The notes under the pieces were generated by a model. It saw nothing but the letters and a program-made list of their open reading frames with translations, was not told where the DNA came from and did no database searches. Shown piece by piece: positions 1 through 64,000 of a stretch of 64,000 bases of DNA. A program made the translations under genes and the position numbers. Location: the NCBI RefSeq assembly GCF_030296895.1, contig NZ_AP028023.1:1-64000 (forward strand), given 5' to 3'. Position 1 is the stretch's first letter. Each line of letters begins with the position of its first letter. Source of the stretch: Helicobacter felistomachi (GTDB lineage: Bacteria > Campylobacterota > Campylobacteria > Campylobacterales > Helicobacteraceae).

Positions 1-229
1 TATTGTAGCACAACACAACCCATACATCGGTACTTTTTGCTTGTCAGCCTGTTGAAGACTTGTTGCTCAATGACTAGAGCTAGAGTAACTCTTAAGGCTG
101 GAGACCTACTTTAGACTTGGTTGTGAATAAAACAATGGTGTTTGAGTAAAGTCTTTTGCTCTTTTGTAGGGAACAAACGGTATTTAAAGTCCTTGTTAAT
201 CTGCATTTTTGAAGTTTTAATACATACTA

Positions 230-624
230 TTGGTCTATGCCAAAGTTTAGTGATATTAGACACAGCAGATGTTGTATCTTTGTTTTACATATCATTTGGT
301 CTTTATAACCAAGTGTAGAGGCAAAACTTCATTAAAGAAGTGTTAGACTCTCTAGGCGAAGTCTTTTAAAAAAGTGTGTGAAGACTTTGAAGTGAGTTAG
401 TAGAGTTTGATGGAGAATCGGTTCATGTGTATTTGCTCATCAACTATCCATCAAAAGTGAGTATTTCTAAACTGGTTAATTCTTTGAAATGTGTGAGATC
501 TCGGAGAGTATGTGCCAGAAACTTTAGAGTATCTGTAACACACTATGGGCGATCACTTTGGTCTCTTCCAGCTTATTTTACTAAAAATTATGGTTGTGCT
601 CCTTTGGAGCTAATTAAACGCTAA
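230..624 (+). pseudogene. tnpA: IS200/IS605-type TnpA transposase remnant
   Basis: Degraded Y1 (HUH) single-strand transposase. Translation in shifting frames gives the family's N-terminal KFSD-I-RHS...HYHLVFITKCR block near 240-320, then an open stretch from about 412 to the stop at 624 with NYPSKVSISKLVNSLK and the C-terminal LWSLPAYF. At least two frameshifts or stops separate the halves. The HUH motif, usually HVHLLI, reads H-V-Y-L-L-I here, so the second metal-binding His is Tyr. No partner tnpB is visible. The first ~230 bases of the window show no gene. I am confident of the family and that it is inactive; the exact ends are uncertain. Confidence 0.7.
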
Positions 625-832
625 TGCTAGAACAAAAAACATCTGTTTAGCTGTGTTAGTTTCTGGTTACCTGGCGATAGAGCGATAGCATTTTCATTTC
701 TTGGGGTTTTGGATTATTTTTAGTGCAAGAAATGAGAAATAGAGAACCATAATCTCGGACATTACAAAAACTTGAGCACATCTTAATCAAATAAAGTGTA
801 AAGTGTGCAAATTTTAAAAAATGGAGCGTTCA

Positions 833-1042
833 ATGACCAAGACAATGTTAGAGCCAGTGAGCTTTGATGGGATTAAAGATAAGGAAGGTGTTGAGAGAGC
901 TCTCTTAGAAGCGTGCAGTCCAGAACAAATGGAAAAAATTAGAGTCATGGATGATGAGATCAAAAAATCAATAACCCCCCTATCAAAACCTACACCAGAG
1001 TTTTTAGAAAAAATCAAAATGATGGTGCAGAGTGCTCGTTAG
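833..1042 (+). CDS. Putative antitoxin of a GNAT toxin-antitoxin pair
   Basis: Small acidic protein of 69 aa from the ATG at 833. I prefer this start to the ATG at 821 because GGAG sits 7 nt before it. It ends LEKIKMMVQSAR and its stop lies inside the start of the next gene, an 11-nt overlap typical of antitoxin-toxin operons. No ribbon-helix-helix or HTH is obvious, so the role comes from size, order and overlap. The second copy (18021-18230) differs at three residues (K to E, E to G, D to N). It probably neutralises the acetyltransferase encoded next and may regulate the promoter. Confidence 0.6.
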   Translation: MTKTMLEPVSFDGIKDKEGVERALLEACSPEQMEKIRVMDDEIKKSITPLSKPTPEFLEKIKMMVQSAR

Positions 1043-1547
1043 TTTGAGCGAGCTACTCGATGCGCCCTATATAGAGACATTGTTAGAAAGCTTTAGATGT
1101 TCGAAAAATACAGATTTGCAAGATTTTCTCCACAATAAAGCTCTAAGCCTAGAAGTGTCCCACCACGCTAGGACATATATTCTTTTCTCACAAGAGGGCA
1201 AAATTGAAGGCTTTTTCTCCCTTGCACTCAATATACTTGAAACAAAGGGTCTTAGCAAGACACGCATCAAAAAACTCAGCACAAGCCATAATCCACATTT
1301 AGAACGATTGCCATGCATGATACTAGGACAGCTGGGCAAAGATGATCGTTCCACAATTAGTGGGGGTGAACTTTTGCGCCACGCCATCGCCATAATTGAG
1401 GAGGGGCGCAGATATTTTGGTGGCAAGTTTGTGTTAATCGATTCTATCAATGTTGAAAAGGTTATAAAATTCTATGAGCGGCATTTATTTAAAGCTCTAC
1501 CCATTGACAACGATGGGTTAATCAAGATGGTGCGCTTTTTTAATTAA
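1032..1547 (+). CDS. GNAT-family acetyltransferase toxin (TacT/AtaT-like)
   Basis: A 171-aa protein from a GTG start. It has the GNAT layout: a beta strand with MILGQLGKD, an acetyl-CoA pyrophosphate-binding turn (R-S-T-I-S-G-G-E-L-L), a helix (AIAIIEEGRRYFGG), then LIDSINVEKVIKFYERHLFKAL, the Y/F-containing helix at the end of the GNAT core. TacT/AtaT toxins are about this size, sit behind a small antitoxin and acetylate aminoacyl-tRNA; that substrate is family knowledge, not visible here. The protein is identical in the second copy (18220-18735). Confidence 0.78.
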   Translation: MLVSLSELLDAPYIETLLESFRCSKNTDLQDFLHNKALSLEVSHHARTYILFSQEGKIEGFFSLALNILETKGLSKTRIKKLSTSHNPHLERLPCMILGQLGKDDRSTISGGELLRHAIAIIEEGRRYFGGKFVLIDSINVEKVIKFYERHLFKALPIDNDGLIKMVRFFN

Positions 1548-1589
1548 AACCCACTTTGTTTATCTGTTATCTGTGGCACGCTGAAAGTC

Positions 1590-1736
1590 TCCACAGCGAT
1601 GGCGTGGCAAGTTCCTAAGCAAGATTGTAAGCATCCGTTTTACATGTTAGACTGAAATGGTTGTCCAACTCCCTCCCTCTCCCCCACAAAGTGGACACTC
1701 CGCAAGCTTCGTTTTGGCTAGTTTGCCCTGCTGGGC
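1590..1736. repeat. Long-hairpin intergenic element, copy E1
   Basis: The most diverged of six copies. It keeps GGCGTGGCAAGTT at the left, GGACACTCCGCAAGCTTC and TTTTGGCTAGTTTGCCCTGC at the right, and ends just before the stop of the BspA-like gene that follows. The middle has drifted, so the inner stem is weak. Confidence 0.6.
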
Positions 1737-1741
1737 TTTGG

Positions 1742-2905
1742 TTATGAATCATCTCCTTCCTTATACCATTCAGGCAACTTTTTTAATGCATCACACTCAT
1801 CAAACATGCCATCCATGTCTTCCACATGCGAAACATCCCAGCTATCTAGGGATTGATTGAAGTTTTTACAATCGTAAAACATCAGCCCCATGTCTGTAAC
1901 CTTAGATACATCCCAATTATCCAAAGGTTGGTTAAAATTTCTGCAACTCTCAAACATGTTACGCATATTTGTCACATTAGACACATCCCAATGGCTTAAA
2001 GGTTGGTTGAAGCTATCGCACCAGTAAAACATCTCTGACATGTTCGTTACCCTAGACACATTCCAATTTGAAATATCATGGTCAAAATGCTCCATGCCGT
2101 AAAACATTCCTGTCATATTTTTGACATAACTGACATCCCAAGTTTCTATTCCATCAAAGTCTTCGCGTTCACTTCTACGAAAAATTTCGCTCATATCCTC
2201 CACTGCACTCACATTAATTGCTCCTAAATGCACGCTCTCATCTTGAACAAGTGCTTGAAGTTCCTCTTTAGTTTGAGGATAATAGCGTTCGCTAAGTTCA
2301 TCATCTCCATATCTATCCAAATCACCCTTTAACCATTTTTTATCATACTCAGCAAACCATTCTGGCCACTTCTGAATACCGGAATCTCTGCTAAACATTT
2401 CGTCCATAATTTCGACATTGGATATATCCCAGTTCCAATTTTCTAAAGGTTGGTTAAGGCTTGTGCAACCTGTGAACATTTCTTGCATAGTTCTAACATT
2501 ATGTACATCCCAACTACCCAAAGATTGGTTGAAACTTTCGCAACTACGGAACATGTACCCCATGTCTGTAACTTTTGACACATTCCAACTATCTAAGGGT
2601 TGATTAAAGTTCACACATCTATTAAACATGTACCCCATATCTGTAACATCTGATACATCCCAATTTGAAATGTCGCGGTTAAAATGCTTGGCATCACTAA
2701 ACATACCCCACATGTTTTTCACATGACTCACATCCCAAGTTTCTAGCCCCTCAAAGTTTTGGCGTTGGCTTTTATAAAACACCTCGCTCATATCCTCCAC
2801 TGCACTCACATCAATCTCTGCTAAGTAGATATTCTCATCCTTGACAAGCTCTTTGAGCTCTTCGTTTGTTTTGGGGAAATAGCGTTTGGTTACTTGATCT
2901 GACAT
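1742..2905 (-). CDS. BspA-like (DUF285) repeat protein with two head domains
   Basis: A 387-aa protein of leucine-rich-like ~25-residue units (FNQPL-x-x-WDVS-x-V-x-x-M-x-x-MF). The ~40-residue head that starts every paralogue here (KRYFPKTNEELKELV...EIDVSAVEDMSEVF) appears at residues ~7-45 and again at ~207-245 (ERYYPQTKEELQALV...INVSAVEDMSEIF). The gene therefore looks like an in-frame fusion or tandem duplication of two BspA genes. There is no signal peptide, lipobox or membrane anchor, unlike secreted BspA adhesins, so the protein is probably cytoplasmic or exported another way. It lies downstream of the 263-aa paralogue with a structured element between them. Role unknown; protein binding is inferred from the fold. 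Confidence 0.8.
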   Translation of the reverse strand: MSDQVTKRYFPKTNEELKELVKDENIYLAEIDVSAVEDMSEVFYKSQRQNFEGLETWDVSHVKNMWGMFSDAKHFNRDISNWDVSDVTDMGYMFNRCVNFNQPLDSWNVSKVTDMGYMFRSCESFNQSLGSWDVHNVRTMQEMFTGCTSLNQPLENWNWDISNVEIMDEMFSRDSGIQKWPEWFAEYDKKWLKGDLDRYGDDELSERYYPQTKEELQALVQDESVHLGAINVSAVEDMSEIFRRSEREDFDGIETWDVSYVKNMTGMFYGMEHFDHDISNWNVSRVTNMSEMFYWCDSFNQPLSHWDVSNVTNMRNMFESCRNFNQPLDNWDVSKVTDMGLMFYDCKNFNQSLDSWDVSHVEDMDGMFDECDALKKLPEWYKEGDDS

Positions 2906-2973
2906 CTTGTTCTCCTATGTGTTTGTTTGAAATAAAAAATCCCAAAAGGGGATTTTAGCGACAAAAAGCTTTA

Positions 2974-3113
2974 AGCCCCCACGGCTGTTGGGTGGCAAAT
3001 TCCCAGAGTGAGCTAGCGAGCTTCCCCTTTATGGGGTTGGCTAAATAAACTGTCCAACCCCGCAAGGGTAACACTCCACAAGCTTCGTTTTGGCCAGTTT
3101 GCCCTGCGAGGTT
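2974..3113. repeat. Long-hairpin intergenic element, copy E2
   Basis: Lies between two BspA-like genes. GCCCCCACGGC and GGTGGCAAATTCCC on the left face GGCCAGTTTGCCCTGC on the right. Inner arms CCCCTTTATGGGGTTGG and CCAACCCCGCAAGGG can pair. The right inner arm AAACTGTCCA matches the changed outer arm TTTGGCCAGTTT, so both halves changed together relative to other copies. Confidence 0.7.
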
Positions 3114-3116
3114 GTA

Positions 3117-3908
3117 TTAGTATTCCCACTCGCTTTTGTCATACCATTCAGGCAATTTTTTGAGCGCAGGACAATTTATAAACATACCATCCATGCGCCC
3201 TACACTCGCCACATCCCAATTGTCCAAAGATTGGTTAAATTTAGTGCAGCCACCAAACATAGATTTCATGCCTACCACTTTTGACACATCCCACTTATCT
3301 AAGGGTTGATTAAAGTTCTTGCACTCATCAAACATGTAACCCATGCTCTCAACCTTTGCTACATTCCAAGTATTTAAAGGTTGGTTGAAGTTGGTGCAAA
3401 AGGTAAACATGCTGTTCATAAGCTCTGCTCTTGACACATCCCACTTATCCAATGCCTGATTAAAGTTTGTGCAGTTTCTAAACATGTGGCTCATGTCAAC
3501 TACATGTGATACATCCCAGCTATTCAGGGGCTGGTTAAAGTTGGTACAATATGCAAACATGTGGCTCATGCCTACCACTTTTGACACATCCCACTTATCT
3601 AAAGGCTGGTTAAAGTTGGTACAGTCACAAAACATGGAGCTCATATACTCTACCTTTGACACATCCCAGCTTGAAATGTCGTGGTTGAAATGTTTTGCGC
3701 CTGCAAACATTTCAATCGTATTTTTGACATGACCTACATCCCAAGTCTCCAAGCCTTCAAAGTTTTGGCGTTGACTATTCTTAAAAATTTCGCTCATATA
3801 CTCCACTGCACTCACATCAATCTCTCCTAAATGCACTTTTTCATCTTTGACAAGCTCTATGAGCTCTTCTCTTGTCTTGGGAAAATAGCGTTTTTGTGTG
3901 GTTGCCAT
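3117..3908 (-). CDS. BspA-like (DUF285) repeat protein
   Basis: A 263-aa protein: head domain (residues 1-45, MATTQKRYFPKTREELIELV), then about eight 25-residue units and the C-terminal cap ALKKLPEWYDKSEWEY. No signal peptide. RBS AAAGGATAAAC precedes ATG. It is the first BspA gene of cassette A, downstream of the 65-aa gene across a leader with two hairpins. The head is shared almost unchanged with the BspA genes at 20472 and 45143, while repeat number and sequence differ, as expected if units are gained and lost by recombination. Function unknown. Confidence 0.82.
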   Translation of the reverse strand: MATTQKRYFPKTREELIELVKDEKVHLGEIDVSAVEYMSEIFKNSQRQNFEGLETWDVGHVKNTIEMFAGAKHFNHDISSWDVSKVEYMSSMFCDCTNFNQPLDKWDVSKVVGMSHMFAYCTNFNQPLNSWDVSHVVDMSHMFRNCTNFNQALDKWDVSRAELMNSMFTFCTNFNQPLNTWNVAKVESMGYMFDECKNFNQPLDKWDVSKVVGMKSMFGGCTKFNQSLDNWDVASVGRMDGMFINCPALKKLPEWYDKSEWEY

Positions 3909-3938
3909 TGTTTATCCTTTTTTTAAAATTTTGTGGGC

Positions 3939-3980
3939 GGATAGCTTGTGGCTATCCTAAAGGCGTGCCCTAGTTAGGGC
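3939..3980 (-). promoter_or_regulatory. Two-hairpin leader between the 65-aa and BspA genes (cassette A)
   Basis: On the plus strand GGATAGC-TTGTG-GCTATCC (3939-3957) and GCCCTA-GT-TAGGGC (3967-3980) are perfect inverted repeats in the ~85-nt gap before the BspA start. Both recur in cassettes B and C; in B the second stem has one A-to-G change. No T-run follows, so they look more like leader or attenuator structures than terminators. Confidence 0.5.
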
Positions 3981-3993
3981 TTGAAATAGGGGT

Positions 3994-4191
3994 TCAGCCT
4001 ACATGAAAACCTGTTTGGTGTCCTTTTTCGTCATAGGTATAGACCCCACCACTCCTTTTAAGGGTTACAGAAGTTGCCGTAAATCCTACAAGCACATCTG
4101 TCGAACTCACGGTTCTTTGGAACAATTGTTTGCCTTTTTCATCCCGTACATGGAGTGCGCCACTTCTAATTTCCGCTGATCCAATCGCCAT
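3994..4191 (-). CDS. 65-aa beta-rich protein of the cassette core
   Basis: The 65-aa product is identical in all three cassettes. It has an internal two-fold repeat: GALHVRDEKGKQLFQ (about residues 11-25) and GGVYTYDEKGHQTGF (about 48-62), suggesting paired beta hairpins with a DEKG turn. No Cys, no membrane segment, no signal peptide. It resembles small hypothetical proteins of Helicobacter and Campylobacter carrying a V-Y-D-E-x-G-K motif; I know no assigned function. It always sits between the nuclease-like gene and a BspA gene. Confidence 0.72.
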   Translation of the reverse strand: MAIGSAEIRSGALHVRDEKGKQLFQRTVSSTDVLVGFTATSVTLKRSGGVYTYDEKGHQTGFHVG

Positions 4192-4247
4192 CGTTTTTCC
4201 TTTTTTAATTTAAGCTTTGTTTCATTTCTCACACACAACCAAAACCC

Positions 4248-4265
4248 CTAGCTCTTAAGAGCTAG
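4248..4265. promoter_or_regulatory. Perfect 18-bp palindrome between nuclease and 65-aa genes (cassette A)
   Basis: CTAGCTCTTAAGAGCTAG lies in the ~116-nt gap between the nuclease-like stop and the 65-aa start. Read on the minus strand it is followed by GGGGTTTTGG, so it could be a weak terminator or attenuator, or a dimeric operator. It is conserved in all three cassettes. Confidence 0.5.
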
Positions 4266-4307
4266 CCTTATTAAGGCAGCACAGACATAACCACTCCTTT
4301 CTATGGG

Positions 4308-5282
4308 TTAGCTCTCTTGTGGCTCTAGTTTTAAAATCTCCACCTTGATGTATTCTTCTAAGCTCTTAGGGCTTAGGACACTGTCAAAGGCCTGGAAGTT
4401 TGTTTGTTCGCTCATATTTGCCTTAATCGCTCCGTGGTAAAGACTCAAGGCTTTTAAAAACTCTTGAAAATCAGGAGAGTTTTTAGACAACTCGCCTAGC
4501 ATCGTGTGGTCTAAATTGTCTTTAAACCTTGCATTTAAGAGCACCTGACTTTTTTTCAAGTCCTCAGTGTTTAACACAATCACACCTATGCCAAAGCTTG
4601 CGTGCAATCGTTTGAGCAAATCCATTAAATCGTTGTCCCCAGTGTTTAGCTTTTCAGCCACTAAATAACCCTCGTTGGCCCAAGAGCTGTTGCTGATGGC
4701 TTGGAAGTAATGTTCTCTACAGTTGCTTAAATCCACTTGCTTTTTGAGTTCAAAAGAAAAGAGTTTCAAGGGCAAAATATCAAAGTTCTCCACAAACTCA
4801 CGCAAAGCCGGATCGAAGTTCTTATACGCAAAACTTGCCCCTACCATATCTGGATAAAGCCAAGAGTTTTTGCCCTGTTTGGCTTTGAGCGCACTTTCGT
4901 GTTTAATGGTCTTGGTGTGTGCACCCCATTTGTGTTGGACAAAGTAGGCTAGTAGAGGGTGCAATGTGCGTTCGTGATGGGTTTCTGTTTTATGAGAAGC
5001 TGAGGAGCTTAGTTGGGTTGTGCTCTCAACTACATTGTCCGCATATTCTTTAAGGGCAATGCTGATGGGTTTGCCCTCCACTTGCACAAAGGGCACTTCC
5101 TCCCCATTTTTTAAAGCCTTATACGCAGGGAAGTAAGTCAAATGCTCGGCTGTGCTAAACATTTTGTCGATCTTGTGTGCTTTATGGAGTTCTTGCGCCC
5201 TTGTGTAAAGATCGTAAATCGACACAGGGGCTTTGGCTTCTTTGAGCACAGCTAGGACAATTTCTAGGTAGTCTTGTTTCAT
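4308..5282 (-). CDS. HARE-HTH / PD-(D/E)XK nuclease-like protein (COG2958, HrgA-like)
   Basis: A 324-aa protein. Residues 1-80 match the HARE-HTH domain found in restriction endonucleases and chromatin proteins (YLEIVLAVLKEAKAPVSIYD, later FPAYKALKNG...FVQVEG). Residues 105-230 carry a PD-(D/E)XK-type core: WLYPDMVG (P144-D145), then LFSFELKK (E178-x-K180), then helical SNCREHYFQAISNSSWANEGY and a strand GIGVIVLN. This layout fits COG2958 proteins such as H. pylori HrgA, which replaces a restriction enzyme gene. Nuclease activity is inferred from the motifs. Identical to the cassette C copy; cassette B differs at three residues. It follows the SLR gene as part of one operon. Confidence 0.72.
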   Translation of the reverse strand: MKQDYLEIVLAVLKEAKAPVSIYDLYTRAQELHKAHKIDKMFSTAEHLTYFPAYKALKNGEEVPFVQVEGKPISIALKEYADNVVESTTQLSSSASHKTETHHERTLHPLLAYFVQHKWGAHTKTIKHESALKAKQGKNSWLYPDMVGASFAYKNFDPALREFVENFDILPLKLFSFELKKQVDLSNCREHYFQAISNSSWANEGYLVAEKLNTGDNDLMDLLKRLHASFGIGVIVLNTEDLKKSQVLLNARFKDNLDHTMLGELSKNSPDFQEFLKALSLYHGAIKANMSEQTNFQAFDSVLSPKSLEEYIKVEILKLEPQES

Positions 5283-5292
5283 TTATTCTCTC

Positions 5293-6827
5293 CTTAGAAA
5301 AGTAAATTGCTTCCGTTTTCGTTGTAGCATGCATTCAAAACCTCTATTTTTTGGCTATGCACCATAGTCATCCTCCATTCTTTGCTTTTAGATTTTCTAA
5401 ATCTTGGTGTTGCCAAAATGTGGGCGAAAAGTGCGCTTTTACATCCAGCTTGCCCCCAAAACCCACACTCTTGTCTATGAAGATGGGCGCAAGGCTTGCT
5501 AACTCTTTTGCATCGCTCTCATATTTGGCTAAAAATGCGTACAAGGGGTGTTCAGCGGCTTTGGCCAATAAATCCTTTTGCTTGCCTATGGTGTTTGTGA
5601 GAAACACTAAACTAGCATTGTAGCCCCGCTCCAACGCCTGTTTAAAATAGCCAATGGCTCTATGGTTTGCCTCTAAAAGGGCTTGTTGCTCTTTTTGTGG
5701 GCTTGGTTTAAAGTGCTTGGGTTGTTCTAGCTCAAGGTGGGCGAGCTCTAAAGCGCACCGCCCACTGCCTAAAGCAATGCCTTTCAAATACTCATTTTTG
5801 GCGTTTTCATACGCCTTGTTGTAGTCCTCTTTGGTGGGTTTTCCATAGACCTTAGCAATGGTTTTTAAAAGGTTTAAATGCAAGCGGGCATTGTGCCCTT
5901 GCATCGTGGCACAAAAACCCTCATCAAATAAAGGGGTGTCCAAATCATTAGACTTCCCATAAAAGAAAGGCTCAATGAATCTTTCTCTGTATTCGGGTTC
6001 ATCAATGTAGTTATCTACGCAAAAGTGGTTTGTGTAGGCGCGTTCCCCCTCAACCCTCTTAGCATACAAAAATGCCTCAACATCTGTAACCAAGTCGATC
6101 AAATCATCCCTATGCCACTCCCGTTTAATAGCCCCAAAGTTGTAGAGCCTCTCTAGCCCAGCCTTTGCCATTCCATCGCCCAAAGAGAAAGCCTTGTTAA
6201 GGTAACCAAAAGCTTTTTTGGCATCCTCCTCTTTTTTAATGTCTTCACCCCTGAGTAAGACAACCCTAGGTATGTAAGTGCCCGAATCGAGCCTAAACTC
6301 GCCGCCTTGTTAAAATGCTCCCGCGCTCTCTCTAAAGAGCGCACCATTACCACGCCCTTTAAAAACATTTTACCTAGCTCTAAATACGCCTCGGCGTTGT
6401 TTTGTTGGCTCGCCTCCAGGTAGTCTTCATAGGCTTTGAAGTTATCGCCTTGATAAAACCAAAGGGGTTTGATGAGTGCCTTAAAAAATATGCTGGCCTT
6501 AAAATCCTCTAAAGCCCGCTTCAAGCCTGAGATGCCCCCCTCTGGGTTCACACTTGATAATTCTTGAGAGTGCATAGGTTCTAAAAGTTTTACAAGCTCT
6601 TGTAAGGGTGTTTTAGCACGCTTTGGGGTGTTGTCTTGTAAGCACACATCAAGTGCACCCACACAGGTACATATGTTGTTGCGTTTGAACTCTATGTCTA
6701 ACCTTTCTTTCAAAAAGGCTTGCGTTTGTTCTAGGGCTTTTAGGTCTACATAAACCTGGTGATTTTTAAGTGTTTGTGTGTCGGTCTTCGCCTGCCACTG
6801 CTCGGCAATTTTTAAGACATCCAGCAT
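5293..6827 (-). pseudogene. Sel1-like repeat (SLR) protein, truncated and frameshifted (cassette A)
   Basis: Start taken at the ATG at 6827 (MLDVLKIAEQW), which has GGGAG just upstream; a weaker ATG is at 6839. The first part shows coiled segments and SLR units (AYLELGKMFLKGVVMV...ARE-FNKAASLGSIRALTYLG). Frame is lost at a G-run (plus-strand C4 at 6248-6251); one more G restores SGGEDIKKEEDAKKAFGYLNKA and continues to a stop at 5368. The C-terminal half of the cassette B homologue is missing, but the last codons (YNENGSNLLF, stop at 5293) survive just before the nuclease-like gene. This is an internally deleted version of a gene that is 3-6 kb elsewhere in the window. Confidence 0.72.
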
Positions 6828-6894
6828 ACCAGCTCCCATCCAAAGCCAGCCACGCTAACCCTAAAAACAACTAAAACAACACTAGAGAGAGTTA

Positions 6895-6913
6895 CCCCCC
6901 CCCCCCCCCCCCC
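6895..6913. repeat. Poly-C tract, 19 bases (cassette A)
   Basis: C19 lies ~68 nt before the SLR start and ~130 nt before the divergent HEPN gene. The equivalent tracts are C23 at 27774 and C12 at 49642 in otherwise near-identical DNA. Helicobacter poly-C/G tracts of this length are classic slipped-strand phase-variation sites. Being outside coding sequence, it would change promoter spacing rather than reading frame. Confidence 0.85.
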
Positions 6914-7044
6914 GCACAGCGCAAGTAGAGCTAGGCATAGATTTCCTTTTTTTAGAAAAATAAAAAGGCTATTGTAGCAGATTTAAATGAATTGTGGGCT
7001 TGTTTGTAAAATCACAAAGAGAAACTTAGATACTCTTACTAGTC

Positions 7045-7778
7045 ATGAAAGACAACATCAGTATAGAGACCCTTTACGCACAAGTGCAAGCTTTTAAAAG
7101 CGATGTGAGAAATCTCATATCTTTAGAGCGGCTTATATCCTATGGAAATGACATTGCCAAACACAACGCTAGTTTAGAGTTCAATGCTAGACTCACTCCA
7201 AAGATCGCCCAGGCAGAGATTTATCTAAGAAACATTGTGGATTTTTGCATGCAGTTAGTGGTTGGTAGTCCAGCTTGGATTGTAGATGCGCCTTACCTAA
7301 GCAGAGAGATAGAGAAGATCAACAAGCGTGTGAGCCGGGACAGACTCATTCGAGAGCATGTGGCTTATATACAAAGGACCGATGTAAAAGCCTACAATTC
7401 TTACTTGTTATCCAATTTGACACTAGGGTCTATTGTGGTTGTCATCAAACAGAACCATTTGCAAAATCTGATTTTTGACTTTAGAAAGCATAGGTTAGAT
7501 TTTAGAGATTTCTGCCATCTCAATAAAAAATAGATTTAAAGCTGCCTAACTATTATAAAGTCAATATTGTCTTGGATTTGTTTTCTAATCTTAGAAACAC
7601 TTGTTTTCACTGGGAAAATCTAGCAAAGACAAGGATCAAAGACAATATTGCTTATCCTAGACTTTCTATCTATGCCCCAAGTGATAGAACAAGCCACTCT
7701 AAACGGATTATAAGCCTTGCATACGAGAAGATTGAATACTTTTTGGAGTTTTTACTGCAACACCTAACAAATGCTTAG
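7045..7778 (+). pseudogene. HEPN/Abi-like gene split by an A6 frameshift (cassette A)
   Basis: The first open part (7045-7533, 162 aa) contains LTPKIAQAEIYLRNIVDF and ends at TAG just after an A6 run (7525-7530). With one extra A the frame runs to 7778, giving 244 aa with LRNTCFHWENL, an R-x4-H HEPN ribonuclease motif (R codon at 7593, H codon at 7608). The intact paralogue at 38025 has RNRCFHWENL at the same place. The downstream frame has no other stop, so the lesion is recent, phase-variable or bypassed by slippage at AATAAAAAATAG. No clear RBS precedes the ATG. HEPN/Abi proteins usually act as RNases in abortive infection or toxin-antitoxin systems. Confidence 0.75.
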
Positions 7779-7878
7779 AATATCGGCTTCTAGGCTAGTC
7801 AGACTGAATATGAACAAGGGACACGGAGAAATTAAAGAAAATTAAAGTAACGGTGAAAAAGAAACCCTCAAAGAGAGC

Positions 7879-7893
7879 CGGGGGAGCCCCCCG
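7879..7893. terminator. GC-rich hairpin after the HEPN gene
   Basis: CGGGGGAGCCCCCCG forms a 6-bp all-GC stem followed by ATTTAACTT. Identical at 28687 and 50543. A terminator is plausible from position; the T-run is weak. Confidence 0.45.
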
Positions 7894-8237
7894 ATTTAAC
7901 TTCGCACATATTATATACACGAAACTCGTAGAAAATATCTTAATGTTGGCATAAGTCTTATTCTCGTACATCGTGCTAATTTTCTACCTACAATCCCCCA
8001 CAATCGCTTTCAACCCACAAACCATGTTTTGATATACTCTCCACCCCTAACCTTGCGCTCTACGACCCTTTAAAGGCTCTTTAAACGCTATGTTTGTTTT
8101 ATTGCTTTTCTTCATCTTACTCTCCAAAGACATAATTGTCCTGAATCAATCAGTTTTCACTCTCTCCAAAGAGACATGATTGCCCCATAGTCATAGATAC
8201 TTCAAGACCAAAACTCAAATTCTCACTTCAAAACCCT

Positions 8238-8297
8238 CTCTTGGGGGTTTGGGGGCTTGCCCCCAAGAGCAATATAGATGCCAAGCGTCAGCTTGGC
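8238..8297. promoter_or_regulatory. Conserved hairpin pair upstream of oriV (replicon 1)
   Basis: CTCTTGGGGG pairs with CCCCCAAGAG (8238-8269). It is followed 10 nt later by GCCAAGC-GTCA-GCTTGGC (8280-8297). The same pair occurs upstream of all three rep genes (29057-29115, 51731-51790), including replicon 3 whose iterons are unrelated. Candidates are a terminator insulating rep, a primosome or single-strand origin, or a counter-transcript RNA. Confidence 0.55.
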
Positions 8298-8471
8298 TTA
8301 CCTTAATTGTGCCTTGTCCTTTGTTTTTTTGCAAACTTAGCTTAACCAAATTTTCTCGTGTGTGCGTAAGAACTTTGTCAACCACTTTGTAAACCATTTT
8401 GTAGGGCGACCTTGTGGGCTTCACAAACTGCGTTGCACACGGGGTTTCTGGTGCTTAAATTAACCTTAATG

Positions 8472-8530
8472 TATAACATTTTCGGCATTATAAATAACAA
8501 ATTCGGCTCTCATAAATAACAAATTCGGCT
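8472..8530. repeat. Iterons of oriV1
   Basis: Three direct repeats with cores TTCGGC at 8481, 8502 and 8524, spaced 21-22 nt (two helical turns). The best two are the near-identical 20-mers at 8489 and 8511 (CATAAATAACAAATTCGGCT). Position ~90 nt before rep and helical spacing mark them as Rep_3-type initiator binding sites. Confidence 0.75.
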
Positions 8531-8556
8531 ATTTTAATTACAAAGTATATAAAAGT

Positions 8557-8566
8557 ATGTTATACT
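8557..8566 (+). promoter_or_regulatory. Extended -10 promoter of replicon 1 rep
   Basis: TATGTTATACT: TG then TATACT (8561-8566), about 55 nt before the rep ATG and directly after the last iteron, so Rep binding could repress it. Confidence 0.5.
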
Positions 8567-8884
8567 CAAAATGACTCTTAAAATGCCTACTTTATTAAAA
8601 GCTTATAAGAGGTGTTAGGAATGGCTATTCAAGATCAGAAGCAGTTATTAGAAGACAAAATTAAAAAGCTTCAAGTGCTTATAGAGACCGAGGCAGACCA
8701 TGCATTTAAAGGTATTTTAAGACAAGAAAAAGATGTGTGCTTCCAAAAACTCTTAGCCTTAACGCCAACGCAAAACCCCCAAACCCCCAAGAAAACCAAG
8801 AACAAAAACTAGTCAAAGAAAACTTACTTAAAACACCCGCAGACGCTCCACAAGCCCAAGGACAACAAACCGTTCCTACAAACC

Positions 8885-10900
8885 TATAAAACCGCATAAA
8901 ATTCTATAAAATTCTATCAATAGAAAAAATTTTTAGCGGTTTTTGCTGTATTCCTGTTTCCACCATGCTGGTTATTAGCTGACTTTTTGACAAATCAACC
9001 AATAGAGCCGTCATGTCCGCAGGCGTAAATTCAGTGGGAACTCCACTTACTAAATGCTTTACAAGATTGACGCTTGCGTTAAAATCTCTATCCACCGCCA
9101 CACCGCACACATCGCACCGATACACCCTATCACTAAGCGTTAAGTCTTTTTTGACACTGCCACAGCTAGAGCAAGTTTTAGAGCTCGGGTAAAAGGCATC
9201 GGCTCTTAAAATTTTCCGCCCATAATACTTTGCCTTATACTCTAAGAGCGTGTTAAAGGCAGATATACTGACATCGCTAAGGGCTTTGGCTAGTTTAGAG
9301 TTTTTGAGCATGTTAGACACTTTCAAACTCTCCATACAAAGGGTTTTAGCGTGCCTGACTAGGGCGGTGCTGAGTTTGTGTAAAAAGTTATTACGGGTGT
9401 TGGCTATACGGGTATGCAATCGATTCAGCCGCAAGCTGGCTTTAAGATAATTGCGCGACTTCTTAACTCCGTCATTCTTGGTTTTCGAATGCCGTTTTTT
9501 GCTAAGTTGTCTGCTAAGTCTTTTGAGCCGTCTTGTCAGCCTATTTAAGGGCTTGGGTGCTTGTATCTGTAAGCCATTAGATAGACTAGCAAAAGCCTTT
9601 ATCCCTGTATCTATGCCTAGAGTGTGGTTGTTTGCTATGGGTTTATGTGTGCGGTTAAACTCCTCTTGTGTAATGTCTGTTTGGATTGAAACATAGAATT
9701 TGTCGCCTTTTTGGCTAATGGTCGCTCCATTGATTTTGCCTTGTAATCTTAGCCTTTCGGTCATTTTGATTTTAGGCAAATTGGGGATTTTGAGATAGTC
9801 TTTTGTGCCACCTTGAATAATTTTTATTTGGTCGCCCCCAATATAAAAGCTCCCTTGATATTCTCTTTTGCGTTTAAATCTAGGATAGCTCACCTTCCCT
9901 AACTTTAAATCTCTAAAGAACTTTTGAAACGCTAGGTTTAAATGCGTAAAAGGCTGTGCGGTGGCATATTTTGTAACCTCATAGACAAAGGGATAATTCG
10001 TTTTTTTAAGAGCGTTAAACTCTTTCTTTAGGGCAAGGTGGTTAGATTTAATGCCCTTTTCGTAGTTTTCCTTCCACTTGGCTAGTCCCCAATTATAGGC
10101 TAATCGAGCACACCCAAAGGCTTTTTTAAAATGGGTCTTTGCCTTGTTGTTAGGGTTTAATTCAATCTTTGGGTCAGTTGTAACATTGTCCTCTACCACC
10201 GCCTGCATTTGTTCTAAAAGCTGTTTGTTTTTCTTGGAACGAGCTCCATAAAGTCTAGCTGAGAATACTGTGATAATTTCCAACACATCTTTAGCTAACT
10301 CCTCCTCGAAGCGGATATTCTCATCGCCTTGATTAATGATAATCACCTCCACACCTTTAGCCTCACAAATGGCAAACACCAGCTCCGCACCAAAACGCAA
10401 TAAGCGGTCTTTATGGGTCAAAACAAGCCTTTTGACTTGGCTCTCTAGGATAAGGTTAAGAAGTTTGGTTAAGCCCTTTTTGTAATAATTCATCCCAGAG
10501 CCTAAGTCCTGTATCACTTCGTAATTAAAGCCCAGTTTCGAACAATACAGCTCCAAAACCTGCACTTGGCGGATTAAATCCTCTTTTTGGTCGGCACTAG
10601 AAACACGGGCATAGGCAATAGTCTTGCGGTTATCGTTATGAAAAACAATGTTTTTGTTGATATTTTTAAGGCTCTCTAGCTTGTATCTCCGCTCCCCACC
10701 TTTTGTGTAGTTATCGGGTTTAAGTAAGCCTTTTTTCTCCCAATTTCTTAGGTTTGGATACTGACACCTAAAACCTTGCTTGCTTGACCTATGGATAGTA
10801 AATTACTCATGCCAACATGGTAACACCTAGAAACTTAAAAACATATAAAAAATTTACAGAGAATTATAGGATTTTATAGGGTTTATCTTGCTGTTTCTAA
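8885..10900 (-). mobile_element. IS607-family insertion sequence
   Basis: About 2.0 kb, the family's usual size, inserted in rep. Ends carry imperfect inverted copies: ACCTATAAAACCGCATAAAA at the left and, reversed, ACCCTATAAAATCCTATAA at the right. Junctions come from aligning rep with its intact homologue: rep breaks after CCTACAAACC (8884) and resumes at CCCCAGACAAGAG (about 10901). No clear target duplication is seen, consistent with IS607 serine-transposase insertion at a GG/CC dinucleotide. Exact ends are accurate to a few bases. Confidence 0.82.
8904..10810 (-). pseudogene. tnpA-tnpB: IS607 TnpA (serine recombinase) fused in frame to TnpB
   Basis: From the ATG at 10810: MerR-like HTH start MSNLLSIGQASKVLGVSIQ, then a frameshift at an A3 run (about 10753-10756; one more A gives NLRNWEKKGLLKP). 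Then the serine-recombinase motif AYARVSSADQ and LVLTHKDRLLRFG. The frame continues without a stop through RSKKNKQLLEQ into TnpB (KIELNPNNKAKTHFKKAFG). TnpB has all RuvC residues (LGIDTG, LCMESLK, VDRDFNAS) and a CxxC...CxxC zinc ribbon (CSSCG, CDVCG). In classical IS607 the two genes are separate and overlap. Only the HTH is detached here, so the TnpA catalytic part and TnpB could still be made as one 553-aa protein from an internal start. Confidence 0.8.
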
Positions 10901-12287
10901 CCCCCAGACAAGAGCAAGTTATCCCACAAGTTGAAAACCCACAGCCGGTCATACTTCTAAACCAAGACACAGAGCAGAACCAACAAGAAAGCACAGCACA
11001 AGTTCTCCAAAGTGTGTCTAAAAACGCTGTGCTTGCCAAAGACATACGCATAGCCGATTCAACTAGGGTAACTTTACACAATGACATTTACAAAGTTAAT
11101 CTAGGCAAGTTAGGGGCATGGGAAAGTAATTTGCTCTTTGCTTTATTCAACCGCCTCAAAGATCAAGGCGACACTTGTATACGCTTTGAACCCCACGAAG
11201 TCAAAGAAATGATCGGCACACCCAAAATTGATGGAGACAACTTATTAAGAGTGGTGCGCACACTTTGGAAAAATATCAGAATGGCTAATTTCTGGAAAAT
11301 CATGCGTTTTGTAGAAAATGGTGAAGAATTGACTGAAGAAACAAACTACTTTCTGTTCAAGCATTTCACAATCGTTTCAGACAAAACCCCTAAGCTCCGT
11401 TATATAGAAGTCGGTATCAACACCCCTACTTCATCCATTTACTCAATAATCTCAGTGCAAACTTCACTTCCTTGCAATTAAAAACTTTCATGTCTTTAAG
11501 AAGTAAATATGCCAAAGCTCTGTATCGATTGTTGGTGCGTTTTGAAGATGTGAAAAAACATTGCATGTGTGAGGTGCTTACTTATAAGAGCGACTTTGAG
11601 GGGTTTAAAGAGTTTATGGGGGTATCTAAAAGTATGCAAATATGCATGATCGAGGAGAGGGTTTTAAAACCCGCCTGCAGAGAGCTAGGTGTGCCTATTA
11701 ATGAAGGCTATAACCCTGAAAACCCCGACCGCTCTTTGCCCTATGAAACCATCTTTTACACAAAAATCAAAAAGGCAAGGGCAATAAAGTTGTGGGCATC
11801 ACTTTCCACTTCATGCCACATCCGCACCTTGATATGCAAAAAGCTATTCTCAAACGCCACACACAAAACCGCTTTAAAGACACCATGGCGCAAATCCAAA
11901 AAGAAGAGAAAGAGAAACAAGAAAAGAAAGCTAGAGAAGAGGTAAGAAGTAAGAGAGATCATTACAACAAGCAAGAGTTAAAAACCCTTAATAGTTTTAT
12001 AGGGCTTAGTGGTCCTTTGTTTACCAAAGACTTTGAATACCACTTTAAAAGTGTTAAGCTCTTGATGGTAGGTTCTTTTGGAGGTGATAATGCTAAGCTG
12101 ATGGGTGTCTTTAAGATCAACACAACCGATCACACAGATCGTAGCTATGCCGAGCGTCTGCGCTCTTTAAACCAAGCCTATCTAAAATTCATCCCTAAAG
12201 GATTTCCTGATTGCTTCATATACTTTTTTGAAGATCACGAGAGCTTGCTTAGAGAGTTTGTGAAGAGAGCAAAGTGAAAACAAAACA

Positions 12288-12515
12288 ATGCCAGAACTAG
12301 ATAAAAAGAAAGCAGAACTTGATGATTTAAAGACTTGGCGCAGCTATGCCGTTACTTCTCTAATTGCTTTAATTGCCTTTGTTTTTACTAGGTATAATCA
12401 AAGCAATATAGTCATAGTTATCATCAGCTGTCTAAGCATCATCCTACTTGGGATTGCAATTATAGTTTTGCAATTTAAAATCAAAAAATTAATCAAAGAA
12501 ATAGGAGAGCTATGA
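12288..12515 (+). CDS. Small two-helix membrane protein downstream of rep
   Basis: 75 aa: charged helix (residues 1-17), membrane segment SYAVTSLIALIAFVFTRY (~20-37), second segment IVIVIISCLSIILLGIAIIVL (~42-62), basic tail. It starts 10 nt after the rep stop and ends in an ATGA overlap with a 26-aa gene, so the pair is translationally coupled to rep. An identical pair follows rep2, and a diverged 96+40-aa pair is at 35193-35602. Function unknown. Confidence 0.65.
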   Translation: MPELDKKKAELDDLKTWRSYAVTSLIALIAFVFTRYNQSNIVIVIISCLSIILLGIAIIVLQFKIKKLIKEIGEL

Positions 12516-12592
12516 TGGAGACTTTAGTCATCTTTTCTGTAGTGTTCGGACTTGTCTGCTTTTTTGTAGCTTTCTATATTGCAATCAGCTAG
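12512..12592 (+). CDS. 26-aa single-span membrane peptide
   Basis: MMETLVIFSVVFGLVCFFVAFYIAIS, almost entirely one hydrophobic helix. Its ATG overlaps the TGA of the 75-aa gene (ATGA). The same pairing is kept in three places with diverging sequence (31290-31370; 35193-35315), which argues for a real gene. Toxin-like, holin-like or subunit roles are all possible. Confidence 0.55.
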   Translation: MMETLVIFSVVFGLVCFFVAFYIAIS

Positions 12593-12944
12593 TTTAATGG
12601 CTTATATCATGTGTTCTACAAGACCACACAACCACGACTTAAACTAAAACCTACACTCTAGCACACCCTCGTCGCTCCTAGAGCCTCATACAGCTTAAAT
12701 ATATTTAAGGTTTTCTCCACAAAATAACTTTAATACATAAATCAATACATACAGCCTTTAAGCTCCCACGGCGTTTGAGTGGCAAATTAACCAAACAAGC
12801 TTGCGCCGTGTTTTGCGTAGCAAATGGTTAATTTGCAAATTAACCATTACCTACGGGTATCGCTCGCAAGCTCACTATGGTTAATTTGCCCCTAACGGGG
12901 GATTTTTGGTAAAATATTGTATTTTATAATAAAAGGATTAAATA
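12593..12944. other. Gene-free region before mobilisation genes (replicon 1)
   Basis: 352 nt without a gene. It contains hairpin element E3 and an AT-rich promoter stretch (GGTAAAATATTGTATTTTATAAT) just before the coiled-coil gene. By analogy with MOBV plasmids the oriT would be expected here. Confidence 0.5.
12762..12903. repeat. Long-hairpin intergenic element, copy E3 (candidate oriT)
   Basis: Four alternating copies of a 12-mer: GGCAAATTAACC (left), GGTTAATTTGC-AAATTAACC back-to-back in the centre, and GGTTAATTTGCC (right). AAGCTTGCG on the left faces CGCAAGCT on the right. The whole element can extrude as a long imperfect hairpin. It lies 42 nt before the mobilisation operon. Confidence 0.72.
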
Positions 12945-13259
12945 ATGCTAGATAATTCAGGCAACGCAAGTAATGATAATGCAAGCAATGTCAGTCATCA
13001 AAGCAGTGACACTACCCCTAATACACAAAACAAAAATATAAAACCACAACCAAAACTCTTGAACGAAAAGAGCACCCGAGAATTAGGCAAATTGATTGGC
13101 AAGCTAGAAGAACAAATTATAAAGATTGAAAATGAAAAGAACACTTTAGAAAACAGCTTAAAAAAACTTAATGATAAGCTCAATGACCTAAAACAAAGAC
13201 AGGCTGAAGCGAGTGAAATGCTTTCTAAAAAACGCAAGCAAGAACAACAAAAGAAATAG
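12945..13259 (+). CDS. Coiled-coil mobilisation accessory protein
   Basis: 104 aa: Ser/Asn-rich N-terminus, then a long charged coiled coil (LGKLIGKLEEQIIKIENEKN...LNDKLNDLKQRQAEASEML) and a basic tail KKRKQEQQKK. RBS AAGGA is 10 nt before ATG. It lies 17 nt before the relaxase gene, so a relaxosome accessory role is inferred. No ribbon-helix-helix is visible. The copy at 31721 is frameshifted by one A. Confidence 0.6.
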   Translation: MLDNSGNASNDNASNVSHQSSDTTPNTQNKNIKPQPKLLNEKSTRELGKLIGKLEEQIIKIENEKNTLENSLKKLNDKLNDLKQRQAEASEMLSKKRKQEQQKK

Positions 13260-13276
13260 ATTAAGGGGAGGGGAGT

Positions 13277-16150
13277 ATGGGCAACATCTCATCAATTAAC
13301 TTTAAACCTACCAAAAATGCCGTGCAACTTAACCACAACGATAGAAGCATTGCCCCTAACTATCTCTTGCCTCAAGAAGTGATTTTAAAAGTGGGCGGAG
13401 GTGTTGAAGTGGATAGATCGGCGCAAGAAGCTTTGGCATTAAGAACCCAAATTATTAAAAAAGCTATGGATGCCTATTTACAACACAGAGGGCAAAAGTT
13501 TCGGGCTAAAAGCTATCTATGGAGTGCCGTTGTTAATCTCAAAGAAACTTCAACAATGCAAGATTTAGAAAGGTTATCCAAACACTTTAAAACCAAATAT
13601 GGCTTTCAATGCTACCAAATCGCTATTCATAGAGATGAAGGGCATATTGATGAAAATGGCATCACACAAATCAATCACCACGCCCATTTGGAGTTTGTTA
13701 CTCTTGATGAGAACACAGGCAAGAGCCTTTTTAGAGGAAGTTTGCAAAGACCTAGAGCTTTAGGACAAATGCAAACAGAAGTGGCACAAATCTTAGGTAT
13801 GGAGCGTGGACAATTTAAGAACGACACCATAGATGAAAACGGCAACCTAATTAAGGGCACAGGTAGAAAACGCATTGAGCCTAGAGCTTATGGGCAGTTG
13901 ATGGAAAAAGAGAAAACAAAACGGATTAAATTAGAAAAAAATAACTCACAAGAAGTTACAGCCTACCAAAAACAAATCAAAGACTTACAAACAAGTGCTA
14001 AGAACGCCCAAATAGAGTTAAATACCCTTAAACAAAAACAAACCCAACTAGAGCAGACTAATACCGCTTTAACCAAAGAGAACCAAGAACTCCAAGCTAA
14101 TAAGATAGAACTAGAAACCACACTCATAGACCTTGTTACTATCTTTGCCCCACAAGACAAACAGAACAAGAAACTCACTATCAAAGAAGCCAAGTCTTTG
14201 CTAGAGAGTGTGAGAAAGCAAATAATTGCCCTTAATCAAGGGCTTGGTGATTTAAAGCTTTTCACACAAGAGGATTACAAGAGCTTAAGAGCCTTGAAAG
14301 ATGAGGGCTTGAGCATTGCTGACCTAAAGGAGCGCATCACACAGATAGAGCAAGAAGCTAAAGAACGCTACCAATCCTTGCAAGAACAATACAAAGACTA
14401 TCTAAGCCCTGAACAAGTAGAGAACAAGATAAGCATTGCTGAAGCCAAATACAAAGACTATCTAAGCCCTAGTGCCGTGCAAGAGCTTAGGCAAAAGCAC
14501 ACTAAAGAGCTTGAGCTTAGAAAGCAAAGCTACACTAAAGACATCAATACCAAAGACACAGAGCATCAAAGCTTTGCAAGAAAAACAAAAAGAGATAGAT
14601 GCCCTTAAGAACGAGAACACCCAAAAGATGAAAGTATCGATGGTTTAAAAGAACAGATTGTCAAGCACACCCAAGAGCTTGATAAGGTGAAACCCGAGCT
14701 TGCCACACTCAAAGCCAACGCCGATGTCTTGCAACAACAAAGCGATACACAAGCGCAAGAAAATAAAAAACTTCAGCAAGCAAACCAAGAACTAGAAACT
14801 AAGTATAAAAATCTCACCCAAGAGCTTGATAACTCCAAACAAGAAATCACCACACTCAAAACCACTAACCAACAACTCCAGCAAGAGAATCTAAAACTCA
14901 AGCCCGTGTATCTCACAAAAACACAGATCAGAGCAAGGCGTTTAGCAGAAAGACAAGAGCTCATGGGCAAGGGCTGTCCTAAAGAAGCTTTTAGAGAATT
15001 GAGCGCCTTAGATGATGAGAAATTGACCCAAGCGCAATTAGATGAGCGCATTTTAAACATTTGGCTTAAGTATGCTCCCAGCTACATTGCAAGCTTAGAG
15101 AACACCAACACTAACTTAGAACAAGAAACCCAAACCCTTAAAGCTGAGTTAAAGACAGCCAAAACAGAGGCAAAGAGTCAAGCACACATCAAAGCTTTTG
15201 AAAAAGAAGCCACAAACCTTATTAGAAAGTATGTAGCCCCCGTTACATCTGGTGTAGTGGCACACATTAAAGCCAGCGATGCCAAGCTCATCAGTATCCA
15301 TAAGCAATGCCAAGAGGAGATGATTGAGCAGGCAAGCACTTGTGCTCTACTCAACGAAGAAATGCTAGCAGGCAAGCACACAGCTATCAATGCTATAGCT
15401 AGACTCTTTGGCAAGGGTGTTAAAAAAGAATACAAGCTAGACTATGACCCCATTAAGGCTAAGACAGGTTACAGAGAGCTTAACAGACGAGAACAAGCCA
15501 TAAAAGAGAAGTTAGCAGAAACTCTTACAAAGCACAGCCAAGCAGTGCAAGCCATCAACAATCAAGCCTGCCAAGCTATCTTAGGGGCTGTGGAGAGTGT
15601 TAAAGGTGAGATTAGCAAGCTTGCCACAGAGTTTAAGAGCAGTGCAGAATATGGGGCGGAACTCAATCAAGCTAAAAGGCAAATAGACAGCCTGAAAAAC
15701 AACAAGGAGCAGTTACAAAGTAAAGTGAGTGCCTTAGAACAAGAAAAGGAAAGCACCAAGCAAGAGTTAAAGGAAGCACAGACTAATAAAGAAGCCCTGA
15801 GAAAGAGTGGTGTTGAGAATACGAGACTTAAAAGTGAGCTACAGACTACGAAATCCACGCTACAGACCACACAAAAAGATTTGGAGACCACAAAGGCAGA
15901 ACTAGAAACCACAAAGGCGAAGTTAGGGAGCGAACAAAGCGATTTTGGGGCTTTGGAAACACTAGAGGGTGCAATATATGCCAAAATCGCTGAAATAGGC
16001 AAGATGAGCCCCGAAATGGCAAGGGAGCTAGAAGTGATGGCACAAATGGCGCTGAGTGGGTTTTCTGACCTTAAAGAAGCTCTGCCTAAAGCTCTAGCAC
16101 AAGCAAAAGCGATCCAAGAACAAAAGGGAGATGGAGGTTATCAAATATAG
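13277..16150 (+). pseudogene. mob: MOBV-like relaxase, frameshifted (replicon 1)
   Basis: Relaxase domain in residues 1-200: GNISSINFKPT start, SYLWSAVVNL, the three-His motif HRDEGH...NHHAHLEF, and GRKRIEPRAYGQLMEKE. Then ~700 residues of coiled coil with two YKDYLSP repeats. RBS GGAGGGGAGT. Against the intact 962-aa copy, a 2-nt loss after 14566 creates a stop at 14606-14608, and a 1-nt loss in an A-run at 14623-14626 restores the original frame, which reopens through 14687 to 16150. Such proteins nick oriT and some (Pre) also recombine plasmids site-specifically. Confidence 0.8.
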
Positions 16151-16614
16151 ACTTTTTTGTGTTTTTAATGCCAAATTTTCATTAAAATATTTTTGCAAAA
16201 ATTATGCAAATAATTTTAGATATTTTTTGAATTTATCATTCAAATTTTGGCAAAATTCTAATCAAAATCTAACCTAATTTTGTATATTTTTATGGAGCAA
16301 ATTTATAAAATTAACGCACAGAAAAACTTCAATAAATACCTTGAAAAACAAGCACAAAATGCCTATTTTGTGGGGCTTTATGGCAATGATTGAAACAATT
16401 TTTTAGTATTTTTATTATTTTATTCAATTATAATAATTAAATATATTTATTAATATTTAATATTAATTTAACTAAATAATTTTAAAAAATAATTTACAAA
16501 ATATAAATTAATTAAATTATTAATTATTTAATTTAATAATTATTTTCTAATAATAATTTTCGTTCATCAATGTGCGCTACAATGCCCGCTCTATCTTTTT
16601 CAAGGGAGTTTGCC
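16151..16614. other. AT-rich gene-poor region after the relaxase
   Basis: Very AT-rich, with long A/T runs from 16400 to 16560. One short frame at 16292-16393 would give 33 aa (MEQIYKINAQKNF...); it has no recognisable homology or strong RBS, so I do not call it a gene. The MazF-pair promoter lies at the right edge. Confidence 0.4.
16578..16583 (+). promoter_or_regulatory. -10 promoter of the PemK/MazF operon
   Basis: TACAAT preceded by TGTGCGC. A transcript would start near 16590, which excludes the upstream ATG at 16570 and supports the antitoxin start at 16615. Confidence 0.5.
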
Positions 16615-17001
16615 ATGTTTGACATCAGCTCAACTGAGGACATCACAAGCTATGTCTTGCGTTTGCAAGAGATCAAGGACAAAATGAAAAAAGCAGGTTT
16701 GCTGGAGTTGTTTGAAGAGGCTTTAGAAATCCAAGAGGGCTTTAAGCACCTTCTAACCTTGTCTAACAAGAGTAAAAGGATGCTCACAGCAGAGCTTGAG
16801 GGTAAAAGACCTGTGGGTAGACCTAGAAAGGGGGTGCAAGGGGTCAGCACAATTAGCCAACCCCAAGCAAGGCAAGACCTAGAGGTGTCTAAACCCCAAG
16901 AGCCTAAAAAGACAAGAGGGAGGAAGCCTAAGCAAGACATGAAAGATACTCGTACAGCAAACCAAGCAATAAGCCAAACCCAAATTAAAAATCAAAAATG
17001 A
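16615..17001 (+). CDS. Putative antitoxin with AT-hook-like motifs (PemK/MazF pair)
   Basis: 128 aa from the ATG at 16615 (RBS AAGGGAG; the ATG at 16570 lies before the -10 box). N-terminal helical region (YVLRLQEIKDKMKKAGLLELFEEAL), then two AT-hook-like basic motifs, GRPRKG and RGRKPK, in a disordered basic tail. Twelve bases separate it from the PemK/MazF-like toxin. The N-terminus may bind toxin and the hooks bind AT-rich promoter DNA, fitting the very AT-rich upstream region; this is inference. Confidence 0.6.
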   Translation: MFDISSTEDITSYVLRLQEIKDKMKKAGLLELFEEALEIQEGFKHLLTLSNKSKRMLTAELEGKRPVGRPRKGVQGVSTISQPQARQDLEVSKPQEPKKTRGRKPKQDMKDTRTANQAISQTQIKNQK

Positions 17002-17013
17002 TAGGAAACCACG

Positions 17014-17409
17014 ATGGATGAAGCATTTGACAAGTGGAACACGCAAAAGAAAAAACTTGATAAGAATCCGCCACACAAAGTGGTTGTTGGCAATATCTAC
17101 TGGCTGTGCATCGGACAGAATATTGGGCATGAAGTCTATGGCAAGTCTGCAAACTTCACACGCCCCGTGTTGGTCATCAAACTTTTATCTAACAAGCTAT
17201 TTCTAGGCGTGCCTCTTAGTAGCCAAACGCACAAGAAACACATGTCCTACCATTACGCTTTTAAAGACAACAACAACACAGAACAAATTGCCCTACTGCA
17301 CCAAATGAGAGTCTTTGACACAAAACGCAGGCGGACTAAAGTCGCCCAAGTGAGCGATGGCGTGCTAAGAGCCATCAAAGACAAAATTAAAAGAGACATC
17401 ATCGATTGA
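17014..17409 (+). CDS. PemK/MazF-family endoribonuclease toxin
   Basis: 131 aa with the family pattern: FDKWNTQKKKLD at the N-terminus, GNIYWLCIGQNIGHEVYGKS, FTRPVLVIKLL, FLGVPLSSQTHK, and C-terminal QIALLHQMRVFDTKRR...VSDGVLRAIKDKIKR. MazF-like toxins cleave mRNA; the RP(V/I)LV strand and the S/T after the PL turn are conserved active-site elements. The gene looks intact and follows its antitoxin. A decayed 3' fragment of a relative is at 38772-38835. Confidence 0.82.
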   Translation: MDEAFDKWNTQKKKLDKNPPHKVVVGNIYWLCIGQNIGHEVYGKSANFTRPVLVIKLLSNKLFLGVPLSSQTHKKHMSYHYAFKDNNNTEQIALLHQMRVFDTKRRRTKVAQVSDGVLRAIKDKIKRDIID

Positions 17410-18020
17410 TATTCCCTGCAACTAGGACAGGGCAACTCACCGAAAGCGGTAAGCTCTGGTCTCTAGCAAGAACTAGAGATATGGGTCATTCTACCACAAT
17501 AGACATTAAAGGTCCATAATCTACTGCAATGGAATTTTTATGCCGTGTATGCAATCTTCAAGATGCTAGAGATGAGATTAGGTAGAGACTATTATAGAGT
17601 GGGGTCTTGTTTTTCTTGCCATATTAAACAATTCAAGCAATATTAAATAGAATTTAGAATAAAAATTAATATATTTAATACTATTTTAAATATTGATTAT
17701 ATGTATTTTATATACCTTATAAATAAATCAACTATTGCGGAATGTAAAACAATGACAGAAACTACCACAAATAGCAATACCATTTTAATCAATACTATAA
17801 CGATAATAAAACTATCAAAACACAATCCTTTTAATAAAACTTTTTAACACCTATTAATCGGGCGATAGAGCGATAGCATTTTCATTTCTTGGGGTTTTGG
17901 ATTATTTTTAGTGCAAGAAATGAGAAACAGAGAACCATAATCTCGGACATTACAAAAACTTGAGTGCATCTTAATCAAAGAAAGTGTAAAGTGTGCAAAC
18001 CTTAAAAAATGGAGCGTTCA
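17410..18020. other. Gene-free region between two toxin-antitoxin pairs
   Basis: Contains TCTCTAGCAAGAACTAGAGA (inverted repeat near 17460-17480) just after mazF, then AT-rich sequence to ~17850. The duplicated GNAT segment begins at ~17859. No gene seen. Confidence 0.45.
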
Positions 18021-18230
18021 ATGACCAAGACAATGTTAGAGCCAGTGAGCTTTGATGGGATTGAGGATAAAGAAGGTGTTGAGAGAGCTCTCTTAGAAGC
18101 GTGCAGTCCAGGACAAATGGAAAAAATTAGAGTCATGGATAATGAGATCAAAAAATCAATAACCCCCCTATCAAAACCTACACCAGAGTTTTTAGAAAAA
18201 ATCAAAATGATGGTGCAGAGTGCTCGTTAG
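18021..18230 (+). CDS. Putative antitoxin of GNAT pair, second copy
   Basis: 69 aa, same start logic as the first copy (GGAG 7 nt before ATG). Differs from 833-1042 at three positions (GIEDKEG, SPGQME, VMDNEIK) although the toxins are identical. Overlaps the toxin by 11 nt. Confidence 0.6.
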   Translation: MTKTMLEPVSFDGIEDKEGVERALLEACSPGQMEKIRVMDNEIKKSITPLSKPTPEFLEKIKMMVQSAR

Positions 18231-18735
18231 TTTGAGCGAGCTACTCGATGCGCCCTATATAGAGACATTGTTAGAAAGCTTTAGATGTTCGAAAAATACA
18301 GATTTGCAAGATTTTCTCCACAATAAAGCTCTAAGCCTAGAAGTGTCCCACCACGCTAGGACATATATTCTTTTCTCACAAGAGGGCAAAATTGAAGGCT
18401 TTTTCTCCCTTGCACTCAATATACTTGAAACAAAGGGTCTTAGCAAGACACGCATCAAAAAACTCAGCACAAGCCATAATCCACATTTAGAACGATTGCC
18501 ATGCATGATACTAGGACAGCTGGGCAAAGATGATCGTTCCACAATTAGTGGGGGTGAACTTTTGCGCCACGCCATCGCTATAATTGAGGAGGGGCGCAGA
18601 TATTTTGGTGGCAAGTTTGTGTTAATCGATTCTATCAATGTTGAAAAGGTTATAAAATTCTATGAGCGGCATTTATTTAAAGCTCTACCCATTGACAACG
18701 ATGGGTTAATCAAGATGGTGCGCTTTTTTAATTAA
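18220..18735 (+). CDS. GNAT-family acetyltransferase toxin, second copy
   Basis: 171 aa, GTG start, identical in protein to 1032-1547 with one silent nucleotide difference noticed (ATCGCTATAATT). It lies next to cassette B exactly as the first copy lies next to cassette A, so the GNAT pair and the BspA end of the cassette appear to travel together. Confidence 0.78.
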   Translation: MLVSLSELLDAPYIETLLESFRCSKNTDLQDFLHNKALSLEVSHHARTYILFSQEGKIEGFFSLALNILETKGLSKTRIKKLSTSHNPHLERLPCMILGQLGKDDRSTISGGELLRHAIAIIEEGRRYFGGKFVLIDSINVEKVIKFYERHLFKALPIDNDGLIKMVRFFN

Positions 18736-18777
18736 AACCCACTTTGTTTATCTGTTATCTGTGGCACGCTGAAAGTC

Positions 18778-18911
18778 TCCACAGCGATGGCGTGGCAAGT
18801 TCCCAGAGTGAGCTAGCGAGCGTCCCTTTTATAGGGCTGGGAAATTTTAAATTTACCCACCCCTTTTCAGGGGACACTCACAAGTTCGTTTGGTAAATTT
18901 GCCCTGCGGGG
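18778..18911. repeat. Long-hairpin intergenic element, copy E4
   Basis: GTGAGCTAGCGAGCGTCCC faces GGGGACACTCACAAGTTC. The inner arm GGAAATTTTAAATTTACC shows the arm version AAATTTACC, and the outer right arm GGTAAATTTGCCCTGCGGGG carries the matching GGTAAATTT. It sits between the GNAT toxin and the stop of the 510-aa BspA gene. Confidence 0.7.
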
Positions 18912-18939
18912 CTTTGGTGTTTTAATCTTTTCTTCTTTT

Positions 18940-20472
18940 TTATCTTTTATCACACCACTTAGGAAACTTTTTAAGTGCTTTGCACCCCTCATTAAATATT
19001 GTAGAGACGGACTGCTTTGTAGATACGTCCCATTTGTCTAAAGACTGATTGAAGGAAGTGCAACCATAGAATATATAACTCATATCTGTCACCTTGGAAA
19101 CATTCCAGTTGTCTAGGGGTTGATTGAAGTTAGTGCAATTAGAAAACATATAGCTCATGTACTCTACCTTGGAGACATCCCAATTCTCCAAGGGCTGATT
19201 GAAAGAAGTGCAGCCATAGAACATATTGCTCATGTACTCTACCTTGGAAACATCCCAATTCTCCAAAGATTGGTTGAAGGCGGTACAACCATGGAACATG
19301 TAATTCATATTCTTTACATTAGACACATCCCACTTCTCTAATGGTTGGTTGAAATTGGAGCAACCTTGGAACATTGAATTCATATGCTTCACTTTAGAAA
19401 CATCCCAATTCTCCAAAGATTGATTGAAGGCTTTGCAACGATTAAATATGTTGCTCATTTCTGTTTTATTGGAAACATCCCACTTCTCTAATGGTTGGTT
19501 GAAGTTTGTACAGCTAAAAAACATACCGTTCATACGCTCTACCCCAGAAACATCCCACTTGTTTAGAGGTTGATTGAAGGCTTCGCAACTTCCAAACATG
19601 TACGACATATCTTTCACCTTTGACACATCCCAATTATCCAAAGGTTGGTTAAACTTTTTGCAACTATAAAACATCTCATGCATATCCGTAACCCCAGACA
19701 CATTCCAGTTTGAAATGTCGTGGTTGAAGGAAGTGCAAAACTTGAACATTTCATTCATGCTCTTTACTCCAGAGACATTCCAGTTGTCTAGGGGTTGATT
19801 GAAGTTAGTGCAATTAGAAAACATATAGCTCATAGCCTTTACTTTGGAGACATCCCAATTCTCCAAGGGCTGATTGAAGGAAGTGCAACCATAGAATATA
19901 TAACTCATATCTGTCACCTTGGAAACATTCCAGTTGTCTAGGGGTTGATTGAAGTTAGTGCAATTAGAAAACATATTGCTCATGTACTCTACCTTGGAAA
20001 CATCCCAATTCTCCAAAGATTGGTTGAAGGCGGTACAACCATAGAACATGCAATTCATATTCTTTACATTAGACACATCCCACTTCTCTAATGGTTGGTT
20101 AAATTTTTTGCAATCAGCAAACATTGAGCTCATATCCGTAACCCCAGACACATCCCAGTTTTCCAAAGGTTGGTTAAACTTTTTGCAACTATAAAACATC
20201 CCATGCATATCCGTAACCCCAGACACATCCCAGTTTGAAATGTCGTGGTTGAAGTGGGTTGCTTTGAAAAACATTTCTGCCATACTTACTACATTAGACA
20301 CATCCCAAGTTTCTAACCCCTCAAAATTTTTGCGTTTGTTGCTTTTAAACATCTTGCTCATATCTTTGATTCCACTCACATCAATCTCTGCTAAGTGGAT
20401 ACTCTCATCCTTGACAAGCTTTTTGAGCTCTGCGTTTGTTTTGGGGAAATAGCGTTTTTGTGTGGTTGCCAT
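18940..20472 (-). CDS. BspA-like (DUF285) repeat protein, expanded
   Basis: 510 aa, the longest BspA here: the usual head (KRYFPKTNAELKKLV...EIDVSGIKDMSKMF), then about 18 units of 25 residues and the cap ALKKFPKWCDKR. Units show higher-order duplication: the series GCTAFNQSLENWDVS, NCTNFNQPLDNWNVS, GCTSFNQPLENWDVS occurs twice, so blocks of 3-4 units were copied. No signal peptide or anchor. RBS AAAGGATAAAC. Last gene of cassette B. Confidence 0.83.
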   Translation of the reverse strand: MATTQKRYFPKTNAELKKLVKDESIHLAEIDVSGIKDMSKMFKSNKRKNFEGLETWDVSNVVSMAEMFFKATHFNHDISNWDVSGVTDMHGMFYSCKKFNQPLENWDVSGVTDMSSMFADCKKFNQPLEKWDVSNVKNMNCMFYGCTAFNQSLENWDVSKVEYMSNMFSNCTNFNQPLDNWNVSKVTDMSYIFYGCTSFNQPLENWDVSKVKAMSYMFSNCTNFNQPLDNWNVSGVKSMNEMFKFCTSFNHDISNWNVSGVTDMHEMFYSCKKFNQPLDNWDVSKVKDMSYMFGSCEAFNQPLNKWDVSGVERMNGMFFSCTNFNQPLEKWDVSNKTEMSNIFNRCKAFNQSLENWDVSKVKHMNSMFQGCSNFNQPLEKWDVSNVKNMNYMFHGCTAFNQSLENWDVSKVEYMSNMFYGCTSFNQPLENWDVSKVEYMSYMFSNCTNFNQPLDNWNVSKVTDMSYIFYGCTSFNQSLDKWDVSTKQSVSTIFNEGCKALKKFPKWCDKR

Positions 20473-20502
20473 TGTTTATCCTTTTTTTAAAATTTTGTGG
20501 GC

Positions 20503-20544
20503 GGATAGCTTGTGGCTATCCTAAAGGCGTGCCCTGGTTAGGGC
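20503..20544 (-). promoter_or_regulatory. Two-hairpin leader before BspA (cassette B)
   Basis: GGATAGC/GCTATCC and GCCCTGGTTAGGGC. The second has a G where A and C cassettes have A, leaving a G-T pair, so the stem can still form in RNA. Confidence 0.5.
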
Positions 20545-20557
20545 TTGAAATAGGGGT

Positions 20558-20755
20558 TCAGCCTACATGAAAACCTGTTTGGTGTCCTTTTTCGTCATAG
20601 GTATAAACCCCACCACTCCTTTTAAGGGTTACGGAAGTTGCCGTAAATCCCACAAGCACATCTGTCGAACTCACGGTTCTTTGGAACAATTGTTTGCCTT
20701 TTTCATCCCGTACATGGAGTGCGCCACTTCTAATTTCCGCTGATCCAATCGCCAT
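20558..20755 (-). CDS. 65-aa beta-rich protein (cassette B)
   Basis: Protein identical to the other two copies although the DNA has silent changes (e.g. TATAAACCCC versus TATAGACCCC). Silent-only divergence suggests purifying selection and a real function. Confidence 0.72.
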   Translation of the reverse strand: MAIGSAEIRSGALHVRDEKGKQLFQRTVSSTDVLVGFTATSVTLKRSGGVYTYDEKGHQTGFHVG

Positions 20756-20811
20756 CGTTTTTCCTTTTTTAATTTAAGCTTTGTTTCATTTCTCACACAC
20801 AACCAAACCCC

Positions 20812-20829
20812 CTAGCTCTTAAGAGCTAG
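20812..20829. promoter_or_regulatory. Perfect 18-bp palindrome (cassette B)
   Basis: CTAGCTCTTAAGAGCTAG between the nuclease-like and 65-aa genes, unchanged. Confidence 0.5.
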
Positions 20830-20871
20830 CCTTATTAAGGCAGCACAGACATAGCTACTCCTTTCTATGGG

Positions 20872-21846
20872 TTAGCTCTCTTGTGGCTCTAGTTTTAAAA
20901 TCTCCACCTTGATGTATTCTTCTAAGCTCTTAGGGCTTAGGACACTGTCAAAGGCCTGAAAGTTTGTTTGTTCGCTCATATTTGCCTTAATCGCTCCGTG
21001 ATAAAGGCTCAAGGCTTTTAAAAACTCTTGAAAATCCGGAGAGTTCTTAGACAACTCGCCTAGCATCGTGTGGTCTAAATTGTCTTTAAACCTTGCATTT
21101 AAGAGCACCTGACTTTTTTTCAAGTCCTCAGTGTTTAACACAATCACACCTATGCCAAAGCTTGCGTGCAATCGTTTGAGCAAATCCATTAAATCGTTGT
21201 CCCCAGTGTTTAGCTTTTCAGCCACTAAATAACCCTCGTTGGCCCAAGAGCTGTTGCTGATGGCTTGGAAGTAATGTTCTCTACAGTTGCTTAAATCCAC
21301 TTGCTTTTTGAGTTCAAAAGAAAAGAGTTTCAAGGGCAAAATATCAAAGTTCTCCACAAACTCACGCAAAGCCGGATCGAAGTTCTTATACGCAAAACTC
21401 GCCCCCACCATATCTGGATAAAGCCAAGAGTTTTTGCCCTGTTTGGCTTTGAGTGCGCTTTCGTGTTTAATGGTCTTGGTGTGTGCGCCCCATTTGTATT
21501 GGACAAAATAGGCTAGTAGAGGGTGCAATGTGCGTTCGTGATGGGTTTCTGCTTTATGAGAAGCTGGAGAGCTTAGTTGGGTTGTGCTCTCAACTACATT
21601 GTCCGCATATTCTTTAAGGGCAATGCTGATGGGTTTGCCCTCCACTTGCACAAAGGGCACTTCCTCCCCATTTTTTAAAGCCTTATACGCAGGGAAGTAA
21701 GTCAAATGCTCGGCTGTGCTAAACATTTTATCGATCTTGTGTGCTTTATGGAGTTCTTGCGCCCTTGTGTAAAGATCGTAAATCGACACAGGGGCTTTGG
21801 CTTCTTTGAGCACAGCTAGGACAATTTCTAGGTAGTCTTGTTTCAT
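20872..21846 (-). CDS. HARE-HTH / PD-(D/E)XK nuclease-like protein (cassette B)
   Basis: 324 aa. Three substitutions relative to A and C (S to P, T to A and H to Y, all in the linker region around residues 93-116); the PD and ELK residues and the HARE-HTH are unchanged. RBS AAGGAGAACAA before ATG, 15 nt after the SLR stop. Its conservation contrasts with the very different SLR gene upstream. Confidence 0.72.
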   Translation of the reverse strand: MKQDYLEIVLAVLKEAKAPVSIYDLYTRAQELHKAHKIDKMFSTAEHLTYFPAYKALKNGEEVPFVQVEGKPISIALKEYADNVVESTTQLSSPASHKAETHHERTLHPLLAYFVQYKWGAHTKTIKHESALKAKQGKNSWLYPDMVGASFAYKNFDPALREFVENFDILPLKLFSFELKKQVDLSNCREHYFQAISNSSWANEGYLVAEKLNTGDNDLMDLLKRLHASFGIGVIVLNTEDLKKSQVLLNARFKDNLDHTMLGELSKNSPDFQEFLKALSLYHGAIKANMSEQTNFQAFDSVLSPKSLEEYIKVEILKLEPQES

Positions 21847-21861
21847 TTGTTCTCCTTAGAA

Positions 21862-24800
21862 TTAAAAAATCAGCCACTCGGATACTTCGCTATACATCGC
21901 TGCCATAGTCTCCCCATCACAGCCCACTTTGTCTAAATGCGCCAGGTAGACATCCAGGCTTTCTTGGTAGCCTTGTTGCTCTTTTGCATCGTTGCAATCT
22001 TCAATTTGGCCTTCTAAAAGCTCTATGATTTTATTAAGGGCTTGGTAGTGTTGTTGCCCCTCCCAAAAGGGTTTCAAAAGAGCAATCCATTCATCACGTT
22101 TTTCTAAGAGCGTATCGGTTTTTAAGCCCGCTTGCTCTTTTTCTAACAGCCCTACTAAAGAGACAGCACACAGAGCCGAGCCTGCCTTTGTGCCTGCCTC
22201 TAGGCTTTCCTTGCGTTTTTTAGCGTAAAAGGCCTTACCGGTATCTTTAGGGTCATCTGGGGCTAGCCCCTCTAAATAATCTTCCTCACCCCCATAAATT
22301 TCGCCATCAAACTCATCATTGCCTGTTTCGTTAATGATTTTGGTACGCAACACCTCTAAAGAGTTATAAAACCCACGCAAGCCATGCACCCCTTGAGCCA
22401 ACAAATAATACCCATCCACATAGCCCGCTTTAATGGCTTGTGTGATGGCTTCATAAGATTTGTTGGCTTGGCAGCGCAATAAGTTTTTTTGCTCCCTAGG
22501 TTTAAGGTAGGGCAAGCCCCAAGTGTGCGACTCTCTTGTGCCCACCTCCATGCGTAAAAGCCCCTCAAACGCATACATAGGGGTATCGCCCTTATTAGCC
22601 TGATCTCTCATGCAAGATAAGATCGTTTCAAATTCATCTTGTTCATAACTTTCCTCCTCATCATCGTAAGCAATCCATTTGCCACGCATTTCCCCCTCTT
22701 CAAAGATCCAGCTCTCAAGAGTGTCTTTAGGGGTTTCTAACGCTTTGCCATTAGGATCAAGGGGAAAAATACGTTCCAACCCTTCTTGAATCTCCACGGC
22801 TTTGAGCGGGTTTTTATAGTCGCCTTGTCCATAGGGGCTGTACTCTAGGGGTGTTTGGACCAAGCGCAAGCCATAATGTGCTTGCAATACACCTAATTCC
22901 TTTGCCCTTTCAAAGCACGCTGCCGCCCCTACAGGATCGGGCGGAACAACCACACCCACTAAACTCATCGCCCCCAGATATAGCCACGCCTTGCCATCGC
23001 CTTTTTCCTTAGCCTCCATGTAATCTTTAAAGGCTTGTTTGGTGTTGTTGCCATACTGCCATAGGGGTTTGGTGTTGCTTGCTTTTTCCTTAACTTGTTC
23101 TTTATTTTCTAAATCTTGGTGTTGCCAAAATGCGGGCGTGAAATGTTCTTTAACCCCCAATGGACCTCCAAAGCCCATGCTTTTATCGATGAATTTAGGT
23201 GCAAGGCTGGCTAATTCTTTGGCATCGCTTTCATATTTGGCTAAAAGAGCGTTTAAAGGGTGCTTGGGGGCTTTGGCTAGTAAAGCCTTTTGTTTGCCCA
23301 GCGTGTTGGCGAGCGGCACTAAAGCCACATTGTAGCCTAGCTCTAACGCCTTTTTAAAATAGCCAATGGCTCTATGGTTAGTCTCTAAAAGGGCATTTTG
23401 TGCCTTATTGGGGCTTAGGTTAAAGTGCGTAGGTTGCTCTAGCTCCAAATAGGCTAATTCTAAGGCACAGCGCCCACTGCCTAGGGCAATGCCCCATAAA
23501 TACGCCTCTTTGGCATTTTCATACGCCTCTTGATAGTCCTTTTTATTAGGCGTGCCATAGACCTTTTCAATGGTCTTTAAAATACTTAAGTTCAAGCGGG
23601 CGTTATGCCCCTGCATCGTGGCACAAACGCCTGACTCAAAGAAATCCTCAAAGTAAGATTCAATGTAGCTTTCTCTGTAATCGGGGTCGATCCCATATTC
23701 TTTGTCAATGTGCGCGTCCTCGTAAAAATGGTGGTGGTAGGCGCACTCCCCTTGCACTTCTTGCAAGGCTAACCATGCATCATAATCAGCGCCACTTGGG
23801 TCTTTAATGTAGCTATCAAACCCAAACCAATGCCCAGCCTTACAAGGCTTCATCGCGTCCTTTAGCAGCGCATCGTTTAGGGTATCCATTTCATGTCCAA
23901 ACTCTTCAAAATGCCTTAGCTTTTCTAGCCCCACATACGCCTTCATGTCGCCTAAAACTAAGACCTTTGCAAGGTAGTCAAACGCCTCTTTGGCATCTTG
24001 CTTATTTATCCCATTAGCCCCTAAGTAGGATAGCCCCAGCTCTGTAACTGCCCGAATCGAGCCTAGGTTTGCCGCCTTTTTAAAATGCTCCCTGGCTTTC
24101 TCTACAGAGGGCACCACCACCACGCCCTTTAATGTCATTTTGCCTAGTTCTAAAAGGGCTTCCGGATTATCTTTTTTACTTGCTTGTAAGTAGTCCTCAT
24201 AGGCTTTAAAGTTATCGCCTTGATAAAACCAAAGGGGTTTGATAAGTGCTTTAAAAAATTGGCTTGCTTTAAAATTGTCTAAGGCGGTGTTTAACTTTGA
24301 TATTTTTGCCTCTAGTTGTTCTAACCCCTCTAATAGTTTTTGTTTAAAGCCCTCTTTGAGAGTTTTTAGCACATTTTCTAGGGCTTGGCTCTCTAGGTTT
24401 GCCTCTTGGTGTTTTTGCTCTTGGTTATAGGTCTGCTCTTGGGTTGTAAAATACCCATGTAAAGCCGCCCACTCGGCGCTTAAGGCTGCTAGCTCTTTAG
24501 CAGTGTCGGGGTTTAAGAGTTCTAAGAGATTTTTAAGCGTATTTTGGGCTCTCCCTTGGGCTTTTTCTACGCTTGTGGTGCTTAGCTCTTCTTCTTTACT
24601 AATATCACTTTGTAGCTGCTTAGCTTCTTGCAACAAGGTTTTTAAACCCCCCTCAAGATCAACCAAATAGACGCACACATTATTGCGTTGTAATTCTGTG
24701 GCGTGTTTGCTGTCTAAAAACTCTAGGGTTTGTTCTAAGGCTTTTAGGGCATCGCTTTTTTGCGGGGTTTTTAAGTGTGCTAGGCTGTCTAATGCGGCTT

Positions 24801-27706
24801 CTAAAGCGCTAAAAATCGCCCCATCTGTGCTAGAGCTTTTTTGCCCCGCCGCCAGCCCCACCACCAACCGTTAAAATCATCCCAAGCCTTTTTAAGCACT
24901 TGTGTGGCGCTCTCATCAAGGACTTTTAACAAATGATCGACACCCTCACCCAATGCCTTTGCTTGCGCGTCCATGCCCTCTTTAAGCTGAGAGCATAAAT
25001 TTGTATCCACAAACCCCTCGGCTTGGAGTTGTTGGTAAGTGGGCTCTAGGTCTAAAGACGCCTTTGTAATTTCTTGCAAGGCATTTTGTAAAATAGATTT
25101 AAAGGCATCTAGGGCTATTTGCAAATTGGGGGTTTCTTTAAAGCTTAAAAATCTTTGCTCTAACGGCTTTAACACCTCATCTTCTAGGAATTTTTGAAAA
25201 GCGGGGGTGTTGTATGTCTTACCATCTCTTGCCTTGTTTGCCAGCGTGTCTAGTGCTTGGCGTGCTGGGGCTACGCCTAAACTTACATCCACCGCTTCTA
25301 ATAAGTCTCGTGCCTTTACAATCAAGCCCCCGCACGCTTCTTCAAAAGGCTTTTTGACCTGTCTTTTTTGCTCCCAAGTGAGGCCCTCTTGGCCTAAAAG
25401 GGTGTTGCACTCTTGTAACTTCTCTTGGCATTGGGACATGCCTTGTTCTAACACTCCCTTAGCCTCTATGACTTTATCATCAATGCTTTCAATGCAAGCC
25501 ATCGCCTCTTGAAACTCTAAAAGCTGTTTCTTGAAATCATTTTCATTTTCTGAGAAATTGCGTCTTTGGTACGCAGCTGTATATTCCCCAATCAGCTTGC
25601 GTAATCGTCCCACCCCAGAAACACGCGCTGTGTATTGGAGCATTCTTTTTAAATCATCAGGGAAAGAATAATTTAATCTAGATTGCAAGGCATCCCAAGC
25701 CTCCTTAGCCTCCCCCTCAATATTCCTATAGCCAATGCTCTTTTTGCCCTTTGTTTTGCACTCTTCCTTATAAAGTTGTACAAATGTGCTATAAGCCTTT
25801 TGGCAATCTAGCCTTTTAAGCTCTATATAATGCCACCACCCCTTCAGCCTCTCTGGCTCTGTGAGTTTGGGGGATGAGGCTAACAAATCAGCCACGCCCC
25901 TAGAAAAGCCATTGAGTTTGTCTTGAAACTTTTGTCTGTCTTTTTGGTAGGTGCCTAAGTCTGGAACATCGTATTTTTCAACCATCCAATCCCGATAACA
26001 CTTGTCCAAGGCTTCTTTAGTGTCCTTATCCTCAATGTTCCACCTGTATAGATTTAAAACCTCTAGGGGTTCATAATCTAAGAGATCACAGAGGACTTGG
26101 CGTTTGGCTTTAAAGACTTGCTTTTGCCGTTCTTGTTGGTCCTCAAGGGGTTTATACTGCGCCCAAAGCTCTTTAAAGGCTTGGTAATAGACCTTTAGAT
26201 TTGTCATATTTTGGCGGGCTTTGAGCGCCTTTAATTCACGGGTGGATACCATCGCTTCAGATTGGGGGCTAACATTGCTTGCCTTTAACATGCTCTCTAT
26301 GAGCGGTAGGGATTTTTCTAAGTATCTGACAGACCCCACATTGTTTAAAGCCTCTGCGCCCATTTTGGCAATGTTTTCATCCTCACTACCCGCCACAAAC
26401 GCCTTTAAACTCTCTTTTAAAGGCTCTAAGCCTTGATCTAGGGATTTATAAAGGGCATCAATTTCTTCTTTGCTCACAATGCCCTCTTTAGCCAGTTGTT
26501 TGTAAGTCTGGTCTAGAGCGCCAAGAGATTTTGTAATTTGGGCAATGACATCTTGTAGCCAAGTCTTCAACATATTTAGGGCGATTTGTGGCTCAAGGGC
26601 TAGCCCCAAGGTTTTAAAGCACTCCTCCAAGGGTTTAAGCACCTGCTTTTCTAGAGCGCTTTTAAACCCCGATTCATCGTAATTATCCGCCCTGCTTGCC
26701 TTCTCAACCCCCAAAACTTGGCGCATCACCTCTACACCCAAGCTCGCATCACACGCCTCAAATAGGGCTTGTATATCTTGCCCTAAATTCTTTGTTAATC
26801 TCTCAAAGGGTGCTTTAATTTGGTTACGCTCTTGCCAACTTTTATCTGTAGCCTGATCTAAAAGGGCAAGGTATTTGGGCAATTCCTCTTGGCACGCAGT
26901 GATTTTTTGCTCCAAGGTCTTTTTGGTCTCTAAGACTTTGGCATCTTGACTTACCACCGCCCCCAGCGCATCTTTAAGGCTTAAGAGCTTTTCTAAAGCC
27001 TTTTCATCGCAATAGATATATAAATCTACTTTGCCATTATGTGAATTGCTTACCAATTGGCGTAACGCCTGCACCCCACTTAGACCATTGGCGCATTCTA
27101 AAAGTTGGGTTAAACCCTTCATTAAGGCGTTAAAAGATTGGCTAAAAGCAGTGTAAGCACCCCTAGCCACCTCTTGCATCTCATGCCAAATGAGCTTTTT
27201 CTTTCCCTTTGTCTTGCAATCCTCTTTGTAGAGTTTGTAAAACGCTTGCCACGCTTCTAAACAACGGGCGCGCTCCAACTCGGCAAAGATAAACCAGCCT
27301 TGTAGCTTTTGAGCCTGTGTCAGTTGGGGCGTGTCTTTTAAAAGGGCTCTAGCTGTTGCCAGCATGTCTTTAGGGTCTCTTTAAATTTGTTTTGTTGTGC
27401 TTGGTAATCATCTAGAGAGGGTGTCTTGCAAGCGCCTAATGTCTCATTGACTGCTTGTAAGGGGGCATCTTCGGGCATTAAACGCACACACAAGGGCAAA
27501 ATGTCGTATCTGCAAGGATTTAAAAACCCGTAAAGCTCCGTGTTTTTAGAGCCAAACGCCTCGTTTTGTAAATCCCGTTTATGCCTTAAGGGGGCGTATT
27601 TACCCCACTTTTCTTTTAAAGCCGTGTAATGCAAGATGACATCTGTGCTCGCCTGTGTAGCGCTGCTTGCCTGCCACTGCTCGGCAATTTTTAAGACATC
27701 CAGCAT
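21862..27706 (-). pseudogene. Giant Sel1-like repeat protein, two frameshifts (cassette B)
   Basis: About 1,950 codons from MLDVLKIAEQW (27706) to WLIF (21862). Shift 1: a T3 run at 27369-27371 (one base short; restoring it joins FKETLKDM to LATARALLKD). Shift 2: in a G-rich stretch near 24835-24870, where the 854-residue N-terminal frame and the 1001-residue C-terminal frame overlap. The N-terminal two-thirds is long helical, coiled-coil-like sequence with two related halves (WHYIELKRLDCQKAYSTF / WFIFAELERARCLEAWQAF). The C-terminal third holds SLR units (AWLYLGAMSLVGVVVPP...ACFERAKELG) and a conserved end domain (EIYGGEEDYLEGLAP). SLR proteins are usually scaffolds; the ligand here is unknown. 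Confidence 0.75.
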
Positions 27707-27773
27707 ACCAGCTCCCATCCAAAGCCAGCCACGCTAACCCTAAAAACAACTAAAACAACACTAGAGAGAGTTA

Positions 27774-27796
27774 CCCCCCCCCCCCCCCCCCCCCCC
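27774..27796. repeat. Poly-C tract, 23 bases (cassette B)
   Basis: The longest of the three tracts, in sequence otherwise matching 6780-7040, between the divergent SLR and HEPN starts. Confidence 0.85.
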
Positions 27797-27928
27797 GCAC
27801 AGCGCAAGTAGAGCTAGGCATAGATTTCCTTTTTTTTAGAAAAATAAAAAGGCTATTGTAGCAGATTTAAATGAATTGTGGGCTTGTTTGTAAAATCACA
27901 AAGAGAAACTTAGATACTCTTACTAGTC

Positions 27929-28584
27929 ATGAAAGACAACATCAGTATAGAGACCCTTTACGCACAAGTGCAAGCTTTTAAAAGCGATGTGAGAAATCTC
28001 ATATCTTTAGAGCGGCTTATATCCTATGGAAATGACATTGCCAAACACAACGCTAGTTTAGAGTTCAATGCTAGACTCACTCCAAAGATCGCCCAGGCAG
28101 AGATTTATCTAAGAAACATTGTGGATTTTTGCATGCAGTTAGTGGTTGGTAGTCCAGCTTGGATTGTAGATGCGCCTTACCTAAGCAGAGAGATAGAGAA
28201 GATCAACAAGCGTGTGAGCCGGGACAGACTCATTCGAGAGCATGTGGCTTATATACAAAGGACCGATGTAAAAGCCTACAATTCTTACTTGTTATCCAAT
28301 TTGACACTAGGGTCTATTGTGGTTGTCATCAAACAGAACCATTTGCAAAATCTGATTTTTGACTTTAGAAAGCATAGGTTAGATTTTAGAGATTTCTGCC
28401 ATCTCAATAAAAAATAGATTTAAAGCTGCCTAACTATTATAAGGTTAACATTATTGCTTATCCTAGGCTTTCTATCTATGCCCCAAGTGATAGAACAAGC
28501 CACTCTAAACGGATTGTAAGCCTTGCATACGAGAAGATTGAATACTTTTTGGAGTTTTTATTGCAACATCTAATAAACACTTAG
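27929..28584 (+). pseudogene. HEPN/Abi-like gene with A6 frameshift and active-site deletion (cassette B)
   Basis: The first 162 codons are identical to the cassette A copy and stop after the same A6 run (28409-28414). If the frame is restored with one A it runs to 28584 but lacks 26 codons found in copy A, exactly those carrying RNTCFHWENL. The result reads NYYKVNIIAYPRL. The deletion is in frame (656 versus 734 nt) and lies between short direct repeats GTCAATATTG and GACAATATTG. The product cannot be a HEPN RNase even if slippage occurs. Confidence 0.75.
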
Positions 28585-29056
28585 AATGTCGGTTTTTAGG
28601 TTGGTCAGACCGAGTATGAAACAAGGGATACTAGGGAGATTGAAGAAACCAGAAACAATAATAGAAAAGAAACCCTCAAAGAGAACCGGGGGAGCCCCCC
28701 GATTTAATTTCGTCTGTATTATCGCATAAAATTCGTAAAAAACATCTTAATGATGATTGATCTTGGCGCAAGCTTTTTGCTCTCATACGCCGTGTTGGTC
28801 TTTCTATCTACAATCCCCCACAATCGCTTTCAACCCACAAACCATGTTTGATATACTCTCCACCCCTAACCTTGCGCTCTACGACCCTTTAAAGGCTCTT
28901 TAAACGCTATGTTTGTTTTATTGCTTTTCTTCATCTTACTCTCCAAAGACATAATTGTCCTGAATCAATCAGTTTTCACTCTCTCCAAAGAGACATGATT
29001 GCCCCATAGTCATAGATACTTCAAGACCAAAACTCAAATTCTCACTTCAAAACCCT

Positions 29057-29115
29057 CTCTTGGGGGTTTGGGGGCTTGCCCCCAAGAGCATATAGATGCC
29101 AAGCGTAAGCTTGGC
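29057..29115. promoter_or_regulatory. Conserved hairpin pair upstream of oriV (replicon 2)
   Basis: CTCTTGGGGG...CCCCCAAGAG (29057-29088) followed by GCCAAGC-GTAA-GCTTGGC (29098-29115). The second loop differs by one base from replicon 1 while the stem is intact. Confidence 0.55.
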
Positions 29116-29288
29116 TTACCTTAATTGTGCCTTGTCCTTTGTTTTTTTGCAAACTTAGCTTAACCAAATTTTCTCGTGCGTGCGTAAGAACTTTGTCAAC
29201 CACTTTGTAAACCATTTTGTAGGGCGACCTTGTGGGCTTCACAAACTGCGTTGCCCACGGAGTTTCCAGTGCTTCAATAAACCTAAAT

Positions 29289-29368
29289 AAGGGGTAAATT
29301 CGGCAATTTAAGGGGTAAATTCGGCATATTTAAGGGGTAAATTCGGCATATTTAAGGGGTAAATTACA
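29289..29368. repeat. Iterons of oriV2
   Basis: Four direct repeats starting at 29289, 29310, 29332 and 29354 (AAGGGGTAAATTCGGCA; the last diverges after AAATT), spaced 21-22 nt. The 3' core AAATTCGGC is shared with oriV1 but the 5' part is different, which could separate the specificities of the two Rep proteins. Confidence 0.8.
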
Positions 29369-29387
29369 TAAAATCCTTAATTTATGC

Positions 29388-29393
29388 TACAAT
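29388..29393 (+). promoter_or_regulatory. Extended -10 promoter of rep2
   Basis: TATGCTACAAT: TG, one base, TACAAT, about 37 nt before the rep ATG and 20 nt after the last iteron. Confidence 0.55.
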
Positions 29394-29429
29394 TACCATA
29401 ATAAGCTCAGCAAAGAAAGGTGTTGAAAG

Positions 29430-31055
29430 ATGGTTATTCAGGATCAAAAACAAGTTTTGAGTAATGAGATCGTAAAACTCCAAGTTCTAATAGATGTTGA
29501 AACAAATCAAGCACTTAAAGATATTTTAAAACAGGAAAAAACTGAATGCGTAAAAAAACTTTTAGCCTTAACACCAACGCAAAGCCCCCAATTCCCCCAA
29601 GAAAACCAAGAACAAAGGCCAGTCAAAGAAGGCTTACCCCAAACACCTACAAATGCACCACAAGCTCAAGTGCAACAAACTCTCAAACAAGAGCAAGTTA
29701 TCCCACAAGTTGAAAACTCACAGCTAGCCACACCTTTAAACCAAGACACAAAGCAGAATCAACAAGAAAACACAGCACAAGCTCCCCAAAATGTGTCTAA
29801 AAACGCTGTGCTTGCTAAAGACTTACGCATAGCCGATTCAACTAGAGTAACCCTACACAATGACATTTACAAGGTTAATCTAGGAAAGCTTGGGGCATGG
29901 GAAAGTAACTTGCTCTTTGCCTTATTCAACCGCCTCAAAGATCAAGGCGATACTTGTATACGCTTTGAACCCCATGAAGTCAAAGAGATGATCGGTACAC
30001 CCAAAATTGATGGAGACAACTTATTAAGAGTGGTGCGCACACTTTGGAAAAATATCAGAATGGCTAACTTCTGGAAAATCATGCGTTTTGTAGAAAATGG
30101 TGAAGAATTGACTAAGGAAACAAATTGCTTTCTATTCAAGCACTTTACAATCGTTTCAGACAAAACCCCCAAGCTTCGCTACATAGAAGTTGGCATCAAC
30201 ACCCCCTATTTCACCCATTTACTCAATAACCTTAGTGCAAACTTCACTTCTTTGCAATTAAAGATTTTTATGTCCTTGAGAAGTAAATATGCCAAAGCTC
30301 TGTATCGATTGTTGGTGCGCTTTGAGGATGTGAAAAAGCTTTGCATGTGCGAGGTGCTTACCTACAAGAGCGACTTTGAAGGGTTTAAAGAGTTTATGGG
30401 GATACCTAAGAGTTTGTCAGTTAAGGACACCGATACGATATTAAAACCCGCCTGCAGAGAGCTAGGTGTCCCCATTGATGAAGGCTATAACCCTGAAAAT
30501 CCCGATCGCTCTTTACCCTATGAAACCATCTTTTATACAAAAATCAAAAAAGGCAAGGGCAATAAAGTTGTGGGCATCACCTTTCACTTTATGCCTCACC
30601 CCCATCTTGACATGCAAAAAGCTATTCTCAAACGCCACACACAAAACCGCTTTAAAGACACCATGGCGCAAATCCAAAAAGAAGAGAAAGAGAAACAAGA
30701 AAAGAAAGCTAGAGAAGAGGTAAGAAGTAAGAGAGATCATTACAACAAGCAAGAGTTAAAAACCCTTAATAGTTTTATAGGGCTTAGTGGTCCTTTGTTT
30801 ACCAAAGACTTTGAATACCACTTTAAAAGTGTTAAGCTCTTGATGGTAGGTTCTTTTGGAGGTGATAATGCTAAGCTGATGGGTGTCTTTAAGATCAACA
30901 CAACCGATCACACAGATCGTAGCTATGCCGAGCGTCTGCGCTCTTTAAACCAAGCCTATCTAAAATTCATCCCTAAAGGATTTCCTGATTGCTTCATATA
31001 CTTTTTTGAAGATCACGAGAGCTTGCTTAGAGAGTTTGTGAAGAGAGCAAAGTGA
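29430..31055 (+). CDS. repA: Replication initiator protein, Rep_3 type (replicon 2)
   Basis: 541 aa and intact. Residues 1-50 form a charged helix, ~50-120 a Gln/Pro-rich linker, then two winged-helix domains: WH1 from ADSTRVTLHNDIYKVNLGKLG to SDKTPKLRYIEVGINTPYF and WH2 from LLNNLSANFTSLQLK through LRSKYAKALYRLLVRFED to KVVGITFHFMPHP. A basic coiled segment and a C-terminal domain follow. It binds the iterons and opens oriV. RBS-like AAAGG precedes ATG. Same family as H. pylori plasmid RepA. Confidence 0.85.
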   Translation: MVIQDQKQVLSNEIVKLQVLIDVETNQALKDILKQEKTECVKKLLALTPTQSPQFPQENQEQRPVKEGLPQTPTNAPQAQVQQTLKQEQVIPQVENSQLATPLNQDTKQNQQENTAQAPQNVSKNAVLAKDLRIADSTRVTLHNDIYKVNLGKLGAWESNLLFALFNRLKDQGDTCIRFEPHEVKEMIGTPKIDGDNLLRVVRTLWKNIRMANFWKIMRFVENGEELTKETNCFLFKHFTIVSDKTPKLRYIEVGINTPYFTHLLNNLSANFTSLQLKIFMSLRSKYAKALYRLLVRFEDVKKLCMCEVLTYKSDFEGFKEFMGIPKSLSVKDTDTILKPACRELGVPIDEGYNPENPDRSLPYETIFYTKIKKGKGNKVVGITFHFMPHPHLDMQKAILKRHTQNRFKDTMAQIQKEEKEKQEKKAREEVRSKRDHYNKQELKTLNSFIGLSGPLFTKDFEYHFKSVKLLMVGSFGGDNAKLMGVFKINTTDHTDRSYAERLRSLNQAYLKFIPKGFPDCFIYFFEDHESLLREFVKRAK

Positions 31056-31065
31056 AAACAAAACA

Positions 31066-31293
31066 ATGCCAGAACTAGATAAAAAGAAAGCAGAACTTGA
31101 TGATTTAAAGACTTGGCGCAGCTATGCCGTTACTTCTCTAATTGCTTTAATTGCCTTTGTTTTTACTAGGTATAATCAAAGCAATATAGTCATAGTTATC
31201 ATCAGCTGTCTAAGCATCATCCTACTTGGGATTGCAATTATAGTTTTGCAATTTAAAATCAAAAAATTAATCAAAGAAATAGGAGAGCTATGA
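31066..31293 (+). CDS. Small two-helix membrane protein downstream of rep2
   Basis: 75 aa, identical to 12288-12515, 10 nt after rep2, ATGA overlap with the next small gene. Here it follows an intact rep, so the arrangement rep plus two membrane peptides is the native one. Confidence 0.65.
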   Translation: MPELDKKKAELDDLKTWRSYAVTSLIALIAFVFTRYNQSNIVIVIISCLSIILLGIAIIVLQFKIKKLIKEIGEL

Positions 31294-31370
31294 TGGAGAC
31301 TTTAGTCATCTTTTCTGTAGTGTTCGGACTTGTCTGCTTTTTTGTAGCTTTCTATATTGCAATCAGCTAG
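31290..31370 (+). CDS. 26-aa single-span membrane peptide (replicon 2)
   Basis: Identical to 12512-12592: one hydrophobic helix starting MMETLVIF and ending FYIAIS. Confidence 0.55.
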   Translation: MMETLVIFSVVFGLVCFFVAFYIAIS

Positions 31371-31720
31371 TTTAATGGCTTATATCATGTGTTCTACAAG
31401 ACCACACAACCACGACTTAAACTAAAACCTACACTCTAGCACACCCTCGTCGCTCCTAGAGCCTCATACAGCTTAAATATATTTAAGGTTTTCTCCACAA
31501 AATAACTTTAATACATAAATCAATACATACAGCCTTTAAGCTCCCACGGCGTTTGAGTGGCAAATTAACCAAACAAGCTTGCGCCGTGTTTTGCGTAGCA
31601 ATGGTTAATTTGCAAATTAACCATTACCTACGGGTATCGCTCGCAAGCTCACTATGGTTAATTTGCCCCTAACGGGGATTTTTGGTAAAATATTGTATTT
31701 TATAATAAAAGGATTAAATA
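31371..31720. other. Gene-free region before mobilisation genes (replicon 2)
   Basis: 350 nt matching 12593-12944 with three single-base length changes noticed in short runs; contains element E5 and the AT-rich TTTTATAAT promoter stretch. Confidence 0.5.
31540..31678. repeat. Long-hairpin intergenic element, copy E5 (candidate oriT)
   Basis: As E3, with the same alternating GGCAAATTAACC / GGTTAATTTGCC arms, before the intact mobilisation operon. Confidence 0.72.
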
Positions 31721-32034
31721 ATGCTAGATAATTCAGGCAACGCAAGTAATGATAATGCAAGCAATGTCAGTCATCAAAGCAGTGACACTACCCCTAATAC
31801 ACAAAACAAAAATATAAAACCACAACCAAAACTCTTGAACGAAAAGAGCACCCGAGAATTAGGCAAATTGATTGGCAAGCTAGAAGAACAAATTATAAAG
31901 ATTGAAAATGAAAAGAACACTTTAGAAAACAGCTTAAAAAACTTAATGATAAGCTCAATGACCTAAAACAAAGACAGGCTGAAGCGAGTGAAATGCTTTC
32001 TAAAAAACGCAAGCAAGAACAACAAAAGAAATAG
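31721..32034 (+). pseudogene. Coiled-coil mobilisation accessory gene, frameshifted (replicon 2)
   Basis: One A missing from an A7 run (A6 at 31936-31941) ends the product after 81 aa (NLMISSMT) instead of 104. Otherwise identical to 12945-13259. Thus replicon 1 has an intact accessory gene with a broken relaxase, and replicon 2 the reverse. A sequencing error in the run is possible. Confidence 0.65.
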
Positions 32035-32051
32035 ATTAAGGGGAGGGGAGT

Positions 32052-34940
32052 ATGGGCAACATCTCATCAATTAACTTTAAACCTACCAAAAATGCCGTGC
32101 AACTTAACCACAACGATAGAAGCATTGCCCCTAACTATCTCTTGCCTCAAGAAGTGATTTTAAAAGTGGGCGGAGGTGTTGAAGTGGATAGATCGGCGCA
32201 AGAAGCTTTGGCATTAAGAACCCAAATTATTAAAAAAGCTATGGATGCCTATTTACAACACAGAGGGCAAAAGTTTCGGGCTAAAAGCTATCTATGGAGT
32301 GCCGTTGTTAATCTCAAAGAAACTTCAACAATGCAAGATTTAGAAAGGTTATCCAAACACTTTAAAACCAAATATGGCTTTCAATGCTACCAAATCGCTA
32401 TTCATAGAGATGAAGGGCATATTGATGAAAATGGCATCACACAAATCAATCACCACGCCCATTTGGAGTTTGTTACTCTTGATGAGAACACAGGCAAGAG
32501 CCTTTTTAGAGGAAGTTTGCAAAGACCTAGAGCTTTAGGACAAATGCAAACAGAAGTGGCACAAATCTTAGGTATGGAGCGTGGACAATTTAAGAACGAC
32601 ACCATAGATGAAAACGGCAACCTAATTAAGGGCACAGGTAGAAAACGCATTGAGCCTAGAGCTTATGGGCAGTTGATGGAAAAAGAGAAAACAAAACGGA
32701 TTAAATTAGAAAAAAATAACTCACAAGAAGTTACAGCCTACCAAAAACAAATCAAAGACTTACAAACAAGTGCTAAGAACGCCCAAATAGAGTTAAATAC
32801 CCTTAAACAAAAACAAACCCAACTAGAGCAGACTAATACCGCTTTAACCAAAGAGAACCAAGAACTCCAAGCTAATAAGATAGAACTAGAAACCACACTC
32901 ATAGACCTTGTTACTATCTTTGCCCCACAAGACAAACAGAACAAGAAACTCACTATCAAAGAAGCCAAGTCTTTGCTAGAGAGTGTGAGAAAGCAAATAA
33001 TTGCCCTTAATCAAGGGCTTGGTGATTTAAAGCTTTTCACACAAGAGGATTACAAGAGCTTAAGAGCCTTGAAAGATGAGGGCTTGAGCATTGCTGACCT
33101 AAAGGAGCGCATCACACAGATAGAGCAAGAAGCTAAAGAACGCTACCAATCCTTGCAAGAACAATACAAAGACTATCTAAGCCCTGAACAAGTAGAGAAC
33201 AAGATAAGCATTGCTGAAGCCAAATACAAAGACTATCTAAGCCCTAGTGCCGTGCAAGAGCTTAGGCAAAAGCACACTAAAGAGCTTGAGCTTAGAAAGC
33301 AAAGCTACACTAAAGACATCAATACCAAAGACACAGAGCATGCCAAAGCTTTGCAAGAAAAACAAAAAGAGATAGATGCCCTTAAGAACGAGAACACCCA
33401 AAAAGATGAAAGTATCGATGGTTTAAAAGAACAGATTGTCAAGCACACCCAAGAGCTTGATAAGGTGAAACCCGAGCTTGCCACACTCAAAGCCAACGCC
33501 GATGTCTTGCAACAACAAAGCGATACACAAGCGCAAGAAAATAAAAAACTTCAGCAAGCAAACCAAGAACTAGAAACTAAGTATAAAAATCTCACCCAAG
33601 AGCTTGATAACTCCAAACAAGAAATCACCACACTCAAAACCACTAACCAACAACTCCAGCAAGAGAATCTAAAACTCAAGCCCGTGTATCTCACAAAAAC
33701 ACAGATCAGAGCAAGGCGTTTAGCAGAAAGACAAGAGCTCATGGGCAAGGGCTGTCCTAAAGAAGCTTTTAGAGAATTGAGCGCCTTAGATGATGAGAAA
33801 TTGACCCAAGCGCAATTAGATGAGCGCATTTTAAACATTTGGCTTAAGTATGCTCCCAGCTACATTGCAAGCTTAGAGAACACCAACACTAACTTAGAAC
33901 AAGAAACCCAAACCCTTAAAGCTGAGTTAAAGACAGCCAAAACAGAGGCAAAGAGTCAAGCACACATCAAAGCTTTTGAAAAAGAAGCCACAAACCTTAT
34001 TAGAAAGTATGTAGCCCCCGTTACATCTGGTGTAGTGGCACACATTAAAGCCAGCGATGCCAAGCTCATCAGTATCCATAAGCAATGCCAAGAGGAGATG
34101 ATTGAGCAGGCAAGCACTTGTGCTCTACTCAACGAAGAAATGCTAGCAGGCAAGCACACAGCTATCAATGCTATAGCTAGACTCTTTGGCAAGGGTGTTA
34201 AAAAAGAATACAAGCTAGACTATGACCCCATTAAGGCTAAGACAGGTTACAGAGAGCTTAACAGACGAGAACAAGCTATAAAAGAGAAGTTAGCAGAAAC
34301 TCTTACAAAGCACAGCCAAGCAGTGCAAGCCATCAACAATCAAGCTTGTGCCATTATCTTAGAGGCTGTGGATAGTGTCAAAAATGAAATTAGCAAGCTT
34401 GCTACAGAGTTTAAGAGCAGTGCTGAGTATGGGGCAGAGCTCAATCAGGCTAAAAGACAGATAGAAAGCCTGAAAAACGACAAGGAGCAGTTGCAAAGTA
34501 AAGTGAGCGCCTTAGAAAAAGAAAAAGAAACTAATAAGCAAGAGGTAGAAAAGGCAAAGGTTGATAATGAAGCTTTTAAAAAGAGTGGCATTGAGAACAC
34601 AAGTCTTAAAAGTGAGCTAAAGACCACAAAATCCACGCTAGAAACTACACAGAGCGATTTGCAAACCACAAAGGCAGAGCTTGAAGGGACAAAGGCGAAG
34701 TTAGAGGGCATCCAAAGCGATTTGGGGGCTTTGGAGATACTAGAGGGTGTTGTGTATGCAAAGATTGCTGAAATAGGCAAGACTAGCCCAGAAGTGGCTC
34801 AGGCATTAGAAATTAAAGCAAGCAATGTATTAAATGACCTTGCTAGTCTCAAAGAAGATTTGCCTAGAATCTTGGCGCAAGTAAAAGCAATCCAAGATCA
34901 AGAGCAAGAGCAAAAGGGGGATGGGGGTTATCATAAATAG
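32052..34940 (+). CDS. mob: MOBV-like relaxase / mobilisation protein (replicon 2)
   Basis: 962 aa. N-terminal relaxase (1-200) with HRDEGH...NHHAHLEF, then coiled coil with two YKDYLSP repeats (~375-405), a conserved block VYLTKTQIRARRLAERQELM (~555-575) followed by ERILNIWLKYAPSY, a region with IRKYVAPVTSG...ARLFGKGVKKEYK, and a variable C-terminus of TTK/ELE coils. RBS GGAGGGGAG. It would nick the upstream oriT for transfer in trans. From ~34345 it diverges from the replicon 1 copy, after near-identity for 3.7 kb. Confidence 0.82.
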   Translation: MGNISSINFKPTKNAVQLNHNDRSIAPNYLLPQEVILKVGGGVEVDRSAQEALALRTQIIKKAMDAYLQHRGQKFRAKSYLWSAVVNLKETSTMQDLERLSKHFKTKYGFQCYQIAIHRDEGHIDENGITQINHHAHLEFVTLDENTGKSLFRGSLQRPRALGQMQTEVAQILGMERGQFKNDTIDENGNLIKGTGRKRIEPRAYGQLMEKEKTKRIKLEKNNSQEVTAYQKQIKDLQTSAKNAQIELNTLKQKQTQLEQTNTALTKENQELQANKIELETTLIDLVTIFAPQDKQNKKLTIKEAKSLLESVRKQIIALNQGLGDLKLFTQEDYKSLRALKDEGLSIADLKERITQIEQEAKERYQSLQEQYKDYLSPEQVENKISIAEAKYKDYLSPSAVQELRQKHTKELELRKQSYTKDINTKDTEHAKALQEKQKEIDALKNENTQKDESIDGLKEQIVKHTQELDKVKPELATLKANADVLQQQSDTQAQENKKLQQANQELETKYKNLTQELDNSKQEITTLKTTNQQLQQENLKLKPVYLTKTQIRARRLAERQELMGKGCPKEAFRELSALDDEKLTQAQLDERILNIWLKYAPSYIASLENTNTNLEQETQTLKAELKTAKTEAKSQAHIKAFEKEATNLIRKYVAPVTSGVVAHIKASDAKLISIHKQCQEEMIEQASTCALLNEEMLAGKHTAINAIARLFGKGVKKEYKLDYDPIKAKTGYRELNRREQAIKEKLAETLTKHSQAVQAINNQACAIILEAVDSVKNEISKLATEFKSSAEYGAELNQAKRQIESLKNDKEQLQSKVSALEKEKETNKQEVEKAKVDNEAFKKSGIENTSLKSELKTTKSTLETTQSDLQTTKAELEGTKAKLEGIQSDLGALEILEGVVYAKIAEIGKTSPEVAQALEIKASNVLNDLASLKEDLPRILAQVKAIQDQEQEQKGDGGYHK

Positions 34941-35192
34941 GCTTTAAATTTTAAAATTAAAAATAATACTAAATATAATTTTTTATAATGTTAAATGTTT
35001 TTAATAGTATTTAATCACATTTTATATGAATTATTTTTATGAGAATTTATACTTGTCTTTGCAAGTGCTGAGTCGCCTTGCATTTGAGTAGAGAATATCC
35101 TATAAAATGCTTTACTTTATTAGGGGTCAAGCTGTCATCTTTGAAAAAGCAATCGTAAGCAATTCACTCTTATGGTGTTTTTGAAAATTTGG
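34941..35192. other. AT-rich gene-free stretch after relaxase 2
   Basis: Low-complexity A/T sequence to ~35040, then unique sequence without a convincing frame. Convergent with the small membrane genes that follow on the other strand. Confidence 0.4.
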
Positions 35193-35315
35193 TTATCTAT
35201 GCTTTTTCTTTGAATCCGCCCGCTTTCGATCCGCCTTTCTAAATTCCCACACCATGTAGAGTAAGGGGACACCAAAACAAAAGAGTGCAAAAAAAGCCAC
35301 TGCAATGCCTATCAT
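35193..35315 (-). CDS. 40-aa single-span membrane peptide
   Basis: Hydrophobic helix (MIGIAVAFFALFCFGVPLLY) and a strongly basic tail (WEFRKADRKRADSKKKHR). ATGA overlap with the 96-aa gene before it, the same coupling as the 75+26-aa pairs after rep. Confidence 0.55.
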   Translation of the reverse strand: MIGIAVAFFALFCFGVPLLYMVWEFRKADRKRADSKKKHR

Positions 35316-35602
35316 TCTTCCATCTCCTCTATCTCGTTGAGATCGGCAAAAAGCCTTCTAAACAAAATAACTAGAATACTAAATAGGATCACAAGCCCAG
35401 TAGAGATGACAATGCCTTGAACAAGATTAACCTTGAGATAGTTGATGGTAACAAATCCAAAAGTCCCAAAGATAGCTGTAAGAAGTGCTACTATCAAAAC
35501 CTTTAACACATCAATTTCAAGTTTAAGGCGTTCTTTGCGGCTCAGTGTATATCCTTTAGTTGGAGCAAGGGTAGCATAGTTAGAAATGCCATAGGGGGTC
35601 AC
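35312..35602 (-). CDS. Two-helix membrane protein, relative of the rep-linked 75-aa gene
   Basis: 96 aa: soluble N-terminus with SRKERLKLEIDVLK, membrane segments VLIVALLTAIFGTFGFVTI and LVQGIVISTGLVILFSILVILF, acidic tail LNEIEEMEE. Same design as the 75-aa protein (charged helix, two spans, short tail, coupled peptide) but no close identity. The start could be an internal Met-less alternative near SRKERLK; the N-terminal 20 residues are uncertain. Confidence 0.55.
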   Translation of the reverse strand: MTPYGISNYATLAPTKGYTLSRKERLKLEIDVLKVLIVALLTAIFGTFGFVTINYLKVNLVQGIVISTGLVILFSILVILFRRLFADLNEIEEMEE

Positions 35603-35673
35603 CCTTTAATCACAATTTATCACAATTTTGAGTATGAGTGCAAGCCTAGAGCCGAAGATAGCTACAGGAAGAT

Positions 35674-35803
35674 AGCTACAGAATATACAAACATTACAGA
35701 TGACTATGCAAGGCGTTTAGATGAATTTAATGGATTTTTAGAAAGTGAGCTTTTGAAATCACAGCAAAAAGGAACACAGAAGAGTGTGGGGAAGCATAAG
35801 TGA
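35674..35803 (+). pseudogene. 3' remnant of relaxase 3
   Basis: The last ~42 codons of the 765-aa relaxase (ATEYTNITDDYARRLDEFNG... to GKHK, stop 35801) without the rest. It marks the left edge of the block duplicated from 57450-58810. Confidence 0.8.
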
Positions 35804-35935
35804 TTTTATCTTTAGTGATTGCGCGCTTGCTTTTATTCTAACAGCCCAAACTTAGATAGCTGGCTAACAAGCAAGCAATATTGATGAGCGAAAATTAGAA
35901 TAAAAACTCTCATTGCCTTTGTTCCATAAAATATC

Positions 35936-36260
35936 TTTGTCATACAAAACGCCCCAAACACCATTTAGGCATTTCTCTCAATTCTATGTTTTGTCATACA
36001 AAACCATGTCATACAAATCATGATTTTTTGTCCTACAAACGCTTGGTATTTTGTCATACAATTGTCATACAAATTTCTATGAAGCGCCTATTTTAGGGGT
36101 TTTCTCTGTGAGAATACCTATATTTTGTCATACAAATTTGTCATACAAACTTGTAATTTTGTCCTACAAATGTCCTGCATAAAAATCTTACAAAGTGTAT
36201 CTCAGGCTATAATACCCTTATGGTTATCTGCCTTTCTACTGTAAGCAAAAGTCCTACAAA
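35936..36260. repeat. Operator/centromere-like repeat array, copy 1
   Basis: Ten copies of GTCMTACAAA, nine exact, at 35939, 35993, 36008, 36030, 36053 (one mismatch), 36064, 36127, 36140, 36161 and 36251. Most are flanked as TTTTGTCATACAAA, giving short inverted symmetry (TTTGT...ACAAA). The last overlaps the first base of the next gene's ATG. Spacing is irregular (11-63 nt), so it is not a CRISPR. Ribbon-helix-helix proteins bind such short repeats; an autoregulatory operator and a plasmid centromere are both possible. Confidence 0.75.
36208..36213 (+). promoter_or_regulatory. -10 box TATAAT of the ribbon-helix-helix gene
   Basis: Consensus TATAAT between repeats 9 and 10, 46 nt before the ATG, so repressor bound to the array would cover the promoter. 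Confidence 0.55.
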
Positions 36261-37066
36261 TGTCTAAAGCATCCAAAGACAATAAAACCCAAGCCGTGAG
36301 CGTGCGTTTTACTCTCAGTGAGTTAGAACAGCTTAAACACAAAGCACAAGAGCTTGGATTAGATGTCTCTAAGTATGTGCGCTCTTGTGCTTTAAAGCAA
36401 GGGATTAATCCAAAGCAAGGTTTAGATGAGAAGGTATTGACACAAACCCAAGAAGTACGCCCAGAACAAGAGACAAAGCATAAGAAGTTAGCTAAGAAAC
36501 CCATAATATGGCAAATCCGCACATTAGTCCTAGCTATTGCTCTTATCATCATCATCGTAGCTGTAATTGTTTTTCTAATACAAGACAAGCAAAAACCACA
36601 GGTACAGATGCAAAATAGTTTGCACCCACAAGAGAGAACACACCAACAATCTAGTCATCAATCCAAGCCACAGGGGCAAAAGCAGATGAAGTTGCAGTCC
36701 TACCCTAAATCACAAGAGCAAATACAGACAGAGCAGACCCAGCCCTACCCCCAAACACAAGAACTAAAAAATCCACAAGTGCAAGACAATGCTCAAATAC
36801 AGGAGCAAGCCAGCCCAAAAGAGCAAACAGCATGCCAAAAATACAAAGCAATAGAAAAGATGTGGAAAGATGAAAAAGAAAGAGAAATAGGTTGGAGGAA
36901 GAATTTAGGACCATATACGGACTGCTTGAGAGAATGGTATCAAGCTCAACCTACTGGGTCCCCCAAGGAGAATAAATCTAAGACACCTCCCTTGCAGATT
37001 ACACCAGATAATCCAGATAATATAGACATTCTAAAAGACTGGGACAAGACTCCATCTACTCCATAG
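36260..37066 (+). CDS. Membrane-anchored ribbon-helix-helix DNA-binding protein, copy 1
   Basis: 268 aa. Residues 10-48 form a MobC/RHH-like domain (AVSVRFTLSELEQLKHKAQELGL, then DVSKYVRSCALKQG). Residues ~84-110 are a strong membrane span after a basic stretch (KHKKLAKKP, then LVLAIALIIIIVAVIVFLI). A Gln/Pro-rich linker (110-195) leads to a C-terminal domain with two Cys (CQKYKAIEKMWKDE...YTDCLREWY). Basic residues before the span predict a cytoplasmic DNA-binding end and periplasmic tail. It lies directly behind the ten-repeat array. Roles to consider: NTPase-free segregation factor (like StbA or pSK1 Par), relaxosome MobC, or repressor. Confidence 0.7.
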   Translation: MSKASKDNKTQAVSVRFTLSELEQLKHKAQELGLDVSKYVRSCALKQGINPKQGLDEKVLTQTQEVRPEQETKHKKLAKKPIIWQIRTLVLAIALIIIIVAVIVFLIQDKQKPQVQMQNSLHPQERTHQQSSHQSKPQGQKQMKLQSYPKSQEQIQTEQTQPYPQTQELKNPQVQDNAQIQEQASPKEQTACQKYKAIEKMWKDEKEREIGWRKNLGPYTDCLREWYQAQPTGSPKENKSKTPPLQITPDNPDNIDILKDWDKTPSTP

Positions 37067-37299
37067 GTGTGTTGCACAGCACCCAAGCAAGCTTGACAAT
37101 ACGATCTAGTGAAATTCACACCAAAATAGCCCAAATAGGGTAAGATAGACCTAGTAAAAATGGATGAACTAGCAATGTGTTGTAGTGCATTGGCAACTTT
37201 GACAGCCTCATCAAGTCTCTCTAGCAGTCCTTAATAAAGCTGTCAAAGAGCAAGGATAAAAGAGAACGGGAGCAAGCATTGTAACAAATGGAGGCAAAA

Positions 37300-37500
37300 A
37301 TGTTTACTGAAATAGAACAAGAATTGATTTCTCTCAAAATGAGCTACATGAATGCGATAGATCTTTTGGATAATGGTTCAATAACAGATGAAACAGAGCG
37401 TGCAGAATATGCCCAAGCCATGCAAAGGTGGCTAGAACGCATTAAAGAGATAGAGGCAGAGATGGGGGTTGGACCTGTTACTGATGAGGGGAGATTTTAG
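37300..37500 (+). CDS. Small acidic hypothetical protein
   Basis: 66 aa from the ATG at 37300, chosen because GGAGG lies 6 nt upstream and overlaps the earlier ATG at 37288. Two predicted helices (IEQELISLKMSYMNAIDLL and AEYAQAMQRWLERIKEIEAEM). Not recognised. Size and acidity fit an antitoxin, but no toxin lies next to it. Confidence 0.45.
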   Translation: MFTEIEQELISLKMSYMNAIDLLDNGSITDETERAEYAQAMQRWLERIKEIEAEMGVGPVTDEGRF

Positions 37501-38024
37501 TTGTTTGGTTTGAGATGGGGATGGGGGATTCACTTTAGCCTTGGCATTTTGAGGTGGCTAAAAGGTTGTTAGCTGTAGTTTTTGGCAGTCTAACAACTTT
37601 AAAATGGTAGAAAAGTCAACCTTTTTCTGCAGTAGAAGGCTTTTGGTAAACAGTAGTAACAAGATAATTCGAACAAGATTAAAAACGATTTTAAATAATA
37701 TTTAATGTATTTAATAGTGTTTTAAATATTGATTATTTGTATTTAATATATTGCATAAAATTTTTGCTAAAACATTGTAGAATGTAGCCATTAAAATGAA
37801 AGATTTATGCCTTAATGAGCGTTATCTGTAGTTTAATGTGATACATTAAGCGTTGTCGTGACTTATTACCATAGGATCATGTCCCAGTGCTATAGGCAAA
37901 ATGGAGCAGCTTGAAAGCCAAATATAAGCCCGTGAATTGGAGTTTTTTTATTGGTTAAACTTAGATCGAATACAGAGTCCCTCCCCAATCATCTTAAGAT
38001 GATTCATTTCGCTTAAGCTATTCA
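37501..38024. other. Gene-free stretch before the solo HEPN gene
   Basis: Includes an AT-rich block (37680-37790) resembling 17640-17710 after the MazF pair. No gene seen. The HEPN start has no obvious strong RBS. Confidence 0.4.
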
Positions 38025-38675
38025 ATGGAAAAATCTAAGCTAATTCTGTTTTTCTCCCAAGAAAGACTGGAGTCATATGAGAATGTGGATGAGCATTTTA
38101 ATAACCTTAGACTGATTGGCAGGATCACACCAAAGTTAGCAAGTATAGAACTGATTTTACGCAACCTGCTTGACTTTGAGAAACGACAAATTTCTACTGA
38201 TTGGCTTAGATATTCTACAGACGCCAAGATTTTAAATAAAATCAAAAAGCTAGAGCTCAATGGAAAGCTCACCCACACGCAACTTCTTTCAAAAATGTCT
38301 TTGGGTGAGATCATTGCAATGATAAACGAGAATGTTTATATACGGAGTAAAATTTTTAACTTACAGCATTTTGATTTTAAAAACTATGATCTGAGTAATA
38401 GAAATTATTGCACGGACACACCTAGAAAGACAAAATTTAGCAATGACAATAAGGCTGAGATTGTCATGTATCTACTTCTTAGTATCCGTAACCGCTGTTT
38501 TCACTGGGAAAATCTACTTAAAACTAGGCTTAACAAGAACAAAATATATCCACGCATCACGACTAAGTTTAGAGGCACTATGGTTGGTATTGCACCACAA
38601 AATATTGAGCTATTTCTGGATGACGTCATTAAAAGCTTTGACAACGAACTACTAGAGTTGATAGCCGGAAAGTAA
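38025..38675 (+). CDS. HEPN/Abi-like RNase, intact
   Basis: 216 aa. Shares the layout of the cassette HEPN genes: RITPKLASIELILRNLLDFE in the first third, LSKMSLGEIIAMI in the middle and IRNRCFHWENLLKTR near residue 160, an R-x4-H catalytic motif, then IYPRIT and a C-terminal helix. Unlike the three cassette copies it has no frameshift. Abi_2/HEPN proteins cut RNA on phage attack or as toxins. It stands alone with no SLR operon opposite. Confidence 0.72.
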   Translation: MEKSKLILFFSQERLESYENVDEHFNNLRLIGRITPKLASIELILRNLLDFEKRQISTDWLRYSTDAKILNKIKKLELNGKLTHTQLLSKMSLGEIIAMINENVYIRSKIFNLQHFDFKNYDLSNRNYCTDTPRKTKFSNDNKAEIVMYLLLSIRNRCFHWENLLKTRLNKNKIYPRITTKFRGTMVGIAPQNIELFLDDVIKSFDNELLELIAGK

Positions 38676-39151
38676 CCAAAGATAAAAACCAGCAAAAGGT
38701 GGGCAGAAGTCCGCCCTCGAATTCGCATCCATTTTAACACAATTTTTGCTGATTTTTATACATTAGTGGTAATAGTGAGCGAGTGGCGCGCTAAAAACCA
38801 TCAAAGACAAAATTAAACGCGACCACTGGTTGATATTCCCTACAACTAGGATAGGGCAGCTTGCCAACAGTCATATGTTACATGTTTGGCAATCTACCAA
38901 AAGGACTGATATTAGAGCGAGAACTACCGCAAAATAGCCATATCATTTTAAGCAACGCTATAAGTGGTGTAAATGCTTGCTAAATACAATCTCTTTAACG
39001 CAATTTATTTTATTACTTAATCGGGCGTTTAAATGATAGTGCTTAGAGGATAGATATAGATAATTATTTAGAACTAGATACAGACATAGTCAAGGTTTTA
39101 ACAGAGACTTAGAGCCCACACATTGATGATGTTTTGCGTTAAAATGCAGGC
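38676..39151. other. Degenerate region with MazF fragment
   Basis: No intact gene. It holds the PemK/MazF 3' remnant, then AT-rich DNA, then from ~39022 the left edge of a long duplication matching 60322 onward. Confidence 0.45.
38772..38835 (+). pseudogene. 3' fragment of a PemK/MazF toxin gene
   Basis: GTGAGCGA-TGGCGCGCTAAAA...ACCATCAAAGACAAAATTAAA and the following GATATTCCCT match the end of the gene at 17014-17409 and its downstream flank, with small indels. Confidence 0.6.
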
Positions 39152-39408
39152 ATGGAAATACAGACATCAGACGAATTTGAAAAGTGGCTAGAAAATCTAA
39201 AAGAGCTGAAGGGGCGTGGCGCGATTGTGCGTCGTTTACTGACTTTACGGGCGCAATTTTTGAGCTACGCATCCACACGGGACCGGGTTACCGCTTGTAT
39301 GTGGCTAAACGGGGAGAGGTGTTGGTGATTTTGCTGTGCGGAGGCGACAAAAGCACACAACAAAAGGATATAATCAAGGCACAAAAAATCTTAAAAGAGG
39401 AGTTTTAG
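39152..39408 (+). pseudogene. HigB/RelE-like toxin, 34-nt deletion
   Basis: Starts MEIQTSDEFEKWLENLKELKGRGAIVRRLLTL, then loses 34 nt present in the copy at 60452 (the part encoding ESGHFGDHKHI), which shifts the frame. The C-terminal sequence (LRIHTGPGYRLYVAKRGE, LLCGGDKSTQQKDI) is still there out of frame. The family is the phage Gp49-like/HigB addiction-module killer, an mRNA-cutting toxin. The downstream antitoxin is intact. Confidence 0.78.
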
Positions 39409-39657
39409 ATGGCCTTTAAGCCATTTAGCGTGGTTAAATTTCTAAACACCGATGAAAAACGCCTATCTTTTTTAGAAGCCGTTTTAGAGGATGGCGACTT
39501 GGCAGAGCTCAAAGATGCCTTAGGAGTGATTGCAAAATCTAAGAACATCGACTTGCCCTCTTTTGAGGGAAACGCTCTTGAGTTTGCAAGAGTTTTAAAG
39601 AAATTAGGTTTTGGTTTGCAGTCTTTGAATGAGATGCAAAAGCGCAACACTGCCTAA
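39409..39657 (+). CDS. HigA-like antitoxin (addiction module antidote)
   Basis: 82 aa, starting directly after the toxin stop. YLEAVLEDGD-like start (LSFLEAVLEDGDLAELKDALGVIAKSKNI) is typical of the antidote family paired with this toxin, although its usual HTH is shortened to SFEGNALEFARVLKKLGFGL. Identical to 60743-60991. It persists although the toxin is broken, so it may protect against related toxins carried by other plasmids. Confidence 0.7.
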   Translation: MAFKPFSVVKFLNTDEKRLSFLEAVLEDGDLAELKDALGVIAKSKNIDLPSFEGNALEFARVLKKLGFGLQSLNEMQKRNTA

Positions 39658-39864
39658 AACACTTGATAGCTGTGGATTGCACCATACCAAAACAACATCC
39701 ACAAACCTTAAAACTAGGGGTTACCTCCTTAAAGCTACAAAAGGTAGTAGCGTTTGAGTAGGTTATAAGGCGCGTAGTGGTTACGAGGCGTAGTTGGTAA
39801 GCTTGCTTTATACGCTACAGAAACGCTGTTTTTGAGCATATAAGTATGCTTCTTTAACTACAAC

Positions 39865-42800
39865 TTAGAAAAACAAATAGTCCGCACAGCCGATATAATA
39901 GTGATTCAAACTCTCCGCGCTAGAACCTATTTGCTTCAAATGTTCCCTATATCCTAGAAGCACACCTTTATACTTCTGATAATGGTGTAGAGTTTCTAGG
40001 CTTTCTCGAGGCACATCTTTTTCTTTCGTGTAGGCATTAAAACCAAGCCCTTTTTGATCCTCACAAAAGGCGATTTGCTGCTCTAAAAGCTTAATTAGTT
40101 GCATTAAAGCTCTGTAATTGCGCTGTTGCTCCCAAAAGGGTGTTAAAAGCTCTATCCACACATGGCGTTTGTCAAAAAGTTTCTGGGTTTTGAGCTTAGT
40201 CCCTTTCTCATAAAGTTCTACTAGAGCCACACCACACAGGGTTGAGCCCGCCTTTGTCCCCTTTAATAGAGACTTTTTGCGTTGGTTGTGGTAAAACTTT
40301 TCGCCTTCATCTTCAGGGTCATCAGGGGCTAAACCTTCTAAATAATCTTCCTCACCCCCATAGATTTCGCCACTAAATTCATCATTGCCTGTTTCTTCAA
40401 TGATATTTGCACGCACTTTTTGCAATGCTACAAAAAACCCATGCAATCTTCCATGCAAATCCCCCACTCCTAGTAAATAATGCCCATCCACATAGCCCTC
40501 TTTAATGGCTTGCATAATGTCTTCATAAGCTTCGTTAGCTTGATAGCGCAAGAGATTTTTTTGTTCTCGGCTGTGTAGCAGTACTAAGCTCCACACATCA
40601 GGGGCTTGACACCCAACATTTATGCGCAAGATTCCCCCCCATGCATGCATGGGCGCATCATCCTTGTTAGCCTGCTTGTTGAAAGCCTCTAAAATTTCCT
40701 CAAATTCGCTCTGTTCCCAAGCCTTAATAGAACCAAACCATCTCCCTCGATTCTCTCCCTGTTCAAAGACCCAATCTTCTATCACCACACCCTCATATTT
40801 TCTAAAAACTCCCCCACCTGCGGGTTTGCTCATTGAAAAAATACACTCTAGCCCCTCTTTTATCTCTGAACTCTTTAAGGGGGAATTATAATTAGGTTGC
40901 GGTTCTTGTTGTAATCTTTCCTGCAAGCTATCTGTGTAAGCATTTAAAGCATTATCTGCCAAATAGCTTCCATAGTAGGCCTGCAAAGAGCCTAAGTCTT
41001 TGGCCTTTTCAAAGCACACCATTGCCCCTATGGGATCAGGGGGCACGACAACCCCCAGTAAGCTCATCTTGCCTAGTTCTAGCCACGCAGAGGCATTGTT
41101 TTTATCCTTAGCCTCCATGTAGTCTTTAAAGGCTTGTTTAGTATTGTTGTCATATTGCCACAGGGGTTTAACTTTTTCTTCTGTGGCTTGGGGTTTTTCT
41201 TGAGACTTGTCTTGAGATAGACTAGCGTTTTCAAGAAAATCAGGCACGAAACTAACCGGTCCCCATTGCTTAGGGTCTTTAGCTTGGCAGGCCTGATGGA
41301 GAGCCTTCTCATAGGTCTTAGCCTGTTCTAAATCGTGGGCATATTGCGCACTCAAAGCGACATTAGGCATTTTTTTAAGCAATTCTTGTTGGGCTTGCAA
41401 TAAGTCGATCAGAGGATCAAGCGCAGCATTGAAATGGCATTGCAAAGCCTTTTTAAAACAAGTAATGGCATTGTGGTTAGCCTCTAGGTTTGCACTCTTT
41501 TTTTGCTTAGCGGGTAAAGATTTGCACATTTGCGCAAACTGATCTAGATACATGTGCCCTAGCTCTAGGGCACAACGCCCACTGCCTAACTCTACGCCAT
41601 CTTGGTAAGCCTCTTTGGCATTCTCGTAGGCTTTTTGATAATCCTCTTTTTTGGGCTTGCCATAAACTGTATCAATGGTCTTAAGCATGTTTAAATGCAA
41701 ACGGGCATTCAAGCCATCCATAGTGGCATAAACACCATCATCAAAGAGGTCTTCAAAACAAGGTTCAATGTAGTTCTCTCTGTATTCTGTATCAACACCA
41801 TATTCTTCATCTATGTGACCTTCGTAACTAAAGTGGTGTTCATGCAAACACTCCCCTTGAACCTCTTCGAGCATGACTTGCGCCTCTGCATCTGCCTCTT
41901 TAGGGTCTTTGATATAGGTTTCAAAGCTAAAAAACCTATGGGCTTGCGTGCGCTCTGATGCAGGTGCGTTTTTCACAAGGGTATCGTTCAAAGTATACAT
42001 CTCGCTGCTAAAACTGTTAAGATGTCTGAGCTTTTCTAACCCCACATAGGCACATACATCGCCCAACACCAAAGCCTTTGTAAAACACTCAAACGCTTGT
42101 TGCTTTTCTTCCAAATCTAAATACAATAGTCCTAAATGGGTCAAAGCTCTGATCGAACCTAGTTCGATCGCCTTGTCAAAATAGGAATGAGCAAGATCAC
42201 TAGATTTGGGTAACACGATGCCCTGAGCGGCCATTTTGCCTAACTCCAAACATGCTTCAGCATTGTGCACACTCTCTTTGGTATAGTCTGCATAGGCTTG
42301 GAGATTATCACCCTCGTAATCCCATAGGGGTCTAATGGCATCTCCCTCCTCGTATCTTCGTTTTTCTTGTGCAAGTTTTTCTTTTAAAAACTCTCGGATT
42401 TGCTCTACAGCTTTCAGGTCATCATTCTCCTGCGGGGCACTCAGGTGTTCTAATTTATCCAATTCAGCCCCTAAAGTGCTAAGAACTTCCTCTCTTTCTG
42501 CATTAGATTTTTCTTCAATTCCTGAAACACTATAACATAAACCATTCTCCAAAATAAAAAGAGATTCTCTAAGCATTTTATCGGTGTTTTCATCAAGGTC
42601 TTTTTTAGATAGCAAGTCGCGAACACTCGAACTTAGAGCTTTTAAAGAGGTCTCCACACTATCTCTGAGTTTAGAGTGCAAATCTCGATCGACTATTCCT
42701 TCTGCTTGGAGTTTTTGATAAGTGGGCTCTAGGTTTAAAAAAGCCTCTGTAATTTCTTGCAAAGCAATTTGCAAAATGGACTTAAAAGTGTCTAGGGCAA

Positions 42801-43977
42801 ATTGTAGATTTGGGGCTTCATTGAAATTTAAAAAGCTTTCTTCCAAAGGCTTTAACACCTCATTGTCTAGGGCTTTTTTAAAAGCGGGAGTGTTGTATTT
42901 GTTGGTCTTTAAATCTTCTCTTTTGCTCCATAAAGTGCCTTGCACTTGGCGCACTTGAGCCACACCTAAACTCGCATCCACCACTTGCAACAAAGCCTGC
43001 ACCTCTAAGATCAAGCCCTTGCACGCTTCTTCAAAGGGCTTTTTGATCTGCTCTTCTTGCTCCCAAGTGATGCCCTCTTGGTTTAAAAGGGCATTGCACT
43101 CTTGTAACCTCTCTTGGCATTGGATGATGCGTTGTTCCAACACCCCTTTAGCCTCTAACACTTTTTCATCGGCGTTTTTAATGCGAGCCACTGCCTCTTG
43201 AAACCCTAAGAGTTGTTTTAAACCCTCCTCATTATCTAAAGAAAAGCTATCGGCATATGCGCCTGTGTATTTATCAACCAGAGAGCGCAATGCACCCGCC
43301 CTAGAAATGCGCACTGTGTATTGGAGCATTTTTTTTAGGCTGTTTTCAAGAGAATCTAGGCTTGAACTCAATGCACACCAAGCCTTATAAGCCTCCCCAT
43401 CAATATTGCCATAGCCAATGCTTTTTTTGCCCTTTGCCTTGCACTCTTCCTTGTAAAGCTGGATAAAAGTGCTGTAAGCCTCTTGGCACGCCAGCCTTTT
43501 GAGCTCTATAAAGTGTGCCCACCCCTTCAGCCTCTCTGGCTCTGTGAGTTTGGGGGATGAGGCTAACAAATCAGCCACGCCCCTAGAAAAGCCATTGAGT
43601 TTGTCTTGAAACTTTTGTCTGTCTTTTTGGTAGGTGCCTAAGTCTGGAACATCGTATTTTTCAACCATCCAATCCCGATAACACTTGTCCAAGGCTTCTT
43701 TAGTGTCCTTATCCTCAATGTTCCACCTGTATAGATTTAAAACCTCTAGGGGTTCATAATCTAAGAGATCACAGAGGACTTGGCGTTTGGCTTTAAAGAC
43801 TTGCTTTTGCCGTTCTTGTTGGTCCTCAAGGGGTTTATACTGCGCCCAAAGTTCCTTAAAGGTTTTGTAATGGGACATTAGGTCTGCATAGATTTGGCAT
43901 GCTTGATGGTCTTCATATGCCTGTGTAGCGATGCTTGTCTGTAATTGCGCAGCAATTTCTAAAACATTGAACATCAT
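39865..43977 (-). CDS. Sel1-like repeat protein with long helical N-terminus (cassette C, second SLR)
   Basis: 1370 aa from the ATG at 43977 (AGGGGTGAG upstream; 7 nt after the BspA stop), uninterrupted. Residues ~30-500 are helical and match the middle of the cassette B giant (YKPLEDQQERQKQVFKAKRQ, KYDVPDLGTYQKDRQKF). Next come a hinge, then SLR units (ACLELGKMAAQGIVLPKSSDLAHSYFDKAIELGS; AWLELGKMSLLGVVVPPDPIGAMVCFEKAKDLGS), and the C-terminal domain with EIYGGEEDYLEGLAP and the end CADYLFF. Unlike A and B, this cassette has an SLR gene at both ends. It serves as the intact reference for the decayed copies. Confidence 0.78.
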   Translation of the reverse strand: MMFNVLEIAAQLQTSIATQAYEDHQACQIYADLMSHYKTFKELWAQYKPLEDQQERQKQVFKAKRQVLCDLLDYEPLEVLNLYRWNIEDKDTKEALDKCYRDWMVEKYDVPDLGTYQKDRQKFQDKLNGFSRGVADLLASSPKLTEPERLKGWAHFIELKRLACQEAYSTFIQLYKEECKAKGKKSIGYGNIDGEAYKAWCALSSSLDSLENSLKKMLQYTVRISRAGALRSLVDKYTGAYADSFSLDNEEGLKQLLGFQEAVARIKNADEKVLEAKGVLEQRIIQCQERLQECNALLNQEGITWEQEEQIKKPFEEACKGLILEVQALLQVVDASLGVAQVRQVQGTLWSKREDLKTNKYNTPAFKKALDNEVLKPLEESFLNFNEAPNLQFALDTFKSILQIALQEITEAFLNLEPTYQKLQAEGIVDRDLHSKLRDSVETSLKALSSSVRDLLSKKDLDENTDKMLRESLFILENGLCYSVSGIEEKSNAEREEVLSTLGAELDKLEHLSAPQENDDLKAVEQIREFLKEKLAQEKRRYEEGDAIRPLWDYEGDNLQAYADYTKESVHNAEACLELGKMAAQGIVLPKSSDLAHSYFDKAIELGSIRALTHLGLLYLDLEEKQQAFECFTKALVLGDVCAYVGLEKLRHLNSFSSEMYTLNDTLVKNAPASERTQAHRFFSFETYIKDPKEADAEAQVMLEEVQGECLHEHHFSYEGHIDEEYGVDTEYRENYIEPCFEDLFDDGVYATMDGLNARLHLNMLKTIDTVYGKPKKEDYQKAYENAKEAYQDGVELGSGRCALELGHMYLDQFAQMCKSLPAKQKKSANLEANHNAITCFKKALQCHFNAALDPLIDLLQAQQELLKKMPNVALSAQYAHDLEQAKTYEKALHQACQAKDPKQWGPVSFVPDFLENASLSQDKSQEKPQATEEKVKPLWQYDNNTKQAFKDYMEAKDKNNASAWLELGKMSLLGVVVPPDPIGAMVCFEKAKDLGSLQAYYGSYLADNALNAYTDSLQERLQQEPQPNYNSPLKSSEIKEGLECIFSMSKPAGGGVFRKYEGVVIEDWVFEQGENRGRWFGSIKAWEQSEFEEILEAFNKQANKDDAPMHAWGGILRINVGCQAPDVWSLVLLHSREQKNLLRYQANEAYEDIMQAIKEGYVDGHYLLGVGDLHGRLHGFFVALQKVRANIIEETGNDEFSGEIYGGEEDYLEGLAPDDPEDEGEKFYHNQRKKSLLKGTKAGSTLCGVALVELYEKGTKLKTQKLFDKRHVWIELLTPFWEQQRNYRALMQLIKLLEQQIAFCEDQKGLGFNAYTKEKDVPRESLETLHHYQKYKGVLLGYREHLKQIGSSAESLNHYYIGCADYLFF

Positions 43978-43984
43978 CTCACCC

Positions 43985-45143
43985 CTACTCATCTTCTTTA
44001 TACCACTCAGGCAATTTTTCGAGTGCGCTACACTTTGCAAACACGTGCCACATATATTTCACATTTGACACATCCCAGTTGTCTAGGGGTTGGTTGAAGG
44101 TGGTGCAACTGTCAAACATGCATCTCATGCTCTCCACATTTGACACATCCCACTTTTCTAATGGTTGATTGAAGTTGGTGCAGTGATCAAACATACCAGC
44201 CATCTTCGTAACCTTTGATACATTCCACTTGTCTAGTGGTTGGTTGAATTTTTTGCAACCACAAAACATGTTGCGCATATCTGTAACTCCAGATATGTCC
44301 CAATTGTTTAAAGGCTGGTCAAAGTTTTCGCACCCTTCAAACATATGACTCATGTCCACTACACGTGACACATCCCACTTTTCCAAAGGCTGATTGAAGT
44401 TTTCACAATCTTTAAACATCCCGCTCATATCTGCCAAATTAGATACATCCCACTTATCTAGGGGTTGGTTGAAGGTTTCGCAACTAGAGAACATCTCACT
44501 CATATTCTCAACCCTAGACACATCCCAACTCTCTAAAGATTGGTTGAAGTTGGTGCAACCATAAAACATCCTACCCATGTTTGTGGTATTTGACACATCC
44601 CAGTTATCCAAGGGCTGATTGAAGTTGGTGCACTCATAGAACATGTCCCGCATGTTTGTGGTATTTGACACATCCCAGTTATCCAAGGGCTGGTTGAAGT
44701 TGGAGCACCCTTTAAACATCTCACGCATATCTGTCACATTAGAGACATTCCACTTCTCTAAGGGGCTGATTGAAGTTGGTGCAACTAGAAAACATTTCCT
44801 TTACATTCGTGACTTTTGACACATTCCAGCTCTCCAAAGGTTGATTGAAGTTTTTGCAATCACGAAACATGCAGTGCATATTCGTAACCCCAGATACATC
44901 CCAGCTTGAAATGTCGTGGTTGAAATGTTTTGCACCATCAAATATTGCTGCCATATTTTTGACATGACTCACATCCCAAGTTTCTAAGCCTTCAAAATTT
45001 TGACGTGGACTTTGATAAAACACCCATTGCATATCCTCCACTGCACTCACATCAATCTCTCCTAAATGCACTTTTTCATCTTTGACAAGCTCTATGAGCT
45101 CTTCTCTTGTCTTGGGAAAATAGCGTTTTTGTGTGGTTGCCAT
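43985..45143 (-). pseudogene. BspA-like repeat gene with one-base insertion (cassette C)
   Basis: Head plus three units (45143-44739), then a frame change at a G4 run (44762-44765) where other units have G3; the second frame (44737-43985) continues eleven perfect units and the cap ALEKLPEWYKEDE. Removing one G gives ~386 aa. The run lies in the conserved AAGGGCTGATTGAAG repeat motif, so it may switch on and off. Followed 7 nt later by the second SLR gene. Confidence 0.78.
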
Positions 45144-45173
45144 TGTTTATCCTTTTTTTAAAATTTTGTGGGC

Positions 45174-45215
45174 GGATAGCTTGTGGCTATCCTAAAGGCG
45201 TGCCCTAGTTAGGGC
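45174..45215 (-). promoter_or_regulatory. Two-hairpin leader before BspA (cassette C)
   Basis: GGATAGC/GCTATCC and GCCCTAGTTAGGGC as in cassette A. Confidence 0.5.
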
Positions 45216-45228
45216 TTGAAATAGGGGT

Positions 45229-45426
45229 TCAGCCTACATGAAAACCTGTTTGGTGTCCTTTTTCGTCATAGGTATAGACCCCACCACTCCTTTTAAGGGT
45301 TACAGAAGTTGCCGTAAATCCTACAAGCACATCTGTCGAACTCACGGTTCTTTGGAACAATTGTTTGCCTTTTTCATCCCGTACATGGAGTGCGCCACTT
45401 CTAATTTCCGCTGATCCAATCGCCAT
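45229..45426 (-). CDS. 65-aa beta-rich protein (cassette C)
   Basis: DNA and protein match cassette A. With the nuclease-like gene it forms the invariant core of the cassette. Confidence 0.72.
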   Translation of the reverse strand: MAIGSAEIRSGALHVRDEKGKQLFQRTVSSTDVLVGFTATSVTLKRSGGVYTYDEKGHQTGFHVG

Positions 45427-45482
45427 CGTTTTTCCTTTTTTAATTTAAGCTTTGTTTCATTTCTCACACACAACCAAAACCC

Positions 45483-45500
45483 CTAGCTCTTAAGAGCTAG
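45483..45500. promoter_or_regulatory. Perfect 18-bp palindrome (cassette C)
   Basis: CTAGCTCTTAAGAGCTAG between nuclease-like and 65-aa genes. Confidence 0.5.
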
Positions 45501-45542
45501 CCTTATTAAGGCAGCACAGACATAACCACTCCTTTCTATGGG

Positions 45543-46517
45543 TTAGCTCTCTTGTGGCTCTAGTTTTAAAATCTCCACCTTGATGTATTCTTCTAAGCTC
45601 TTAGGGCTTAGGACACTGTCAAAGGCCTGGAAGTTTGTTTGTTCGCTCATATTTGCCTTAATCGCTCCGTGGTAAAGACTCAAGGCTTTTAAAAACTCTT
45701 GAAAATCAGGAGAGTTTTTAGACAACTCGCCTAGCATCGTGTGGTCTAAATTGTCTTTAAACCTTGCATTTAAGAGCACCTGACTTTTTTTCAAGTCCTC
45801 AGTGTTTAACACAATCACACCTATGCCAAAGCTTGCGTGCAATCGTTTGAGCAAATCCATTAAATCGTTGTCCCCAGTGTTTAGCTTTTCAGCCACTAAA
45901 TAACCCTCGTTGGCCCAAGAGCTGTTGCTGATGGCTTGGAAGTAATGTTCTCTACAGTTGCTTAAATCCACTTGCTTTTTGAGTTCAAAAGAAAAGAGTT
46001 TCAAGGGCAAAATATCAAAGTTCTCCACAAACTCACGCAAAGCCGGATCGAAGTTCTTATACGCAAAACTTGCCCCTACCATATCTGGATAAAGCCAAGA
46101 GTTTTTGCCCTGTTTGGCTTTGAGCGCACTTTCGTGTTTAATGGTCTTGGTGTGTGCACCCCATTTGTGTTGGACAAAGTAGGCTAGTAGAGGGTGCAAT
46201 GTGCGTTCGTGATGGGTTTCTGTTTTATGAGAAGCTGAGGAGCTTAGTTGGGTTGTGCTCTCAACTACATTGTCCGCATATTCTTTAAGGGCAATGCTGA
46301 TGGGTTTGCCCTCCACTTGCACAAAGGGCACTTCCTCCCCATTTTTTAAAGCCTTATACGCAGGGAAGTAAGTCAAATGCTCGGCTGTGCTAAACATTTT
46401 GTCGATCTTGTGTGCTTTATGGAGTTCTTGCGCCCTTGTGTAAAGATCGTAAATCGACACAGGGGCTTTGGCTTCTTTGAGCACAGCTAGGACAATTTCT
46501 AGGTAGTCTTGTTTCAT
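45543..46517 (-). CDS. HARE-HTH / PD-(D/E)XK nuclease-like protein (cassette C)
   Basis: 324 aa, identical to cassette A. RBS AAGGAAAACCT, 9 nt after the intact SLR stop, so the two are co-translated. This is the cassette with the clearest operon: SLR, nuclease, 65-aa, BspA, second SLR. Confidence 0.72.
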   Translation of the reverse strand: MKQDYLEIVLAVLKEAKAPVSIYDLYTRAQELHKAHKIDKMFSTAEHLTYFPAYKALKNGEEVPFVQVEGKPISIALKEYADNVVESTTQLSSSASHKTETHHERTLHPLLAYFVQHKWGAHTKTIKHESALKAKQGKNSWLYPDMVGASFAYKNFDPALREFVENFDILPLKLFSFELKKQVDLSNCREHYFQAISNSSWANEGYLVAEKLNTGDNDLMDLLKRLHASFGIGVIVLNTEDLKKSQVLLNARFKDNLDHTMLGELSKNSPDFQEFLKALSLYHGAIKANMSEQTNFQAFDSVLSPKSLEEYIKVEILKLEPQES

Positions 46518-46526
46518 AGGTTTTCC

Positions 46527-49500
46527 TTAGAAAAGTAGACATTTGTTGTAGTTTTTGTAATACTGACTCAGTTGTTGTGCGCTTTCTTGTCCACCCAATA
46601 GTTTATGGTAATCCTTGCGCTCTTTTAGGCATTGTTTGTAATACCCAAAAGTTTCCAAATCGGCTTTTACGATGTCCTTTTGTTTAAGGCTAGAATCAAA
46701 ACCCTTGCTCTCCTCACAAAAAGCAATTTGCGCCTCTAAAAGTTCTAAAAGTTTGCTTAAAACACGGTGGTGTCGTTGCTCTTGCCAAAAAGGTTTTAAC
46801 AGTGCGATCCACTCGCAGCGTTTAGCAAGAAGTGCGCTGGGCTCTATATCCTTACCTTCCTTGCTTTGACGCTCAATCTCTTGTTGCTGGATTTTCACCC
46901 AAGCCACAGCACACAAGCAATCTCCAAACTCTAAGCCCTTTTGTAGGCTCTCTTTGATCTTGCTGTTATAAAACTTTGTGCGCTCCTCTTCCTCATACCA
47001 AATCCGCCAATCCTCAGGCACTAACCCCTCTACATACTCATCCTCACAACTATTCCCCTGATCACTGCTGCACACGCTATCCATCGAATCATAAAACCCA
47101 TATAAGCCCAAGAGCGCCTCGTTTTCGTTTAAAATCTTAGAGCGATCTTCATACAGCAACTCTTCGCCCCCCAAGAAATAATACGCCTGTATGTAGCCCC
47201 CTTTAATCGCCTTTTGCATCGCATCATAAGCCCGATTAGAGTATAGGCGTAAGCGGTCATCGTGCTCATAGCTTTCCTCCAAATACCAATAGGGACTTTC
47301 TTCTAGACTGCCCGCATTAATCATATAAAGTCCCAGCCATGCACTCGCCTGTGCATCTCCACTTTCTGCTTGTTTCTTTAAGGTATCTATAATTTCCTCG
47401 TAAAATTCTACTTCGCATTCTTCAAATGCAAAATCTAACCCGGCTCGACCCTCACCATTAGCAACTAGATCGGTAGAAAACGCCACAGGTTTGCTAGGCA
47501 TCTTAATCCCTTCTTCCTCAAAATTTTCATTGATCAAGTTTTGTCCTACTTTTGCCTGTTCTGAGCCTAGTTCCGTAGCCTTTTTAAAGTGCTCTAAAGC
47601 TTTATGTGGATTAGGAGCGACAAAAACCCCCTGCAAATACATTTTACCCAGCTCTAGCCACGCAATAGGGTCATTTTGTTCTAGGGCTTTGGTATAGTCC
47701 TCAAAGGCTTGTTTGGTGTTTCTACCATATTGCCATAGAGGTTTTGTAGTGCTTGACTTGGGTTTAGGTTTGGCTGTGTCTAAAGCGGTGTTTGCAAAAA
47801 AGGCTGGGGAGAAACTAAAGTCTATAGGAGTTAATGTCTCTTTCTTATTTCTAGTCAAAGCACCCTCTAATGCCTTAGCAAAGGCTTTAGCTTCTTTTAA
47901 GTCATTAGTACATTGTCCGCTAAGCGCGTCTTGGTTGTACAAGTCTTTTAGCCCCTCTTTTAAAATCTCTTGTTGTTCCTCTAGGAGTTTCATTAAGGGT
48001 ACTATAGCGGTGTTGTGGTGCAAGCCTAAAGCCTTTTTAAAGTAACCAATTGCCTCATAATTGGCTTCCAATTGGGTCAATCTTTCATTTTTAAATACGC
48101 CTTTTTTTTGCGCATCTTTAAAGTGTGCCAACGCTCCTTGCCCCAACTCCAGCGCACATGCACCATTACCTAAAGCCAAGCCCTCAAGGTAACCTGCCTT
48201 CTCCCTATCATCGCACTCTTGCGCTTCATCCTTAGAGAGTCTTCCAAAGACTTTTAAAATCGCCGAGCGCACACCTGCCCCAAGCCTAGCCTCTAAAGCG
48301 CACGCCCGTGCATAGCCTGATAGGGTGTTTCCATAAGGGTTAATCTCAAATTTCCAACGCGCTTTCATCTCCTCATAGGCAGGAACGATTTTTGCCTCTG
48401 CGAAACACTCATCCACATAACCCTCTTCAGCGACATAGTCCCTGTATTTGAAATGGTGTTGATACAAACACTCTGCACTCACACACGCTAGTAAAAAGCG
48501 AGCGCGAGCATCTAAACTTTGTGAGTCATACACCCCTTTTTCAAACTCTAAATAATCCAACCCTAAAGCGTGGTTCTTAGAACACAGGGCATCGTTAAAC
48601 GCCTGCATTTCCTCTCTTAACCCCTCGCCAATTTTTCTCTCCTTGCAAAGGTGTGCGATTTTCTCCATCCCTACATAAGCGACCACATCGCCCAAGATTA
48701 AAGCCTGTTTGAGATAGCCCCAAGCCTCCCTAGTGTCCTGCTCTGTGATCTCTGCCCTGTTCAAGTAAGATAAGCCCAATTCAGTAACTGCCCGAATTGA
48801 GCCTAACTCAATGGCTTTTTTAAAATACTCCCTAGCATGTTCTAAAGAGTAGGGCAAGACCACGCCTTGCAATGCCATTTTGCCCAGCTCTAAAAAGCCT
48901 TCTGCATTGTCTTGTTCTGTGGCTTTAAGATAATCTTTGTAGGCCGACAGATTGTCGCCTTGATAAAACCAAAGAGGTTTGATTAGATCTATGTAGGGCG
49001 TGCTGGCTTTAAGAATTGCCATCGCTTTATCTAAGCGGGGCAACTCATCATCTAATATTCCTAACAATTCTAAAATGCCTTTAGCAAAGGCTCTTTGTAA
49101 GGTTTGCCGTGCCTCCTCTAAATCTTTACCCTCAAACTTTTCTTCTTTTTGTTCTCGGCTTTTGTTGTAGGTATCTTTTTTAAGCTCGAGTTTTTGCTTA
49201 AAATCCTCCAAGTGTTTAAAGCTGGATTGAAAGCCCTGTGCGATCAAACATTCTTCAGGGTCTAGGCGTTTTAAGAGAGCCTTTATGGTGTCTTTAGTGC
49301 TCTCAAGAGTTTTTTCTAAAGACTTAGTGTCGTAAGGTTCTAGTTTTTTATCTGTGTTTGCCTTTTCTTTGAGTGCTTGCACAGCTTCTTTTAGTTCTTT
49401 CAAACACACTTTGAGATTTAAAAAATCTTCACACAGAACACTTCGTTCTTGCTCTTTGGCGTGTTTGTCTTTTAAAAACTCTTGGATTTTATCCGCATCT

Positions 49501-49568
49501 ATGGAGACTTTGGCTTCTTTGCCCTCTTGCTTAGCAATGAGAGTGTCGGCAATTTCTAGGGTGTTCAT
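46527..49568 (-). CDS. Sel1-like repeat protein (cassette C, first SLR)
   Basis: 1013 aa, uninterrupted. RBS AGGGGGTTGT before ATG. Residues 1-190 are coiled coil with the family start MNTLEIADTLIAKQ; SLR units follow (GFLELGKMALQGVVLPYSLEHAREYFKKAIELGS; AWLELGKMYLQGVFVAPNPHKALEHFKKATELGS). PLWFYQGDN and PLWQYGRNTKQAFEDY mark the two SLR blocks, as in all paralogues. C-terminus ends YYKNYNKCLLF. It shares architecture but little close identity with the cassette A and B proteins, unlike the adjoining nuclease. No signal peptide; likely a cytoplasmic scaffold or sensor. Confidence 0.78.
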   Translation of the reverse strand: MNTLEIADTLIAKQEGKEAKVSIDADKIQEFLKDKHAKEQERSVLCEDFLNLKVCLKELKEAVQALKEKANTDKKLEPYDTKSLEKTLESTKDTIKALLKRLDPEECLIAQGFQSSFKHLEDFKQKLELKKDTYNKSREQKEEKFEGKDLEEARQTLQRAFAKGILELLGILDDELPRLDKAMAILKASTPYIDLIKPLWFYQGDNLSAYKDYLKATEQDNAEGFLELGKMALQGVVLPYSLEHAREYFKKAIELGSIRAVTELGLSYLNRAEITEQDTREAWGYLKQALILGDVVAYVGMEKIAHLCKERKIGEGLREEMQAFNDALCSKNHALGLDYLEFEKGVYDSQSLDARARFLLACVSAECLYQHHFKYRDYVAEEGYVDECFAEAKIVPAYEEMKARWKFEINPYGNTLSGYARACALEARLGAGVRSAILKVFGRLSKDEAQECDDREKAGYLEGLALGNGACALELGQGALAHFKDAQKKGVFKNERLTQLEANYEAIGYFKKALGLHHNTAIVPLMKLLEEQQEILKEGLKDLYNQDALSGQCTNDLKEAKAFAKALEGALTRNKKETLTPIDFSFSPAFFANTALDTAKPKPKSSTTKPLWQYGRNTKQAFEDYTKALEQNDPIAWLELGKMYLQGVFVAPNPHKALEHFKKATELGSEQAKVGQNLINENFEEEGIKMPSKPVAFSTDLVANGEGRAGLDFAFEECEVEFYEEIIDTLKKQAESGDAQASAWLGLYMINAGSLEESPYWYLEESYEHDDRLRLYSNRAYDAMQKAIKGGYIQAYYFLGGEELLYEDRSKILNENEALLGLYGFYDSMDSVCSSDQGNSCEDEYVEGLVPEDWRIWYEEEERTKFYNSKIKESLQKGLEFGDCLCAVAWVKIQQQEIERQSKEGKDIEPSALLAKRCEWIALLKPFWQEQRHHRVLSKLLELLEAQIAFCEESKGFDSSLKQKDIVKADLETFGYYKQCLKERKDYHKLLGGQESAQQLSQYYKNYNKCLLF

Positions 49569-49641
49569 ACAACCCCCTAACCTGCAAAGCTAGCCAAGCT
49601 AGCCCCACAGACAACTAAAATAACAACACTAGAGAGAGTTA

Positions 49642-49653
49642 CCCCCCCCCCCC
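49642..49653. repeat. Poly-C tract, 12 bases (cassette C)
   Basis: The shortest tract, in front of the intact SLR operon. Flanking sequence TTA...GCACAGCGCAAGTAGAG matches the other two. Confidence 0.85.
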
Positions 49654-49784
49654 GCACAGCGCAAGTAGAGCTAGGCATAGATTTCCTTTTTTTAGAAAAA
49701 TAAAAAGGCTATTGTAGCAGATTTAAATGAATTGTGGGCTTGTTTGTAAAATCACAAAGAGAAACTTAGATACTCTTACTAGTC

Positions 49785-50440
49785 ATGAAAGACAACATCA
49801 GTATAGAGACCCTTTACGCACAAGTGCAAGCTTTTAAAAGCGATGTGAGAAATCTCATATCTTTAGAGCGGCTTATATCCTATGGAAATGACATTGCCAA
49901 ACACAACGCTAGTTTGGAGTTCAATGCTAGACTCACTCCAAAGATCGCCCAGGCAGAGATTTATCTAAGAAACATTGTGGATTTTTGCATGCAGTTAGTG
50001 GTTGGTAGTCCAGCTTGGATTGTAGATGCGCCTTACCTAAGCAGAGAGATAGAGAAGATCAACAAGCGTGTGAGCCGGGACAGACTCATTCGAGAGCATG
50101 TGGCTTATATACAAAGGACCGATGTAAAAGCCTACAATTCTTACTTGTTATCCAATTTGACACTAGGGTCTATTGTGGTTGTCATCAAACAGAACCATTT
50201 GCAAAATCTGATTTTTGACTTTAGAAAGCATAGGTTAGATTTTAGAGATTTCTGCCATCTCAATAAAAAATAGATTTAAAGCTGCCTAACTATTATAAGG
50301 TTAACATTATTGCTTATCCTAGACTTTCTATCTATGCCCCAAGTGATAGAACAAGCCACTCTAAACGGATTATAAGCCTTGCATACGAGAAGATTGAATA
50401 CTTTTTGGAGTTTTTATTGCAACATCTAATAAACACTTAG
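49785..50440 (+). pseudogene. HEPN/Abi-like gene with A6 frameshift and active-site deletion (cassette C)
   Basis: As cassette B: 162 codons, TAG after A6 (50265-50270), then a continuing frame that lacks the 26 codons with RNTCFH. The same GGTTAACATT junction as in B shows one deletion event inherited by both cassettes. Confidence 0.75.
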
Positions 50441-50829
50441 AATGTCGGTTTTTAGGTTGGTCAGACCGAGTATGAAACAAGGGATACTAGGGAGATTGAA
50501 GAAACCAGAAACAATAATAGAAAAGAAACCCTCAAAGAGAACCGGGGGAGCCCCCCGATTTAATTTCGCACATATTATGCACACGAAACTCGTAGAAAAT
50601 ATCTTAATTCGATACAAGCTTTTGCTGTTGTGTAGCATGCTAGTCTTTTCTATCTACAATCCACCACAACCGCTTCTACCCGCAAAACCATAGTCTGGAA
50701 CTCCCAACCCCTAACCTTGCGCTCTACGACCCTTTAAAGGCTCTTTAAACGCTATGTGCGTGATTTAGGTCTTGTCTCCCCACTCATCCAAAACCATTTG
50801 ACAACCCAAGTAGAAATTCAGTGGCGTTT
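50441..50829. other. Gene-free stretch after cassette C
   Basis: Holds the GC hairpin CGGGGGAGCCCCCCG (50543-50557) and part of the sequence shared with replicons 1 and 2 (GCGCTCTACGACCC). No gene seen; the 83-aa frame across the hairpin is not supported. Confidence 0.5.
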
Positions 50830-51096
50830 TCAGTGGCGTTTATAAACTTTGCGTTTGATTTTATGTGTTTGTACCGCACGCTGGCGCAATTCAAACCCTA
50901 AGCTTTTCATGGCAGACAAAAACTCAATAACCTCCCCTTTAAACTCAGGCAATGTGATGCCCTTAGATTCTGCAAGGATTTTCAAAGTATCTTTGAGTTC
51001 TGTTGCATTCCCCTCTTCTAAGACGACATTCAGGTAAGCCAAACGCCTTGTGTCTGTGTTTAAAGTTTTTGAAATACTAAAAGGTTCAAAAGCCAT
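50830..51096 (-). CDS. HigA-like antitoxin (third pair)
   Basis: 88 aa, related to 39409-39657 (MAFEPFSISKTLNTD, LAYLNVVLEEGNATELKDTLKILAESKGI) with a longer basic tail (HKIKRKVYKRH). Starts 2 nt after the toxin stop. Intact although its toxin is frameshifted. Confidence 0.68.
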   Translation of the reverse strand: MAFEPFSISKTLNTDTRRLAYLNVVLEEGNATELKDTLKILAESKGITLPEFKGEVIEFLSAMKSLGFELRQRAVQTHKIKRKVYKRH

Positions 51097-51098
51097 AT

Positions 51099-51388
51099 TC
51101 AGAACTCCTCTTCTAAAATTTTTTGTGCCTTGATTATATCCTTTTGTTGCGTGCTTTTATCGCCTCCACAAAGCAAAATCACCAGTTTTGTCCCTTGTTT
51201 GGAATATACAAGTCATAACCGGGTCCCGTGTGGACACGCAATTCAAAGATGGTTTCTTGGATGTGTTTATAATCGCCCAAATCCCCATCTTCCAAACGCT
51301 TGATCCGGTATGAGATTTTGGCACGAGCTATTTCATCTCTCAGCTTGTTGAGCCACTTTTTAAAAACCTTTGAAGTCTGTATCTCCAT
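51099..51388 (-). pseudogene. HigB/RelE-like toxin, one-base frameshift (third pair)
   Basis: MEIQTSKVFKKWLNKLRDEIARAKI...GDYKHIQETIFELRVHTGPGYDLYIPNKGQ is in frame, then one base is missing from an A-run (plus-strand T4 at 51185-51188) and it ends NW-stop. One added A gives KLVILLCGGDKSTQQKDIIKAQKILEEEF to 51099. This is the best preserved toxin of the three. Confidence 0.78.
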
Positions 51389-51730
51389 ATCCCATTTTAA
51401 CCTAAGAACCTCTATTTTAGGGATTCATAGCTCTTGCATATGGACTGAAAGCAATAGGATTTTACTGACAAATTGCAGGACATTGTTTTGGGCATTTTGT
51501 CAGGGCAAGCTTTTTAGAGTTTTGCTATTTGTGTTTTATGCTGTTTCCTTGCGTTTTAAAGGCTCTACAAGCGCAACAATACCATTAACCCATCTTCTTC
51601 CCAACCCCTCAACACTCCAAGGGTGTTATATAGCCTTTTAACGCCAATTCTCGTTTTAAACCAAAAGCCCCCTTTACTGCAATGACACTATAAAGTCACA
51701 AAACAAATTCATCTCTCACTTCAAAACCCT

Positions 51731-51790
51731 CTCTTGGGGGTTTGGGGGCTTGCCCCCAAGAGCAATATAGATGCCAAGCGTCAGCTTGGC
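51731..51790. promoter_or_regulatory. Conserved hairpin pair upstream of oriV (replicon 3)
   Basis: CTCTTGGGGG...CCCCCAAGAG and GCCAAGC-GTCA-GCTTGGC, as in replicons 1 and 2, but in unrelated surroundings and ~240 nt before the iterons. Confidence 0.55.
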
Positions 51791-52024
51791 TTACCTTTGT
51801 GTGTGCTTTGTGTTGTTTTGTCTTTTTGTATGAATAAATTGCAGATGAGTTTTTAGAGCTTAAAAGCTTAAGTCCACTTTTTGTAGTTTTTCTTATTAAG
51901 TCTTTCGATATTGATGACACAATCTAGCAAGACATTATAGAACACGGACGCATGATATACGGGCGCGGTTTTTGAAAAAGTTTTTGTATTTAGTTTTTAT
52001 GATTTAGAGATAATGTATATTCAT

Positions 52025-52115
52025 CATGGACAAATTGCGTGTTTAATATGGACAAATTGCGTGTTTAACATGGACAAATTGCGTTAAAACTGGGGTTTAA
52101 CATGGACAAATTACG
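52025..52115. repeat. Iterons of oriV3
   Basis: Four direct repeats CATGGACAAATTGCGT at 52025, 52047, 52069 and 52101 (22, 22 and 32 nt apart; the last reads ATTACG). No similarity to the TTCGGC iterons of oriV1/2, so this replicon should be compatible with them. Confidence 0.8.
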
Positions 52116-52121
52116 TTATCC

Positions 52122-52151
52122 TTGACAAATATCTTAAAATGTCATTATAAT
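52122..52151 (+). promoter_or_regulatory. Consensus promoter of rep3
   Basis: TTGACA (52122-52127), 18-nt spacer, TATAAT (52146-52151), about 80 nt before the GTG start. The -35 box lies in a degenerate half-iteron (TTGACAAAT versus TGGACAAAT), suggesting that Rep competes with RNA polymerase. Confidence 0.65.
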
Positions 52152-52230
52152 CATTAAAAGTTGACCATTAATCTTAAGTAAAAAAATGTCAAACAAGTGG
52201 TTTCATCTATAAATTCTGCAAAGGGGTGAA

Positions 52231-54468
52231 GTGGACAAAAACAACCCTGTTTATAAACAAATGAAGTCCTTAAAAGAGGATTTAGACACCACTATTGTGT
52301 TAGAAGCCCAAAATAACGATCCCGCTTTGCGCGTCAACCTAGCCATAGAAAAGGCAAAAATCATTAAAGAGATAGCCCGATTGGTCTTGTCTAAGGAGTG
52401 GGACAGCAATGATACAGGTGGCATCAACATTTCACAAAACGCCATTAGCAATGTTAAACATTTCATGGAGATTATCACCTATTCAGAAAACAAGCTAAAA
52501 ACCACTACCCGTGCTATTTTGAGGAAGGGGTTAGAGGCGAGCATTAAAGATGGTCTGCAGGGCTTGGAAAGCACTTTAACCACTTGGATGGAATCGATAG
52601 ATCCCAAGGACAAACCACAGGACTTAGCTTCTATCGCAGAACTTTCACAATTAACTGCCAACCAACAACCCTCATCGCAACCCTCACAAGAGATTATACA
52701 GCCACGCCCCCAAGAACCTCCCCAAGAGGTCACTAATGAACCATCACAACAAGAACCCCAAAAAGACCTAGCGCCTATCTCTAAAAAACCCACAGAAATA
52801 GAGGTGCAAGGCTTAGTCCCCATGGATGATACTCCCATAAAAACCCCCGTTCTGGCCAAAAATTTAAGCATCGCTAATCGGGGACAAATCATCATCCACA
52901 ACAATTTTTACAAGGTTAATCTAGGCACATTAGGCGAGCTTGAAAACAATTTATTTTTTAGTCTGTGCAACCGCTTAAAAGACAAACAAGACACGATTAT
53001 CCGTTTCAGTCCCCAAGAGTTAAAAGCTTTAGCAGGCGACCCGTATATGCCTAATAAAAGACTTTATAAACTAACTATTGACCTTTTTAACAACATAGCT
53101 GGAGCGAATTTTGATCTCATCAAAATGCTTGAAGATGAAAAAATGCAAAGAAGTAAGGTCATGTTTTTTAGAAAATTTGAGGTGCAATATGACAAAAATA
53201 AAAACATTGAATACCTAGACATCCAAGTCAATGACCCCTATTTTACTTATTTGCTCAATGATTTAAAAGCGAACTTCACAAGTATGAAGCTCCAAACTTT
53301 TGTAGATTTAAGTGGTAAATATGCTAAGAATTTGTTTAGACTTTTGGAGCAATTTAAGAACGCTGCAGAGAAAGGTGTTTTTCAAGTATGTAAGTATGAG
53401 TACAATTTGGAGGGCTTTTGCGCTTTTATGGGCGTACCTAAAACCTTCAAGATAGGCGATATTGATAACCGCATATTAAAACCCACTTGCAAACAACTCA
53501 CCCAAAAAACCCCCAAAAACCCCTTTGAACCCCCCTATAAAGAAGTAAAGGTCATTAAAAACAAAGCCAAGACACGGGGCGGACGGGTGCTAGGCTACAC
53601 CTTTGAAGTCACTGTAAATCCCATCATGCAAGAGCTAGAAAAGGCGTATGAAAACGCCAAAAGCCTACCCCTCAAACGCTTTACAAAAAAAGACTTAAAG
53701 ATTCTTGAGAGCCTAAAAGAGATGCGGGGCAAATTGAGTGTAAAAGACAAAGAAGGCAAAGATTTTACTTTTAACGATGCTATGATCGAAGACATCAAGC
53801 CTAGCCCCAAAACTAGAAAAATTTGCGTGCAGTTTCGTGTCAATGGAGTTTTAGACCCTGAAATCATGGCAGTGATTGCCCTGTATAAGAAATATACAAA
53901 CTATTTTGAAGTCGATGGCAATGAATACCTAACCCTTGTGTTTGAGGACCTTGAGGATCTCAAAAGTAAATTCTTAAACACTGCCTATAAGACTAACACC
54001 ACACACACAAATACCGCAAAAACACCCAAGACAACCACAAAACCCACTGCCGCTGAACCATCACATAACACACCCACTAAGAACACCCATGACTTAGAAA
54101 TTTACATCTTTGAAAAACCAATTCCTGAATGTGGGAGTAAATTAGTGGTAAATTGCCAAGATGGCCATATCTACACCTTTAACAAGGTGCAGCTTGTTGC
54201 CAAAGTCAAAGATACAGAACACACAAAAGCCACACAAGAAAATTTAAAATGTGTTTTTAAAATCTTAGAACCTACAGATACAGATTTAGAGATTGCTAAA
54301 AATTATTTTCAAAACAAAAAAGATATAAACTTTTTTAAACAAAAAATCTCCACATGCACCTCCCCTGAATTTTTTATCCACACCTTCAAAACCCAAAAAG
54401 ATTTTGACATGTGGATGCTGCAAAACATTTTTAGTGGTGTGTACAAATCCTCTACAACTGCAAGCTAA
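52231..54468 (+). CDS. Replication initiator protein, Rep_3 type (replicon 3)
   Basis: 745 aa, GTG start with AAAGGGGTGAA upstream. N-terminal helical domain (1-140), Pro/Gln-rich linker (~140-210), winged-helix initiator core (~215-430: LSIANRGQIIIHNNFYKVNLG, LGELENNLFFSLCNRLKD, VNDPYFTYLLNDLKANFTS, LSGKYAKNLFRLLEQFKNA, ILKPTCKQL), then a long C-terminal extension with LPLKRFTKKDLKILESLKEM and a Thr/Pro-rich linker (~585-630). The core aligns with Rep2 over these motifs, but the protein is ~200 aa longer. Binds the TGGACAAATT iterons by position. Confidence 0.82.
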   Translation: MDKNNPVYKQMKSLKEDLDTTIVLEAQNNDPALRVNLAIEKAKIIKEIARLVLSKEWDSNDTGGINISQNAISNVKHFMEIITYSENKLKTTTRAILRKGLEASIKDGLQGLESTLTTWMESIDPKDKPQDLASIAELSQLTANQQPSSQPSQEIIQPRPQEPPQEVTNEPSQQEPQKDLAPISKKPTEIEVQGLVPMDDTPIKTPVLAKNLSIANRGQIIIHNNFYKVNLGTLGELENNLFFSLCNRLKDKQDTIIRFSPQELKALAGDPYMPNKRLYKLTIDLFNNIAGANFDLIKMLEDEKMQRSKVMFFRKFEVQYDKNKNIEYLDIQVNDPYFTYLLNDLKANFTSMKLQTFVDLSGKYAKNLFRLLEQFKNAAEKGVFQVCKYEYNLEGFCAFMGVPKTFKIGDIDNRILKPTCKQLTQKTPKNPFEPPYKEVKVIKNKAKTRGGRVLGYTFEVTVNPIMQELEKAYENAKSLPLKRFTKKDLKILESLKEMRGKLSVKDKEGKDFTFNDAMIEDIKPSPKTRKICVQFRVNGVLDPEIMAVIALYKKYTNYFEVDGNEYLTLVFEDLEDLKSKFLNTAYKTNTTHTNTAKTPKTTTKPTAAEPSHNTPTKNTHDLEIYIFEKPIPECGSKLVVNCQDGHIYTFNKVQLVAKVKDTEHTKATQENLKCVFKILEPTDTDLEIAKNYFQNKKDINFFKQKISTCTSPEFFIHTFKTQKDFDMWMLQNIFSGVYKSSTTAS

Positions 54469-54838
54469 ACCAAAACTAACACTCTAGCACCGCATAAACA
54501 ATCCTAGAACAATTTTAACCTTAAATGTATTTAAGGTTTTCTCTACAAAAACCCAACTTAACTCACTTTACTGACAACACACTCTAAAATTAATGTACCT
54601 AGCATTTAAGCCCCCACGGCGTTTGAGTAGCAAATTTACCGAAGCAAACCTGTGAGCGTCCCTCCTTGTGGGGGTCGGCAAATTTGCAAATTTGCAAATT
54701 ATCCAACCCCATAAAGGGGACACTCGCTAGGCTTGTTTTGGATAATTTGCCCTTGCAGGGGGCTAAGAAATGCAAAACAAAAACATATTTTAGCTAATTA
54801 TGCGCTAAATACTAGAAAAATCAATACAAAGGACTTCC
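54469..54838. other. Gene-free region before mobilisation genes (replicon 3)
   Basis: 370 nt holding element E6 and, before it, TTAAATGTATTTAAGGTTTT, which resembles the stretch at the same place in replicons 1 and 2. Promoter for the mobilisation operon expected near 54790. Confidence 0.5.
54610..54762. repeat. Long-hairpin intergenic element, copy E6 (candidate oriT)
   Basis: GGCAAATTTGC repeats in the centre. Arms GTCCCTCCTTGTGGGGG and CCCCATAAAGGGGAC pair, GTGAGCGTCCC faces GGGGACACTCGC, and the inner arm AAATTATCC matches the changed outer arm GGATAATTTGCC. Compared with E3 (AATTAACC/GGTTAATT) both partners changed. Confidence 0.72.
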
Positions 54839-55282
54839 ATGTCAAGGGATTATAGTAAGTTATCTAGGCGGGTTTTAGAGTCTTTAGAGAGCCGATTGCA
54901 CAATGAAGTGATTAGACTTAGAGACAAATACCAAGACACAAAAGCCAAGCGTGAAAAAGAGCTCAATTCTTTAAAAAGCAAAACTGCGCGAGAGATTAAA
55001 GCTTTCACAGACAAAATGAATAAAGAGCTTTTAACTTTTGAAAACAAAGTGAATAGGGAATTGAACGCCATTAAAAAGGAAGGTGAGGAAAAGGCAAAAG
55101 AAAAACAAAAAGTTAATGAAGCTTTGAATAACCTCACCTACACGATAGAGCAAGAGAGTCAAAAACAAGAATCTAAGCCAACCCAAGAGATACAAAAGTC
55201 CCAAGAAGCTAAGGTAAATCCCCCACAATCTAAAGCCCAAAGTCAAGTAACCCAAACAGACACACCCCCTAAACAAATCTAG
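54839..55282 (+). CDS. Coiled-coil mobilisation accessory protein (replicon 3)
   Basis: 147 aa: almost continuous charged helix (residues 8-100: RRVLESLESRLHNEVIRLRD...ELLTFENKVNRELNAIKKEGEEK) and a Gln/Pro/Lys tail. RBS AAAGGA. Two bases before the relaxase start, so coupled to it. Positionally equivalent to the 104-aa gene of replicons 1/2 without clear sequence identity. Confidence 0.6.
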   Translation: MSRDYSKLSRRVLESLESRLHNEVIRLRDKYQDTKAKREKELNSLKSKTAREIKAFTDKMNKELLTFENKVNRELNAIKKEGEEKAKEKQKVNEALNNLTYTIEQESQKQESKPTQEIQKSQEAKVNPPQSKAQSQVTQTDTPPKQI

Positions 55283-55284
55283 CC

Positions 55285-57582
55285 ATGGGAGACATTGCCT
55301 CTATCAATTTTAAGCCCACAAAGCTCAGCATCCAAGAAAAACATAACGATCGCTCCGTTACGCCTAGTTATGTGCTCAAAAGTGGGGGATTAGGGTTTGC
55401 GTGCAATCGAAACGCCAAAGAGGCGAGGGTTTTAAGAGATAGCATGGTCGAACAAGCCAAGATACATTACAAACAACATTTTAACCAACCCTTTAAATCT
55501 ACTAACTACCTATGGAGTGCTGTTGTCAATGTCAAGCCCACAACCACTATGCAAGAGTTAGAACATTTAGCCTTGCGCTTTAAAAAGAGATTTAAATTTC
55601 AATGCTACCAAATCGTAATCCACAGAGATGAGGGGCATGTAGATGAAGAGGGAGTAGAACACATTAACCACCACGCCCATTTGGAGTTTGTAACCTTGCA
55701 CCCAATCACGGGCAAAAGCATGTACCGCAAAGAGTATATAAATTTTAAGACCGCCAGCTACATGCAAAAGCTCACAGCAAAAGTCTTACAGATGCAAAGG
55801 GGCAAACCCAAGCACAATGTCTATGACTATCAAGGCAATGTCATTATCAAAGGCTCTGGTGCAAAACGCATTGAACCTAGAGCTTATGGGCGGTTAATGG
55901 AGAAAGCACGGGCACAAGCACAGGAACAATTAGAAACCGATAAAAAAGAGTTGCAAGAGCAATACCAAGGCTATCTAAGTCCTGATAAAGTCGAGAAGCT
56001 ACAACAGCAAACCAATACCGCCAAGCAAACCCTAATCAATGAGCGCAAGGCAAGACAAGATGAGATCAAAGAGTTTTGTAAAGAGTTGCGCCAAACAATG
56101 GCGGGTAAGGGCTTTAAGCGAGAACATTTTAGCCAGCTAGAGCAATGGGCTAAGCAAGCACAAGATCAGGCAATAGATTTTACTGAGTTTCAGCGTGTGG
56201 CTTTGGCTATCTTTAGCGAGCAAAACACCATGCTTGAGAATGCCCAAAAGCAGGCCACAGATACAGCAGAACAATACAAAAACTACCTAAGCCCCGAACA
56301 GGTTGCAGAACAAGCAGAACAATATAAAGACTATCTAAGTCCACAACAGGTGCAGGACAAGATAAAAACTCAATACAAGGACCACTTGAGTCCAGATCAA
56401 GTGGAAGCTAAACGCCTAGAAGATTTTAAGAATCTTTGCCTTGTGGCGGACGTAGATAGCAAAGACATCCCTCAAAAGGCTGATGGAGCTAAAGAGAGCC
56501 TTATGGCACACATTAAACAATCTAAGACAGATTTGAGTGCACTTTGTGAGCGGGCTGGTGGGGGTAATTGGCAAACACCTAAATACGCCAAAGAACACCT
56601 TGAAAAAGGCATTGATAAACTCAAAGAGCAAGCAGACAAGACCAAAACAGCTGAAACCGCTAAGGCTAGCCTAGAAACCGCCATCAGCACCGCTTACAGC
56701 GCATTGATTGAGATGCAAGACCAAGATAACAATCCCACAGCCCAAGACAAGCTCAAAGCTATAGAAACTAGGTTTCAACTAGAAAAAAATAAAACTGAAA
56801 TTTTAGACATTGTCCATAAAGATTTAAACACTCTTTGCGAGAGCTTAGGCATTACTGTAGATCAAAACAGCACACTCCAAGACATGCTTAAAAGGCTCAC
56901 AGAGGCGATTAGCAATATAAAACACGCACAAATGGACTCCAAAGAACCCGCAGGGCAAAATCAAGGTGGTGTTTCCCAAGACAGTGGAGCAATAACAATA
57001 GAACAAAAAGCTAAAGCTTTCTTTGAAAATTACTCCAAAGAACACAAAAACGCAATCTTACACGGCTTTGTATGTAAAGAGTGGGTGTTTTGGATGGATG
57101 ATGCCAATGGTAAAGAACTAAAAGCACGCCTAGAAAAGGTAACAGATGACAAGTTAATCCAAAGTCTTAAAACTCTGTCTTTTGACGATTTAGAAACAGC
57201 AAATGACAATTTTAATGGTTTGTTACATAACTTTGGGTGCTCCGTGCAATCTATCGTTTGTATGCCTCGCTCGTGTTTGCCAAAATCCACAGAACTTACT
57301 TTTCACTTGTATGATGCGCTTGCCCCCAAAGCCCCTGAGATTGAGTTAGAGCAATTTACAGCACAGACAATGCCAAAGTCAGATTTGGAGAAAGAAACTT
57401 TAGACCTCATTGCTGAAATAAGCAAGATAGACCCTACCAAAGCCACAGAAATGGCTACAGAATATACAAACATTACAGATGACTATGCAAGGCGTTTAGA
57501 TGAATTTAATGGATTTTTAGAAAGTGAGCTTTTGAAATCACAGCAAAAAGGAACACAGAAGAGTGTGGGGAAGCATAAGTGA
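55285..57582 (+). CDS. mob: MOBV-like relaxase (replicon 3)
   Basis: 765 aa. Relaxase domain 1-205 (GDIASINFKPTKLSIQEKHNDRS, NYLWSAVVNV, HRDEGH...NHHAHLEF, GAKRIEPRAYGRLMEKA). Then a coiled coil with four YLSP repeats (YQGYLSPDKV, YKNYLSPEQV, YKDYLSPQQV, YKDHLSPDQV), a helical region, and a C-terminal domain with two Cys-containing segments (FGCSVQSIVCMPRSC). No own RBS; translation coupled to the accessory gene. Its 3' end is duplicated at 35674-35803. Confidence 0.82.
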   Translation: MGDIASINFKPTKLSIQEKHNDRSVTPSYVLKSGGLGFACNRNAKEARVLRDSMVEQAKIHYKQHFNQPFKSTNYLWSAVVNVKPTTTMQELEHLALRFKKRFKFQCYQIVIHRDEGHVDEEGVEHINHHAHLEFVTLHPITGKSMYRKEYINFKTASYMQKLTAKVLQMQRGKPKHNVYDYQGNVIIKGSGAKRIEPRAYGRLMEKARAQAQEQLETDKKELQEQYQGYLSPDKVEKLQQQTNTAKQTLINERKARQDEIKEFCKELRQTMAGKGFKREHFSQLEQWAKQAQDQAIDFTEFQRVALAIFSEQNTMLENAQKQATDTAEQYKNYLSPEQVAEQAEQYKDYLSPQQVQDKIKTQYKDHLSPDQVEAKRLEDFKNLCLVADVDSKDIPQKADGAKESLMAHIKQSKTDLSALCERAGGGNWQTPKYAKEHLEKGIDKLKEQADKTKTAETAKASLETAISTAYSALIEMQDQDNNPTAQDKLKAIETRFQLEKNKTEILDIVHKDLNTLCESLGITVDQNSTLQDMLKRLTEAISNIKHAQMDSKEPAGQNQGGVSQDSGAITIEQKAKAFFENYSKEHKNAILHGFVCKEWVFWMDDANGKELKARLEKVTDDKLIQSLKTLSFDDLETANDNFNGLLHNFGCSVQSIVCMPRSCLPKSTELTFHLYDALAPKAPEIELEQFTAQTMPKSDLEKETLDLIAEISKIDPTKATEMATEYTNITDDYARRLDEFNGFLESELLKSQQKGTQKSVGKHK

Positions 57583-58039
57583 TTTTATCTTTAGTGATTG
57601 CGCGCTTGCTTTTATTCTAACAGCCCAAACTTAGATAGCTGGCTAACAAGCAAGCAATATTGATGAGCGAAAATTAGAATAAAAACTCTCATTGCCTTTG
57701 TTCCATAAAATATCTTTGTCATACAAAACGCCCCAAACACCATTTAGGCATTTCTCTCAATTCTATGTTTTGTCATACAAAACCATGTCATACAAATCAT
57801 GATTTTTTGTCCTACAAACGCTTGGTATTTTGTCATACAATTGTCATACAAATTTCTATGAAGCGCCTATTTTAGGGGTTTTCTCTGTGAGAATACCTAT
57901 ATTTTGTCATACAAATTTGTCATACAAACTTGTAATTTTGTCCTACAAATGTCCTGCATAAAAAATCTTACAAAGTGTATCTCAGGCTATAATACCCTTA
58001 TGGTTATCTGCCTTTCTACTGTAAGCAAAAGTCCTACAA
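57583..58039. repeat. Operator/centromere-like repeat array, copy 2
   Basis: Second copy of the GTCMTACAAA array (first repeat at 57718, last overlapping the ATG at 58040), with the same TATAAT promoter between the last repeats. One A-run is a base longer than in copy 1. Here the array follows the complete relaxase, so this is probably the original location. Confidence 0.75.
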
Positions 58040-58846
58040 ATGTCTAAAGCATCCAAAGACAATAAAACCCAAGCCGTGAGCGTGCGTTTTACTCTCAGTG
58101 AGTTAGAACAGCTTAAACACAAAGCACAAGAGCTTGGATTAGATGTCTCTAAGTATGTGCGCTCTTGTGCTTTAAAGCAAGGGATTAATCCAAAGCAAGG
58201 TTTAGATGAGAAGGTATTGACACAAACCCAAGAAGTACGCCCAGAACAAGAGACAAAGCATAAGAAGTTAGCTAAGAAACCCATAATATGGCAAATCCGC
58301 ACATTAGTCCTAGCTATTGCTCTTATCATCATCATCGTAGCTGTAATTGTTTTTCTAATACAAGACAAGCAAAAACCACAGGTACAGATGCAAAATAGTT
58401 TGCACCCACAAGAGAGAACACACCAACAATCTAGTCATCAATCCAAGCCACAGGGGCAAAAGCAGATGAAGTTGCAGTCCTACCCTAAATCACAAGAGCA
58501 AATACAGACAGAGCAGACCCAGCCCTACCCCCAAACACAAGAACTAAAAAATCCACAAGTGCAAGACAATGCTCAAATACAGGAGCAAGCCAGCCCAAAA
58601 GAGCAAACAGCATGCCAAAAATACAAAGCAATAGAAAAGATGTGGAAAGATGAAAAAGAAAGAGAAATAGGTTGGAGGAAGAATTTAGGACCATATACGG
58701 ACTGCTTGAGAGAATGGTATCAAGCTCAACCTACCCAGTCCCCCAAAGGTAACAAATCTAAAACACTTCCATTACAGACTACACCAGATAATCCAGATAA
58801 TATAGACATTCTAAAAGACTTGGACAAAACTCCACCCACTCCATAG
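58040..58846 (+). CDS. Membrane-anchored ribbon-helix-helix DNA-binding protein, copy 2
   Basis: 268 aa, identical to copy 1 except for the last ~30 residues (QPTQSPKGNKSKTLPLQ versus QPTGSPKENKSKTPPLQ and LDKTPPTP versus WDKTPSTP). RHH domain, membrane span and Cys pair unchanged. Its position after the mobilisation genes of replicon 3 fits either a stability or a relaxosome function. Confidence 0.7.
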   Translation: MSKASKDNKTQAVSVRFTLSELEQLKHKAQELGLDVSKYVRSCALKQGINPKQGLDEKVLTQTQEVRPEQETKHKKLAKKPIIWQIRTLVLAIALIIIIVAVIVFLIQDKQKPQVQMQNSLHPQERTHQQSSHQSKPQGQKQMKLQSYPKSQEQIQTEQTQPYPQTQELKNPQVQDNAQIQEQASPKEQTACQKYKAIEKMWKDEKEREIGWRKNLGPYTDCLREWYQAQPTQSPKGNKSKTLPLQTTPDNPDNIDILKDLDKTPPTP

Positions 58847-58925
58847 GTGTGTCAACTTAATGCAGATATTTCTAAGCAAGTCTGGGATATTCTGAAGTAA
58901 AATGCCTAGGACATAAGGAGAAAGC

Positions 58926-59140
58926 ATGTTAGTTGAAATTCCTGATTCTCTGGCTCAAAAACTGCAGGCTGTCTTAGGGTGCAGAGTTTAAAAGAAGCCT
59001 TAGAAGAGTTTATCTCACAAAGAGAAGTTTTAGAACCTAATCAAGAGACCCTAGAAGCAGTGCAAGAATTACAAGAGGGCAGAGGACTTAAATTTTCTCT
59101 GCAAGAGTTTGTAGGGATGGTGGATGGACTTAGACATTGA
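58926..59140 (+). pseudogene. RelB-like antitoxin remnant
   Basis: RBS AAGGAGAAAGC. MLVEIPDSLAQKLQAVLGCR then a stop after a frame change near 58975-58990; the next frame continues SLKEALEEFISQREVLEPNQ, then ETLEAVQELQEGRGLKFSLQ and EFVGMVDGLRH. The C-terminal pattern is RelB/antitoxin-like. No toxin follows. Confidence 0.55.
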
Positions 59141-59193
59141 AGCTTCGAATAATTTTCATAAAGACCTTCTCTACCCTACCTTAATTGCAACAG

Positions 59194-59730
59194 TCATCTG
59201 TTTTCAGCACTAGCATCAATTGACACGCTTAAAGCAAAAAGCCCATCCAACAATTCTTGACTTATGAAACGCCTGTGCTTTTTGATGGCCTGGATAAAAG
59301 TACAGAGTTGTGCGTGAGAAACCAGTCCATGTTCTCTCATTGACAATAAGATGTCTACAGTGCCCACAACATCTAAACCTAGCTCTTTTGCTTTTTTCCT
59401 GCCTTTTTTCTCATCCATTAGAAGTAACTTGGTTTCAGTAGTTTGGGCTAGAACGATTGATTCACTTTCACCTAAGTCTAACCCCATATTCTGTAGTCTT
59501 ATTGCCTCTCCTTCATCGGGTACATGGCAAACATGGATGAACCCACATTCTCTAATTTGTGTGGCTTCATCTTGAAATTTTTCATTGCTTGTGAGCTCGA
59601 TAAACACACCTGGCGAGATAGCTATGCTGTCAAAGAGATCGCCCAACAACTCCAACGCATCCATTTTTAAGAAAGAAATTAGCGGTGTTGTATCAGAAAC
59701 AGCTAGCAAAATCTTTGAGATCTTACTCAA
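59194..59730 (-). CDS. DUF3368 PIN-like toxin
   Basis: 178 aa from a TTG at 59730 that overlaps the antitoxin stop (TTGA). PIN-like features: VSDTTPLISFLKMDALELLGDLF at the N-terminus with the first Asp, GESESIVLAQ in the middle, LLLMDEKKGRKKAKELGLDVVGTVDILL with the second acidic cluster, and REHGLVSHAQLCTFI. DUF3368 proteins pair with UPF0175 antitoxins; a PIN nuclease role is family inference. An upstream in-frame start (59841) would overlap the antitoxin by over 100 nt and is less likely. Confidence 0.75.
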   Translation of the reverse strand: MSKISKILLAVSDTTPLISFLKMDALELLGDLFDSIAISPGVFIELTSNEKFQDEATQIRECGFIHVCHVPDEGEAIRLQNMGLDLGESESIVLAQTTETKLLLMDEKKGRKKAKELGLDVVGTVDILLSMREHGLVSHAQLCTFIQAIKKHRRFISQELLDGLFALSVSIDASAENR

Positions 59731-60014
59731 GATTTCGCTTTTAGTAGTGCTCTCAATTTTTCTACCCCTACTTGCACTTCTTCTATGCTGTAATCGATAA
59801 TGGGAATGCCATTTTCGCTGTAGATTTCCATCAAATCCCATTTCTTTATCTTCAGTATCTCTGCTGCTTTGCCGTAAGAAATGACCTGGTTTTTGATGTA
59901 GGGGTAAAGTATAAGTGCCTTTTGTAACATTTTGGTGGACTTATCTGTGCTACCAATGAGTGCGACCATTTCATTAGGTATCTGCAAACGGATAGATTTC
60001 TTATATTTCTTCAT
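59727..60014 (-). CDS. UPF0175-family antitoxin
   Basis: 95 aa: IRLQIPNEMVALI at the start, and the family HTH block SYGKAAEILKIKKWDLMEIYSENGIPIIDYS. Stop overlaps the toxin start, the normal order for this pair. Frame is open upstream (DALKRKVFGKKDYEFRHRGF), so a longer start is possible. This is one of the few fully intact toxin-antitoxin pairs here. Confidence 0.75.
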   Translation of the reverse strand: MKKYKKSIRLQIPNEMVALIGSTDKSTKMLQKALILYPYIKNQVISYGKAAEILKIKKWDLMEIYSENGIPIIDYSIEEVQVGVEKLRALLKAKS

Positions 60015-60451
60015 CTTACAAACCGCCCTGACCTTTTTAAAACCACGATGTCGAAATTCATAATCTTTCTTCCCAAATACCTTTCTCTTTAAAGCATCAA
60101 TCGTCGTTCTCCTTATACAATGCGCAAATCCAAAGTGAATTGTAGTTTGGTTGGTATAAAAGTTTGTTTAATGGTACTTAAACTGTCTTCAGCCGCGCTC
60201 CAGAATACGGTATCGATAAGCTTTTGCTTCATTTATGCCATATCATTTTAACCAACACTACAACAATAGCAAAACTATCAAAACACAATCCTTTTAGTAA
60301 AACTTTTCAACCACTATCAAACGGGCGTTTAAATGATAGTGCTTAGAGGATAGATATAGATAATTATTTAGAACTAGATACAGACATAGTCAAGGTTTTA
60401 ACAGAGACTTAGAGCCCACACATTGATGATGTTTTGCGTTAAAATGCAGTC
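60015..60451. other. Gene-poor stretch upstream of UPF0175 pair
   Basis: A minus-strand frame of 39 codons (60113-60232, MKQKLIDTVFWSAAEDSLST...) has no recognised relative. From ~60322 it matches 39022 onward. Confidence 0.4.
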
Positions 60452-60742
60452 ATGGAAATACAGACATCAGACGAATTTTAAAAGTGGCTAGAAAATCTAA
60501 AAGACCTGAAGGGGCGTGGCGCGATTGTGCGTCGTTTACTGACTTTAGAAAGTGGGCATTTTGGCGATCATAAGCACATCACGGGCGCAATTTTTGAGCT
60601 ACGCATCCACACGGGACCGGGTTACCGCTTGTATGTGGCTAAACGGGGAGAGGTGTTGGTGATTTTGCTGTGCGGAGGCGACAAAAGCACACAACAAAAG
60701 GATATAATCAAGGCACAAAAAATCTTAAAAGAGGAGTTTTAG
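60452..60742 (+). pseudogene. HigB/RelE-like toxin with nonsense codon
   Basis: MEIQTSDEF then TAA at codon 10 (GAATTTTAAAAG, where the sister has GAATTTGAAAAG). The rest is open to 60742 and complete, with ESGHFGDHKHITGAIFELRIHTGPGYRLYV and LLCGGDKSTQQKDI. Restart at an internal GTG (60527) would lack the first 25 residues. Confidence 0.78.
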
Positions 60743-60991
60743 ATGGCCTTTAAGCCATTTAGCGTGGTTAAATTTCTAAACACCGATGAAAAACGCCTAT
60801 CTTTTTTAGAAGCCGTTTTAGAGGATGGCGACTTGGCAGAGCTCAAAGATGCCTTAGGAGTGATTGCAAAATCTAAGAACATCGACTTGCCCTCTTTTGA
60901 GGGAAACGCTCTTGAGTTTGCAAGAGTTTTAAAGAAATTAGGTTTTGGTTTGCAGTCTTTGAATGAGATGCAAAAGCGCAACACTGCCTAA
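60743..60991 (+). CDS. HigA-like antitoxin, second copy
   Basis: 82 aa, identical to 39409-39657 in protein, next to a toxin inactivated by a different mutation. Confidence 0.7.
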   Translation: MAFKPFSVVKFLNTDEKRLSFLEAVLEDGDLAELKDALGVIAKSKNIDLPSFEGNALEFARVLKKLGFGLQSLNEMQKRNTA

Positions 60992-61198
60992 AACACTTGA
61001 TAGCTGTGGATTGCACCATACCAAAACAACATCCACAAACCTTAAAACTAGGGGTTACCTCCTTAAAGCTACAAAAGGTAGTAGCGTTTGAGTAGGTTAT
61101 AAGGCGCGTAGTGGTTACGAGGCGTAGTTGGTAAGCTTGCTTTATACGCTACAGAAACGCTGTTTTTGAGCATATAAGTATGCTTCTTTAACTACAAC

Positions 61199-64000
61199 TT
61201 AGAAAAACAAATAGTCCGCACAGCCGATATAATAGTGATTCAAACTCTCCGCGCTAGAACCTATTTGCTTCAAATGTTCCCTATATCCTAGAAGCACACC
61301 TTTATACTTCTGATAATGGTGTAGAGTTTCTAGGCTTTCTCGAGGCACATCTTTTTCTTTCGTGTAGGCATTAAAACCAAGCCCTTTTTGATCCTCACAA
61401 AAGGCGATTTGCTGCTCTAAAAGCTTAATTAGTTGCATTAAAGCTCTGTAATTGCGCTGTTGCTCCCAAAAGGGTGTTAAAAGCTCTATCCACACATGGC
61501 GTTTGTCAAAAAGTTTCTGGGTTTTGAGCTTAGTCCCTTTCTCATAAAGTTCTACTAGAGCCACACCACACAGGGCTGAGCCCGCCTTTGTCCCCTTTAA
61601 TAGAGACTTTTTGCGTTGGTTGTGGTAAAACTTTTCGCCTTCATCTTCAGGGTCATCAGGGGCTAAACCTTCTAAATAATCTTCCTCACCCCCATAGATT
61701 TCGCCACTAAATTCATCATTGCCTGTTTCTTCAATGATATTTGCACGCACTTTTTGCAATGCTACAAAAAACCCATGCAATCTTCCATGCAAATCCCCCA
61801 CTCCTAGTAAATAATGCCCATCCACATAGCCCTCTTTAATGGCTTGCATAATGTCTTCATAAGCTTCGTTAGCTTGATAGCGCAAGAGATTTTTTTGTTC
61901 TCGGCTGTGTAGCCGGCCTAAGCTCCACACATCAGGGGCTTGACACCCAACATTTATGCGCAAGATTCCCCCCCATGCATGCATGGGCGCATCATCCTTG
62001 TTAGCCTGCTTGTTGAAAGCCTCTAAAATTTCCTCAAATTCGCTCTGTTCCCAAGCCTTAATAGAACCAAACCATCTCCCTCGATTCTCTCCCTGTTCAA
62101 AGACCCAATCTTCTATCACCACACCCTCATATTTTCTAAAAACTCCCCCACCTGCGGGTTTGCTCATTGAAAAAATACACTCTAGCCCCTCTTTTATCTC
62201 TGAACTCTTTAAGGGGGAATTATAATTAGGTTGCGGTTCTTGTTGTAATCTTTCCTGCAAGCTATCTGTGTAAGCATTTAAAGCATTATCTGCCAAATAG
62301 CTTCCATAGTAGGCCTGCAAAGAGCCTAAGTCTTTGGCCTTTTCAAAGCACACCATTGCCCCTATGGGATCAGGGGGCACGACAACCCCCAGTAAGCTCA
62401 TCTTGCCTAGTTCTAGCCACGCAGAGGCATTGTTTTTATCCTTAGCCTCCATGTAGTCTTTAAAGGCTTGTTTAGTATTGTTGTCATATTGCCACAGGGG
62501 TTTAACTTTTTCTTCTGTGGCTTGGGGTTTTTCTTGAGACTTGTCTTGAGATAGACTAGCGTTTTCAAGAAAATCAGGCACGAAACTAACCGGTCCCCAT
62601 TGCTTAGGGTCTTTAGCTTGGCAGGCCTGATGGAGAGCCTTCTCATAGGTCTTAGCCTGTTCTAAATCGTGGGCATATTGCGCACTCAAAGCGACATTAG
62701 GCATTTTTTTAAGCAATTCTTGTTGGGCTTGCAATAAGTCGATCAGAGGATCAAGCGCAGCATTGAAATGGCATTGCAAAGCCTTTTTAAAACAAGTAAT
62801 GGCATTGTGGTTAGCCTCTAGGTTTGCACTCTTTTTTTGCTTAGCGGGTAAAGATTTGCACATTTGCGCAAACTGATCTAGATACATGTGCCCTAGCTCT
62901 AGGGCACAACGCCCACTGCCTAACTCTACGCCATCTTGGTAAGCCTCTTTGGCATTCTCGTAGGCTTTTTGATAATCCTCTTTTTTGGGCTTGCCATAAA
63001 CTGTATCAATGGTCTTAAGCATGTTTAAATGCAAACGGGCATTCAAGCCATCCATAGTGGCATAAACACCATCATCAAAGAGGTCTTCAAAACAAGGTTC
63101 AATGTAGTTCTCTCTGTATTCTGTATCAACACCATATTCTTCATCTATGTGACCTTCGTAACTAAAGTGGTGTTCATGCAAACACTCCCCTTGAACCTCT
63201 TCGAGCATGACTTGCGCCTCTGCATCTGCCTCTTTAGGGTCTTTGATATAGGTTTCAAAGCTAAAAAACCTATGGGCTTGCGTGCGCTCTGATGCAGGTG
63301 CGTTTTTCACAAGGGTATCGTTCAAAGTATACATCTCGCTGCTAAAACTGTTAAGATGTCTGAGCTTTTCTAACCCCACATAGGCACATACATCGCCCAA
63401 CACCAAAGCCTTTGTAAAACACTCAAACGCTTGTTGCTTTTCTTCCAAATCTAAATACAATAGTCCTAAATGGGTCAAAGCTCTGATCGAACCTAGTTCG
63501 ATCGCCTTGTCAAAATAGGAATGAGCAAGATCACTAGATTTGGGTAACACGATGCCCTGAGTACCATTTTGCCTAACTCCAAACATGCTTCAGCATTGTG
63601 CACACTCTCTTTGGTATAGTCTGCATAGGCTTGGAGATTATCACCCTCGTAATCCCATAGGGGTCTAATGGCATCTCCCTCCTCGTATCTTCGTTTTTCT
63701 TGTGCAAGTTTTTCTTTTAAAAACTCTCGGATTTGCTCTACAGCTTTCAGGTCATCATTCTCCTGCGGGGCACTCAGGTGTTCTAATTTATCCAATTCAG
63801 CCCCTAAAGTGCTAAGAACTTCCTCTCTTTCTGCATTAGATTTTTCTTCAATTCCTGAAACACTATAACATAAACCATTCTCCAAAATAAAAAGAGATTC
63901 TCTAAGCATTTTATCGGTGTTTTCATCAAGGTCTTTTTTAGATAGCAAGTCGCGAACACTCGAACTTAGAGCTTTTAAAGAGGTCTCCACACTATCTCTG
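61199..64000 (-). pseudogene. Sel1-like repeat gene, partial, frameshifted (fourth cassette edge)
   Basis: Near-identical to the 3' two-thirds of 39865-43977 and cut by the window end. Frame changes at ~63561-63565 (GAGTACC here, GAGCGGCC in the other copy), giving 61199-63586 and a separate frame to 63990. A second cluster near 61914 changes VL to GR. Whether a complete cassette D continues to the right cannot be seen. Confidence 0.75.

Follow-up and report, generated by a model that had tools for sequence, protein, structure and literature searches.

HrgA is used as a marker gene in Helicobacter pylori. This protein, a homolog of Campylobacter jejuni cj1602, was reported to replace the restriction gene hpyIIIR (PMC4615327, PMC4687069), and the accessible text of the literature searched gives no activity for it. 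Members of the HrgA family match the HARE-HTH domain, and HARE-HTH domains have been proposed as readers of modified DNA (PMC11037411).

A cluster of frame transitions has been classed either as a phase-variable gene or as a translationally coupled gene pair (PMC3711429). In Helicobacter bizzozeronii CIII-1, a 17-G tract at HBZC1_10620/10630, with a Sel1-domain protein, marks a candidate phase-variable gene; the tract is listed as lying inside the gene (“M”), and the accessible sections of that report do not name a leader open reading frame (ORF), HrgA, or the 65-amino-acid protein that we call p65 (PMC3234257). This tract may be the same element as the leader tract that we describe below. Among papers that combine two of HrgA, Sel1, BspA, and gastric Helicobacter, no title describes such an operon, and no phase-variable leader coupling was apparent from the titles or the starts of the abstracts in the literature searched.

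Here, we describe a cassette from Helicobacter felistomachi that has features of both phase-variable genes and translationally coupled gene pairs. It includes a 324-amino-acid protein that shares its family name with HrgA of H. pylori. Our tentative reading, which we put just short of an even chance, is that the cassette is a phase-variable HrgA DNA-restriction operon. A lineage with HrgA in a fixed operon with two partners and a length-variable leader is a place to probe the role of HrgA and its partners.

Layout of the cassette in H. felistomachi

The window (the whole stretch of DNA that we analyzed, 64,000 nucleotides) comes from a contig of 86 kb that consists of related Rep_3 plasmid units. 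Units A, B, and C encode a Sel1-repeat (SLR) protein, HrgA, p65, and a BspA-like protein, in this order, with a divergent gene for a 162-amino-acid protein. The ORFs of the window confirm the order and strands of the three complete cassettes described in the initial annotation, which also listed part of a fourth. Unit D (about 60.6–67.4 kb of the contig) is limited to a leader, the 162-aa gene, and pieces of SLR; it gave no match to HrgA or p65. The features, in positions of the window unless stated otherwise, are:

49577..49678, minus strand: unit C leader ORF (ATG, 12-G tract, then a frame ending 8 nt before the SLR start)
49642–49653, minus strand (C on the plus strand): unit C G tract, length 12
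49711..49716, minus strand: unit C TACAAT, candidate -10 box for transcription of SLR-HrgA-p65, by eye
46527..49568, minus strand: unit C SLR giant, 1013 aa, single ORF (Pfam Sel1, 5.9e-12)
45543..46517, minus strand: unit C HrgA, 324 aa, HARE-HTH-like N-terminal part and PD-(D/E)XK-like C-terminal part (P144 D145, E178 K180)
45229..45426, minus strand: unit C p65, 65 aa, all-beta with two propeller-blade-like halves in the model
44739..45143, minus strand: unit C BspA-like piece 1, repeat shared with the DUF285 protein of unit B
43985..44737, minus strand: unit C BspA-like piece 2, by DNA repeat family
39865..44040, minus strand: second SLR giant, 1391 aa, without a poly-G leader, most of its length 99.7% identical to the unit D SLR
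49785..50273, plus strand: unit C 162-aa ORF, stops before RxxxxH; 78 nt of the following region absent
6895..6913, minus strand: unit A G tract, length 19
5368..6839, minus strand: unit A SLR, two ORFs (271 and 228 aa)
4308..5282, minus strand: unit A HrgA, same protein sequence as in unit C
3994..4191, minus strand: unit A p65
1742..3908, minus strand: unit A BspA-like ORFs (263 and 387 aa), by DNA repeat family
7045..7533, plus strand: unit A 162-aa ORF, stops before the motif
27774..27796, minus strand: unit B G tract, length 23
21862..27718, minus strand: unit B SLR, three ORFs (126, 854, and 1001 aa)
20872..21846, minus strand: unit B HrgA, 99% identity
20558..20755, minus strand: unit B p65
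18940..20472, minus strand: unit B BspA, 510 aa (DUF285, 1e-255; PARCEL repeats)
27929..28417, plus strand: unit B 162-aa ORF, stops before the motif; 78 nt absent
61199..63990, minus strand: unit D SLR pieces within the window, no HrgA or p65
66789–66803 of the contig, beyond the window, minus strand: unit D leader tract, length 15

Units A and C encode the same HrgA, which the unit B copy matches at 99% identity, and the p65 sequence does not differ among the three. The SLR giant of the initial annotation is a single ORF in unit C but is fragmented in A, B, and D. The 1391-aa ORF is a second SLR gene, and the stretch from 39247 to 43871 is 99.7% identical to 60581–65202. BspA is in two pieces in unit C, and unit A has two BspA ORFs; DUF285 and PARCEL repeats were found in the BspA of unit B, and the assignment of units A and C is by DNA repeat family only.

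The plasmid pASB1 of H. heilmannii carries the entire cassette along with a Rep gene. It is one 17-kb unit, whereas the contig of H. felistomachi has four related units in 86 kb. Because pASB1 has all of the set and SLR-HrgA-p65 recurs in other species, the arrangement is not due to chance.

Linkage across the Helicobacteraceae

We surveyed 121 Helicobacteraceae genomes for these genes. Judged by genome counts, the basis for 104 of the other HrgA places, HrgA in general mostly occurs without the other genes (75 genomes have HrgA and 15 have p65). In contrast, p65 lies directly downstream of HrgA in 17 of its 26 places, and SLR sequence is upstream at 15 of those 17 loci, so HrgA is between the two. 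The initial annotation would have been refuted if its nuclease-like and 65-aa genes mostly lacked SLR or BspA neighbors elsewhere; on this point, the survey is mixed. Gastric Helicobacter related to H. heilmannii, of several species, share the gene order leader ORF, SLR, HrgA, p65, both in plasmids and in chromosomes. A fixed linkage of a nuclease-type protein with a Sel1-repeat protein and a 65-aa protein behind a hypervariable tract, as originally proposed, holds in several species. The eight p65-linked HrgAs that we placed in a tree form one clade (support 100/99), separate from HrgA of H. pylori.

We rejected a universal pairing of p65 with HrgA. Nine of the 26 p65 places have no HrgA within 500 bases (at one of them, HrgA pieces lie 3.8 kb away, and two share a single gene). 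We also examined four plasmids from outside Helicobacter that carry relatives of p65, and in none of them does the relative adjoin HrgA. These cases also argue against a toxin-antidote or plasmid-maintenance function, in which HrgA would be a self-toxic nuclease and p65 its small inhibitor, as does the majority of HrgAs, which have no p65. Such a function, which we consider quite unlikely, would fit the tight linkage where it exists, the several plasmid-borne copies, and the computed pI of p65 (9.3). It would also fit the loci in which HrgA is broken and p65 is open.

The two other genes of the cassette look like local additions. BspA is present at 6 of the 17 linked loci, which does not support it as a core component. 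The 162-aa gene was seen at four of the 17 (G004, G013, and G032:C24, at the least, have little or no flanking sequence there). In other species, it was not seen next to any linked locus for which flanking sequence was available. This gene had been proposed to encode a HEPN RNase, and its family may be kin to Abi/HEPN proteins. However, all four ORFs terminate before any RxxxxH motif, as judged against an intact relative (P0015) that carries R-N-A-C-F-H, and in units B and C, 78 nt of the region following the ORF are absent. The 162-aa ORF is 31% identical over 96% of its length to a plasmid protein of H. pylori SouthAfrica7 that is annotated as “CAAX amino protease”; unlike that protein, the window’s copies end before the motif region. 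Pfam gave no HEPN or Abi match even for intact relatives, PHROGs gave nothing for an intact relative, and PADLOC gave one weak match for the ORF itself (RT_UG4, E = 0.013). We rejected a HEPN role for these ORFs. A conflict system of five parts, with SLR and BspA as sensors and with HrgA and a HEPN RNase as effectors, is very improbable: its order does recur in three units and in pASB1, but its HEPN part is largely refuted and BspA accompanies a minority of linked loci.

HrgA, p65, and their possible roles

By its sequence, the 324-aa protein is a member of the HrgA family. It is 99.4% identical over its full length to WP_053825854, which is annotated as “HrgA protein,” and 34–35% identical over 54–56% of its length to HrgA-named proteins of Vibrio and others. 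Among 50 aligned members, P144, E178, K180, and Q194 are kept in every one and D145 in 49. HARE-HTH (PF05066) matches 41 of the 50; the window’s own HrgA is not matched by Pfam. In the AF2 model (pLDDT of 86.7), the order of elements is alpha-beta-beta-beta-alpha-beta, which is the canonical order of the PD-(D/E)XK core, and the motif residues are at strands 2 and 3. The order of elements thus fits a PD-(D/E)XK fold, but no Foldseek match in the PDB reached E ≤ 0.001; the weaker matches include EcoT38I, HamA, YaeQ, MUS81, and XisH. A sequence search of the PDB with HrgA found nothing, matches to NCBIfam were all far below the cut-offs, and neither HrgA nor p65 matched anything in PADLOC or PHROGs. 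Overall, the candidate nuclease of HARE-HTH/PD-(D/E)XK type is supported, now with a family name, and HrgA is probably a DNA-cutting protein.

HrgA also appears to be under stronger constraint than p65. Its dN/dS is 0.02–0.06 between plasmid copies that are 14–16 changes apart and 0.08–0.19 between species with finite dS, where dS is saturated (1.06–2.5). Relatives of HrgA are found in 57 IMG/VR contigs, whereas nine IMG/VR stretches fit the p65 pattern and none is a relative. A Vibrio plasmid has an HrgA inside a type I restriction operon, flanked by the S gene and the R gene. The recurring Pfam families among 110 neighbors of other HrgAs include ResIII (3), DpnII (2), D12 methyltransferase (2), and HSDR_N (2), as counted among the first 25 of 138 families and without a background control. 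Pfam scans of two sets of window proteins (9 and 7, a subset of the ORFs) turned up no methyltransferase. A conflict function is plausible.

p65 is predicted to be all-beta (pLDDT of 94) and to resemble two blades of a beta-propeller. Propellers lead its Foldseek list, with a best E of 0.024 and none at E ≤ 0.001. Against PDB sequences, p65 matched only weak chains (E of 0.35 and above), some of them propellers. In a second type of operon (type II), p65 is part of a fusion protein that also has a membrane segment and TPR-like repeats.

The SLR proteins raise an alternative, in which SLR (and BspA) are what matter in a host-interaction operon, phase variation serves surface or secreted antigens, and HrgA and p65 merely travel along. 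The first gene of type II sets is an SLR gene whose product starts like a lipoprotein, and some sets have another SLR gene whose product starts like a secreted protein (N-termini judged by eye). In two type II sets without HrgA (own C1:1680 and G002), SLR and the p65-membrane fusion persist. Surface proteins are often subject to phase variation (PMC3711429), and one Sel1-repeat protein of H. bizzozeronii is listed as extracellular (PMC3234257). On the other hand, the type I SLR and BspA proteins have no signal peptide by eye, HrgA retains its catalytic residues and appears more constrained than p65, and it stands between SLR sequence and p65 at nearly all linked loci. We consider a host-interaction operon unlikely.

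If the cassette is instead a phase-variable restriction operon, HrgA would use its winged-helix part and its nuclease part to bind and cut DNA that is incoming or carries the wrong modification. SLR might be a helical scaffold partner of HrgA, and p65 an oligomerizing propeller that docks or restrains it. Since the type II p65 is fused to a membrane segment, that fusion would anchor the complex at the membrane. The cell could then switch a barrier against phage, plasmid, or transforming DNA on and off, which, if true, bears on how gastric Helicobacter balance gene uptake and defense. Several observations weigh against this reading: the scanned proteins include no methyltransferase, HrgA and p65 have no PDB match at E ≤ 0.001, Pfam HARE-HTH does not match the window’s own HrgA, two type II sets are without HrgA, and several HrgA copies are broken.

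The G tract and its leader ORF

The poly-C of the plus strand is a poly-G tract on the coding strand, and it lies inside a conserved leader ORF. Tract length ranges from 8 to 23 between loci. Three records of one strain, H. heilmannii ASB1, have 13, 14, and 15 G, differences that sequencing error could produce. In all 14 leaders examined, an ATG lies 23–25 nt before the tract and is accompanied by an AAGGA ribosome-binding site; a -10-like box (by eye) lies upstream of the ATG in most of the leaders inspected for it. The tract had been described as a hypervariable promoter region. Its length is indeed variable, but it is outside the promoter proper: the -10-like box, the ribosome-binding site, and the ATG all precede it. 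A repeat tract of varying length is a feature of phase-variable loci, and the G run looks able to switch the gene set on or off, with a predicted effect on expression.

Downstream of the tract, 10 of 13 SLR leaders have one frame that either overlaps the SLR start or ends no more than 9 bases from it, and the other three have two such frames; the remaining frames stop at least 15 bases before the SLR start codon. When we shuffled the stretch between tract and start in 10 leaders, exactly one frame reached the start in 15–53% of the shuffled sequences, and the open frame is thus not significant by itself. The SLR starts are preceded by their own purine-rich sequence (by eye), so coupling may not be needed. 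In the restriction-operon reading, we infer that slippage of the tract would shift leader translation between frames and that ribosomes would re-initiate on SLR-HrgA-p65 only when the leader frame ends at the SLR start (translational coupling). This is a testable design for phase variation, by re-initiation rather than by breaking the gene itself. The fuller proposal is somewhat unlikely: that the homopolymer switches a whole defense operon by coupling, and that SLR, HrgA, and p65 form a three-part machine, soluble in one form and membrane-anchored in the other, whose HARE-HTH/PD-(D/E)XK nuclease is controlled by a two-blade propeller that assembles with itself.

Alternatively, the tract could act at the level of RNA or the promoter, through structure or a G-repeat-binding small RNA, and not via the leader frame. 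In H. pylori, RepG targets a variable G-repeat in the leader of tlpB (PMC8295292). The cassette likewise has a variable G run in an mRNA leader, and its tract is predicted to be mostly paired, but it differs from tlpB in that the run is inside a leader ORF with frame-dependent stops. The ribosome-binding site, the ATG, and the layout of stops after the tract are kept across divergent leaders, and an Rfam search of the window yielded no known RNA that reached its gathering score. We consider action at the RNA or promoter level rather unlikely.

The exact leader pattern is present in 9 of 34 genomes of the genus, with no matches in a reversed control. Of the 13 matches in the genus, two (G009 and G032:C5) precede other or decayed sequence, and there is no such leader around the match G003:C67. 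Among 398 genomes drawn from the order, three have the pattern, and all three are from the genus Helicobacter.

HrgA and p65 on a contig of related plasmid units

Contig C2 (86,195 bases, of which the window is bases 1-64000, in a genome of 1.89 Mb) carries the following features besides the operon.

29430-31055 and 52231-54468: Rep_3 initiators (Pfam)
10.9-12.4 kb (unit A, ORFs fragmented) and 68.8-70.3 kb (unit D): rep-related stretches, by DNA identity
8473, 29288 and 52025: iteron-like repeats of 21-22 bases
36260-37066 and 58040-58846 (+): a 268-aa ORF, almost unchanged between two units; its first copy matches NikA-like mobilisation proteins
8904-10565 (-): 553-aa ORF that combines a serine-resolvase N domain and a TnpB-type protein, resembling a fusion of IS607-like tnpA and tnpB
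821-1547 and 18009-18735 (+): a small ORF then an acetyltransferase-like ORF (matching phrog_1758 in the first copy), two copies of a probable toxin-antitoxin pair

Because the Rep_3 stretches are related and accompanied by iteron-like repeats, C2 is either a chain of four related plasmid units, A to D (a cointegrate), or the product of an assembly merge. The closest named plasmid, the 17.5-kb pASB1 of H. heilmannii, has the same order as the window units: BspA (a DUF285 repeat protein), BspA, the 65-aa protein (p65), HrgA, a repeat protein, a divergent 162-aa gene, and Rep.

Every cassette part named in the initial annotation is in the window. Of its three complete cassettes and partial fourth, three units do have HrgA and p65; unit D has only a leader ORF, pieces of the Sel1-repeat protein (SLR), and the 162-aa gene. 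The giant SLR is present but is a single ORF only in unit C; its frame is broken in A, B, and D, which could be genuine or due to homopolymer sequencing errors. The proposed HEPN RNase did not hold up, as the 162-aa ORFs stop short of the motif that an intact relative carries. This family has many copies on the organism's own chromosome (C1), several of them broken (for example, C1:860224-860708, 919578-920002, 963572-964056, and 977106-977584), and it behaves like a gene acquired repeatedly.

The 324-aa protein described as a candidate nuclease shares 99.4% identity with a protein annotated as HrgA and, by sequence, is HrgA. In an alignment of 50 HrgA members from many phyla, P144, E178, K180, and Q194 are invariant and D145 is altered once. 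The AF2 model (pLDDT 86.7) has a helix (104-119), three strands (122-125, 146-151, and 172-183), a helix (188-199), and a strand (204-212), with PD directly before the second strand and ELK within the third; we take this order to be that of the PD-(D/E)XK core. Foldseek gave HrgA no match at E<=0.001, and its weak matches included restriction-type, winged-helix, and unrelated chains. HARE-HTH (PF05066) was found in 41 of the 50 members, and the window's own HrgA had no match to it. A further HrgA-like stretch lies within a 438-aa ORF on a 13-kb contig of the same genome (C4:11912-12523, +).

Linkage across Helicobacteraceae

HrgA matches occur in 75 of 121 Helicobacteraceae genomes and p65 in 15 (both counts include broken copies). 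At 17 of the 26 p65 places, an HrgA match on the same strand precedes p65 by 22-232 bases. SLR sequence is upstream in 15 of these 17 linked loci (just a 52-aa remnant in H. suis C15); of the other two, both in genome G032, C7 lacks it and has HrgA itself cut, and C24 is at a contig end. BspA is downstream in six (once as a 58-aa remnant), and the divergent 162-aa gene was seen at four; at least three loci (G004, G013, and G032:C24) have little or none of that flank. The HrgA tree has 54 rows and excludes the broken HrgAs (own chromosome, G003, G004, G010, and G032). Its 12 p65-linked rows form a single clade (100/99); they represent eight different proteins, because some loci were entered twice.

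Two operon types were distinguished.

Type I: a large SLR with no obvious signal sequence comes first, then HrgA and p65. Seen in the window units; at 1.159-1.165 Mb of the own chromosome (HrgA split in two); in pASB1; H. bizzozeronii; H. suis; H. cynogastricus
Type II: the SLR begins like a lipoprotein, and in some sets a second SLR begins like a secreted protein; HrgA comes next, then a fusion of p65 with a membrane segment and repeats (~225-287 aa in all). Seen in H. labacensis; H. baculiformis; G014; G010; at 1.185 Mb of the own chromosome (HrgA broken)

The type II form of p65 also occurs in H. suis (C15) and at G032:C24, and type II sets without HrgA are found at C1:1680 of the own chromosome and in G002. 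HrgA, Sel1, DUF285, and phase variation are each already known. A search covering part of the literature turned up neither this operon nor p65 next to HrgA, and no phase-variable leader ORF with such a layout.

A poly-G leader ahead of the SLR gene

The tract reads poly-G on the coding strand. In the 14 leaders examined, an ATG preceded by an AAGGA site lies 23-25 bases upstream of it, and in most leaders TAACTCTCTCTA follows directly 3'. After this type of junction, one frame stops immediately and a second three codons on (further on in a few leaders). The remaining frame stays open for about 17-33 codons; its end falls anywhere from 9 bases ahead of the SLR start codon to 16 bases into or past the start (44 bases in the own chromosomal leader). 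Among 13 SLR-preceding leaders, such an open frame is single in 10 and double in three (G013, G030, and G031); shuffled sequences yield one open frame in 15-53% of cases, and the leaders are related by descent.

A slip in the tract would change the leader's reading frame, and where that frame ends at the SLR start, ribosomes could re-initiate there and the operon would be expressed. Present tract lengths put units C and D and G014 in an SLR-reaching frame and the other 10 of the 13 leaders outside one. Three records of H. heilmannii ASB1 have 13, 14, and 15 G, that is, all three frames, with sequencing error a possible source. PMC3234257 already lists a 17-G tract at an H. bizzozeronii Sel1-repeat gene among candidates for phase variation.

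The exact leader pattern occurs at 13 places in nine of 34 genomes of the genus (reversed control, 0). Three of 398 genomes sampled across the order have it, and each belongs to this genus. Ten of the 13 places have an SLR gene next (units A-D, own chromosome, G008, G010, G013, G014, and G033). Decayed sequence follows in G032:C5, and we rejected the match in G003:C67, which has no such leader around it. In G009 (C1:144000-154000), the ORF behind the same leader has 52 aa, a membrane-like start, and no relation to SLR. A second leader copy, with 6 G, lies directly ahead of a 401-aa HrgA ORF about 3.7 kb into the G030 stretch C1:679000-690000.

Putative roles of HrgA and p65

The winged helix of HrgA might recognise DNA that HrgA would then cut. 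A restriction role has indirect support: we counted toward it the replacement of hpyIIIR by HrgA (reported in PMC4615327 and PMC4687069), an HrgA within a type I restriction operon, HrgA relatives in 57 IMG/VR contigs, and the finding that HrgA is often broken and its intact copies strongly constrained. Restriction families among 110 neighbours of other HrgAs (59 of 80 loci, a count made without a background control) point the same way.

The p65 model is all strands (pLDDT 94), and its Foldseek list is headed by propeller proteins, including 6r5x, in which two-blade fragments assemble into a propeller (E 0.038). From the model, p65 may be two propeller blades, possibly forming a ring on assembly. 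Relatives of p65 occur in distant bacteria; on the four plasmids examined there, HrgA does not adjoin them. The Rhizobium and Thermus plasmids each have an MBL-fold hydrolase gene no more than two genes away from the p65 relative.
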